A stretch of DNA of 44,592 bases from a virus, in IMG/VR virus record IMGVR_UViG_3300021962_000200, positions 1-44,592 of that record; one strand, written 5' to 3'. Below, in pieces: positions 1-44,592 of the stretch (position 1 is its first letter; each line of letters begins with the position of its first letter). Under the pieces are notes generated by a model, which was not told the DNA's origin, ran no database searches, and saw only the letters and a list, made by a program, of their open reading frames with translations. A program made the translations under genes and the position numbers.

Positions 1-340
1 TATATGCTTCATTGAGTGCAACAATAGGATAAATTTTACTTTTATAAACACGATCACTAATGGCGTCGCGTCCCATGTCCTCAATCTTCCAACAATATTC
101 ACAGCCAGCGGGCCGCTTGCCTGCTAACATTTTTTTACGATCATCCTTCTTTTGTAAACTGTTGTGCAGGGCCCGTGGATTTAGTTTTACTTCGTCTACT
201 TCAACTTTGTGTGCAGGAGGGTGATGACAACTTGTAGTCATTCCGCTGCCAAGCCAGATTGTGGCGTTGTACCATTTGGCTCCGCAAAAACTTGCACTTT
301 TTGAATCAAGTATTTGTTGTTTAAATTCTAAATCATTCAT
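1..340 (-). CDS. Radical SAM 'twitch'-type protein, N-terminal fragment (runs off the window)
   Basis: The reading frame opens at ATG 340 and stays open to the window edge (113 codons), so only the N-terminal part is present. It begins MNDLEFKQQILDSK. It carries the same Cys/His pattern as the radical SAM gene at 1384-2778: an AKW segment, then TTSCHHPPAHK, then NPRALHN, then GCEYCWKIED with a CxxC. The CxxxCxxC iron-sulfur motif expected further on lies outside the window. The start overlaps the end of the preceding gene by 8 bases (ATGAATGA), so it is the next cistron of the same operon. Family assignment is inferred from the in-window paralogue. The substrate is unknown. Confidence 0.7.
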   Translation of the reverse strand, partial: MNDLEFKQQILDSKSASFCGAKWYNATIWLGSGMTTSCHHPPAHKVEVDEVKLNPRALHNSLQKKDDRKKMLAGKRPAGCEYCWKIEDMGRDAISDRVYKSKIYPIVALNEAY

Positions 341-1409
341 TGATATATGTTGTTATAAACTGTTCAAATCGTTTGGAAAATTCTGACCGCACTTTGAGTC
401 GCATGTCGGCAAGATGTTGTTGATTGTATTTACATACATTATAACACTCATTGAGGAAACCAGCAAGGTCTTGTTGACATAGATCTTTTACAATATCAGC
501 AACACGTCGAAGACGATCTTGATCGTTGTCTATTAGATCAAAACTTTCATCTATTGCATGCCCAAATGTTTGAAATCCCAAGTTATGCATGTCTCTATAG
601 AAACCCCGATTGGCAACTGCAATCCAAGGGTGTCCGATTGCCACTGGTTTCCAGATTTTTTCTGTTCTAAAACTGTAGGGATAATTGTGAACTGTTTCAG
701 TCACAAGACTAAAATAAGTGTCACTATATTGTCTAACAGACAGCAATACATCTCCCCATATTCCATTACCGAATAACTTGCTTTTTACATTTTTGTCATT
801 GGTTTGAAAGTTGACATTGAATTTTGCATGTTCATAATATTGGTCTAACAGTTTGATAGGGCCATTACCAGTGTCTAAATTTGTCCATAATGCAGAGTCA
901 AGTAGATCACCCAATGCATGAATCATAAACTTTCTATGATGTCGTTGCTGTCCGTTTAAAAAAAGAAATTTATAAGGTCTATCCGTTGAATATGTGTCAC
1001 GGTACTGTTGTATAGCATCAATGTTTTCGTTGTAATCTAAAACTTTTGGTAAAAAGTTGTCATAGGTCAGATGCGGATATTCTGGTGCAACATCGCCACC
1101 AGTTAATAGCAAAATTTTTTGTTGTTTGATTAAATCAAGAATACCAATATTGCCACAATGATTGAGTATGGTCTGTGATCCTTCAACAGGATTACTAAAA
1201 ATAAACTGTGCTATTTCTGTATTGGCCAGCTGTTTAATTTTATCAACATTTTTAACAGTTTCATTATAGCCTATTACATAAACTGCGTCTGGCTCAATTG
1301 TTTGCTTTTGAAAGTTATAAAAAGTTTCGTCAGAAATCTCTGCCAATTCTTTACGCAATCCGCAATTTACATCAACTATTAATTTACGCTTGCCTAGCAT
1401 GATATTCAC
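333..1409 (-). CDS. Fucosyltransferase/exostosin-like glycosyltransferase
   Basis: A 358-residue protein. The C-terminal third has the signature of GT10/GT47-like nucleotide-sugar-binding domains: an ETVHNYPYSFRTEKIWKP segment with T249-E250-K251, then IGHPWIAVANRGFY and LGFQTFGHAID. In that family the TEK lysine/glutamate region binds the sugar nucleotide. The N-terminal half is less typical. The chosen start is GTG 1409, which has GGTGG seven bases upstream; ATG 1400 is an alternative. It overlaps the upstream radical SAM gene by 26 bases, so translation is probably coupled. The likely role is sugar transfer to a glycan or virion protein in the host cytoplasm. Donor and acceptor cannot be read from the sequence. 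Confidence 0.65.
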   Translation of the reverse strand: MNIMLGKRKLIVDVNCGLRKELAEISDETFYNFQKQTIEPDAVYVIGYNETVKNVDKIKQLANTEIAQFIFSNPVEGSQTILNHCGNIGILDLIKQQKILLLTGGDVAPEYPHLTYDNFLPKVLDYNENIDAIQQYRDTYSTDRPYKFLFLNGQQRHHRKFMIHALGDLLDSALWTNLDTGNGPIKLLDQYYEHAKFNVNFQTNDKNVKSKLFGNGIWGDVLLSVRQYSDTYFSLVTETVHNYPYSFRTEKIWKPVAIGHPWIAVANRGFYRDMHNLGFQTFGHAIDESFDLIDNDQDRLRRVADIVKDLCQQDLAGFLNECYNVCKYNQQHLADMRLKVRSEFSKRFEQFITTYINE

Positions 1410-2778
1410 ATTCTGTCCACCAGGATTTCATTTCTGGAAATGTATTGACAAAGTCTGTGCCGTGCCTGCGGTCAGACTCACTGAAAAAGCGATAGAAGTC
1501 TGCTTTATTCTTTTTTAAATAGTCTTTGTCTAACTGCTGACCATTACGCATCCAAGCAATATCTCGATCCAATCGTGCTATTTCATAATCTTTAAAACCG
1601 TGAAAACGTGTGGCTTCGGTTTCAATATTATCCTGCATGTGAGCTTTGAGTTTTTCCAGTTGCGACACATAGCTTTCCGGAAGGATCTGTAGGCTTTGCC
1701 AAGTAGGTTGCCGCAGAACAGGAGTGTCAAACCATACTCGTTGATATGTATTGCTGTAAGTTTTTCTAAGCTCTAGTATGCCATCGAACAATTGTTGCAA
1801 ACTGGTTACACTTAAATTATTCATTGTAACAATAAATGTCACGCTGTTACGATATGGCACTTCGGTTAAGAACTGATGCACACGCGACCACAGCAACTCA
1901 AAGTCAAGTCCGTGCCGCATATATTCAGCACGTTGTCCCCAGCCGTCAAGGCTGATATACTGCATAAAGTGTTCAAGTACGCCTTCTTGACACAGTTGTT
2001 TGGTATAGCCAAGATATTTCTGCCACAGCTTTTCGTCTACGCTAAAGTTACTAGTGACATTTAGGTGTAGATCAGGCTTGGGATTAGCTAACACATAGTC
2101 AAACACACGGTAAGTGTTTTTGTCCATCATGGGCTCGCCGCCCGTCATGCGAAAATGTTCTAGCTCAGGGTATAGCGTAGGCCACCAAGCCCAAAATGCG
2201 TCCACATACGGGTTACTTTCTCTAGCTGGGATAGGTTTGCGATTACCGGTAAAGTGAGCAGGATCATTATGCGGAGTTGATGTAGGATACGCACCGTGTC
2301 GATCCATTTCCTGTTGCCATGTGGTACTAAACTGTGGACTACAATAGCTACAGGCTAGATTGCAGGCATTGTTAAAATTTACTTCTACATAACTAGGTGT
2401 AATATCTGTATTCCAATCGGACGCAAAAATCTTATCAAAGTCCTTAGCAGCCCAGGGCTCCCCGGATCTATAATGGCGATCACTCAGTTTGCCATTGTCC
2501 TCCATTGTCCAACAATAACTACACTCCGGTGGTCGTTCTTGTTTCATCATAATCTTACGCTGTTGTTTTTTATAGGGCGTATTATGCAATGCACTAGGAT
2601 TTTTTTCTAGTAGAGAAGGATCAATTTGATGTAAGGGCGGGTGGTAACAACTGTTAGTTAGTCCTGTTGTTAAATGCAAACTAACTTGCTTCCATTTAGC
2701 CAAACACATAGCAGTACCTAGATGCTCGCGCATCTGTTCAGCAGAGCTCATGAATCGGCTTTGATCGCCTTTATTCAT
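1384..2778 (-). CDS. Radical SAM protein with twitch/auxiliary Cys region
   Basis: A 464-residue protein, started at ATG 2778, which has GGAG seven bases upstream; a TTG one codon earlier is less likely. The iron-sulfur motif is C139-NLA-C143-SY-C146, the CxxxCxxC that binds the 4Fe-4S cluster cleaving S-adenosylmethionine. It is followed by a glycine-rich RMTGGEPMM stretch, the usual SAM-binding GGEP. An N-terminal region with CYHPP (C44) and a CSYC pair (C86, C89) may hold an auxiliary cluster, as in phage 'twitch' radical SAM proteins. It overlaps the sulfotransferase by 8 bases and lies among glycosyltransferases, so a sugar or peptide-modification role is plausible. The reaction is unknown. 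Confidence 0.85.
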   Translation of the reverse strand: MNKGDQSRFMSSAEQMREHLGTAMCLAKWKQVSLHLTTGLTNSCYHPPLHQIDPSLLEKNPSALHNTPYKKQQRKIMMKQERPPECSYCWTMEDNGKLSDRHYRSGEPWAAKDFDKIFASDWNTDITPSYVEVNFNNACNLACSYCSPQFSTTWQQEMDRHGAYPTSTPHNDPAHFTGNRKPIPARESNPYVDAFWAWWPTLYPELEHFRMTGGEPMMDKNTYRVFDYVLANPKPDLHLNVTSNFSVDEKLWQKYLGYTKQLCQEGVLEHFMQYISLDGWGQRAEYMRHGLDFELLWSRVHQFLTEVPYRNSVTFIVTMNNLSVTSLQQLFDGILELRKTYSNTYQRVWFDTPVLRQPTWQSLQILPESYVSQLEKLKAHMQDNIETEATRFHGFKDYEIARLDRDIAWMRNGQQLDKDYLKKNKADFYRFFSESDRRHGTDFVNTFPEMKSWWTECEYHARQA

Positions 2779-3409
2779 CAAAGTGCTCCAAGGAATATTG
2801 CCAAGTGCCCAGTTGTTCTTTTACGTAATCAAGATTAGAAAACATTTCAGGCAAAGGGAATGAAAATTCATTTTTCTTAAACCTAGTTTGTGTAGAGAAT
2901 GTTAAATCTTCGTAGCACAAATTAAAGTCAGGAAGGAAATAATCGTCTAGCATCTGCTCTAATTTAAACTGAACAATGTCGGAGTTAGATGCTTGAACAG
3001 ATGCAGGGCCGGATCGCATTTTGTCAGCAGTATGATTGTGCCAACCGTACAGAGCAGTTGGATCATTGAGTCTAAAATAAATCCAGCTGGCAAACTGATA
3101 TACTTTGTCCCGGCGCCTAATGTTGACTACTATGTTGTGTTGTTTGATCCTGCTGACATTTTCTGCTAATGTTAACTTGGGGGTCATTTGTACAACTTGT
3201 GCTGTGGTTAACCTAGGGCTGCAAGATAACTTGTCAATGTCATCCCAAGGATTAGCACAATATCCTACCATGCAAATTTCCATTAAACTTGTGCCTTTTC
3301 CTTGTTTACACAGTTCTGCACTTAATGGGTGGGTACCTGATCTAGGACTTTCTATAATTAGAATATTTTTATTTTCTTGAGCAGCACGATTGATTATAGT
3401 TTGATACAT
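2771..3409 (-). CDS. Stf0-like sulfotransferase
   Basis: A 212-residue protein. The start is placed at ATG 3409, spaced six bases from AAGG and sharing a base with the upstream stop (TAATG); an ATG two codons earlier sits on the ribosome site. Near the N-terminus, IIESPRSGTHPL (P22-R-S-G-T26) matches the 5'-phosphosulfate-binding loop of PAPS-dependent sulfotransferases. NIRRRDKVYQFASW resembles the R-x-DK-x-x-QA-x-S block of the Stf0 (trehalose 2-sulfotransferase) family, which contributes to 3'-phosphate binding. Expected chemistry is transfer of sulfate from PAPS to a hydroxyl, most likely of a sugar, given the neighbouring glycosyltransferases. No PAPS synthesis gene is visible, so host PAPS would be used. 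The acceptor is unknown. Confidence 0.65.
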   Translation of the reverse strand: MYQTIINRAAQENKNILIIESPRSGTHPLSAELCKQGKGTSLMEICMVGYCANPWDDIDKLSCSPRLTTAQVVQMTPKLTLAENVSRIKQHNIVVNIRRRDKVYQFASWIYFRLNDPTALYGWHNHTADKMRSGPASVQASNSDIVQFKLEQMLDDYFLPDFNLCYEDLTFSTQTRFKKNEFSFPLPEMFSNLDYVKEQLGTWQYSLEHFDE

Positions 3410-4335
3410 TACCATCCTTCTTGCTGCCTAATTACATCAATCTCTCTCACAGTGACACCACGATTGTGCCAGTTGCTCCGATAGTGATGTTTAAAAAATT
3501 TACTTTGCTCGGGAAACAAACTCATCATTGGTAAGTCAAGTTGTGTATGCAATTCTTCGGCTAGTCGATTAGCTATTAGTTCTGGATCAGAGTCTTTTAC
3601 TGTAGCCCAAATTTCACCAAGCGCATCAAACGACTGTACCAAACGATGATCCCATTCAGTCAGCATAGTCATATAAGTGCCTTGCCTTGCGCCCGCAATG
3701 GCCCACAATCCATAATCAACATCTGATCCCACATTGTGCCATATGGTCAAGTGATCAAGATTACGTTGATGTACGCGATCCTTGAACTCTACTACTGAAG
3801 GACGTGTGCTTTTGTTTAAGCACATTTTTACACCTTCTCGAAAGCCTGCACGCCAAGCGTGAAAGGCTGATCCGTTAGGATAGGTAGTCGAGTAACAGTC
3901 GTGCATGGGCCAGTATAGTGGATCGTAGCAAAACTCTACTTGTGTTTCGTCACGACCGTCGGTATTTTCGTGGGTGCGCATGTTCATAGCAAACTCGCAT
4001 GTCCACGAACTCAGTCCACCATTGCCATACATGAGTCCGTTAATGTGATTCTTTGCCCGCCAACGAAATACCGCCGACTCCCATTGCTCATCGGGCAGTT
4101 CAAGTGTTAGATTAAAAAACTCTGGATCGGGCATGTTGTCCCCATCAATTAGGACAAAGCGTTCAGTATCGCTTGCCTGTGCAGCCGCCTTGTGTGCGGC
4201 GTCGCTGCCTTTAACACCATCTACACGGCGGGCCCACGGGACCATGTTCCGAATTTTTACCCAAAATTCTTCTTTTTGCGGTTCATCATAACTCAAATAG
4301 ATGCAATCAAGATCTGCAATGTCAATCCGTTTCAT
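3409..4335 (-). CDS. Putative GT-A-fold glycosyltransferase with DGD motif
   Basis: A 308-residue protein starting at ATG 4335. The N-terminal half has the layout of a nucleotide-sugar transferase: an opening strand (DCIYLSYDE), a helix, the RRVDGVKGSDAAHKAA region, then RFVLIDGDNMPD with D64-G-D66 as the metal-binding DXD. Later segments (WRAKNHINGLMYGNGG, CYDPLYWPMHD) are rich in aromatic residues and resemble acceptor-side loops. The assignment rests on this pattern, not on a specific family I can name. It overlaps both neighbours (14 bases upstream, TAATG contact downstream), so it belongs to the same transcription and translation unit as the sulfotransferase. Confidence 0.6.
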   Translation of the reverse strand: MKRIDIADLDCIYLSYDEPQKEEFWVKIRNMVPWARRVDGVKGSDAAHKAAAQASDTERFVLIDGDNMPDPEFFNLTLELPDEQWESAVFRWRAKNHINGLMYGNGGLSSWTCEFAMNMRTHENTDGRDETQVEFCYDPLYWPMHDCYSTTYPNGSAFHAWRAGFREGVKMCLNKSTRPSVVEFKDRVHQRNLDHLTIWHNVGSDVDYGLWAIAGARQGTYMTMLTEWDHRLVQSFDALGEIWATVKDSDPELIANRLAEELHTQLDLPMMSLFPEQSKFFKHHYRSNWHNRGVTVREIDVIRQQEGW

Positions 4336-4669
4336 TTGATTTTATATTCCATTTAATATGTGGTTGCTGTTCACTAACAACAATGCTAACATTATCAATT
4401 AAACACGCTGTTCCGCTAGTGCTAGGTATTAGTTTAGTAACTGTTTTCTTTGGTTTTATATGCACTAACTTCCCGTCAATTACACGGACATTTCTTGAGC
4501 TTAGTTGATAAGTTTCTGCATCAATATCTATATAGTTACCTGGCAAATCTTCCATGCTGTAAGATATTGGGCACCCGTCCTCGTCATAGTACAGGCGAAA
4601 AAAGACTGGAGCAGGCGCCGGGGGTGGCTCTGCCCATGCTTTCCAAAAATTTTCTTCAGTTTCGTTCAC
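4322..4669 (-). CDS. Small hypothetical protein in the glycan cassette
   Basis: A 115-residue protein that I do not recognise. It appears to start at GTG 4669 with only a weak upstream GGCGG. The N-terminus has a proline/alanine run (EPPPAPAPVFF) followed by FFRLYYDEDGCPISYSMEDLPG, a mostly beta pattern, and a mixed C-terminus with PSTSGTACLIDN. No signal peptide or membrane segment is visible. It overlaps a glycosyltransferase at each end by 14 bases, so coding status is well supported by context. It may be an accessory or adaptor protein of the cassette, but that is only guilt by association. Confidence 0.6.
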   Translation of the reverse strand: MNETEENFWKAWAEPPPAPAPVFFRLYYDEDGCPISYSMEDLPGNYIDIDAETYQLSSRNVRVIDGKLVHIKPKKTVTKLIPSTSGTACLIDNVSIVVSEQQPHIKWNIKSNETD

Positions 4670-5408
4670 GCAACCGCCAGTCTTTGTTGTGATAATGCAC
4701 CAATCCCCATTGTGCTACCGTTTGTATTCGGATGCCAGGATTGACGTTTTCCCATACTAATTCTTTGGTCCAGTCACTGGTATGGGTTGGGATGATTCCT
4801 TGTTTCATATGTACTATAGTGGGACCATAACCGGGTGGTAATGTTACTTGTTCTCGCCCTATGATGTCAGCAGCCATGGCATAAACAACATCTGTTGATG
4901 GTGTTTCTTCGGGAAACTTTAACAGCGTTTTAAACTCGTTCCAATTTTGGAAGATATCACGCACCCATTGAAAAAACTCTTGCGCTGTTTTACTCAACCG
5001 CCAGTAGGTTATAGCATTATAAACATCGGGCAAATTGTTAGCATCAAACAATTTTCTATAATGCCGATTGCTGCTGTGCTGATCGTAAAAGTCCCTACAA
5101 CCTTGGCTAATGACCACGTCACGATGTTCAAACAATGTCCACAAGTGATCTATGGGACTGGCTGCAATCATATCAGCTTCTAACTTGATGGTTTGTCTAT
5201 ATGGGCTGGCGCGAAACACTTGCCAGTCGTTAGCAAAGCCACCAAGATCACCGTGCGGCAACATTTCTTTTGTTAGTATTGTGATTTCAGCAGAGGGATG
5301 CCATGACCGTATGCTGTCAGCAAGTTGATGGGCGCAGGCTACATAGTCAACACTATCAGTGTTGATAGCGGGAATTAGATAACCGCGTTCAGCAAGGATT
5401 GGCAACAA
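4656..5408 (-). CDS. Putative GT-A-like glycosyltransferase, paralogue of the next gene upstream
   Basis: A 250-residue protein. No ATG is available near the start. An AGGAG lies three bases before TTG 5408 and six before TTG 5405, so initiation at a TTG inside the end of the preceding gene is likely. SVDYVACAHQLADSIR aligns with HIDYVAMANWSANNIH of the 5389-6192 protein, and both continue into a strand (ITILTK / CLVTDR) typical of GT8-like nucleotide-sugar transferases. A degenerate metal-site motif, LEADMI (E77-A-D79), stands where the paralogue has LDADY. Loss of the first Asp may mean altered metal use. Function is inferred as sugar transfer with unknown substrates. Confidence 0.6.
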   Translation of the reverse strand: MLPILAERGYLIPAINTDSVDYVACAHQLADSIRSWHPSAEITILTKEMLPHGDLGGFANDWQVFRASPYRQTIKLEADMIAASPIDHLWTLFEHRDVVISQGCRDFYDQHSSNRHYRKLFDANNLPDVYNAITYWRLSKTAQEFFQWVRDIFQNWNEFKTLLKFPEETPSTDVVYAMAADIIGREQVTLPPGYGPTIVHMKQGIIPTHTSDWTKELVWENVNPGIRIQTVAQWGLVHYHNKDWRLRERN

Positions 5409-6192
5409 TTGCTCCTAGTTGTTGTTTACCCATAGCGTGAAAGTCTTGGTGTAATTCAATGTAGCGTGGCTTTTGATCAGGTGTTAAAAAATCCACACGA
5501 TAAGAATCTTGAGACAATTGTGTTACTTGATGCTCGGGTGTTACACTTACTAAACTTCCAGGCATAGACGGCACCGAAAGCGTGTGACCGTTTACTATAT
5601 TTAACGCAATCGAAAGCGCATGATCATTTCTGTAGTTAGGCGTTGGGTTATTGTACAAACGACGGTAATGAAGCCAATTGTCGCGGACCATGTTCATAGA
5701 TTCAAATATCAGTTGTGCTGTATTACTGCGTTTAAACATCATAACAGTGGCCCACCACATGGGCATGCGATTTTGTCCAAAATAATTTAAATCATCAAAG
5801 TTTCTAAGATTTGTAGCATCGCTTGCCCAACGATAGCATAAAAAATCTTGATTGCTACTCAATACAGTTTTAAGTTGGTTCGACGCTACCACATAGTCAG
5901 CATCTAGCACTAGTGTTTGATCCCATGGACTGAGTGTGTAAGCATCTACACGATTGGTATTGTGCCAAGCAACTGATTCACCAATGTCTACAAAATGTCT
6001 TACGCCACTGCCAGTAGGAGTGTCAACTAATACAACACGATCAAACACATGCCCTGCCGGGGGTTCACGATCTGTTACTAAACAAACCGGAATATTCAGA
6101 TGCCTGTGTATATTATTTGCTGACCAATTGGCCATTGCCACATAGTCAATATGTTCATTGTTGAACGCAAATATTAATGCGCCGCAGGTCAT
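5389..6192 (-). CDS. Putative GT-A-like glycosyltransferase with DAD motif
   Basis: A 267-residue protein starting at ATG 6192, overlapping the preceding gene by the classic ATGA. The N-terminal strand (ALIFAFNNEHIDYV) and the block TLVLDADYVVAS with D97-A-D99 fit the DXD of GT8-like or related nucleotide-diphospho-sugar transferases. Further on, MPMWWATVMMFKRS and NDHALSIALNIVNG resemble the acceptor and return-strand regions of such enzymes. It is paralogous to the 4656-5408 product. It is the second cistron of the decoration operon. The sugar and target are not identifiable here. Confidence 0.65.
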   Translation of the reverse strand: MTCGALIFAFNNEHIDYVAMANWSANNIHRHLNIPVCLVTDREPPAGHVFDRVVLVDTPTGSGVRHFVDIGESVAWHNTNRVDAYTLSPWDQTLVLDADYVVASNQLKTVLSSNQDFLCYRWASDATNLRNFDDLNYFGQNRMPMWWATVMMFKRSNTAQLIFESMNMVRDNWLHYRRLYNNPTPNYRNDHALSIALNIVNGHTLSVPSMPGSLVSVTPEHQVTQLSQDSYRVDFLTPDQKPRYIELHQDFHAMGKQQLGAIVANPC

Positions 6193-6491
6193 CGTTTTTT
6201 GTTTAGTTTGTCGTATTCAACTAACCAAGCGTTCATTTGCTCCTGCCAACGACTAACAACAATGCTCCGGAGTTCAGCAGTATTAACTTGTACTGGAGTT
6301 TCATACAAGTCTAGTATTACCGCTGTTTCTGGGCAAGTTGATAACAAGGACAATAATTCGGGACCTGCATTCCACATGCCGCCGTTGTGGGCAAACAGCA
6401 TTTTGGCTTGATATTTTTCTTTGAGAAGTCGGCGCCCTGTTGCATGTTCAAAACGAGCGCGGGCGGTTTTGACTAATTGTTCATTATTCAT
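6189..6491 (-). CDS. Small conserved phage protein, first gene of the left operon
   Basis: A 100-residue protein. The start is ATG 6491; an upstream TTG in frame (6515) would lie inside the promoter and is rejected. It contains LKEKYQAKMLFAHNGGMWN, then PELLSLL and VILDLYETPVQVN, and ends in a helical RWQEQMNAWLVEYDKLNKKR. I recall proteins with this pattern as unassigned small proteins in marine T4-like phages, but no function is known to me. It is mostly charged and soluble, with no membrane segment. As the leader cistron of the glycosyltransferase operon it is coupled to the next gene by a 4-base overlap. Confidence 0.75.
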   Translation of the reverse strand: MNNEQLVKTARARFEHATGRRLLKEKYQAKMLFAHNGGMWNAGPELLSLLSTCPETAVILDLYETPVQVNTAELRSIVVSRWQEQMNAWLVEYDKLNKKR

Positions 6492-6497
6492 AGGATT

Positions 6498-6526
6498 ATT
6501 ATACAGGAAAGGCAACTAAAAGTAAA
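6498..6526 (-). promoter_or_regulatory. Sigma70-type promoter giving a leaderless transcript for the left operon
   Basis: On the minus strand a perfect -10 TATAAT (6498-6503) is preceded, after 17 bases, by TTTACT (6521-6526, 4 of 6 to the -35 consensus). Only six bases (AATCCT) separate the -10 from ATG 6491, which places the expected +1 on the A of the start codon. The -35 overlaps the downstream arm and U-tract of the structural-operon terminator. Confidence is moderate because the -35 is imperfect. Confidence 0.55.
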
Positions 6527-6544
6527 GGGCCCGAAGGCCCTTTT
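6516..6544 (-). terminator. Rho-independent terminator of the late structural operon
   Basis: A perfect 8-bp stem AAAGGGCC / GGCCCTTT with a C(UUCG)G tetraloop, followed on the minus strand by ACTTTTAG. It lies 20 bases after the stop of the last structural gene (6565) and is the clearest hairpin in the window. On the plus strand it is followed by only TGG, and no plus-strand gene ends there, so it serves the minus strand. Confidence 0.85.
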
Positions 6545-6564
6545 GGTAAAAGCTCTATAGCTAG

Positions 6565-7557
6565 TTAAGCTGTAGTAGCTGCAATAGTCGGTGTGCCCCA
6601 GCTATTACTTAGGTATGTGGTACTTGGGTTGAAATAAGTGACCACAGTAGCAGGTGCTGTACCAAATACGCTAAATGGCGAATTGGTAGCAGTACCGCCC
6701 GAAATAACGTTATTGCCGCCGGGAGCAGGGTCGCCGCCTGGGTCAACCCAAGTGGTAGTTAGGACCAGTTGTGTGCCTGTGCCGGCTGTTTTGGCGTTGA
6801 TAGCAATATACTGACCAGTATAAGGAGCAGTATCAGCATACTGACGATAAATCAGTGTATCGCTGGTTGTTAAATCATACCAACCAGTTGTAGTTAAAAG
6901 CGTATCGGGTGTGCCAGTGCCGCCTGATTTGGTTGTACCAGTGTAGGAGCCGCCAGCAATAGTTTGTGTGCCAGTGCCGCCAGTGATATAAATGTCGCCT
7001 ACTAGTGTGTTGGCTAAGTCGTTCCATTCGGCATCACCGTCGTTACCAGTGGAAGTTTTGCTGGTTTCCCACTTGATACGGCCGCCAGCATTGAAAAAGT
7101 AACGTGCAGCGTCTGCAGAGGCCCATGTAATAGTGTGCGTAAATGTGATAGTCCACGCGGCGTCGCCAGATCCAGTTGTAGTTGTTTTGGATGTTGTGCC
7201 TGAAAATGTGGTGTATTGTGCGCCACTGGCTACTGCATTACCGCGATTGGTTGTACAATTGGTCAAGTCTGTGTTAAGTGCCGCTAAAATTGCAATGGTA
7301 CTACCAGCAGTTGGGTTGGCTCTGGAAGTGATCGTGGTGCCTGTGTGACTGGCAAGTGAACTGATTGTGTTGTTTAGCGTGGCCCATTGTGTGGCTGTGA
7401 TAGTGGCTGCTGCGGATACGGTTGACAATGCTGATTGTCCGTAGCCTTTATCACTGGATCCAGTGCTCCAAATGTCGTTTACGTTAGCACCTGCGTTTGT
7501 GCTAACAAAGCCATTATAGTCTGTTGCAACTATTGTACTGCCTGCTGTATATGTCAT
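6565..7557 (-). CDS. Virion structural / tail-fibre-like protein, Thr/Gly/Ala rich
   Basis: A 330-residue protein starting at ATG 7557 behind AAAGGGAAAACGAAA. The composition is dominated by Thr, Ser, Gly and Ala with almost no Cys, typical of secreted-like beta-rich phage fibres. Strands alternate with short Gly/Thr loops (TGGTGTQTIAGGSYTGTTKSG). The central part reads ADAARYFFNAGGRIKWE. There is no signal peptide or membrane segment. It is the last gene before the structural terminator, a usual place for fibre or adhesion proteins in this phage group. It may be a distal fibre or virion decoration protein. The exact location is unknown. Confidence 0.6.
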   Translation of the reverse strand: MTYTAGSTIVATDYNGFVSTNAGANVNDIWSTGSSDKGYGQSALSTVSAAATITATQWATLNNTISSLASHTGTTITSRANPTAGSTIAILAALNTDLTNCTTNRGNAVASGAQYTTFSGTTSKTTTTGSGDAAWTITFTHTITWASADAARYFFNAGGRIKWETSKTSTGNDGDAEWNDLANTLVGDIYITGGTGTQTIAGGSYTGTTKSGGTGTPDTLLTTTGWYDLTTSDTLIYRQYADTAPYTGQYIAINAKTAGTGTQLVLTTTWVDPGGDPAPGGNNVISGGTATNSPFSVFGTAPATVVTYFNPSTTYLSNSWGTPTIAATTA

Positions 7558-7648
7558 TTTCGTTTTCCCTTTGTATTAGTTGATCAATTTCAACGCGATA
7601 TATTTTAGTGTAGTATCGCTGGGTGATTTTAACCATTACTATTGTTAA

Positions 7649-8932
7649 TCAATTAACCTTAACAATAGCCTCCACTGTTCCTTGCTCTTGTGTTAATTTA
7701 TCATGCAATGCACGACCAATAACATTAAAAGCCGTTGCTTCACCTGCTTGTGCGGCTCTTGCAAGTCCGTTACCAGCAGATACAAGACGATCTCCTTTGC
7801 GTATAGTTCCAATAGTGTTAACCGGGACGCGGCCTGTCATTGCGACAGCAGGGTGTGTTGCGTCAGTTCCGGCAAGACTATTCATCAGATACGCTGCTCG
7901 TGTACTTATGATACCAAACACATTATCGCTTAGTTCGGCAGCCACTTTTGTGATTTCTTTGTCGCCACCTAACTCAACAACGGTACCTGCTTCAAGGATT
8001 TCGTCGGCTTCAAAGCGTTCAGCAACGTCAGCGTATTGGGCATTAATATTTGTGCCACTGATAGTACCAGTTGCACCATTAATGGTCATAACTGTAGTTG
8101 GTGTACCAGCAATATTAACGTTAAATGATATGTTGCCATTGCTGGTTTGATTGTAAAATGTAGCAGTTGTTCCCGCAACACCTAACCGTATATCTTGATT
8201 TGAGCCTACTGATAAACCAGTGTTGTTTAACACAGCAAATGTACCAGTTGTAGTTTCAGCTACGTTTTTCAATAAAAAGTCTGAAGGATCATAGCCTTCA
8301 AGTGTCTGAGCAACTGATGCTGTACCTTGGAATAATGGTACTTGTGAGCCAACTAGTGTGCTTAATGTAATACCAGGACGTACTGTAGTAAATCCGCTAA
8401 TTGTTGATCCTGGAGTAAACGCAGCATCTTTGCTGATAATACCAACAATGTCGTCTTCTACATACAATTTGATTACCACGTGATCAACAGCAACGTTGTC
8501 TGTAATAGTGTCAGCAATAGCGCCAGTTGTACCTTGTCCCGAAGTAAATGCAGGGCCAACTAGCAACCAAGCACTGCCTGTCCAAACTTTAAGCTGGGCA
8601 TTAACTGTGTCAAACCACAAATCACCAGTGACATTATTTCCGGTGGGCGCACTTGATTGTGCTGTTGTAGATGAAATTACTTTCCAGGTAGCACCGTTGT
8701 AAACTTTCATCAATCCAGCAGTACTATCCCACCAAAGTTGTCCAGTTAATGGTGCCCCGGGGGCAGTAGTGTTGGCTGAATTTTCCAACAAGTGAACAAA
8801 GTTTTCATCTAAAAATTCACCATAACCAGCGTAATTTTTACCAACCAGTACCATTGAACTGGAAGTATTAATGGTACCATCTGCTATAGTAGCAAAGATT
8901 TGACCATCTGTTAAGTTAATTGTATATGCCAT
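7649..8932 (-). CDS. Tail-fibre-like protein with a peptidase-G2-like C-terminal domain
   Basis: A 427-residue protein. After an N-terminal beta region (MAYTINLTDGQIF) come two copies of a short module, GQLWWDSTAGLMKVYNGATW and GDLWFDTVNAQLKVWTGSAW, separated by about 35 residues. From about residue 298 the sequence QYADVAERFEADEILEAGTV, then VFGIISTRAAYLMNS and NVIGRALHDK, resembles the autoproteolytic or chaperone-type C-terminal domain (Peptidase_G2-like) of phage fibres and spikes. Whether it cleaves itself cannot be judged. A late-type promoter motif lies 22 bases upstream and GGAG precedes the ATG. It is likely a trimeric fibre. The ligand is unknown. Confidence 0.65.
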   Translation of the reverse strand: MAYTINLTDGQIFATIADGTINTSSSMVLVGKNYAGYGEFLDENFVHLLENSANTTAPGAPLTGQLWWDSTAGLMKVYNGATWKVISSTTAQSSAPTGNNVTGDLWFDTVNAQLKVWTGSAWLLVGPAFTSGQGTTGAIADTITDNVAVDHVVIKLYVEDDIVGIISKDAAFTPGSTISGFTTVRPGITLSTLVGSQVPLFQGTASVAQTLEGYDPSDFLLKNVAETTTGTFAVLNNTGLSVGSNQDIRLGVAGTTATFYNQTSNGNISFNVNIAGTPTTVMTINGATGTISGTNINAQYADVAERFEADEILEAGTVVELGGDKEITKVAAELSDNVFGIISTRAAYLMNSLAGTDATHPAVAMTGRVPVNTIGTIRKGDRLVSAGNGLARAAQAGEATAFNVIGRALHDKLTQEQGTVEAIVKVN

Positions 8933-8954
8933 TTGTAGCTCACTCCGTTAATTA

Positions 8955-8962
8955 TATTTATG
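8955..8962 (-). promoter_or_regulatory. T4-late-like promoter motif CATAAATA
   Basis: CATAAATA on the minus strand matches 7 of 8 bases of the T4 late promoter TATAAATA recognised through gp55. It lies 22 bases before the ATG at 8932 and overlaps the stop codon region of the preceding gene. The short AT-rich motif could occur by chance, but the spacing agrees with the copies near 27576 and 35784. Confidence 0.45.
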
Positions 8963-9578
8963 CCGCACTAAGGTTCGTTAAAGTTTGAATACGAATCGTA
9001 TAGTCAATTTGTATTTGTCTATTCAAACTTTTTTGTACTGGGTGGAAGATTACATGGGTAATCAATCGCAAATTTGTAGCACTTCCGTTCCATGTTTTGA
9101 GCCCTAGTTCATCAAATACATACTCCCCATTAAAATTTGTGCTATTATCAAATGCTTGTTGTCCCGGGGGTTCGCCGTAATCTAACAAGCATGTTACCAA
9201 AATATCTGTGTATACTTTTCCCGCTGTGTGTAGTACTGTCATTTTGTTGTTGGCGGCATCAGTATTAGCAGCAGAATTGTCATCAACTACTTTAGAGTAA
9301 GTTTCGTTGTATAAATTAGCGTTTTGTCCCACTGTATTTGGGGGCAAATAGGTAATAATACCAGTGGGATCTACTGTGGATCCGCCGTTACCAAACGACA
9401 TAGAATATATCCAGCCGCCACCTTGCGCAGAAGTTCTGTTGCTTAGTGTCTGCGCCATAGCATACGAAATATTTTCATAGTGAATAGCGTTCTTTTTATC
9501 CACAAATATTTCGCCAGAAGCAGGATCGTGTATTTTGACAAATCCTTCAATTTTGGCTAGACCTGGCTGAATTATCAT
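8958..9578 (-). CDS. Virion structural protein, beta-rich, function unknown
   Basis: A 206-residue protein starting at ATG 9578, overlapping the 45-residue gene upstream by ATGA, with GGAG ahead. Residues 9-35 (KIEGFVKIHDPASGEIFVD, then KKNAIHYENIS) repeat the theme of that mini-gene. The rest is Asn/Thr/Gly rich (FGNGGSTVDPTG, VTCLLDYGEPPGQQ) and ends in a strand-like IQIDYTIRIQTLTNLSAA. This looks like a fibre-attachment or baseplate-peripheral protein of T4-like phages. I cannot name it. Its place between the giant protein and the fibre genes supports a virion role. Confidence 0.55.
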   Translation of the reverse strand: MIIQPGLAKIEGFVKIHDPASGEIFVDKKNAIHYENISYAMAQTLSNRTSAQGGGWIYSMSFGNGGSTVDPTGIITYLPPNTVGQNANLYNETYSKVVDDNSAANTDAANNKMTVLHTAGKVYTDILVTCLLDYGEPPGQQAFDNSTNFNGEYVFDELGLKTWNGSATNLRLITHVIFHPVQKSLNRQIQIDYTIRIQTLTNLSAA

Positions 9579-9712
9579 GCTCGCTTCTCCACTATAACTT
9601 CCTTGGTTTTTGGATCAAAAATACGAATGTGCCCTTCAACAGAAAATGTCCCGTTTTCTTGGGGTTTTTTAGCAGGTACTACCGGCTGTTGAGGTTTGGT
9701 ATTCTGAGTCAT
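9575..9712 (-). CDS. 45-residue mini-gene, paralogous to the N-terminus of the next gene
   Basis: ATG 9712 to TGA 9575 encodes 45 residues: a proline/lysine-rich N-terminus (MTQNTKPQQPVVPAKKPQ) followed by FSVEGHIRIFDPKTKEVIVE. The second half aligns with the start of the 206-residue downstream protein (EGFVKIHDPASGEIFVDKKN). AAGG stands upstream of the start, and the stop overlaps the next ATG as ATGA, giving good evidence of translation. It lies 16 bases beyond the stop of the giant gene. It may be a structural linker or a duplicated attachment peptide. The function is unknown. Confidence 0.65.
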   Translation of the reverse strand: MTQNTKPQQPVVPAKKPQENGTFSVEGHIRIFDPKTKEVIVEKRA

Positions 9713-9728
9713 ACTTTATTTACCTTGC

Positions 9729-12700
9729 TTATTCGCCCCGTAAAAACCTTGCTGCATCTGTGTCAGTATCTTGTAGCGCAACACCGTTACTGGGCGTTCC
9801 TACACCAGGTGCGTACCACGTTACTCCGCGGCGTACTAATATTGCTACTTCGGACCCGTCTGCTGGGGCAGTATCAAATTCTACGGTTACAGGATTATCA
9901 CTTGTTATTGTATAACCACTTGTTTGTAATGTACCGCCTACATACACTTCAACTGCTGCTGCTGTACCTGTAGCATCTATTTCGTTGGCAATAAACGTTG
10001 TAGTAGATCCGTCCCCAAGATTAACACCTGATTCTAACGGATTGGTGATGTTGGAAACAACATAGTTTTGATATTGAGGCAGCAATAAATTGCCGCGGCT
10101 GATATCATAAACATCAGATCCTGTGGCGTGATCGGCTGCACCAGTACCAGCAGTACCACGGCGTAATCCACTAATAGTGTTGTTGACTGTATTGCGTGTG
10201 CGATACATAATTCTTTCGCCATTAATGGTCAGCAATCCCCAAACATTACCAGGCAAGTTTGGCTCGCCAAGTGCGGCAGCATTGTACACATAAATTACAT
10301 CATCAGTTGCACCAAGAGGTTGAGTCAAGTATGTAGTAGTTGCTGGTGTAATACGATACGTTGCTTGTACGCCGCGCATGTCTTGGAATATGCGGAATGC
10401 CATTGACTCGGGTGCAATACTCGATGTAAATTCAGTAATCATTATTACATCAGTGGGGGATAAAATGTAACCACCTGCTAGTATAATTTCATTGTTGACA
10501 ACGGTATAATCAACGTTGTTGAATATTAATTCTCCATTTAACGTGACAAACAATCGATCTGCATCAACATTTGCGTGGCTAAGGAATAAGTTGTTTAGAG
10601 AAACTGCTTGAGTTTCGCTGTAATCAAATGATCCTGGGTCGCCAGTAACAGTTCCAACGTCATACCCAAGGCTGTCAAATGGTTCCACGTTGGTTTGCTC
10701 GCCGCCTACAGAACCTACATATACCTGCGTCAGTATATTTTGCTGCCGTGTATCATTCCAACTGGTTACCGTAATGATATCGCCATCAGATGGAACAAAC
10801 CCACCATATTGATTAAACAACAACTGGTTACCTGTTACAGTTGCTTCCGCATCAGTAGTGACACAAATTAAAATTCGTTCGCCGGACGATGGTGTGACTG
10901 CAAATTGTACTGCTCGACGATCTTCAGGATGTAGAGGATCATATGGCTCAACCAAATAATCTATGTTAAGTATCTGTGGAATGTCATCTACATACACACG
11001 AACTTCGTTGTCAGCAATAATTTGTTGACTAAATCCTAAACGAGTCGGCAACCAATATTCGCTGGTACCGTCAGCATAGTACTCTGCACCAGCAGAAGTT
11101 CTAACACGTTGTCCGTTGATAGTAATGTATAGGTTGTCGGGATTGACATATTCCATACTGTTGGTTAGTGTGTACAGGTATTGGTCAGCAACACCAACAA
11201 TGTATTGCGTAACTGGCACTGACCAACTGTAATCAACAGTTGTTTCGTCAATTGTGGTTGGGCCAATGGCTGCGATCATTAGATAATCGTCTGCGGTATA
11301 AGTGTCACCAAAAGTCAATAAGGTACCAATTCCATCTTGAGCATATGTATAATTGGTAATCAACACGCCATTGACAAATATAACAAATTCTTCAATCAAC
11401 GAGTATTGTACCGGCACTACTAAAGAGTTACCAACTTCGTCGCCGTTGTATGGCTGTTTAAACAACTGATTGCCGCCACCAATTTGATATAAAGAAATTA
11501 CAATTTCGTCACCAGCAGTAGCACCGGCGATTACGGTAATAGAACTATTGGCCCAATCGGCTGTGTAGTCTGTACCAACGTGCAACAACAAGCCTGTAGT
11601 TTGGTTGGCAACCAGCATAGTAGCCGGAACTGGTGTTACACCAGCAAAGCTAAATGTGTCGGGGGTAGCAGTAACGACATATTTCTTAACTTCAATGCGG
11701 AATCCGTGTCCATCGCGTGCCCAATCAGCGCCCGGAGTTGTGTAAACACGTAGATCAAGTGTGTCAAATTCGCTGCCCGGAATTAATTCTTCGGGTGCGT
11801 GGCTTGAATACGTGTCAATATATGCACCACCGTCAGCATTAATGCTTGTGGGTAGTATACCTAAATATATGTCACTGTACTCGCTGGTGTATATGGCATC
11901 TAAAATAGATTGATCATACGTTGGTTGACCTTCGGGCCCAAACGTCACGTTGTCAAAAGGTGCAGTATCATACGGTAAAAGATCAAATCCTGGATATTGA
12001 TTGTATCCCACGCCATACATTTGTACCCCAGGATATTCAATACCGTTAATCAACAAAGGCAAACTTAACCCAGTCTGGTTGGCAGTTGGTGTATAAAAAC
12101 CCATTGTACGGTTAACACCACTTAGGAATGCTGGATTGACCGCTGTCCATTCGTCAGGATCAAATGTGCTGCTTTGAACAGTAGAGTTAGCGGACCATAC
12201 GCGATCTAAATAGCGCACAAGTGTACCCGCGCTGTATTCTGTATCTGGTTCCCACTCAACAATATCAGACGAGTATTCATAACGGTCATACTTGATAACT
12301 GTAGTAAACTGTCGTACTAAACTGTTGCCCATTGTTACCGCAGCAGCAGCACCAGTACCGTTACCGCCAGTGAACGTTATTATGGCTGTGCTTGTGTAAC
12401 CACTGCCATAGTTGTCAATGATTACGCCAGTAACTTGTCCAGCGCCATTGATTATAGCTGTCATTTCAGCAGGTTCAACACATTCGCCAGTAACAGTAAT
12501 CACTGGCGCTACAGTATAGCCAGAACCACCATTGGTGATCACAACACTTCGAATGCTTAATGTATAGTTGTTATACCATTCATCCCACGGTGTTTTGGCC
12601 CATAGTGTTGAGTTTGACGGCGTGTCAGCATTAAAGTTGGTATTGCTGACTGCTGTTGACTGAGTGTACGGCAGTAGCACGGGACTGATAAATTCAGGCA

Positions 12701-15700
12701 CAGTTAGCGTGGAATCCCAGTATGCTGGCAGGTCAAAGTCAGTAACTGATCCAGGATACTCGTCAATGCCATTGTAAGATAAATTAAACTCGCGTATTTG
12801 CGTGTGGTAAGGTTTAACTTCTTGAATATAATTCAAAACAAAATCTTGATTGTCTCTGTTATAGAACTCATAAGGACGCAGACTGCGAATCTTATGATCA
12901 ACGTCAATCAAGCTGGTTTTTATTAACCATTCAGGTGCAGCAAATTCGCTCATAATGTATTCAAACATCAATACCAGTGAGCGATTGCGTTCGATCAATA
13001 GTTCGTCGACAAACAACTGTTCATTGATTGCTTGAATTATTTTACGTGTTTCAATTACTGGTTCTTGATCAAAATATTGAGAGTCAAAAACTTCGTTGTC
13101 AAAACCAAACCTGGCGCCACTGTAATTGTAATTCCAAAGTGCTTCACTGAATTCAATTGTGCCATCTTCAAGTCCCACACGATCCCATCCAAGATCAGTG
13201 CGTTGATAAATTTCAAACTTGCCTGTGGCCAATTGATTAGAAACCTTGACACTTGATCCAACAGGTGCTACTCCAAGTGTAAGTCCCGATAGTCCAGCAT
13301 AATTGGCCACTGTGGCCACTGGATTTTGTGTTTTGTTATATCCAGGCAGATACCAATCAATATAACTCCAGTAGCGTCGTGTGTCATAATTTTGAACACG
13401 TATTAGTGCCAGTTCTTTAGAGCTCAGTAGTGCACCGGCTACAACTTCGTAAATTGTCCACAAACCCGAGTTGCTTGAATCGGACGCTACCAAATACTTG
13501 TATCCATATGGAACAATAGTTAAATTTTGATAGCTTAATTCAGCAAGGTCAACCACCCGCTTGTCCCACGCTCCGGAACCGGGTGTGGGTTCGGGCTCGC
13601 TGCTGTTAAGTAGTGTAAAGCTCTTGGATTCGGATATTGGATATTGTGCCAACACAGCATTGGCTCGTCCCAAATAGTTTTTCAGTGCCGAAAAACGGTC
13701 AACAAACATACTTTGGCGCGGGCGGAATGACACACCATAACGCATAGCTGGACTTAAACCAACATCTGGAACGTTGGCACCGACTACGTTGATGCCCGAG
13801 AAACTGTCTTGCAGTTTTAGATACAAATTATCACTTAAGAAACTGTCAGCACGATCTGCTGCAATTAACTCATATTCTTGGTGGACATTGTCATTGTTAG
13901 CCAGGCGGTCATACTCAATGTGCAATATAGTATCTTGAGCACTTATTAGGTCAAGCACATTGTAGATAGCCACTGTGCTTGCATTCAGCGGTGCAAGATA
14001 TGCAATACCGCTGGCACGAGGATACTCAATGTAATTGGCAATAGCAGTGGTGCTGAGTTTTTTGCCAGCAACAGTATTAACTGTGGAAATATTTCTCACC
14101 CAGAAATAATACCGAGTAGCAAAAATATTTTCAGAATTTAATTCAACACGAGTGGTATAACTCAAAAAGCTCAGCGGTGTTCCGGGTCCTGTATAATTGG
14201 ACGGGGGCACCGTGCTTTCAATCCACTGATAGATATCAATCCTACTGCCCGGGAATGTCTGTCCCCAGCGACGGCTGGCGTACACAATGTCATCTTGATT
14301 GGGATCAATAAAGCGCACTGAGTTAGTGTCCCACCAAATTTGTCCCACTCTGGATGCACCCCAAGGATTGCCTACATTGCGAATTGGCCCGTTGCTGTAA
14401 TTGGCTGGATCAACTGCTCCAATGTAATCAATGTTTTCACGAGCCACACCCAATATTTTGCCCTGTAACGGATTAAAGAAATCCAAGTAGTTGGTAGTCT
14501 GCGACTCCAACTTGTCATACATATAAACAGAGTTTAACAAAGCTACATCTACTACAGGTGTCTGCTGATGTTTAACTGTCCATGCTGGTATTCTTGTGGG
14601 GTTGTCATATATGACTACTTGACCTGTATTGTCAAACTGGGCGTCTTCAAATTCGTTGCCGGGTGCACCAACAAGCAACTTACCAGTAATGTAACTGAGT
14701 CCCGTGCCATAACCATCAAGTTCATGTGTTAAATTGTTGTACAACTGTTGGCCAAATACAAATTTTCCAGGATTGGTAACTGTGTCAGCAGCACTTGGCA
14801 AGTAATCAAATGTGTAAGCCACACCGCTTTGTACAATAGTAGTTGAGAACACCGTACTACGATCATCAAAGTAAGTGGTATTGTTATCAAATGTTACTGG
14901 CTCATACATATTACCATTGGGCGCACCAACGACCAAAGTCAGCGCAGTTGAGTCAACGGTTAGGCTGGATCCAAAGCGAGCAAATTGTGTTGGATTGGGG
15001 CTGGTAATTGTTTGCGTATAAGAGTAATTGACAAAACCAATATCAGCAAACGCAGTACCCAATATTCCGGGCAGTACATTTAATTTTGTTCCGGGTAATG
15101 CAGCAGCAGAATTTATAACTCTTATGGTCAAGATGCCCGACACCACACGAATTACAGTATTGTCTGCAGGATTTGTCGCAAATGTAATGATGCCAGTACT
15201 GTTGTTGTAAGTGTAATCAACGCCCAACACTTGTAATACATCGTCAGCATACACCACTGGCGTATAATTGTCATACTGAGAATATGTTACACCAATGTCA
15301 AAAGTTTTAGTAAAGCCGTTGGCAGTAAAACGCAAATCATCACTTACGGTTGCTGTGACATTTGGTATGCCAATGCCATTGTTGGTGCTATTGATTGCGC
15401 TTGCTAAACCTGCTACGGTGTTATTTGGGCTGGCTGGAACAGCAACTTCATAGTTGTTAACACGAATTGTATCTCCGCTTGTTAACACTGGATTGGCTAC
15501 TGGAGATGAAATTATTCCATAAACACGAGCTTGGTTTACATTGCGTTGAACAGCACCAGAATTGTTGTTGGTGTTTTGTGGCTCACCTGAATAGATGCTG
15601 CAATTTTGACTGCACAAATCTACAGCCCAACCAAGTTGTGCTTGATAGATGGGACTGTTGTCGGCTGTTTGATTTAGCGAATCCCAGTCAGTAGTAGTTA

Positions 15701-18700
15701 CAATTTGTTGTACAAATTTAAAGATATTGCTTTCAACTTCAACAACATCACCAACTGCCAATGTTACGGCACTGGTTAGCACAACATCATTGCCAATTAC
15801 TTGGAAACCACCGTTAATAAAATAATCTGCGTTGGTTAAAAATACACCATTGATCAGTACGCTAACTGGTGATTGCCATCCAGCGGGTAAACTAAAAGTT
15901 GTTGTACCTGTGTCGCCAATACCAATTTGATATCTTAGTACACTACGATCATACACATAGGTACTGCCAGATTCTAATGCATTAACAACCGCAGTTGGTG
16001 CGCCAACGACCACTTGCCGCCCATCAGTAGATGAAGCAACGCTGTAGCCAAAATTAGCACTGCCAACAGGTCCTGTAATCTTACTAATGTATTTGAAATA
16101 TGTTGCAGCATAAGCCATTATGACTGCGTTAGGAGCTGGATTGGTGGCTGGTTTAAATGTAACTGTGGTTCCAGCAAATGTATAGTCAATGTATGGACGC
16201 TGAAGCTGTCCATTTACACTGAGTCTAAATGAATCAATGTCAGTTGCTGTGTACAAATATTCTGACAAGTCAAAATTATCAGTGTTAGCAACTCCAGATC
16301 CCGATGGCGTAAATGTAACAATACCGCCAACTGTTACTGTATCAACAGTAATAATCAAGTCATTAGCCGGTGATGTTCCCCCACCAATAGTGGCAGCATT
16401 AATAGTCAGTGTATCACCAATGTTATAGTTCAAACCAGGGGCAATCAACGAAACAACATAAGTTCCGCGAGTGCGGTCAACTGTGAATGTTGCTTCTGAT
16501 CCACTACCAGATGTAGAATCTTGAGTCACTCCGTAGTAAACTCGATGATCAAGTTGTGCTGACTCGCGCTTTGCTATTACAATTCTTAAATCAGAATTTG
16601 GCGCCTCATTAAACACTACTGAAGTATTGCTTACTGTGTAATCGATTCCTTCAAATTGTGCTGTGTTGTTGACTACAACTACCAATTGGTCAGGTTGTGT
16701 ATAATCAATGATAATTGAATTAGAATAGTTATATTCTTGCGTTACACCGTCAGAAATATAATTTACAGATTGTAGTGTTGTGTCTACGCGGCCATAAGCA
16801 TAAACGGCATTTTCATCAGGTGCGCCAACATAAACAATACGTTCATCTTTGCTAATTGCAACTGCGTGACCAAAACTGCCGGCACTTGAAACATAATCAG
16901 GTGCTACTAAAAGTTGTGCCTGTGTAAATCTTCCATCTTCATTTCTGTTGATAACAGAAGCGTATCCAACTCCAGCGGCACTGAGGCTTGCACCAGCTAC
17001 TCCCCAGGTTTGATCGCCAAAATCAAGGGCATTACCATATCCAAGAGTGTCGGGCGCATTTAAAAATAATAAATTATCTTCAATGTATGTATTGCCTTCG
17101 CCACGAACATAAGGATATAGAACACCTGTTTCAGTACTTGTTGAATCATTGTAGTATGTGGGGGCGCCGACCAGTGCACCCAAGTTGTTATATGTTTGAG
17201 CAACACTGGTGCCATAGCCAGCGTTTTCCACTGGCCTTTGCTGTGTTAATGAAAAACTGTCGTCAAATACATTTTGTTTTTCTAACACTTGCCACAGTCC
17301 CGAGCCATTGTTATCAACCCAAGCCAATGAGCCGGGTGTTAAATCGTTAGCGTATGACAATGTGGTAATGTCACTGGCTTGAGATACACGCATAGTATCC
17401 AGGAAAAAGCCCAGGCCAGTGCCCGTTGCGACTGTTTGATTGCCGTTGGGGAAGACATAAGCAACTGTTAGTGTAGTGGGTTTTGGTGTAGTTAATACAC
17501 GATACACACCATTAAAGGATTCATTGAAATAGCGCACAATCAACAAGTCTCCACGACGCAGATTGTGCACGGCCGAGAATGTTACTAAACTTGTGCCGTC
17601 AAGATTATCACTGACACGAGTAACCTTACCCGGAGTTTGAGTTGCGCGATATACATTCCAATCATAACTATTGGTTTTGGCTACCCAAATTCTCGTGCCA
17701 TCGCCTACATTGTCAAGATCCGCAGCAATAGCACTGGGATCATCTAAAGAAAATACTGTAATATCAACGTCATCAATATTAACATAGCCTGCGCTAGGCA
17801 AAGCAGTATCTGTGTCAACTGTGGTAGTTGTGGGTAAAATATCTGGAGAAGTTAATTTATAACTTTCACGCCAAACATCATTTAATAACACCGTTTGGTT
17901 GGCCACGCTTGACTCACCAACTTCAATCACTTGTATGGTAGCAGGATCGCTTTGTAGCAATGCTTCGTTTAGTCTTAATTCAAAATAGCTGCGATTTGCA
18001 TTGGCACCATATGTGCCGCGAAGAATTGCCCAGTTTTCATAAATTTTGTAGTCAGCAACTTCTTTGCCAAGATTGGCGCCGGTGAATATTTCGGCACTTA
18101 ATACTGTGCCTTTGCTCCTGATAAATTGTTGATACAAGTTAACTTGACTAACATCGTCAAGATTTAACGCTGCCATATACTCGCGGGGCTGGAAGCCAAT
18201 TAAGCCATAACTTAATAAGTCATTGTCGCGTTCAAGATTGGCAGTTTGCGTATTGTAGCTGTTGGCCAACTGATCAGCTTTGTTGGCAATATTAGGCAAC
18301 AAGCCTTTTTGTATTTTGGTGTAGTCACTCTTGACCCAATCAGAGTAAACAAATTCTCTCTTGGGCTGTACAATTGTTTCTGCTGACCAATAGGTGTTTT
18401 TATAGTTGACAATTTCACCTTTGGCATATTTCCGATTGGGTGCCCACGGCTGCACATTATCTTGATTGAGCACAAAGCCTTGAGCATTTAGCGTGCCATC
18501 CCACTCAGTGGTTGTCATAGCTGTTACATTAACGCGATTTTGTCTTGCACCAGTGGTGGGGTTGTAAATCAAGTCTGAAAAGATACTAACATTGTCAAGG
18601 ATCACAAGATTTTCGTAGCTGGTATAACGCAAATTGGCATAGGCAATAGCTTGGCCATTGGCGCTGGTAACACTAAATCTATTTTCTAACCGTTCAATGA

Positions 18701-21700
18701 TTAAATTTCTAGCGTCAAATGGCAGGCGATTTTGATCCAGCATTATATTTTCTATATTCTGCATCATAACGTTGTCAATAACTGCTCCCGGTCTTTCTGC
18801 AATCAGCTGAGTCGCAGCGGGATTCAAGTTAATCAAGCTGTTAACACCCCAGCCTTGATTGGCCCAGTATAGGAACTCGCGAGCCATTTGTTGCCAGTCT
18901 AGAGGATAACCGTTTTCACGATCTTCCCCAAATATCAGTCCTTGATTAGCAAGATACTGGCCATAACTTAACAAGAAATCAACCACCGCTGATTGGTTAG
19001 TAAACACAAAACCATATGGCACTTGTACAATATCATTGGTATATTGTTTGGGTACACGGACAGTACTGCCGCCGGCACTGACTACTTGGAGTTGGCCGTT
19101 GGCTCTGCTGGCTAAAATATTAAAATAAGGATCAACGGTGCTGTAGCCAAATACTGCGTAGCCGTTTTCAACTATTTGTATAATAGCAGCACTATAGGCA
19201 AAAGAAGTAAACGGTACATTTTTGTACAGCAACAGATTGTAGCTTTCGTCGGGCAACAACAAGCTGGAATTTTGACTGTCGGGACTTGAGCGCTCAGTGT
19301 ATATTTTGAGATATTGCTTGTCCGTGAAGCTGGCAGTACGCCAGCACAGGCGCACATCAAGGCTGGCTAGTGCTGCTTCTAATGCTTCAGTTGAGTTAAT
19401 GCCTAACTGTTGGTTGTAGTCCACAATCCAGTTGATGTAGCTGGCCTTGCTAACTGGTATTATGCTTCCGTTAGTGCCAGTGTGACCACCATATACTTGA
19501 ACACCATTAGCATCTAAACGATAGCGTCCGTTGTATAGATATTGTCCAAGGTCACTGTCATAACGGTAAAGGTCGCGGTCAGCAAACAAGCTGAAAAATT
19601 CTGCTGGACGAGTCAATGCTAGCAGGCGCATAACAGCAAATGGATAACTGCTGCTGGACCACCAAGCAGCTTCTGCTGGCCCACCATCGCCTACTATCCA
19701 ACTTTTACGGAACGCATTTGGATCATATGCGCCAACAACGCTGCTCAATGGTGGCAGCAGCGCACCTTCAGATCCTGTGGGGATAAAGTAAGTTGACAAG
19801 TTAGGACGACGATATTTTTCATCAATGTATGGTCCATCGGGATCAGCAATATAGCCTGCTTGTATATCGTCCCACAAAATCAAGTTATCACCAGTATATG
19901 GTGTGGGACCGTAGCGACCGACCCACCAAGAGGGACGCTGGCTAAAGCCCAACATTTCCCAAGGTGTAAGGGCAGGATTTATTGTATCATAAAAGTTTCT
20001 GTAAATGCCGCGCCACGCGCCCAGCAACGGTTGATTTTTTTCTTTGTCACCAGCTTGGCTATAATTGTATGTAAACGGATTGTTGTTAATATACTGCTGC
20101 GACTTGTAATCAATTTTGTTTTGACCGCACCAGGTTAGAAAACTTTCGCTAAGAATACTTGTAACTTCTGCGCTGGTATAATCAGTTGTGCGGAAGTAGC
20201 CCGGAATAACATCCTCGGGTAGAAGTGGCACAGGATTGCCTTGTAATTTCAAGTTATTAAAAATCCTGCGCTCAAACTCTAACAGTATATCGTCGCGAAG
20301 GTCACCAAACGCTGCGGTAATACTGCCATCGTGCCCACGAATTACCAGTGTAGGATTAACGTAACTGGTATCTAAATATTTTTCAGGTTTGAACGCTGGA
20401 TACAGTCCTAGTTTTGTGGGTGTGTTAGGCACAAAACTACCAGTGGTTGTAGTATACTCACGAATAGTAACCACATCACCAATAGCCAACGGTGCGGTAA
20501 CAGTAACACGGGGACCATCAGTAGCCACAGTATAATCATAATTTAATGTTAGCAAATTATTATTAAGATAGATCAACAATCCCAGGAAGTTGGCTGATGT
20601 AAATGTATAAGTTTGAACCGTATCAAACACGCCGGTGGTGATTGGACTTACGGTATGAGCAACTTCTGTGTAGACGCTGCCCGATGGAATCATATCACTG
20701 TAAAAGAAACTGTTGACGTTTGTTTTGCCTGAACCAAGATCAGTGATCACCGAATCAAGAATTTGACTTGTGGTTAGTGTGCCCCATTCGCTGAGAATAG
20801 AATTTTCCAACATTCTATTCTTAAATTTATTATATTCTCTGTCATTGAACTCTAAGGACTTGAAAATATTATATTCTGGCTCACGCATGAAAAAGCCAGA
20901 CAGCGTCAGCGGAGCACTTTGTTGTAGTATAATAGTGCCATAGCGACTGACATTGCCTAAATCTCGTACGTTGTTGGCTCCGTTGATTTCGCCCGAGAAG
21001 TTGATGAGATTTTCAGCAATACTTTCGTAGTGTGTTCTTACTGTGCCCAAGGTAAATGTGGGACTGTTGGCATTGAACGGATTGTTTTCTAAATTGATCG
21101 GAACTTCATAAAATCCAGTTTCGCTAACCTGATCGCTGAGTACCTGTACTTCAATCACAGAGTCAGGAACATAAATGTTATTGAGTGTGATTAATGTAGT
21201 TTCGGCGTTTCGTGTTACAGTATAATCAGAAGGCAGCACAAATTCATTGGCTACGTACAGAAAAATTGGCGGAACTACATTGTTTTCCGGAACCACAATG
21301 TCTAACTGTAACGGACGTCCGTCATATGTAAATTGAAATTGCTGGCGAATTTGACTGGGTGTGGCTGCTGTTTCCCATCCAATTTTGCGCGAATATAAAA
21401 CACGGTTACTATACTGATAAACAAATCCATCACTAACCTGGCCGACCACACCAGATGTACCTGATACATAGTTAAATGTGTCAGTATACAAATTGTTATC
21501 AAAAACAATATCACCAATGTTAGCAAGACTTAGATAGCGTATTGGAAAATTCAATACTGGATCCGCGGCGCCACGTCCTATGGCATAACTGAATAATTTA
21601 CTTCCAACAAATGTTGAGCTTGGATATTTTGATTGGTTACTAAAACTTATTCCGTCACTATCAAAAACATCAAACAATGGCGCTTGATTAACAGATGTTT

Positions 21701-24143
21701 TTTCCTGTGCCAATAACCAATCAACGCCATCAAAGTAATAGCTTTTACCCTGCTGTGTAAGGCCATTTAAAGCAACAACAGTTTGGTTAATTAGTACTGT
21801 AGCATCACTAGCTGGTACTAAATTTATAATTGGTTGAGTAATTAACGGATCAACTGAATCGGGTTCAATGAATGTTACTTCATAAATTTTATTTCTAACT
21901 TGTGAATCGGCATCATTGGCAAAAATAACACGAGTGCCAGTGATGAATGTATATCCATCAGTGCTGTAACCAATTGAACCATTGATATTGCTGAATGCAT
22001 CAGTTGCATTAAAATCAACAATGTTAACTGGTTGCTTACCTTCTGTGCCAAAATTAAACAGCTTGGTGCCAGCATTAAATTCAATAACTGGGCGCTTGGC
22101 TCTCAACTCGTTATTTAAAACTGGGATGGTATTGTTGTATGCAGCCGACGCATTGATAACATCAATATGGAACCAACGATTGGATCGCGACCAGGCGTTT
22201 GTGTCGGGACTGGCACGACTAATTGTAATGTAGTCTGGTACTAATGGAGCATTGTCTGTAGAATCAAAGTTGCCAAAGTCATACGGAGTACTGTCGTAAG
22301 GTACACTGGCACTTTCAGTATAAGTTTCAGGCGTAACAAATTCACTAACAGGCAGCAGTCTAATTGCAGTTCCTACTCCTTCAACATAGTATTCTTTATT
22401 TTCATATTCAGCGGGGAATGTTGTTCCACGAAATTGTATTTTAAGACCATTGGTGAATACCACGCCATTGGGGCTGGTGTATGTTGGACGACCAACAATG
22501 TCAGAAATAAAAATTGTGCTGGCATTTTCTATGTCCAGGAGTCGAATTTGACCAAATATTTCAGGATCTGTGCCATCTTGATAGTAAAGCACATCTCTGA
22601 TTGCAGTCAACAATGGAATACGCTCAAAAACGCCTTCGGCATTTTTATACCATTCAGTGTTGGAATATTCTGTTCCAAACAGCACATTAAATTTTTCTAA
22701 GTTTTCAACTGGCAATACACTATTCAATTTGATATACTGCTGGCCACCAGTTGTGGTTACATATTCAATTTGCCAAATACTATAGCGTTGTTCTTGTGTC
22801 AGTGGTGTTGCTTGAGCAAAGGGTACACTATCAAATGAGCCTGCGCCAGCAATGCCACCGCCAGTGTTAATCAACGGATCAAACTGTGTTGCAATTTCCC
22901 AACCGCCTTGGTCGTCAGGAGCGTCATTGATAAATGCAACGGTGCGACCATTTAAATTAATAATGTTATCAATGCCGTTTGGATTTGCAGTAAAAAATTC
23001 AGACAAAAATTGATTATTAACTTGTTCAAATTTTAAATTGGTTATTAAATCAACGGATCCAATTGAATTTAATGTGTAATAAAAACTTTGTGCAGTGGAT
23101 AACGGCACATCAAACTGTACAGTTCCAAGGTCTTCACCGTTATTGGTTACACCAAGCACATCGCGGCTGCTGATATTCGGTGCCCAGGGTAGTCGTCCAT
23201 TAACGCCGGGTTCCATTTGTATCCAAAATCCAGGACCAGTGCCCGGTGTTCCGTTAACAATGGTAAATGTTCCCTGCATATTGAACTGTGTTTCGCTGGC
23301 ATAGTACAGCGTATCGGGTGCATCCTGTGGCACAGTGAATGTAATGTTTCCTGTTTGTGCGCCGTTACGACTAACACCGCTGTTATATTGATCTCCGGTG
23401 CCTTGACTTGGTGCAGTTTTAATCCAGAATGGTGATGCTACATCAAGATTTAAATTGAAAATATAAGTGTTACCCCGCACCAGTGTTAGTGTGGGATTGG
23501 GCACATAATCAATTACATAAGCAGAAATTCCTGTTGATGTAACGCGAAAATTTTCTGTTTCTTTTTCGTTTTGTGCTACATTAAATGTGTAGTTGCCCCC
23601 GCGTACAAGAGTGATGGCAGGATTGTTGCCAGTGTAATTGGAAAAAGTATATACACCATTTTCTCTGGTAACTGTATAGTCGGCTGTAAGTGGTACAGCA
23701 GTGGCACCAACATCAACTGATAACGGACCACTAGGCAACCAATAGTATTGACTGAAATTTACAAACTTGTCAAAATCAATTTGTGGATTCCACGCATAGT
23801 ATTCGCTGGTATACAGTCTGTCACTGTTGTTGGTAAATGCACCTTGCGATGCCAGTGCATCATTGATGCCAGGATAGGTGATAGCATCCTCAACAGAGTC
23901 ACTGTCGGGTTTGAGCATAACCACACCGGGCTCTAACTGATAGTTGGCACGAGCCGGTGTTGGTTCAACCACATAACGACTGTCTGCGTTGACACCAGGA
24001 CCAACACGACGGCCAACAAAGCCTTGTGTCTTTTTAAATTTTGGTTCTTGTACTAACTGATCCAGCGTGGCCGCTAAGAACTGTTTGTTTGTAGATGTTT
24101 GAAATATTTCAGGTAAAAAATCTACCGTTCTTACTTTTGCCAT
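9729..24143 (-). CDS. Giant baseplate wedge/fibre protein (gp7 position), 4804 residues
   Basis: One uninterrupted frame of 14.4 kb starting at ATG 24143, which shares a base with the gp6 stop (TAATG). The opening (MAKVRTVDFLPEIFQTSTN, then GFVGRRVGPGVNADSRYVVE) looks like the conserved N-terminus of very large structural proteins in aquatic T4-like phages. T4 gp7, which also follows gp6, is about 1030 residues. Seven FG-GAP-like motifs (residues about 2309, 2368, 2424, 2698, 2837, 3057, 3144; e.g. FGHAV...VYVGAPDENAVYAY) suggest a beta-propeller. Many fibre-type modules of the form VNG...DYT...V.F..AP..G..V.I occur inside it and in the last 900 residues. A GYT-type repeat lies near 3868. Role by position: baseplate wedge with fibre or receptor-contact functions. 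The name gp7 is positional only. Confidence 0.75.
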   Translation of the reverse strand: MAKVRTVDFLPEIFQTSTNKQFLAATLDQLVQEPKFKKTQGFVGRRVGPGVNADSRYVVEPTPARANYQLEPGVVMLKPDSDSVEDAITYPGINDALASQGAFTNNSDRLYTSEYYAWNPQIDFDKFVNFSQYYWLPSGPLSVDVGATAVPLTADYTVTRENGVYTFSNYTGNNPAITLVRGGNYTFNVAQNEKETENFRVTSTGISAYVIDYVPNPTLTLVRGNTYIFNLNLDVASPFWIKTAPSQGTGDQYNSGVSRNGAQTGNITFTVPQDAPDTLYYASETQFNMQGTFTIVNGTPGTGPGFWIQMEPGVNGRLPWAPNISSRDVLGVTNNGEDLGTVQFDVPLSTAQSFYYTLNSIGSVDLITNLKFEQVNNQFLSEFFTANPNGIDNIINLNGRTVAFINDAPDDQGGWEIATQFDPLINTGGGIAGAGSFDSVPFAQATPLTQEQRYSIWQIEYVTTTGGQQYIKLNSVLPVENLEKFNVLFGTEYSNTEWYKNAEGVFERIPLLTAIRDVLYYQDGTDPEIFGQIRLLDIENASTIFISDIVGRPTYTSPNGVVFTNGLKIQFRGTTFPAEYENKEYYVEGVGTAIRLLPVSEFVTPETYTESASVPYDSTPYDFGNFDSTDNAPLVPDYITISRASPDTNAWSRSNRWFHIDVINASAAYNNTIPVLNNELRAKRPVIEFNAGTKLFNFGTEGKQPVNIVDFNATDAFSNINGSIGYSTDGYTFITGTRVIFANDADSQVRNKIYEVTFIEPDSVDPLITQPIINLVPASDATVLINQTVVALNGLTQQGKSYYFDGVDWLLAQEKTSVNQAPLFDVFDSDGISFSNQSKYPSSTFVGSKLFSYAIGRGAADPVLNFPIRYLSLANIGDIVFDNNLYTDTFNYVSGTSGVVGQVSDGFVYQYSNRVLYSRKIGWETAATPSQIRQQFQFTYDGRPLQLDIVVPENNVVPPIFLYVANEFVLPSDYTVTRNAETTLITLNNIYVPDSVIEVQVLSDQVSETGFYEVPINLENNPFNANSPTFTLGTVRTHYESIAENLINFSGEINGANNVRDLGNVSRYGTIILQQSAPLTLSGFFMREPEYNIFKSLEFNDREYNKFKNRMLENSILSEWGTLTTSQILDSVITDLGSGKTNVNSFFYSDMIPSGSVYTEVAHTVSPITTGVFDTVQTYTFTSANFLGLLIYLNNNLLTLNYDYTVATDGPRVTVTAPLAIGDVVTIREYTTTTGSFVPNTPTKLGLYPAFKPEKYLDTSYVNPTLVIRGHDGSITAAFGDLRDDILLEFERRIFNNLKLQGNPVPLLPEDVIPGYFRTTDYTSAEVTSILSESFLTWCGQNKIDYKSQQYINNNPFTYNYSQAGDKEKNQPLLGAWRGIYRNFYDTINPALTPWEMLGFSQRPSWWVGRYGPTPYTGDNLILWDDIQAGYIADPDGPYIDEKYRRPNLSTYFIPTGSEGALLPPLSSVVGAYDPNAFRKSWIVGDGGPAEAAWWSSSSYPFAVMRLLALTRPAEFFSLFADRDLYRYDSDLGQYLYNGRYRLDANGVQVYGGHTGTNGSIIPVSKASYINWIVDYNQQLGINSTEALEAALASLDVRLCWRTASFTDKQYLKIYTERSSPDSQNSSLLLPDESYNLLLYKNVPFTSFAYSAAIIQIVENGYAVFGYSTVDPYFNILASRANGQLQVVSAGGSTVRVPKQYTNDIVQVPYGFVFTNQSAVVDFLLSYGQYLANQGLIFGEDRENGYPLDWQQMAREFLYWANQGWGVNSLINLNPAATQLIAERPGAVIDNVMMQNIENIMLDQNRLPFDARNLIIERLENRFSVTSANGQAIAYANLRYTSYENLVILDNVSIFSDLIYNPTTGARQNRVNVTAMTTTEWDGTLNAQGFVLNQDNVQPWAPNRKYAKGEIVNYKNTYWSAETIVQPKREFVYSDWVKSDYTKIQKGLLPNIANKADQLANSYNTQTANLERDNDLLSYGLIGFQPREYMAALNLDDVSQVNLYQQFIRSKGTVLSAEIFTGANLGKEVADYKIYENWAILRGTYGANANRSYFELRLNEALLQSDPATIQVIEVGESSVANQTVLLNDVWRESYKLTSPDILPTTTTVDTDTALPSAGYVNIDDVDITVFSLDDPSAIAADLDNVGDGTRIWVAKTNSYDWNVYRATQTPGKVTRVSDNLDGTSLVTFSAVHNLRRGDLLIVRYFNESFNGVYRVLTTPKPTTLTVAYVFPNGNQTVATGTGLGFFLDTMRVSQASDITTLSYANDLTPGSLAWVDNNGSGLWQVLEKQNVFDDSFSLTQQRPVENAGYGTSVAQTYNNLGALVGAPTYYNDSTSTETGVLYPYVRGEGNTYIEDNLLFLNAPDTLGYGNALDFGDQTWGVAGASLSAAGVGYASVINRNEDGRFTQAQLLVAPDYVSSAGSFGHAVAISKDERIVYVGAPDENAVYAYGRVDTTLQSVNYISDGVTQEYNYSNSIIIDYTQPDQLVVVVNNTAQFEGIDYTVSNTSVVFNEAPNSDLRIVIAKRESAQLDHRVYYGVTQDSTSGSGSEATFTVDRTRGTYVVSLIAPGLNYNIGDTLTINAATIGGGTSPANDLIITVDTVTVGGIVTFTPSGSGVANTDNFDLSEYLYTATDIDSFRLSVNGQLQRPYIDYTFAGTTVTFKPATNPAPNAVIMAYAATYFKYISKITGPVGSANFGYSVASSTDGRQVVVGAPTAVVNALESGSTYVYDRSVLRYQIGIGDTGTTTFSLPAGWQSPVSVLINGVFLTNADYFINGGFQVIGNDVVLTSAVTLAVGDVVEVESNIFKFVQQIVTTTDWDSLNQTADNSPIYQAQLGWAVDLCSQNCSIYSGEPQNTNNNSGAVQRNVNQARVYGIISSPVANPVLTSGDTIRVNNYEVAVPASPNNTVAGLASAINSTNNGIGIPNVTATVSDDLRFTANGFTKTFDIGVTYSQYDNYTPVVYADDVLQVLGVDYTYNNSTGIITFATNPADNTVIRVVSGILTIRVINSAAALPGTKLNVLPGILGTAFADIGFVNYSYTQTITSPNPTQFARFGSSLTVDSTALTLVVGAPNGNMYEPVTFDNNTTYFDDRSTVFSTTIVQSGVAYTFDYLPSAADTVTNPGKFVFGQQLYNNLTHELDGYGTGLSYITGKLLVGAPGNEFEDAQFDNTGQVVIYDNPTRIPAWTVKHQQTPVVDVALLNSVYMYDKLESQTTNYLDFFNPLQGKILGVARENIDYIGAVDPANYSNGPIRNVGNPWGASRVGQIWWDTNSVRFIDPNQDDIVYASRRWGQTFPGSRIDIYQWIESTVPPSNYTGPGTPLSFLSYTTRVELNSENIFATRYYFWVRNISTVNTVAGKKLSTTAIANYIEYPRASGIAYLAPLNASTVAIYNVLDLISAQDTILHIEYDRLANNDNVHQEYELIAADRADSFLSDNLYLKLQDSFSGINVVGANVPDVGLSPAMRYGVSFRPRQSMFVDRFSALKNYLGRANAVLAQYPISESKSFTLLNSSEPEPTPGSGAWDKRVVDLAELSYQNLTIVPYGYKYLVASDSSNSGLWTIYEVVAGALLSSKELALIRVQNYDTRRYWSYIDWYLPGYNKTQNPVATVANYAGLSGLTLGVAPVGSSVKVSNQLATGKFEIYQRTDLGWDRVGLEDGTIEFSEALWNYNYSGARFGFDNEVFDSQYFDQEPVIETRKIIQAINEQLFVDELLIERNRSLVLMFEYIMSEFAAPEWLIKTSLIDVDHKIRSLRPYEFYNRDNQDFVLNYIQEVKPYHTQIREFNLSYNGIDEYPGSVTDFDLPAYWDSTLTVPEFISPVLLPYTQSTAVSNTNFNADTPSNSTLWAKTPWDEWYNNYTLSIRSVVITNGGSGYTVAPVITVTGECVEPAEMTAIINGAGQVTGVIIDNYGSGYTSTAIITFTGGNGTGAAAAVTMGNSLVRQFTTVIKYDRYEYSSDIVEWEPDTEYSAGTLVRYLDRVWSANSTVQSSTFDPDEWTAVNPAFLSGVNRTMGFYTPTANQTGLSLPLLINGIEYPGVQMYGVGYNQYPGFDLLPYDTAPFDNVTFGPEGQPTYDQSILDAIYTSEYSDIYLGILPTSINADGGAYIDTYSSHAPEELIPGSEFDTLDLRVYTTPGADWARDGHGFRIEVKKYVVTATPDTFSFAGVTPVPATMLVANQTTGLLLHVGTDYTADWANSSITVIAGATAGDEIVISLYQIGGGNQLFKQPYNGDEVGNSLVVPVQYSLIEEFVIFVNGVLITNYTYAQDGIGTLLTFGDTYTADDYLMIAAIGPTTIDETTVDYSWSVPVTQYIVGVADQYLYTLTNSMEYVNPDNLYITINGQRVRTSAGAEYYADGTSEYWLPTRLGFSQQIIADNEVRVYVDDIPQILNIDYLVEPYDPLHPEDRRAVQFAVTPSSGERILICVTTDAEATVTGNQLLFNQYGGFVPSDGDIITVTSWNDTRQQNILTQVYVGSVGGEQTNVEPFDSLGYDVGTVTGDPGSFDYSETQAVSLNNLFLSHANVDADRLFVTLNGELIFNNVDYTVVNNEIILAGGYILSPTDVIMITEFTSSIAPESMAFRIFQDMRGVQATYRITPATTTYLTQPLGATDDVIYVYNAAALGEPNLPGNVWGLLTINGERIMYRTRNTVNNTISGLRRGTAGTGAADHATGSDVYDISRGNLLLPQYQNYVVSNITNPLESGVNLGDGSTTTFIANEIDATGTAAAVEVYVGGTLQTSGYTITSDNPVTVEFDTAPADGSEVAILVRRGVTWYAPGVGTPSNGVALQDTDTDAARFLRGE

Positions 24144-27100
24144 TAGATTACTCCGCTGCCAGGTGCAGTTCTAAGATTAGTACTGGTTAATGCTTCAATA
24201 ACTTGAATGTCAACTACTGTGGCAGCGTTGACAAATATTTCGTTGGGTGCTGATCGTATTTCATACAAGTCACCAAATGCTTTCTGTGGATTCAATGGAA
24301 CCAACACAACCGAACTTACAATGCTGCCTAACTGTTGATGTAGGTATGCTGAAAGTTCGGAGAAGTAAAACGTGTCACCAAAATCCCAATTTTCGATATC
24401 AAAGTATGCATCTAAACTGGCCACAACTGAACTTTTGATTTCACTTAGCGACGCAGTTGAGTTGCTAGCGCGAATAACTTTAATTGTGGCCCTTAAATCT
24501 TCGGCAGCCTTGGCACCAAACAATGGTTTGAATTTAACAGGATTTACAATCATGTTGTCGGAAATCATTTTATAATTTTGGAATCCCGAATACTCAGTGC
24601 TCAATGCATTGATTGTTGGTGGTACAGGCTGCGGCACCGTGCCGCTGGAATCTTGAATGTAGTTTCTATAGGCCGTATAATAATCTTGCGTAACCACGTA
24701 GAGGTCAATAATGTTAGATGATCCAGGATCAATGCGATTGGTCAATGCGCTGTTGTGGCGATATTGATAATACAAGTCCTGGCGACCAACACGAGTTTGA
24801 TACTCGTCGGTTTCTACCACTACAGTGGTGCCAGTGCTGGTCAATGTTAAAATATAAAACTGCTCATCTGTGTATGCATAAAAAACTTGTCCTACAACAT
24901 ACTGTGCTTTTTCCAAAACAATGTCATCAAGTGTAGCATACTGATCATTGACTATTCCAGATGCAACTAATACATAACGTTCAAGATTGTCAAAGTCCAC
25001 AATCTTTTGGAAGTAAACAACTTTTTCAGTGGGATTTACACCAGGTGCAACAATTTCATCAAAAAAGTCAGGATTGTCGGGCACGCCATCGGCGTCACGA
25101 TCTTGCCAAGACACTAACACTTGATAGTCATCAACATACCCATCTGACAACACAGGCTGTGCAATAATCCGCATGGTGATGTCACTGTCAAGTGGCAAGT
25201 TTGAATCGGGGCGACTGTTGGTCTTTAGCACTCGCACAAAGTCACGTATGGTGGTGCCTGTGCGACTGTCATAAATTTGTTCGTCGCCGTAAAAGAAAAA
25301 TCGTGTTTCAAGTACGCTGCCAAAATAGTAGTTTAGTGCGCGAGTGGTGACGGTGTATGATTCGCCGTCGGTAACAAACTGTACCATCCAACTGGCATCA
25401 AGATTTGCGCCCGAAGTATCTCCGGCATATGTTTGACTCCAGGTGGCATTGACAGCAAGATTTGACGCTGTGATCAGGTACCATTCGCTGGTTAGATTGT
25501 TATAGCCCAGGCCAAAGTTACGATACAGTTCCATTTGTGCCAGCGCATTTTGTCTAACACTGGTGCCCAAATCAGTAACAAATAACGGAATAACTTCTAC
25601 GCATTCAGCGTTGGTTGGCACATAGTTGTTTAGCACTATTGGGCCTAAGCCATTGGAAAAGTTGCCCAGTCCTTGATTGGTTCCATCAACGTATATGGCT
25701 GTGGCAGCGGCCCAAATTGTTAATTTTTCGTCGGCTCTTGTGGGAGTACCTAACACCAATCGGTTGTTGGCATCAAAGTAGTAGCCAGTTGGTGCTCTAA
25801 ACTTAATCAAGCTGCCAACTTTAACATACTGCATGTTGCTGCTGGAGTATGTGCCTACTGGTACTGGGTTGCCGGCTGTGTTTTTAAAATAGCCAGTAGT
25901 TTCATTGGCCAATGTGGTGCTTTGATTCCAACTAACTGCTAGTGGAGTCAGCGACGGCCGGGGAAAGTTTGCATAATAAAATTGTTTGACTGCTTCAGTT
26001 GTCAGCAGAGGTTCAACACGATTGGTAATTAGGTCAACAATGTCATTGGTTGTTAGCCAACTGAATAAAAATGTTGGCAACTCGTTTGATTCATACAGCG
26101 CACCGTCGCTGCCAAACGTGTTAGTTGAACTGTATTTGCCAGTGTTGTCAACCAAGTCAAGATAGCGACTGGTTCCAATTGAAGCACGGTTAAGTGCTTT
26201 GGATTTGATAATTGAGTTGTAAGCAGTGAATGGGAAGTTGTTGTAATCTTCACCATTGACCATTCTATTTTGTGTGTAGTAGCGGGCTGGCGCACGTTGT
26301 TTAATTTCATCAATTGATTCGCGTGCCAGTGCATTACTAACAGGTTCAGTGATACCGCATGTGAATGTAAGTGTTTCAATTTGTCCTGTGCGGCTAACAT
26401 AGTTAATGCTTAAAATCACACTTTGCATTTCTTCGGGATTGATAATATACTGCAATCCATTTGATGCACGAACATAAGCACGGAAGAATCCTACAGGAAT
26501 TTCAGAAAATACACCATCACCAAAGTTTAGTGTGATTTGGTCATTTGAACGACTGGTTACTGAATATAGTGGTCGCAGTCCGTCTTGCTGCTCGGCTGCT
26601 GCGGTGTACACACTTTCAACAAAGTCCCACTCACGAGCAATGTTGCCTACGTTGTCTAACTGATATAACCAGCGGTCGGTGTTGTTAACACCTTCAATGT
26701 TGATATTAACTGCTCGGTTGGAAATACGCTCGGGCAAGTTAAAATCTTGATTTTGTAGCACGCCTTGTTTGAACAAGAAGAAAAAGCCGGTGTTGTCCGA
26801 AGCAAAGCCTAATTGATCATTGCGGAACAACATGCCAAACTGTCCATTAGGACGGGGGCTTGGTTCATACACATATTCCACACCAGCAGGCAGGCCCGAC
26901 GCTGTAGCACTAACAGCTTCAAAGGGCATGTTAACACCATCAATAACTGCGCTGTAAGGTATTACTGGCAAAAATCCGGGTACTAGATTAACTGTGTATT
27001 CGTCGGTGCGTACACCTTGTATTGTGGTTCTATTGCCCGGGCGACCAATGCGTTGAGTGTTTACCAAAGACGCATTTAAAATAGCATTAAACTGCTCTTG

Positions 27101-27556
27101 CCAGTCAAAGTTTGTGGGATCAGCCCAGTTAACTGTGATGTTGGCTAAATTAATACCATTGTAATCTGTGATATTTTCAGTGGTTTGTATTGAAAATACT
27201 TTAAGATAGCCACTGGCTTCTGTATTACGCTTGGGTGTATAGCTGACTAAATTTGCCAGTTTAACCACGCTGTCGCGGCGCTCGGCTGTGTCTAAATAAT
27301 TTTCGCGAGTGTTTAAGTCTGAGCGGAAGGCCAGCGATTGGCCCATAAACGCCATTAAGTCTAGTATGGCAATAAATTCCGACGATTCAATGTAGTCATT
27401 GAATGACTCGGGATAGTACAAGCGTATATAGTCAACAAAACTCTTGCGCAGAGTTTCAAAGTCGTAGCTTTGGAAGTCGGCTTCGCGGTAAGTTTGATAG
27501 ATTCTTTTCCAATCCTCAACTCCAAATACTGCGGTTTGTCTAGTAGTTTTTGCCAT
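24143..27556 (-). CDS. 6: Baseplate wedge protein gp6 (baseplate J-like)
   Basis: A 1137-residue protein starting at ATG 27556. The N-terminus is typical of T4-superfamily gp6: FETLRKSFVDYIRLYYPESF, FIAILDLMAFMGQSLAFRSD, NTRENYLDTAERRDSVVKLA and SYTPKRNTEASGYLKV. gp6 forms the inner ring of the baseplate wedge through a gp6 dimer and is related to baseplate J proteins of simpler contractile tails. It is much longer than T4 gp6 (about 660 residues), with the extra length in a beta-rich middle and C-terminal part. It follows gp25 as in T4. A terminator hairpin and then a late-like promoter lie between the two genes, so it may start its own transcript. Confidence 0.9.
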   Translation of the reverse strand: MAKTTRQTAVFGVEDWKRIYQTYREADFQSYDFETLRKSFVDYIRLYYPESFNDYIESSEFIAILDLMAFMGQSLAFRSDLNTRENYLDTAERRDSVVKLANLVSYTPKRNTEASGYLKVFSIQTTENITDYNGINLANITVNWADPTNFDWQEQFNAILNASLVNTQRIGRPGNRTTIQGVRTDEYTVNLVPGFLPVIPYSAVIDGVNMPFEAVSATASGLPAGVEYVYEPSPRPNGQFGMLFRNDQLGFASDNTGFFFLFKQGVLQNQDFNLPERISNRAVNINIEGVNNTDRWLYQLDNVGNIAREWDFVESVYTAAAEQQDGLRPLYSVTSRSNDQITLNFGDGVFSEIPVGFFRAYVRASNGLQYIINPEEMQSVILSINYVSRTGQIETLTFTCGITEPVSNALARESIDEIKQRAPARYYTQNRMVNGEDYNNFPFTAYNSIIKSKALNRASIGTSRYLDLVDNTGKYSSTNTFGSDGALYESNELPTFLFSWLTTNDIVDLITNRVEPLLTTEAVKQFYYANFPRPSLTPLAVSWNQSTTLANETTGYFKNTAGNPVPVGTYSSSNMQYVKVGSLIKFRAPTGYYFDANNRLVLGTPTRADEKLTIWAAATAIYVDGTNQGLGNFSNGLGPIVLNNYVPTNAECVEVIPLFVTDLGTSVRQNALAQMELYRNFGLGYNNLTSEWYLITASNLAVNATWSQTYAGDTSGANLDASWMVQFVTDGESYTVTTRALNYYFGSVLETRFFFYGDEQIYDSRTGTTIRDFVRVLKTNSRPDSNLPLDSDITMRIIAQPVLSDGYVDDYQVLVSWQDRDADGVPDNPDFFDEIVAPGVNPTEKVVYFQKIVDFDNLERYVLVASGIVNDQYATLDDIVLEKAQYVVGQVFYAYTDEQFYILTLTSTGTTVVVETDEYQTRVGRQDLYYQYRHNSALTNRIDPGSSNIIDLYVVTQDYYTAYRNYIQDSSGTVPQPVPPTINALSTEYSGFQNYKMISDNMIVNPVKFKPLFGAKAAEDLRATIKVIRASNSTASLSEIKSSVVASLDAYFDIENWDFGDTFYFSELSAYLHQQLGSIVSSVVLVPLNPQKAFGDLYEIRSAPNEIFVNAATVVDIQVIEALTSTNLRTAPGSGVI

Positions 27557-27575
27557 AATGATTGATCTTGTTGAT

Positions 27576-27583
27576 TATTTATG
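27576..27583 (-). promoter_or_regulatory. T4-late-like promoter motif CATAAATA before gp6
   Basis: CATAAATA (7 of 8 to the T4 late consensus) on the minus strand ends 19 bases before the gp6 start. It sits directly behind a terminator hairpin, which makes a fresh transcription start here sensible. It is identical to the copy at 8955-8962. Confidence 0.5.
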
Positions 27584-27608
27584 GTAAAAATAAACCACGT
27601 GGTTTATG
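27584..27608 (-). terminator. Terminator-like hairpin between gp25 and gp6
   Basis: On the minus strand ATAAACC-ACGT-GGTTTAT forms a 7-bp stem (27590-27607) with a 4-base loop, followed by TTTTACC. The core is a 16-base perfect palindrome, TAAACCACGTGGTTTA. It begins a few bases after the gp25 stop. The stem is AT-rich and short, so termination may be partial. A protein-binding palindrome is the alternative. Confidence 0.5.
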
Positions 27609-27609
27609 T

Positions 27610-27984
27610 TTATGCGTAGGATGCAGTGGCAGTTTGTTGGTCGAAGTAGATGCTTAAAAACTCGCTAGTTTGTCCGGGAACCATCATTAGTTCTAGCTCA
27701 ATTAGTATGCCATTTAGCTGCGGATACATGTTGGCTGACTGAATGTAAATTCGCGGATCTAAGCTGGCCACACGCTGTATTTCAGCAAGTATAGCACGCT
27801 CAGTTGCTTCTGTTTGATTTTCAAACAAATAGTTCCATATAGCAGTTCCATAACCTGGACGGCCAACTAACTGCCCTTGCTTGATGTTCAGCGCATTCAG
27901 CAGATCACGCTTGACTAACTCAAAATCTACTAGCGTAAATTTCTTGTATTGTCCAATGGTGTTAAATCCTCGAAATGTTGTCAT
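27610..27984 (-). CDS. 25: Baseplate wedge protein gp25
   Basis: A 124-residue protein of the gp25/TssE family, the sheath-initiating component that ties the wedge to the tail sheath. Recognisable features are TLVDFELVKRDLLNALNIKQ, the glycine/proline block GQLVGRPGYGTAIWNYLFEN, and AEIQRVASLDPRIYIQSANM. The last contains DPR at the place of the conserved EPR motif. The length is usual for the family (T4: 132). No clear ribosome-binding site precedes ATG 27984. It lies immediately upstream of gp6, the same order as in T4, which supports the assignment. Confidence 0.92.
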   Translation of the reverse strand: MTTFRGFNTIGQYKKFTLVDFELVKRDLLNALNIKQGQLVGRPGYGTAIWNYLFENQTEATERAILAEIQRVASLDPRIYIQSANMYPQLNGILIELELMMVPGQTSEFLSIYFDQQTATASYA

Positions 27985-28002
27985 AACTGTATTTACTGTA
28001 TT

Positions 28003-29007
28003 TTAAGCTTCTTCAATAGGTGGTAACCCCAATCGTGCTCGGATAATAGGGTCATCCCCGGTGTAAGGCGGTGCGTTAGGATCACCAAGTGAATTAACAG
28101 AAGAATCGAGTCGACTGCTAAGTGCAGACAAATTACCTAAACCACCGGGTACGTTGCTGCCAAGTGAACTTAGCCCAGTTAAGCCGCCGGGTATACTGGT
28201 ACTGAGTAGGCTTTTAGCTTGTTTAGCAGCATTTTCTAGCGATGCAGTACTAACTGCCTGAGGACTAAAAGTTGGTGTGGGTATTTTGTCGCTACCCACT
28301 AGTTTAGTAAAGGCTGCATTTACTGTTGATCTGTCAACAGTACCTTCAAAACCAGCAGCAGGAATAACACCGGCAACAGCAGCGGGCAATTTGAAATCGC
28401 TAAAATTAACAGCAAATTGTCCTTGCTTGGCCAACGAATCCATTTGATTTTTTATTGATCCAATATCAACACTAGGGAGTGCGCCCTTAGCCCAATCCAC
28501 GGCATTCCCTACACCAAATTTACTGGCATTGGCCAACAATCCACCAAGGTCGGGCAGCCCACCTAACGCACTACCAATGCTACCAATACTGCCGCCCAAT
28601 GAGCCACTAATACTGTTGGCTACTCCACCCAACGCAGCAATGCCTCCACTTATGCCTCCTGTGGCCGCTGCTGCCTCAATTGATCCAACTCTACCAGTGC
28701 TAAGATCAACACCGGCTGAGCTTAGTGCTGAACTAAAACCTGATGATAGACTTTTAACAGAAGACAAACTGCCAGTGGCGCCATCAAAAATTTGTGCTGT
28801 TGGTAATGCAGTTGCTGATCTTGGTATTGAAATTTCGCCAGATGCAACCAGCGTGTCATAACTGGATTTCATCAGACCAAATTGAATTTTATCTTGTAAC
28901 GCTGAATTTGACAGCAAGTCTGTAACAGCCGTTACACCGCCCTTGCCAGTCCAAACACCGGGACTGCTCAATACATCAACAAAATTACTAGGGTTAGGAA
29001 CCGGCAT
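28003..29007 (-). CDS. Virion-associated protein, Ser/Gly/Ala rich, unknown
   Basis: A 334-residue protein. ATG 29007 is preferred because GGAGGT lies seven bases before it; a TTG at 29022 sits on the ribosome site itself. The N-terminus (MPVPNPSNFVDVLSSPGVW, then TGKGGVTAVTDLLSNSALQ) is helical. The middle, about 100-200, is a low-complexity run of Gly, Ser, Ile and Leu (GGSIGSIGSALGGLPDLGGL), weakly hydrophobic. This could be a membrane-active or tape-like segment, but no clean transmembrane helix is evident. The C-terminus ends in DDPIIRARLGLPPIEEA. It lies between gp5-associated genes and gp25, so it is probably a baseplate or central-spike-associated protein. Confidence 0.55.
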   Translation of the reverse strand: MPVPNPSNFVDVLSSPGVWTGKGGVTAVTDLLSNSALQDKIQFGLMKSSYDTLVASGEISIPRSATALPTAQIFDGATGSLSSVKSLSSGFSSALSSAGVDLSTGRVGSIEAAAATGGISGGIAALGGVANSISGSLGGSIGSIGSALGGLPDLGGLLANASKFGVGNAVDWAKGALPSVDIGSIKNQMDSLAKQGQFAVNFSDFKLPAAVAGVIPAAGFEGTVDRSTVNAAFTKLVGSDKIPTPTFSPQAVSTASLENAAKQAKSLLSTSIPGGLTGLSSLGSNVPGGLGNLSALSSRLDSSVNSLGDPNAPPYTGDDPIIRARLGLPPIEEA

Positions 29008-29536
29008 TGCATTTACCTCCAAGGTATTTGGCAGCGGTACCTGGTTTTAAGTATCCAGCTGCTTCCAGTTGTTCAGCATTAAATCCGTACTTGCCTAAAC
29101 CTGATTCATTGGTAATTTCATCAGGGCGCTGACACACGCTGGCAGCAATTGCAGCCATAACTGCTTGTACTTGTGTAGTTGACAGTGGCCCAATTGGCTC
29201 GGTTACCACAGATGTGTCAACATAATCTGACACGGTAATACCGTTATTAATAGGCACGTCAGCTAATACTGGCAGCGAAGAAATTATACCATCGTTGTAG
29301 ATAGCCAGAAGAGGAATATCAGGAACGCCGGCTGTTCCACGATCCAAACGAGATTGCGCAAATTCAATAGCAGTAGTTTCGGGTGATTGTAGCGTGTCCC
29401 CGGGTGCTAGGCCAATGAATGCACCGCTAGCCAACTGCTCAAGATAAACTCGTTCAGCTTGGGCTGGAGTAGTTCCATCAGGTGCTTCAAGGACAAAAAA
29501 TAGTCCATTTGGTAGTGTGTAAGTAAACTTGGCCAT
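28994..29536 (-). CDS. Hypothetical baseplate-region protein
   Basis: A 180-residue protein starting at ATG 29536. It opens with YTLPNGLFFVLEAPDGTTPAQAERVY, a pattern seen at the start of some phage proteins before a helical segment. It ends with LGKYGFNAEQLEAAGYLKPG, then TAAKYLGGKCNAGS, a small helical domain often met in phage hub or lysis-associated proteins. I cannot assign an enzyme activity. The gene is one base from gp5 and overlaps the next by 14 bases, which supports a hub-associated structural role. There is no signal peptide or membrane segment. Confidence 0.5.
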   Translation of the reverse strand: MAKFTYTLPNGLFFVLEAPDGTTPAQAERVYLEQLASGAFIGLAPGDTLQSPETTAIEFAQSRLDRGTAGVPDIPLLAIYNDGIISSLPVLADVPINNGITVSDYVDTSVVTEPIGPLSTTQVQAVMAAIAASVCQRPDEITNESGLGKYGFNAEQLEAAGYLKPGTAAKYLGGKCNAGS

Positions 29537-29537
29537 G

Positions 29538-31067
29538 TTATGTGTAATCCACTACTGTTCCACTGAACCCCGATGGTAACGAAGGACTGTTTGGCGCCTT
29601 AGACGGCTGACCAGCTTCCATTTTTACTTCTACGCTAACACCTAAATTGTGAAATGGCCAGGGTTCGTGTGTTGGTGCTCGCGTTACAATACTTTCTGTT
29701 CCAATAGGTGCAATTTGCCATCCAGTTGCTTGATTGAATTCAGTATTGGGCATAACACGCTTTTCCAATGGTTTGGGCGGTTCTACATTTTCTGCGGAGC
29801 CGCCATTTAAGTCAATGCCGCCGGCTTGTAATACCATAGACGAGCCAGCGTTCCAAGATCCATTGTTGCTGACCAGGGCTAGACTACCGTCAGCACGAGC
29901 AGCAATTTTAGCTTTGCTGTATATAGTAGTATCCTCAGTGCTGTACAAGGTCAATTTCTTCTCAGTTTCTATTGTGGTTCCACCAAGACTTTTCATATTA
30001 ATCTTGCCGCCAGCAAACATGTTGATGTCTTTGTCGGCATGCAGATTAATTGTTCCTTGTGTTCGCACATTAACTGAGTTTGTGGCATACACATCCAGTG
30101 TACCTTCTTGTCCAAACTCAAGCCAAGTTTGACCATTGGCGTGAATAATATACAAGAAGTTGCCATCGTCACTCATAGTTATTTGATGGCCAGCACTAGT
30201 ACGGAGTCGAACAAGATTGTCTTTGCCTTCAATATCACCGTCATCAAATACAAGACTATGGCCACCACGGCGACCAATAACTCGTATGTCAGCAGTAGTA
30301 ATTGAATTTTCAGCAATGCGCTTTTGTATATCTTTTTCGCTTAATCCACCATTGTAGATGGGGCGCCCGGGGGTGCTAATTCCAAACACAGCACTGGGAC
30401 TTTCACGCTGGCTGGTTGAGCCAATAGGACCGCGTTGTGGATCAGCTAGTGTTCCTTGCTGAAACATTTCAGCAGCAAGAAAGCTGTGTACTGGTTTGGG
30501 TTGATCAAAGAATTTTGGATTTTCATTAATCTTTACGTTGTTAGGATTAATTTCGGTAACAGGCAATACTTTTGCACCATTGTAATAACTTTTTTGATCG
30601 CTGTTTTGTAAATCAAAGTGTGTGGTGGCACCAATAGCTGGAATCATGTGTGTCATACCTTGATCAGGTATGCAGCCCATATAGAAACCAAAGTTAGGAT
30701 CGCCGGCAGCAAAGAAACACAGTACGCTTACACCAAGATCTGGGGGCGTAAACCACATGCCATAACTTTGTGGATTGCCATCAACATATCCTCCTACACT
30801 AGATGTGTCGCCTTTTTTGCCGGGCTGTTGTGGTGTAGCGCCGTAAAATGGTGGGCAGTAGCTGACTGTATTCCATAGTGCAGGATTTTCAGAATCAACG
30901 CCAGCAAATTGTTCAATATAAACTTGTAGTCGTCCTTGTCTAGTGGGGTCAACATTGTTTTTGACCACGCCTATAAATGGACCAGTGTCGGCCTTCATGC
31001 CGCCGCGGTCATATCTGTAGTTAGGTGCTACACCACGATTGCGTTCTATATTTTCATTTCCTGCCAT
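29538..31067 (-). CDS. 5: Baseplate hub / tail spike protein gp5 (VgrG-like, without lysozyme domain)
   Basis: A 509-residue protein behind AGGAATAAAAA and ATG 31067. The N-terminal part (GPFIGVVKNNVDPTRQGRLQ, VYIEQFAG, then LGVSVLCFFAAGDPNFGFYM) is the OB-fold domain of gp5/VgrG hubs. Residues about 260-420 show short regular repeats (VNVRTQGTINLHADKDINM, FAGGKINMKSLGGTTIE) of the triple-stranded beta-helix needle that pierces the outer membrane. T4 gp5 carries a lysozyme domain between these parts. Here the connecting stretch is an unstructured-looking linker with no lysozyme motif. A C-terminal extension beyond the needle (about 430-509) may bind a tip or cargo. Confidence 0.88.
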   Translation of the reverse strand: MAGNENIERNRGVAPNYRYDRGGMKADTGPFIGVVKNNVDPTRQGRLQVYIEQFAGVDSENPALWNTVSYCPPFYGATPQQPGKKGDTSSVGGYVDGNPQSYGMWFTPPDLGVSVLCFFAAGDPNFGFYMGCIPDQGMTHMIPAIGATTHFDLQNSDQKSYYNGAKVLPVTEINPNNVKINENPKFFDQPKPVHSFLAAEMFQQGTLADPQRGPIGSTSQRESPSAVFGISTPGRPIYNGGLSEKDIQKRIAENSITTADIRVIGRRGGHSLVFDDGDIEGKDNLVRLRTSAGHQITMSDDGNFLYIIHANGQTWLEFGQEGTLDVYATNSVNVRTQGTINLHADKDINMFAGGKINMKSLGGTTIETEKKLTLYSTEDTTIYSKAKIAARADGSLALVSNNGSWNAGSSMVLQAGGIDLNGGSAENVEPPKPLEKRVMPNTEFNQATGWQIAPIGTESIVTRAPTHEPWPFHNLGVSVEVKMEAGQPSKAPNSPSLPSGFSGTVVDYT

Positions 31068-31076
31068 TTTTTATTC

Positions 31077-32663
31077 CTATTCGTCTCGGGCTATTAGTTG
31101 ATTGACTGCCGATTCAGGTGATGCGGCTCCGTAATCAATTTGTCCCGGTATTCCAGATATATCCACTTGTGGTGGTGCCGGCTGTGGTGACATCGGTATT
31201 GGTATATTTGGATCAATTGCCGAAAAGTCTGGTCCTTCATTACCCGGGTCGGGCCGCAGCCACCTCACACCAGGATCTGTTTGTGTATTATCTGGTACGC
31301 GATAGCCAACATCAGGATCAGCTCCGAAATCTAAACCGCGGCCGCTGTCTTTTGGTGCAGACTGAGGATTTCCAGTTAACTGAATTAGCACTCCTTCGAG
31401 ATCTTGTTCAAATTTTCCTTTGCTAAACTTACTGGTAACTCGTGCTGCTTTATATGTGAATATTTGTGAGGCACTCCCACCTTTGGCAGTATTAGGATTA
31501 GCCAATCCAGTACCATTAACATCATAATCAGAAACAGTATTCCATTGTAACTTATAAACAATATCTTGTGCGTCAAAATTAATTCCACCATCGGGATTAA
31601 ATGCTGAATAATTGAAATTAAGTGATTGAATTCCTGTAGCCATTTCACCTTGTTGCAACCATGCAGGATCGCCAACAATAGTTATGTTTGAACGTGCAAT
31701 GTCGGTGGGGTTATACAAATAATCAGCAGCCGATGCGCCAACACTATTGGTCAGCCCTTCGGCACCCTGAGTGCTACTACCTCCCACTGCCGCTTGATAT
31801 TGTACTGCTGGCGCTTCTCGCCCAAATGCGCTGGTTTTTTCTTTAGTATCAGTTGCAATTTGTGGATTGCTTAATGTCATAAGAAATGCTTTATTATACT
31901 GCTGCTCGTATCGTAAAACTTGTGTATTTTCTCCTGTGAACCAATAATTGTATTCTTTGTGTACTCCACGCAACTCGCCGATTGGAAAATACTGGCTCAT
32001 CATGCCACTTATACCATACGTGCTAATCACGTATATTATGCTGTATGCAAAGTCGTTACGTTTTGGGTCAAATTCCAGCGGCTTTGTGACTACTGAAATT
32101 TTATACCACGACAAATCACCTAATGGTGTTTGTGGAGTAACTTCACCTGTTATTTCGTTAACGGTGTAAGACGCTTGATCAGTAATATATTGACTATTTT
32201 TTAGTAGTTCATCGAGTATTACCACAATTGGCGTGCCGGCGGCAAAATTAAATGTTCTAACGTTGTAGGCTACAGAATTGGTTTTGGGGTCAAGAGTGCC
32301 AGCACCTGTAGTAGCCATCTGCATTGGTACTTTAACTTTATTGGCTGTACCACCTTTGGTAACTTTAGAGTCTCCTAGTGCCGTGGGGGCAAATTCAACG
32401 CTGTATTTGTTAGGTATAGTAAACATGCCATCGTCGACTAATTGTTGTTCCTGATCATTTAATTGCGTCATTAGCCCTTTTATATTATTGTGAGCAGACG
32501 TTGATATTACTCCAGGGTCAGCAGTATTAGATCTGTCAGGAGGTATATAATTTTCTGCGCCAAAGCCTACTGGACTCAGGCGATCGGCGCGGCGCACAGC
32601 ACCTGCAATGCCAGTATTGTTTGATCCTCCTGGGCGGCGTGAGTCGAGCGGTGTTGTTGCCAT
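31077..32663 (-). CDS. Putative baseplate hub structural protein (second of pair)
   Basis: A 528-residue protein with AAGGAATAGAAT before ATG 32663. After a flexible N-terminus, the part from about 60 on (LNDQEQQLVDDGMFTIPNKY, then SVEFAPTALGDSKV) is a beta-rich domain. It continues through WYKISVVTKPLEFDPKRNDF, then SIIYVISTYGISGMMSQYFP and YNYWFTGENTQVLRYEQQYN. Such beta-rich architecture resembles the gp27-type hub found near gp5, but sequence alone does not prove this. The C-terminus is a long Pro/Asp-rich tail (PNIPIPMSPQPAPPQVDISG). Its position directly upstream of gp5 supports a hub role. Confidence 0.5.
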   Translation of the reverse strand: MATTPLDSRRPGGSNNTGIAGAVRRADRLSPVGFGAENYIPPDRSNTADPGVISTSAHNNIKGLMTQLNDQEQQLVDDGMFTIPNKYSVEFAPTALGDSKVTKGGTANKVKVPMQMATTGAGTLDPKTNSVAYNVRTFNFAAGTPIVVILDELLKNSQYITDQASYTVNEITGEVTPQTPLGDLSWYKISVVTKPLEFDPKRNDFAYSIIYVISTYGISGMMSQYFPIGELRGVHKEYNYWFTGENTQVLRYEQQYNKAFLMTLSNPQIATDTKEKTSAFGREAPAVQYQAAVGGSSTQGAEGLTNSVGASAADYLYNPTDIARSNITIVGDPAWLQQGEMATGIQSLNFNYSAFNPDGGINFDAQDIVYKLQWNTVSDYDVNGTGLANPNTAKGGSASQIFTYKAARVTSKFSKGKFEQDLEGVLIQLTGNPQSAPKDSGRGLDFGADPDVGYRVPDNTQTDPGVRWLRPDPGNEGPDFSAIDPNIPIPMSPQPAPPQVDISGIPGQIDYGAASPESAVNQLIARDE

Positions 32664-32673
32664 ATTCTATTCC

Positions 32674-33840
32674 TTACGGTCCGACTGCAAAAGGACTTTC
32701 GCCGCCTGCGAGGCTGCTGATGTTTTGGAGGACGTCACTTTGATTTTGCGGCAAACTCAAAACTTCATCTACCGCTGCTCGCTGCTCATCTGTTAGTGGT
32801 GGTGCTGGGCTAGTTTGTCTACCATCATCTGGAGATACCTTTTCTCCGCCTGGTATACCACTTACTAATAAATCTTTTATAGTGGTGCCCGAAAGTTCAA
32901 TCCGCGATTTAATTACTCCTAAGTTACTGCCAAATCCCACTGTATAATTAATTGCTACTGCTTCCACTTTGTATTCAACCACTTTGTTAGCAATTGCAAA
33001 AGTTATATTTTTTATTTTAAAAGGTATAATTTTTTCTACTATGGCACCATTGGATTTAGCCGATACCATTTTTCCATTATCATCATAGCCATAAAATTTT
33101 ATAACCAAACAGTACAATGCCGAAGCGTGTGGAAAGTCTGGACGATTATAAACACTGGCAACTGCTTTATATAAGTTTTCGATTAGTGTTACGCCAGCAG
33201 TTTCTGTTATTGTAAATTGTAGTTCGGCCGCATTATGTGCTCGGTTAGAACCTTTGCCAGTTATTACACTACGAATTTCCAAATTGTCAATATAGTAATC
33301 AAGTCCAAAAAATTCATTGCGTCCAAGGCCAGCATCAGGCTGTGTCGGTGCACCTCCGCTTTGTGCCAGTAAACTGTATGATGCATAGCTAAGTTTTCCG
33401 GAGTTTACTAAGTCATTATATCGAATAGTTGGCATCAAATACCACGACAAGCTGTAGGTGTAGGTGGCATACTGATCTAGCACATTGGGTCTGGGAGTAA
33501 ATTTTGAATTTTTAACAGCGTTAAGAATTCGCACTGTGGTTGCACGGCTTTGACCATCGGCACCAAAATTATCGTCGACAGAGCCAGCACCCGGAGGACC
33601 ACCTGGTAAAACTTGCGTGCCACTTGCTAATCGTGCATCAGTGGGATTGCCCGGTGATACACTTTGCGTTTCAGTTAACGGTTTAGTAGGTGGATTGGTT
33701 CCTGTTTCAGTTTGGCCAGCTAGCGTTTCTGCTTGTTGTGTTGTTAGCCGACCATCAGTGGTGGTAGCCGCCGGTGGTGGTGCCTGTGTTGCACCGGTAG
33801 TACTATTACTAACTGCTTCTGCTGCGGTGGTATCAACCAT
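32674..33840 (-). CDS. Putative baseplate hub structural protein (first of pair)
   Basis: A 388-residue protein. The first 100 residues are Thr/Ala/Pro rich and probably disordered. The folded part starts at about 110 (NSKFTPRPNVLDQYATYTYS, then LSWYLMPTIRYNDLV). It continues through FFGLDYYIDNLEIRSVITGK, FTITETAGVTLIENLYKAV and YCLVIKFYGYDDNGKMVSAK, all strand-helix patterns of contractile-tail hub proteins. It ends with a short helical tail. It lies 10 bases before the 528-residue gene. The two may be parts of one functional hub, this one contributing the N-terminal half. The assignment is inference from context. Confidence 0.5.
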   Translation of the reverse strand: MVDTTAAEAVSNSTTGATQAPPPAATTTDGRLTTQQAETLAGQTETGTNPPTKPLTETQSVSPGNPTDARLASGTQVLPGGPPGAGSVDDNFGADGQSRATTVRILNAVKNSKFTPRPNVLDQYATYTYSLSWYLMPTIRYNDLVNSGKLSYASYSLLAQSGGAPTQPDAGLGRNEFFGLDYYIDNLEIRSVITGKGSNRAHNAAELQFTITETAGVTLIENLYKAVASVYNRPDFPHASALYCLVIKFYGYDDNGKMVSAKSNGAIVEKIIPFKIKNITFAIANKVVEYKVEAVAINYTVGFGSNLGVIKSRIELSGTTIKDLLVSGIPGGEKVSPDDGRQTSPAPPLTDEQRAAVDEVLSLPQNQSDVLQNISSLAGGESPFAVGP

Positions 33841-33843
33841 AAA

Positions 33844-34143
33844 TTAAAACCCCAGCACGGTTCTTAGTGTGCTTAATTTAGGAATATAAATTTGTGTGTT
33901 CAACGCAAAGTCCAGTGGTGGTTTGGTTAGCGTATTAGGATTCCGTTGATAAAACACCCACCACAAGCCGCCATTGTCATACAAGTCATATGCCAACAAG
34001 TCGGGTCTGTATTGGTAAGTTTGATTAATAGCAAACAACAAGTCGTCGGACTGTTTGGGTATGGGTCTATTGACCATAACATCTAAAAAGAATTGACTAT
34101 AGCCAGTGTTTGCATATGGACTGGTTGCGCTATACGTAGCCAT
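33844..34143 (-). CDS. 53: Baseplate wedge protein gp53-like
   Basis: A 99-residue protein. ATG 34143 is chosen because AAAGGAGGT precedes it at good distance and it shares a base with the preceding stop (TAATG); GTG 34149 is too close to the ribosome site. The core YQYRPDLLAYDLYDNGGLWW, then VFYQRNPNTLTKPPLDF and IYIPKLSTLRTV, matches the compact LysM-like pattern of gp53-type wedge proteins, which join wedges to one another. Short length and location in the baseplate block agree. Confidence is moderate because the similarity is judged by eye. Confidence 0.65.
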   Translation of the reverse strand: MATYSATSPYANTGYSQFFLDVMVNRPIPKQSDDLLFAINQTYQYRPDLLAYDLYDNGGLWWVFYQRNPNTLTKPPLDFALNTQIYIPKLSTLRTVLGF

Positions 34144-35765
34144 TACCACATACCTCCTTTAAGCAAGTCACCGTTAGCATACTGACGCAAGCTGAATTTT
34201 TGACTTTGAGCCTGACGACTAATAATGGGCAACAATGTTATTGATATGGTCATTTTTGTGGGTACATATGTTGGCTGAGTGCTTGTTTCAAATGACTGTG
34301 GCGCCGGCATAGTTGTCATTCCACCTTTAGGCAACGATTGTCCATTGAATAATTTTGAACTGGCTAATCTACCAATTGCTCCACCAAGAAAACCACCTAA
34401 TATACTTGGAGCCGTCGGATTATTAGCCTGACGCTGTTGCAACATATTGCTGTTATTTACATTGGGGCTACGAGTACGAATATAATCTACATCAGCAGGC
34501 AAATCATAGGTAAACGAAGTGACCACACAAGGATGCTCATTAAACTGGAATTCGCCTAATCCAGTTAGATAAACCACTGGAGGTGGTGACCCGCGTTGCG
34601 GATCCTGACCATAAAACATTTTGGTTACTGATTTAAAAAAGTGTATAACTGCCAGCAAGTAGTTGGCTTCAGCAGTATCTTGTGCAGTAAACGGACAACT
34701 GATTATTACAGGTTCGACTACACTTCCTTGATAAAAATAACCACGATAGTTTGAATGCGTGATGTCAGCAGTTGAGTAATTGGCTTTGTAGCCAGTTTGA
34801 ATTGTAGGCGTGTACGGAAATAACACACCATCAGTGCCAGTCAATGGAGATAAAATTCCAGGTGATTGTGCTTTATACAAGTAATCAGCCAATGGTGCTA
34901 GGCGTAATCGCACTCGCCAATCACCGTTGTTTTTATTTCCGCGTTGCTCTGCAATAGTTTGCTGGGCCTGTGCTTGGGCAAGAACCGCTGCTTTTCTATC
35001 AGCATCACTAAGTTCAATGTCTGGTGGTGGTTCTATTAACCGGCCTTCGGCAGCTAATCGTTCTCGTTCAAATGGATCTTCTTCGCTGACATCACCTGGC
35101 TCGGTTAGAAATCGGCCTTCGGCAGCTAATCGTTCTCGTTCAAATGGATCTTCTTCGCTGACATCACCTGGCTCGGTTAGAAATCGTTGTTCTGCGTACA
35201 ATCGTTCTCGTTCAAATGGATCATCAAATGCATTGTCTGCTGCATCAGCCGCGGGATCACCAGCAAATACAGTGGTTTCATCATTGCCAACAACATCACT
35301 GGCAGATAAAAATTGTTCATCGTCTTGATTGTCGGCATATGGGTCGCCTGCAAATACGGTAGTTTCATTGGCGTCACGAATATCACTAGCACTTAAAAAG
35401 TCCGAGCCTTCTGTTACTACTTCTGTAACGAGTGGTACAGGAATAGCAGGAATTTGTAACAACGGAGTAACGCCCGCAGCTTCTAGACGTGCTTGATCAC
35501 GACTATTGATATTTGCTATCACTTGGTCGTCTGCTGTGGCAGCGGCTGGAGAAGTTCCTTCTTTTGTTGAAGAATTACCGGCAACTTCTAACTTTCCATA
35601 ACCGCCTGGATTTGTTACAGGAGTTCCGGCTGTGTCTGTGGTAAACTGTGCAGGATCTGTTATGCCTGAAGCAATGTACGCCGAAGAGTTATTCAGCCCC
35701 GAGCCATCCGTTGCTTTATTATACGCATCGGCTTGGTTTTCGAGTTGATCTTTATTGTCTGCCAT
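34143..35765 (-). CDS. Tail-tube/baseplate junction protein (gp48/gp54-like C-terminus) with tandem-repeat N-terminus
   Basis: A 540-residue protein, first gene of the structural operon, with ACGAGG seven bases before ATG 35765. Residues 1-250 are acidic and low-complexity. They include two 29-residue units beginning FLSASD(I/V) with ETTVFAGDP, then 24-residue units of the form DPFERERLAAEGRFLTEPGD. From about 280 there is a folded domain: DWRVRLRLAPLADYLYKA, VLFPYTPTIQTGYKANYS, then YLLAVIHFFKSVTKMFYGQD, VYLTGLGEFQF and DLPADVDYI. This resembles the proteins at the tail tube-baseplate junction in marine T4-like phages (gp48/gp54 type), though the match is from memory. The repetitive N-terminus is unusual for that role. 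Confidence 0.55.
   Translation of the reverse strand: MADNKDQLENQADAYNKATDGSGLNNSSAYIASGITDPAQFTTDTAGTPVTNPGGYGKLEVAGNSSTKEGTSPAAATADDQVIANINSRDQARLEAAGVTPLLQIPAIPVPLVTEVVTEGSDFLSASDIRDANETTVFAGDPYADNQDDEQFLSASDVVGNDETTVFAGDPAADAADNAFDDPFERERLYAEQRFLTEPGDVSEEDPFERERLAAEGRFLTEPGDVSEEDPFERERLAAEGRLIEPPPDIELSDADRKAAVLAQAQAQQTIAEQRGNKNNGDWRVRLRLAPLADYLYKAQSPGILSPLTGTDGVLFPYTPTIQTGYKANYSTADITHSNYRGYFYQGSVVEPVIISCPFTAQDTAEANYLLAVIHFFKSVTKMFYGQDPQRGSPPPVVYLTGLGEFQFNEHPCVVTSFTYDLPADVDYIRTRSPNVNNSNMLQQRQANNPTAPSILGGFLGGAIGRLASSKLFNGQSLPKGGMTTMPAPQSFETSTQPTYVPTKMTISITLLPIISRQAQSQKFSLRQYANGDLLKGGMW
35041..35220 (-). repeat. 72-bp in-frame tandem repeats (24-residue units)
   Basis: 35041-35112 and 35113-35184 appear identical base for base. 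A third, diverged copy begins at 35185 (DPFERERLYAEQRFLTEPGD at the protein level). The units are 24 codons, so the frame is kept. Identity of the first two copies points to recent duplication by slippage or recombination. Confidence 0.92.
35226..35399 (-). repeat. 87-bp in-frame repeats (29-residue units), two diverged copies
   Basis: Units 35313-35399 and 35226-35312 each begin FLSASD and contain NETTVFAGDP or NDETTVFAGDP. DNA identity is lower than in the 72-bp repeats, so these are older. They lie directly N-terminal to the 24-residue repeats in the same protein. Confidence 0.8.
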
Positions 35766-35783
35766 GTTTGCCTCGTTATTTGA

Positions 35784-35791
35784 TATTTAGC
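35784..35791 (-). promoter_or_regulatory. Late-like promoter motif GCTAAATA before the structural operon
   Basis: GCTAAATA on the minus strand shares TAAATA with the T4 late promoter and ends 18 bases before ATG 35765, the first structural gene. It matches 6 of 8 bases, weaker than the copies at 8955 and 27576, but it is the expected place for a late promoter. Confidence 0.4.
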
Positions 35792-35823
35792 GAAAAAATA
35801 AACGGCATACTTTAAGATAATGG

Positions 35824-35856
35824 TTGACAGGTGGTAAACTTATGTTATAATAAATA
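35824..35856 (+). promoter_or_regulatory. Consensus sigma70 promoter of gp55, overlapping a late-like motif
   Basis: TTGACA (35824-35829), 16 bases, TATAAT (35846-35851): both hexamers are perfect. Starting inside the -10, AATAAATA (35849-35856) matches 7 of 8 bases of the T4 late promoter and lies 20 bases before the GTG start. This is the same geometry as the late motifs of the structural genes. The site can serve host polymerase early, and perhaps gp55 later. Confidence 0.8.
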
Positions 35857-35876
35857 CACTCTAGGAGAAATTGCCT

Positions 35877-36863
35877 GTGGCAACAAAACAACCCAAAACA
35901 ACACTGGATCCTACACAATCAATAGCAGCAGATCCAATCGTACCAAAAGTAAATTATCTAAACAACCGGGACATTTTAAAAGAAATACATGCTAGTAAGA
36001 ACACCTACTGCTACTATGTAGATCCCGCTGTTGACAGCCAATATGACATTATTTTGCCCAGTTTGAGCAAGATCAACCAGCGTACTATTGCGGAAGCACG
36101 GCGCAATCGTGCTGACCGTCTCAAGCGCCAAGGCACCATTGTAGATCCCACAAAAATCCCCAACACTGACTTGGTTTTTCGAATATCCACGTGGGACCAT
36201 ATTCCAATGGCAGAAAAAAAGATTCCCAAATCAGCACAAAAGAAAAAGCAAAAATTAGAAGATTTGCTGGAATTTGTTGAGGAAGAAACCATTGACGATT
36301 CTCTAGATGAAATACTGGATCAAGGCTTGATCAATCCAGTACGGCAGCGACTAAACTTTCCCCCATTTGAGCACTGGCGGATTGACGAAAACAAAGAAAG
36401 ATACATTGTGGGCCGTAGCCATTGGAAGGGCGATTTGGCCACAGGCGAGTTTTGCAAGGATCATGGCGACATGACACCCAAACTGGCACACATGTTTATT
36501 AAACTGTGCGAGCGTTATGCTACTCGTGCCAACTGGCGTGGTTACACTTACAACGAAGAAATGCGGGGGCAAGCACTACTACAGTTGAGCCAAATTGGCC
36601 TACAGTTTGATGAGTCTAAAAGTCAAAATCCGTTTGCTTACTATACAGCAGCCATTACCAATTCGTTTACTAGAATTTTAAATTTAGAAAAGAAAAGCCA
36701 AAACATTCGTGATGACTTGCTGGAAATAAACGGACTTACACCTTCGTGGACACGGCAAAACGCCGGGCGGCCTACTATGGCATCGCTCAGTGGGCCAGTT
36801 ACCATCACACGCTACACCGCCGAAGAACCATACGAAGCGGCCGAGTCCGATATTGTTGAATAA
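35877..36863 (+). CDS. 55: Late-transcription sigma factor gp55, N-terminally extended
   Basis: A 328-residue protein. GTG 35877 is preferred, nine bases after AGGAG; TTG 35871 is only three bases away. The C-terminal half has the gp55 core: YNEEMRGQALLQLSQIGLQF, then NPFAYYTAAITNSFTRILNL and EKKSQNIRDDLLEINGL. These are the sigma-region-2-like helices that, with the sliding clamp, direct host RNA polymerase to TATAAATA late promoters. T4 gp55 is 185 residues. Here about 140 extra residues precede the core, including a basic segment (EARRNRADRLKRQG) and a Lys-rich then acidic stretch (KKIPKSAQKKKQKLEDLLEF). It diverges from the structural operon it presumably activates. Confidence 0.88.
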   Translation: MATKQPKTTLDPTQSIAADPIVPKVNYLNNRDILKEIHASKNTYCYYVDPAVDSQYDIILPSLSKINQRTIAEARRNRADRLKRQGTIVDPTKIPNTDLVFRISTWDHIPMAEKKIPKSAQKKKQKLEDLLEFVEEETIDDSLDEILDQGLINPVRQRLNFPPFEHWRIDENKERYIVGRSHWKGDLATGEFCKDHGDMTPKLAHMFIKLCERYATRANWRGYTYNEEMRGQALLQLSQIGLQFDESKSQNPFAYYTAAITNSFTRILNLEKKSQNIRDDLLEINGLTPSWTRQNAGRPTMASLSGPVTITRYTAEEPYEAAESDIVE

Positions 36864-36884
36864 GGCATATTGGCTCAAAATCAA

Positions 36885-36913
36885 TTGCACACAGTTGATG
36901 CGTGTGCTACAAT
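36885..36913 (+). promoter_or_regulatory. Sigma70-type promoter of gp47, leaderless
   Basis: TTGCAC (36885-36890), 17 bases, TACAAT (36908-36913). Both hexamers are near consensus with ideal spacing. Seven bases separate the -10 from ATG 36921, so the predicted +1 falls at or next to the start codon. No ribosome-binding site is seen before that ATG. Confidence 0.7.
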
Positions 36914-36920
36914 ATATATC

Positions 36921-37934
36921 ATGAATCTATTCCAAAAAGTAGCAGTTTGTACAGACATTCATTTTGGCTTAAAATCCAATAGCTTAATTCACAATCAAGA
37001 CTGCGAGCAGTTTATTGATTGGTTTATCAAAACAGCAAAGGAGCAAGGTTGCGAAACCGGCATGTTCCTTGGTGATTGGCATCATCATCGTGCGGCCATC
37101 AACTTACAAACACTGAACTTTAGCCTGCGTAGTTTGGAAAAACTTTCTGCGGCGTTTGAACGATTTTACTTTATTCCAGGCAATCACGACTTATACTATC
37201 GTGACCGTCGTGACATTCACGGTGCTGAGTGGGCGCGACATCTACCTAATATTGTGATCTGTAACGACTGGCATCAAGAAGGCGATGTAATCATTGCGCC
37301 GTGGCTTGTTGGAGACGATCATAAACGTATCCCCAATTTAAGTGCTAAATATATGTTTGGGCACTTTGAACTGCCGCATTTTAAAATGAATGCTATGGTT
37401 GAAATGCCAGATCATGGCGAAATCAAAGTTGAAAACTTTGGTGGCATTGAAAGCGTATTTTCAGGCCACTTCCACTTGCGTCAGCAGAGAAAAAACATAC
37501 ACTACATTGGCAACTGCTTTCCCCACAACTTTGCCGACGCCGGCGACAGCGATCGTGGTATGATGACACTTGAATGGGGTGGCACACCAAAGTATCATGC
37601 TTGGCCTGGGCAACCATTGTATCGTGTAATGCGATTGAGTAATGTAATTGACAACGCACCTACACTATTAAACTCTAACATGCATGTCCGTGTGGAATTG
37701 GACATTGATATCAGTTATGAAGAAGCCAACTTTATCAAAGAAACATTTATCAAAGATTACAATCTGCGGGAAATGGCATTGATTAATGTAAAAAATTCTG
37801 CTGTAGATGTTGACATGGCTCCGGGAGACGTGGCATTTGAAAGTGTGGATCAAATTGTTACGGATCAAATCACCAACATTGAAAGTGAATTTTACGATCC
37901 AAAACTGTTGTTGAAGATTTATCAAAACTTATGA
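36921..37934 (+). CDS. 47: Recombination endonuclease subunit gp47 (SbcD/Mre11-like)
   Basis: A 337-residue protein started at ATG 36921; the in-frame TTG at 36870 would add 17 residues encoded by promoter sequence and is rejected. The metallophosphoesterase motifs are in order: VCTDIHFG (D-x-H near residue 12), MFLGDWHHH, FIPGNHDLYY, a conserved GHFELPH and SGHFHLRQ. With gp46 it forms the T4 counterpart of Mre11-Rad50/SbcDC, a nuclease resecting DNA ends for recombination-dependent replication. It overlaps gp46 by ATGA, so the two subunits are made together. Length is normal (T4: 339). Confidence 0.95.
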   Translation: MNLFQKVAVCTDIHFGLKSNSLIHNQDCEQFIDWFIKTAKEQGCETGMFLGDWHHHRAAINLQTLNFSLRSLEKLSAAFERFYFIPGNHDLYYRDRRDIHGAEWARHLPNIVICNDWHQEGDVIIAPWLVGDDHKRIPNLSAKYMFGHFELPHFKMNAMVEMPDHGEIKVENFGGIESVFSGHFHLRQQRKNIHYIGNCFPHNFADAGDSDRGMMTLEWGGTPKYHAWPGQPLYRVMRLSNVIDNAPTLLNSNMHVRVELDIDISYEEANFIKETFIKDYNLREMALINVKNSAVDVDMAPGDVAFESVDQIVTDQITNIESEFYDPKLLLKIYQNL

Positions 37935-39694
37935 TTCAAATTCAAAATCTCACAGTTAAAAATTTCATGAGCGTGGGCAATAGTACCCAAGCCGTTAACT
38001 TTGACCGCAAGGACCTTACACTGGTTCTTGGTGAAAATTTAGATCTTGGTGGCGATGGGTCGCGTAACGGCACAGGCAAGACTACAATCATCAACGCACT
38101 CAGCTATGCCTTATACGGCAACGCACTCAGTAACATTCGCAAGGATAATCTAGTCAACAAAACCAATGCCAAGAACATGTTGGTCAGTTTGGATTTTTCT
38201 GTAGGCAGTACCGCTTACAGAATTGAACGTGGACGTAAGCCAAACATACTGAAGTTTTATGTTGACAACCACGAGCAAGAAGTTGCTGACAATGCTCAAG
38301 GTGACAGCCGAGAAACACAAACTGCAATTGAGGATGTGTTAGGACTTAGTCATGACATGTTCAAACACATTCTGGCACTAAACACTTACACTGAACCGTT
38401 TTTAAGTTTAAAGGCCAATGATCAACGCACTATAATTGAGCAACTACTGGGTATTACACTACTCAGTGAGCGTGCCGAACGTATCAAAGAACTTAATCGT
38501 GAAACCAAAGATGGCATTACACAAGAAGAATTTCGCATTCGTGCTGTACAAGAGGCCAACAAACGTATTGAAGAGCAAATTGAAAGTTTAAAGCGTCGAC
38601 AAACCTTATGGGTAACCAAACACAAAGAAGAGCTGGATCAACTCCAAAATGGATTAGACGAGCTACAAAAAATTGACATTGCTGCCGAAATTCAAGCACA
38701 CAAAGATCATGCGTCCTGGGATTTGCAAAGAAAAGAATTTAATGAATTAGCCACTGCAATCAGTCGAGCCAAGCTAGATCTACAACGCGAGCAAAAATCA
38801 GCTGACAAGTTGTCCAAGGAAATTGCCACGCTTGAATCGCACACTTGCCACACTTGTGGACAACCATTTCATGATGCTAAACAAACTGCTGTACTAGCTG
38901 CTAAACAAAAAGAGTTAGATGAAGCAACAGATCAAGTGGCTTTGCACAGCGATACGCTGACTAAACTGCAAGAAGCCAGCGATGCCATTGGGGATATTGG
39001 CAAACCACCAAAGATGTATTATGATCGTGAAGAAGATGCTATTTCGCATAGAACCACGCTTGCTGGTCTAGAGCAGCAGATCAAATCAAAATCGGGCGAA
39101 GCTGATCCTTATGGTGAACAAATTGACGAAATGCAGTCGCAGGCACTACAAGAAGTCAACTACGATACACTAAATGGGTTAACGCGGCTTCAAGAGCATC
39201 AAGAGTTTTTGTTAAAACTGCTAACCAGCAAAGATTCGTTTATTCGTAAAAAGATTATTGAGCAAAATCTCAGCTATCTAAACGCACGATTAACTTACTA
39301 TCTTGATCGCATTGGACTGCCCCATACCGTGGTGTTTCAGAATGATTTAACCGTTAGCATTGAGGAACTAGGCCGTGAACTTGATTTTGACAATTTAAGT
39401 CGTGGTGAGCGGAATCGATTGATACTGTCAATGTCGTGGGCATTCCGTGATGTTTATGAAAGTTTATATCAACCAATTAATGTCCTGTTTGTTGATGAAA
39501 TGATTGATTCGGGGCTAGACACACAAGGCGTTGAAAACAGTTTGGCTCTACTCAAGCACATGAGTCGTGAACGGCACAAATCCATTTGGTTGGTTAGCCA
39601 TCGTGATGAGTTAGCTGGGCGTGTTGAAAATATTCTTCGTGTGGTCAAAGAAGGTGGCTTTACCAGTTACAACACTGACATTGATCATGCGTAA
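37931..39694 (+). CDS. 46: Recombination endonuclease subunit gp46 (SbcC/Rad50-like ATPase)
   Basis: A 587-residue SMC-like ATPase. Walker A is GDGSRNGTGKTT with K50. Long helical arms on both sides of a zinc hook (C306-HT-C309) form the coiled coil. The C-terminal lobe has the signature LSRGERNRLILSM, then Walker B NVLFVDEMIDSGLD near residue 520, and a WLVSHRDEL switch. Length is close to T4 gp46 (560). It is the partner of gp47, whose stop overlaps its start. Its own stop overlaps the next radical SAM gene by 8 bases, linking that pair to the recombination operon. Confidence 0.95.
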   Translation: MIQIQNLTVKNFMSVGNSTQAVNFDRKDLTLVLGENLDLGGDGSRNGTGKTTIINALSYALYGNALSNIRKDNLVNKTNAKNMLVSLDFSVGSTAYRIERGRKPNILKFYVDNHEQEVADNAQGDSRETQTAIEDVLGLSHDMFKHILALNTYTEPFLSLKANDQRTIIEQLLGITLLSERAERIKELNRETKDGITQEEFRIRAVQEANKRIEEQIESLKRRQTLWVTKHKEELDQLQNGLDELQKIDIAAEIQAHKDHASWDLQRKEFNELATAISRAKLDLQREQKSADKLSKEIATLESHTCHTCGQPFHDAKQTAVLAAKQKELDEATDQVALHSDTLTKLQEASDAIGDIGKPPKMYYDREEDAISHRTTLAGLEQQIKSKSGEADPYGEQIDEMQSQALQEVNYDTLNGLTRLQEHQEFLLKLLTSKDSFIRKKIIEQNLSYLNARLTYYLDRIGLPHTVVFQNDLTVSIEELGRELDFDNLSRGERNRLILSMSWAFRDVYESLYQPINVLFVDEMIDSGLDTQGVENSLALLKHMSRERHKSIWLVSHRDELAGRVENILRVVKEGGFTSYNTDIDHA

Positions 39695-40550
39695 AATAAA
39701 AGTATTACACGTAGAGCCAACTGATGTTTGTCAACTAGCTTGTCCGTTGTGTGCTCGAGAAACTGATCCAGAATTTAAAAAAGAATTAAAACATCATTTA
39801 AGACTAAGTCAAATACAGAAGCATTTTTCTGACAAAACAATTGCTGGTCTTGACAAGATGTTCATGTGCGGCAATTATGGTGATCCAGCTGCGGGCAAAT
39901 ATACGCTAGACATCTATAGATATTTCCGCCAAGTTAATCCTAACATAACATTAGGAATGAACACCAATGGAGCACTACAAAATACATTTTGGTGGAACGA
40001 ATTAGGCAAGATGTTTAATCAGCCACGAGACTATGTAGTATTCAGCATTGATGGTTTAGAAGATACTAATCCTGTTTATCGAGTCAACTCTGATTGGCGT
40101 AAACTAATGGCCAATGTCGAAGCATACATATCAGCAGGCGGGTCAGCACACTGGGATATGTTGGTATACAAACATAATCAACATCAAGTTGATGCATGTG
40201 AACAACTAGCACGCGATATGGGATTTACATGGTTTCGTGCTAAGGTTAGCAAGCGTGGATTTACCAATCGACTAGAATTTCCGATTGGGTGGCAGTCGGC
40301 TACAGTTAAATCTGGTAAAATTAAGTGCTACATTTTAGAAGAAAAAAGTATGTACATTGATGCTCGAGGGAATGTCAGCCCTTGCTGCTGGTTAGGATCT
40401 AGACAATCAAACTTTGAGCACAATTTCGTTGAAATAAAGCAGTCATGGAAAACAGATACACCCAATCCAGTTTGCAAAGCTACTTGTTCAACTAATAAAA
40501 ACAAAACTAGCTTTACTAATCAATGGCAGAGAAATAGTCAATTATGTTAG
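39687..40550 (+). CDS. Radical SAM protein with C-terminal SPASM-like Cys region (copy A)
   Basis: A 287-residue protein. ATG 39687 is chosen since it overlaps the gp46 stop by 8 bases and leaves the radical SAM motif at its usual N-terminal place; longer versions run back into gp46. The motif is C15-QLA-C19-PL-C22. Then come FMCGNYGDPAAG (in place of GGEP), FSIDGLEDTNPVYRVN, and YIDARGNVSPCCWLGSRQ near the C-terminus, a SPASM/twitch-type cluster region, with further Cys at the end (VCKATCS). The family often modifies peptides or sugars. It is paralogous to the next gene. The substrate is unknown. Confidence 0.85.
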   Translation: MRKIKVLHVEPTDVCQLACPLCARETDPEFKKELKHHLRLSQIQKHFSDKTIAGLDKMFMCGNYGDPAAGKYTLDIYRYFRQVNPNITLGMNTNGALQNTFWWNELGKMFNQPRDYVVFSIDGLEDTNPVYRVNSDWRKLMANVEAYISAGGSAHWDMLVYKHNQHQVDACEQLARDMGFTWFRAKVSKRGFTNRLEFPIGWQSATVKSGKIKCYILEEKSMYIDARGNVSPCCWLGSRQSNFEHNFVEIKQSWKTDTPNPVCKATCSTNKNKTSFTNQWQRNSQLC

Positions 40551-41554
40551 CAACTTGGCATTTTCATATTGAAATTTCAAGTAAGTGTACTCTTGCTTGC
40601 CCTAGATGTGCGCGGCAAGAAGTACCTAATGGATTAGTTAATACTGAATTAGATTTAGATTTTTTTAAACGAAATTTTACACCAGAATTTATACTAACCA
40701 ATTTGGAAAAAATTACCTTCTGTGGTGATGACGGCGATCCAATTTATGCCCATGATTTAATTCCAGTTATACAATATATCAAAAGTGTTAAACCTGTTGA
40801 AATTGTAATTGTTACTAATGGAAGTCATAAAAAGGAGGCTTGGTGGAAAGAACTAGCCGAATCGTTAGACGCCAATGATAGCATACACTTTAGCATTGAC
40901 GGATATAATAATGAGTCAAACAATTTATACCGTGTTAATAGCGACTATGACAGCATTATGCTAGGAATAAAAACAGTAAGGGAGCATTCAGATTGTAAAA
41001 TTACTTGGGCAGCAATTGCATTTAAGTTTAATGAAAATCAAATTGACAATATGAGAAATCAAGCTCGTCAATTAGGTGTAGACGTTTTTCAACTAACAAA
41101 AAGTACCAAATTTGGCAGTGTTTATCCTAGCTATGGGGCAAATGACCCACTGGAACCTAGCATTCGATTTATCAGTAGTACCTATCGTTTTGAGAGAGAA
41201 ATAGACATTTTAACTAAGCGCGGGGGAGAAGACAAAATTTCTCCTACTAATATTGAATTATACAAAACAATTAAATCTCGTGATGGTATTACACCCTTAT
41301 GCGAAATAGGTAACAAAGGGTTGTATATTGATGCTCGTGGCAGGCTATTTCCTTGCTGCTGGGTAGCAAACAGATACAATCACAACTCAGACTGGCAACA
41401 AATAGCAGAAAATTTCAATTTAAACAATAAATCTTTAACCAGCGTGTTAGCAGATCAGTTTTGGAACACAGAATTTCAAACATTTCGGTGGCAAGAATGT
41501 CAAACTAAATGTAAAAGTTTAGTGGTTGACAAAAATTATGCCACCGCCTGGTAA
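40544..41554 (+). CDS. Radical SAM protein with C-terminal SPASM-like Cys region (copy B)
   Basis: A 336-residue paralogue of the preceding gene, overlapping it by 7 bases (ATGTTAG). The iron-sulfur motif C15-TLA-C19-PR-C22 is at the identical position. Shared blocks include TFCGDDGDPIYAHD, HFSIDGYNNESNNLYRVNSD, and YIDARGRLFPCCWVANRYN near the C-terminus, followed by a final CQTKC. AT content looks a little higher than in gp46. Two adjacent, diverged copies suggest either two successive steps on one substrate or a heterodimer. Neither is demonstrated. Confidence 0.85.
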   Translation: MLATWHFHIEISSKCTLACPRCARQEVPNGLVNTELDLDFFKRNFTPEFILTNLEKITFCGDDGDPIYAHDLIPVIQYIKSVKPVEIVIVTNGSHKKEAWWKELAESLDANDSIHFSIDGYNNESNNLYRVNSDYDSIMLGIKTVREHSDCKITWAAIAFKFNENQIDNMRNQARQLGVDVFQLTKSTKFGSVYPSYGANDPLEPSIRFISSTYRFEREIDILTKRGGEDKISPTNIELYKTIKSRDGITPLCEIGNKGLYIDARGRLFPCCWVANRYNHNSDWQQIAENFNLNNKSLTSVLADQFWNTEFQTFRWQECQTKCKSLVVDKNYATAW

Positions 41555-41598
41555 TTGATATAACTACACAGCAAAAGGCACACAATTGAATACAACAC

Positions 41599-42027
41599 AT
41601 GACATGGTACTATCAAGACACTCCAGTTGAGACACTACCCGAAGAATGTGTTGGATTTGTATACTTAATCACTAATAATCTCTCCGGACGCAAGTACATA
41701 GGCAAAAAATTAGCAAAGTTCTCAAAAACCACAGTAAAAGTAGTAAAACAAAAGAACGGCATCAAAAAGAAAAAGCGAATACGCACTCGAATCGACAGCG
41801 ATTGGCGTGAGTATTATGGTTCAAGTCTTGAACTGGCAGCTGACATCTTAAAACTAGGCACCGAAAATTTCTCCAGAGAAATACTATACTATTGCAGTTC
41901 AAAAGCGGCGTGTTCATACATTGAAGCTCGTGAACAGTTCAATAGAAAAGTATTAGAATCAGACGATTATTACAATGGGATAATCAGTGTAAAAGTACAC
42001 GGTAATCACATTAAAAACAAACTTTAA
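41599..42027 (+). CDS. GIY-YIG-like endonuclease
   Basis: A 142-residue protein starting at ATG 41599 with no strong ribosome site. The N-terminal GFVYLITNNLSGRKYIGKK carries the two halves of the GIY-YIG motif (VYL ... YIG, residues 21-35). It is followed by a Lys/Arg-rich stretch (KQKNGIKKKKRIRTR) suited to DNA binding, then DSDWREYYGSSLEL and a helical segment with EAREQF, which could supply the catalytic acid. The classical catalytic Arg is not obvious. Small GIY-YIG proteins in T4-like phages include free-standing homing endonucleases and repair-type nucleases. It is the last gene before the structured 393-base region. Confidence 0.65.
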   Translation: MTWYYQDTPVETLPEECVGFVYLITNNLSGRKYIGKKLAKFSKTTVKVVKQKNGIKKKKRIRTRIDSDWREYYGSSLELAADILKLGTENFSREILYYCSSKAACSYIEAREQFNRKVLESDDYYNGIISVKVHGNHIKNKL

Positions 42028-42420
42028 AATCAATTACGACTCTGTGTTGAGTGACATGGCTCAACCCCTTTGAGGAACGGTGGAATACCCGGTCCGGATG
42101 CTTGGGTGTCAAAGAACAATGCTAACTTAAGGCAACAAACGATATGGGCTCTGTGAAAAAGATACAACCCATGCTTATAGGACTTCGATTTATTATGGGG
42201 TCACTAGGGTTCCGTTGATATGTGAAGCTAGAGTAAGGGGTACCGGTCAACCGCCTCTGCGTAGAATCTACAATCTCTTGATAATAAAGGCTGCTACACT
42301 CAGATAATGCTGTAGAACCAATTCACCGTGCTTACGGTGAATTATGACTGCGTAATCTAGATAATACTAAGAAAACAAAAATTGATGAGCGCAGCGAAAT
42401 CAATAGATCTCGCAGAGATC
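42028..42420. ncRNA. Gene-free 393-base region with many inverted repeats; possible structured RNA
   Basis: No plausible ORF on either strand. Paired segments, plus-strand coordinates: GTTGAG/CTCAAC (42046-42051 with 42060-42065); alternatively CTCAA with TTGAG at 42070-42074, which excludes the first; ATACCC/GGGTGT (42085-42090, 42104-42109); ATGGG/CCCAT (42144-42148, 42168-42172) with inner TGT/ACA; CTACA/TGTAG (42294-42298, 42311-42315); a perfect 10-bp stem AATTCACCGT-GCTT-ACGGTGAATT (42320-42343); and AGATCTC-GCA-GAGATCT (42405-42421). I do not recognise a known family. The region is flanked by convergent genes, so the transcribed strand is uncertain. The plus strand, downstream of the GIY-YIG gene, is the likelier one. 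Confidence 0.4.
42371..42404 (-). terminator. Terminator-like hairpin of the nucleosidase operon
   Basis: On the minus strand ATTGAT ... ATCAAT (42381-42404) closes a loop holding TTCGCTGCGCTC and is followed by TTTTGTTTTC. It lies 17 bases after the stop of the nucleosidase gene; an adjacent perfect 7-bp hairpin (42405-42421) sits between them. The U-tract is good, the stem modest. Confidence 0.6.
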
Positions 42421-42969
42421 TTAAAGTATGATTATATCATACTCTTTTAGTTTTTCGATGTACAGTGATTCTCCCGCTGATACCATTTCACGCCAATCAC
42501 GATATGAATGTTCATTAGCACTATCGCTTACAAATTTATAACAAACAAATTCAACGCCTTTTCGATAGCATGTCTTTGCGATTGCGTATGCTTCCATATC
42601 TACTATGTCAGCGGGTATTTCTAACTCTGGATTAGTAACAAAGTTGTCACCTGTACTACAAGTTAATCCATCTCCGCCTAAGTCTAACACTACACCTAAA
42701 TCTTCAAAGGGTGTTTGACCGGGTTTGCTGCCCAATTCGCAACAGACCATATCACGTTGAACATAGCGTGATACTAAGTGTAAGCCGGTGCCCACAGTAA
42801 TACCACCTGCTGTACCAAAATTAATAACTCGTTTAGGTTTGTGGCGTTCGATTAACTCTGCTGTAGTCATTGCGGCATTTACTTTGCCTACACCCGTAAA
42901 AAATACATTACCATACTGAGACAAACCAGGCGCTTCTTCAGCCAGCGCCAATAGTATAATATCGTTCAT
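42421..42969 (-). CDS. MTA/SAH nucleosidase-like enzyme (nucleoside phosphorylase fold), short form
   Basis: A 182-residue protein starting at ATG 42969. It follows the layout of bacterial MTA/SAH nucleosidase: ALAEEAPG (E11/E12, the N-terminal acid), FTGVGKVNAA, RVINFGTAGG, CSTGDNFV, VDMEAYAIA with E126 binding the ribose, and KFVSDSAN with D149 as the purine-protonating acid. These match the catalytic positions Glu12, Glu174 and Asp197 of the E. coli enzyme. It is about 50 residues shorter than that enzyme (232), mainly in the early strands. The likely reaction is cleavage of adenine from methylthioadenosine, S-adenosylhomocysteine or 5'-deoxyadenosine. It overlaps the next gene by 4 bases. 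Confidence 0.75.
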   Translation of the reverse strand: MNDIILLALAEEAPGLSQYGNVFFTGVGKVNAAMTTAELIERHKPKRVINFGTAGGITVGTGLHLVSRYVQRDMVCCELGSKPGQTPFEDLGVVLDLGGDGLTCSTGDNFVTNPELEIPADIVDMEAYAIAKTCYRKGVEFVCYKFVSDSANEHSYRDWREMVSAGESLYIEKLKEYDIIIL

Positions 42970-43301
42970 AACTGGTCGGGCCAGTCCCTAAAAAGTGCGT
43001 GCTGAATGTCTCCGGCAACAAACTGATTGAATGATTTGTGCTTAACTTCAAGTTCGCCTTCAAGTGGAGCAACACGGCGGAATGCTTCATCCATTTGACC
43101 CATGTTTTTGAACTCCATCAAAATCATAAATTCCGGCATGTCAGCAATTGATCGGAATCCCATTTTACAACGAGTGATGCGATAACTTTCCATTTTGCCT
43201 TCGGAGATTAAATGATCAAAGAAACTTTTCATTCCGTTGACCCATTCTAAGTCAGTAATATTGCCTTCTTTGTTTGCCCAAATTGTATATAAGTCTGCCA
43301 T
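42966..43301 (-). CDS. Small conserved hypothetical protein
   Basis: A 111-residue protein starting at ATG 43301 after an AGAGGTTAAC stretch. It has an alternating helix-strand pattern: WVNGMKSFFDHLISEGKMES, YRITRCKMGFR, then PEFMILMEFKNMGQMDEAFR and a C-terminal VKHKSFNQFVAGDIQHALF. This is reminiscent of small dimeric alpha/beta-barrel (ferredoxin-like) proteins, but I cannot assign a family. It lies one base from the amidinotransferase gene and overlaps the nucleosidase gene, so it is part of the same operon. The function is unknown. Confidence 0.6.
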   Translation of the reverse strand: MADLYTIWANKEGNITDLEWVNGMKSFFDHLISEGKMESYRITRCKMGFRSIADMPEFMILMEFKNMGQMDEAFRRVAPLEGELEVKHKSFNQFVAGDIQHALFRDWPDQL

Positions 43302-43302
43302 G

Positions 43303-44439
43303 TTAACCTCTTTCTGGAAAATAATCTTGCATTGTACCTTCTCTATCTAGATCGCTTGTTATGCAATGTATACCACCATCCCAAAAATATCTATGTCGAA
43401 ATGGTACAATGTGTGGGGTAATGCCATAACGTTCTAATGCATCAAATACCTGTTTGTTGTAATTGAATACTATAACATTTTTAGGGTCAATGATTAGCAT
43501 GTTAACATCAAATACAGTTTCTTCAACGTAGCCAGTCCAATGACCCAACCATGTTTCGACTAAGTCGATTACTGATTGATCGTGTTCAAATCCTGGTATC
43601 CACCACTTACCAGCATTTTTCATTTTAAGATTCAAAAATGGTTTTACAGCATCCCAACTTTGTCCAGGTAAGTATACCACTTCCCAACCTGGGAAAGTAT
43701 CTTGGTATGTTGGTACGTCATTTAAACTTATAATCAATCCAGGACAAACTGGGCAGTATGTTCCGTCACTGTGACCATTGGTATTAACAATGTGATTTCG
43801 AGTGGTAGTAAACTTGTTGTTGATTAATTTTTTATATTCAGTTATATCTTGAATGTTTCTGTTTGTACCAAAATACAAATCTTTACCTATTCTTGTTACC
43901 ATTGCACCGTTAGTCTGACTAAAACTATTTTCTGTAAATAATTTGTTACCTTGGTCCTTAATATGCTGCAATATTTTATCGTAACAATTAACAGACTTAG
44001 TATATAAATCATACAGTTTATATGCTTCTTGACAACTAACTTGAATATCTTTAGGTAAAATGTATAAGTCCTCTTCTGAATTACACCATGGCCAATCTTC
44101 TTGCTTAAAATTCCAGTAAAAATGTCCAAAGTCACGAATCAAATAGTTGCTAAAAAAATTCTCTCCAATCATAATTGTATAATCTCTAGGAGTCATTGGT
44201 GGTTGTACAAATCTACCATCTAAAAATGTTTCTTCAGGCAAGTCTGGTCTTAATACTTCTACACCAAATTCTTCTAGTTTTTTAATAATATTTTGATAGT
44301 CTTCTTCTGTTTCAATAGCAATACGTTCAAATAACTCTCTTACGTGTGGTACGGCAATCCAAGAATAAAACTCAGGAGGATAACTGCGTCCTACTACGCA
44401 TACTTTTAAAGGGTCCCAATGTTGATAAACTGAATACAT
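43303..44439 (-). CDS. Amidinotransferase-fold enzyme (glycine amidinotransferase-like)
   Basis: A 378-residue protein starting at ATG 44439. The N-terminal WDPLKVCVVGRSYPPEF is typical of the guanidino-modifying superfamily (glycine amidinotransferase, arginine deiminase, DDAH). Catalytic elements seen are MTPRDYTIMIGENF (R85-D86), VNTNGHSDGTYCP (H223 and D225) and the C-terminal FWDGGIHCITSDLDREG (C359), giving the Cys-His-Asp set. Length equals that of glycine amidinotransferase. Expected chemistry is attack of Cys on a guanidino group, with transfer to an amine or water. Arginine is the common donor. The acceptor in the phage is unknown. Confidence 0.8.
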   Translation of the reverse strand: MYSVYQHWDPLKVCVVGRSYPPEFYSWIAVPHVRELFERIAIETEEDYQNIIKKLEEFGVEVLRPDLPEETFLDGRFVQPPMTPRDYTIMIGENFFSNYLIRDFGHFYWNFKQEDWPWCNSEEDLYILPKDIQVSCQEAYKLYDLYTKSVNCYDKILQHIKDQGNKLFTENSFSQTNGAMVTRIGKDLYFGTNRNIQDITEYKKLINNKFTTTRNHIVNTNGHSDGTYCPVCPGLIISLNDVPTYQDTFPGWEVVYLPGQSWDAVKPFLNLKMKNAGKWWIPGFEHDQSVIDLVETWLGHWTGYVEETVFDVNMLIIDPKNVIVFNYNKQVFDALERYGITPHIVPFRHRYFWDGGIHCITSDLDREGTMQDYFPERG

Positions 44440-44440
44440 G

Positions 44441-44592
44441 TTATAGTGGTCCTAATATTTCAAAGCCTTGCATGCTTTGTTTGTACAAGTGTGCCTGATC
44501 TAAGTACAAGTAGTCAAAGCCCCGCTTGCGATAAATTGCACACTCAGTTTGCAAACTTTCGATACCAAGCCGTAATCTTGGTGTTCGATAAT
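44441..44592 (-). CDS. C-terminal fragment of an unidentified gene (runs off the window)
   Basis: The frame is open from the window edge to TAA at 44441-44443, one base before the amidinotransferase ATG. It encodes about 50 residues ending RGFDYLYLDQAHLYKQSM, then QGFEILGPL. The end pattern is a little like that of GNAT acetyltransferases, but too little is present to assign a family. The one-base spacing puts it in the same operon as the amidinotransferase. Confidence 0.55.
   Translation of the reverse strand, partial: YRTPRLRLGIESLQTECAIYRKRGFDYLYLDQAHLYKQSMQGFEILGPL

Follow-up and report, generated by a model that had tools for sequence, protein, structure and literature searches.

A jumbo-phage operon with a conserved core and a refilled slot, and its possible role in glycan modification

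Directly downstream of the fibre genes of an uncultured T4-like phage lies an operon in which genes for glycosyltransferase-like and radical SAM proteins keep a nearly invariant order around a slot that is refilled with low-G+C genes and that, in this phage, holds the gene of a predicted Stf0-type sulfotransferase. The longer operon, the start of which is the cassette described here, is present in hundreds of uncultured phage contigs of IMG/VR, the largest of them of ~320-340 kb. It appears probable that the phage uses the operon to decorate its own fibres or the host surface chemically. Our fuller proposal, that this is a separate operon building or editing a glycan, with a fixed core and a swap slot, and acting likely on the fibres, is put forward tentatively, with a chance that we place a little short of even.

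The cassette and its surroundings

The window, that is, the whole 44.6 kb stretch of DNA analysed here (virus record IMGVR_UViG_3300021962_000200), belongs to a T4-like jumbo-phage lineage, with the operon located in the structural-gene region. The gene content of this fragment includes baseplate genes, the late sigma factor gp55, gp46/47, and a giant ORF. The gp6-type protein is ~34% identical to gp6 of Agrobacterium phage Atu_ph07 and of other jumbo phages, and in Atu_ph07, the giant structural gene also comes after gp6, the same arrangement as in the window. Three fibre-cluster genes on the minus strand (f2, f4, and f3) immediately precede the cassette, which consists of nine consecutive ORFs on the same strand, from position 6491 down to position 2 at the contig edge. 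From upstream to downstream, the features are:

9729..24143, minus strand: giant ORF, 4804 aa, upstream of f2; compare the giant virion structural protein after gp6 in Atu_ph07
8958..9578, minus strand: f2, 206 aa, member of the fibre cluster; phrog_11259 at 7e-72; order conserved in relatives
7649..8932, minus strand: f4, 427 aa, fibre-type with a Peptidase_G2-like end; PHROG tail/structural matches; PF11962 at 5.9e-6
6565..7557, minus strand: f3, 330 aa, fibre-like, 31% Ser+Thr, directly upstream of the cassette; candidate acceptor
6524..6543, minus strand: perfect intrinsic-terminator hairpin AAAGGGCCTTCGGGCCCTTT, parting the fibre genes from the cassette; many relatives have a similar element in the f3-orf1 gap
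6498..6503, minus strand: TATAAT, a -10-like box whose end lies 6 nt ahead of the orf1 ATG
6189..6491, minus strand: orf1 (o1), 100 aa, first cassette gene, core; present in 103/107 loci
5389..6192, minus strand: orf2 (A), 267 aa, GT-A-like (DADY), core; D97 and D99 invariant
4656..5408, minus strand: orf3 (B), 250 aa, GT-A-like (KLEAD), core; phrog_1903
4322..4669, minus strand: orf4, 115 aa, detected in 105/107 loci; function not assigned
3409..4335, minus strand: orf5 (G), 308 aa, GT-A-like (IDGDN), strongly conserved; its 3' end adjoins the variable slot
2771..3415, minus strand: orf6, 214 aa, slot 1 cargo; predicted sulfotransferase distantly related to Stf0
1384..2781, minus strand: orf7 (R1), 465 aa, N-twitch radical SAM protein; NF033640 319.9 bits
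333..1409, minus strand: orf8 (X), 358 aa, GT-B-fold glycosyltransferase-like; AF2 pLDDT 91.5
2..340, minus strand: orf9 (R2), first 113 aa of another N-twitch radical SAM protein, truncated where the contig ends

An earlier, sequence-only reading had described the same composition, and what we find is indeed a predicted sulfotransferase distantly related to Stf0, a pair of N-twitch radical SAM proteins, and four glycosyltransferase-like genes, with a GT-B-type model for orf8. The nine genes overlap as that reading had it, the successive overlaps being 4, 20, 14, 14, 7, 11, 26, and 8 bases, so the range is 4 to 26 rather than 1 to 26. The cassette is only the start of the operon, which runs on past the window end with more radical SAM genes. 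No Pfam, PHROG, or NCBIfam family was matched by orf1.

The terminator and the -10 box suggest that the operon is a separate, leaderless transcript. The TATAAT box, with at most one mismatch, lies ahead of 85 of the 89 non-redundant orf1 genes, at a distance of exactly 6 nt in 61, compared to 1-40% upstream of other genes, and a 6-nt gap between box and ATG is the geometry expected if transcription starts at the ATG. The T4 late promoter TATAAATA was rejected as a signal, being absent from the window, with the shorter TATAAAT at chance level.

A conserved core and a refilled slot

Scans of IMG/VR with orf5 and orf7 yielded more than 400 relatives each, and we retained the 80 best of each scan; the loci, chosen by similarity to either protein, form a non-redundant set of 107 (orf5 less than 98% identical). 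ORFs in these loci were called mechanically, so that overlapping genes can drop out, as the sulfotransferase gene did in one case (L005). Across the 107 loci, the order fibres-orf1-A-B-(orf4)-G hardly varies, which bears out the expectation of a gene order conserved in relatives and indicates that the cassette is not a chance array. No inserted gene is found at the f2-f4, f4-f3, f3-A (orf1 allowed), and A-B junctions in 99-100% of the loci, nor between B and G in 85% (n=107). The G-R1 junction is interrupted in 67%, by 1.4 genes on average and by up to six. Past the window end, the usual order is R2-R3-R4-R5-u351-carbamoyltransferase, where some members may be missing; R5 and u351, a protein of unassigned function, are unseparated in 59/59 cases. 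The downstream core comprises up to five orthologous radical SAM genes and the GT-B gene, often joined by u351 and a NodU-like carbamoyltransferase.

Slot 1, the interval from G to the first radical SAM gene, has 41 different contents in 105 loci. Two loci (L086 and L092) with 97.8% nucleotide identity in G (orf5) and 92.4% in R1 nevertheless carry there, respectively, a single SGNH-type gene (assigned by eye) and four other genes, and an orf6-related sulfotransferase gene occupies the slot of L072 where that of its close relative L048 is empty. Slot cargo has a G+C content on average 9 points below that of G (n=147); in the window, orf6 has 37.8% against 45.7% for orf5 and 42.7% for orf7. When the sulfotransferase family was the only query, without orf5 or orf7, the scan recovered seven loci, with the gene in the G-R1 slot in all seven. 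A second, Stf0-matching family was found in 15 loci, chiefly elsewhere in this operon and in about six cases in unrelated contexts. The sulfotransferase is optional cargo, present in ~10% of the loci and not part of the core, so the sequence-only picture of a single sulfating assembly line does not hold for the family. Other families of the cargo and the tail include NAD-dependent epimerase (Epimerase), UDPG_MGDP_dh, GHMP kinase, DegT aminotransferase, CTP_transf, and carbamoyltransferase, alongside Stf0, and one slot family has a weak, aspartyl-hydroxylase-like match (Asp_Arg_Hydrox, 0.02). Cargo family 15 was considered as a sulfotransferase and left unclaimed (hhalign 1.4% against the Stf0 family).

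Predicted enzymes of the operon

On its own, orf6 matches no Pfam family at E<=1. Its profile, however, aligns over 177 columns with that of a neighbouring cargo family (hhalign 97.6%, E 4e-12) which, in turn, matches the PDB entries for the NodH LPS sulfotransferase (7.5e-4) and Stf0 (1TEX, 3.4e-3); one member of this Stf0-like family exceeds the Pfam Stf0 cut-off, and an orf6 homologue in another locus (L032) shows a weak Sulfotransfer_3 match (0.0037). The PAPS-site residues, whose absence from a structure model had been named as a refutation, are there as sequence motifs in register with the Stf0 relatives. The 5' phosphosulfate loop RSGTH (R25, S26, G27, and T28) is kept in 4/4 close members, with R25 and G27 invariant across eight sequences of the family, and the 3' phosphate site R-x-D/N-x3-Q-x2-S (R101, D/N103, Q107, and S110) is aligned with that of the Stf0-like cargo family. 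The AF2 model of orf6 is poor (pLDDT 61), and its best Foldseek matches (E 0.08 at best) are P-loop kinases with some sulfotransferases. By profile linkage and motif register, then, orf6 is a predicted distant Stf0-type sulfotransferase, a remote relative and no curated member: it shares both motifs with Stf0 (PF09037; 1TEX) and the NodH-type LPS sulfotransferase (9vki) but, unlike Stf0, is shorter (214 aa) and connects to Pfam via the second cargo family only.

We found no tblastn match among cultured phages (INPHARED, 50,697 records) for orf6, the Stf0 cargo family, A, f3, or G, and no report of phage sulfotransferases in the literature searched, which covered open-licence papers. In one locus (L215), the gene 3' of the sulfotransferase matches APS_kinase (3.6e-9; PDB 2yvu, 4.9e-6). 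We dropped it as a sign of PAPS supply because its family is widespread in viruses (more than 430 viral relatives, some in isolates) and rarely near sulfotransferases, the flanks examined containing an orf6-type gene in 2 of 80 loci and an Stf0-type gene in 6 of 80.

The radical SAM protein orf7 is a full-length N_Twi_rSAM, far above the NF033640 cut-off of 170 bits; a point of difference from NF033640 in general is that members of as many as five paralogous clades share an operon here. Since the record stops at base 1, orf9 is matched (76 bits) over no more than positions 2-88 of the 398-position profile, and its counterpart R2 is complete in a relative (L004, 11489-12820). The CX3CX2C motif of orf7, CNxxCxYC (C134, C138, and C141), the GGE at 208-210, and the N-terminal cysteines C20, C39, C81, and C84 are invariant among 15 diverse relatives. 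Weak profile matches connect the N-twitch proteins to the structures of BtrN, viperin, and MoaA; BtrN is a twitch radical SAM enzyme acting on a cyclitol. In a tree of 146 proteins, R1 forms one supported clade, and R2-R5 fall into largely separate clades, with low support for R2 and a few odd rows breaking up R3 and R4. A marine contig (L177) holds one member near each clade, so the R1-R5 set probably predates the split between its lineage and those of the window type.

Near-complete genomes encode between 7 and 17 full-length N-twitch proteins over the curated cut-off in total, operon copies included, and the dispersed copies sit beside gp23, terminase, gp46/47, and UvsX-type genes. Outside the lineage, orf5-type genes lie beside or near N-twitch radical SAM genes on Bdellovibrionota chromosomes, one of which carries about fourteen such genes within 30 kb, and on another, an R1-like gene adjoins a u351 homologue. 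In the cultured Vibrio phage K566, five N-twitch-type genes adjoin GT8-like and GT4-like genes (the transferases assigned by eye), at 161.5-168 kb and 177.9-180.2 kb of OZ196521. Vibrio phage K567 likewise shows radical SAM matches. Together, these neighbourhoods make transferase and N-twitch radical SAM a recurring pair. Obvious polysaccharide genes were not seen by eye in the Bdellovibrionota clusters, which, together with the dispersed copies among ordinary phage genes, implies that the radical SAM proteins need not act on sugars. Their role is the weakest step of a glycan explanation.

Among the transferases, orf8 yields a confident model (AF2 pLDDT 91.5), the Foldseek matches of which are mainly GT-B glycosyltransferases at modest scores, including FucT (2nzx, probability 0.92, TM 0.44-0.46), none with E<=0.001; the model supports a GT-B-fold, glycosyltransferase-like enzyme. 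Homology between orf2 and orf3 is apparent (hhalign 98.7%), and both share with orf5 a DxD/ExD motif (DAD in orf2, EAD in orf3, and DGD in orf5), the second D of which is the sole invariant column across 35 homologues; GT2 matches are weak and occur in a few of these. There is no HMM match for orf2 and, for orf3, a weak similarity to a protein of Synechococcus phage ACG-2014f. PDB profile searches returned nothing significant for orf2, orf3, orf5, orf6, orf8, or u351. The HMM assignment of each transferase that had been called for did not materialise, as orf2, orf3, and orf5 lack a firm match to any GT family, and we refer to them only as GT-like, of apparent GT-A type.

Possible functions and counterparts

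The closest known counterpart is the hypervariable host recognition cluster of pelagimyophages, with fibres, glycosyltransferases, and radical SAM cassettes, for which host O-chain modification has been suggested (PMC7029224, 2020). As in those T4-like phages, transferases (GT8-type in pelagimyophages; PMC7029224) and radical SAM cassettes that vary between relatives accompany tail fibres in the region, and the window operon shows this same pattern of fibres, GTs, and radical SAM genes in a variable island of a T4-like structural region. Unlike the pelagimyophage cluster, it has a fixed core order with up to five orthologous N-twitch genes, cargo gathered mainly in a single slot, a terminator and a -10 box that are both conserved, and genes for sulfotransferases and a carbamoyltransferase, and its largest contigs measure ~320-340 kb; the word "sulfotransferase" is absent from the main text of the pelagimyophage paper (PMC7029224). 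The pelagimyophage cluster lies between VrlC and gp14, and no gp14 gene was identified in the window. The window operon is a jumbo-phage variant in which both core and slot are defined, which has transcription signals of its own, and which carries sulfotransferases as cargo. Mycobacteriophages, in which phage GTs have been linked to glycans of virion proteins (Freeman et al. 2023, as cited in PMC12619734), offer a further parallel in the transferases, although the citing passage of PMC12619734 mentions no radical SAM or sulfotransferase part.

A glycan is the most economical and likely substrate, given that the cargo and tail of relatives include enzymes of NDP-sugar metabolism, carbamoyltransferase, and sulfotransferases. 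The sequence-only notion of glycan building thus largely survives by way of this sugar-enzyme cargo, and obligatory sulfation does not. Core and cargo proteins almost all lack membrane segments by hydropathy, and we saw among them neither a flippase nor a polymerase nor a membrane enzyme of the Gtr type. Such proteins are better suited to soluble acceptors in the cytoplasm than to an O-antigen system of the Gtr type, though they may act on LPS, and the position and Ser/Thr content of f3 would favour fibre decoration. Within the cytoplasm of the infected cell, the transferases would attach a short sugar to an acceptor, most likely the Ser/Thr-rich fibre proteins encoded alongside; the radical SAM enzymes would epimerise, deoxygenate, or oxidise positions of this sugar; and the slot enzyme would attach the variable last group, in this phage sulfate with host PAPS as donor, which would give related phages different surface chemistries. 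That the transferases and five radical SAM enzymes build a modified glycan on the tail fibres, with the slot setting the last group, here sulfate, is unlikely to hold in every one of these particulars. We know of no phage that sulfates its own virion, and this would be the first such case.

The same enzymes could remodel the LPS or capsule of the host during infection, with sulfate on an outer sugar, to exclude rival phages or keep released virions off debris. The authors of the pelagimyophage study proposed just that for the GTs of the host recognition cluster (PMC7029224), the closest solved structure to the Stf0 family of the cargo bears the name of an LPS sulfotransferase, and one such genome has, at another place, genes for heptose-type supply (HldE-like, by eye). 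Yet the lack of any O-antigen-type membrane GT, flippase, or polymerase in core and cargo and the nearly invariant linkage of the operon to fibre genes make this a doubtful, if real, possibility.

In another scheme, the radical SAM proteins would modify side chains of a fibre protein, in the manner of RiPP maturation, and the transferases and cargo would decorate the same residues. SPASM/twitch radical SAM enzymes often have peptide substrates, up to five of them follow here in fixed order with f3 directly upstream, and the aspartyl-hydroxylase-like cargo would be at home in such a pathway. NDP-sugar enzymes and carbamoyltransferase in the cargo speak against it, as does the core, where, short of a systematic search, no small ORF resembling a precursor was identified, and we judge it quite unlikely. 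It is improbable that radical SAM, GT, and cargo genes simply collect separately behind a fibre operon, each with a role of its own: the many slot contents and the dispersed N-twitch genes would be explained, but not the core junctions that are almost never broken or the order and largely one-to-one R1-R5 orthology kept even in L177. Finally, phage GTs can glycosylate DNA, which the sequence-only reading had listed as a target, but with no base-modifying gene noticed in cassette or cargo, nothing there that points to DNA, and a sulfotransferase, carbamoyltransferase, and fibre linkage that give no hint of it, DNA hypermodification is very hard to credit.

The N-twitch radical SAM proteins would gain a concrete genetic context in their transferase neighbours, which recur on Bdellovibrionota chromosomes and in Vibrio phage K566. 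If the proposal of a glycan-modifying operon with a swap slot is correct, surface chemistry would be a swappable trait of a widespread lineage of uncultured phages, comparable to the exchange of fibre tips, and the contents of the slot, such as sulfotransferase, epimerase, and SGNH-hydrolase-like genes, would predict that chemistry.

N-twitch radical SAM genes in phages and Bdellovibrionota

In the near-complete phage genomes (the 317-340 kb IMG/VR contigs behind loci L020, L037, L101, L045, L055 and L078), the count of N-twitch radical SAM genes scoring over the NCBIfam cut-off ranges from 7 to 17 per genome. Many copies in these contigs are single genes amid core genes, such as those for gp23, terminase, gp46/47 and UvsX. 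About 14 N-twitch radical SAM genes lie within 30 kb on a Bdellovibrionota chromosome (L207, L208; G011:C1:741000-779000), a stretch with no obvious polysaccharide genes.

Genes at the end of the window and their counterparts

39621-41554, +, pair of SPASM-type radical SAM genes that overlap each other, immediately 3' of gp46
41599-42027, +, SegE-type GIY-YIG homing endonuclease adjoining this pair
42421-44439, -, PNP-type phosphorylase, 111-aa protein and arginine-deiminase/amidinotransferase-like protein
L171 14362-15438 and L209 13558-14640, Bdellovibrionota counterparts of the SPASM-type genes, by eye

By eye, Bdellovibrionota radical SAM clusters include a gene resembling the SPASM-type pair. 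The arginine-deiminase/amidinotransferase likeness is weak; a homologue of this protein, also recognized by eye, lies beside a radical SAM gene in Bdellovibrionota (L208 9167-10243) and is seen again as a cargo family (L095 20285-21304).

The L215 fusion, and start codons of slot cargo

L215 6607-7413, fused APS-kinase-like P-loop and nucleotidyltransferase-like domains

This fusion, which directly follows the sulfotransferase gene in locus L215, is very common among viral contigs and also occurs in a few Stenotrophomonas/Xanthomonas phages.

Several slot cargo genes, in the window (3409-3415) and in relatives, start with ATG-GTA-ATG, overlapping the conserved final codons of orf5 (GGATGGTAATG). 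The pattern looks like insertion that preserves translational coupling.
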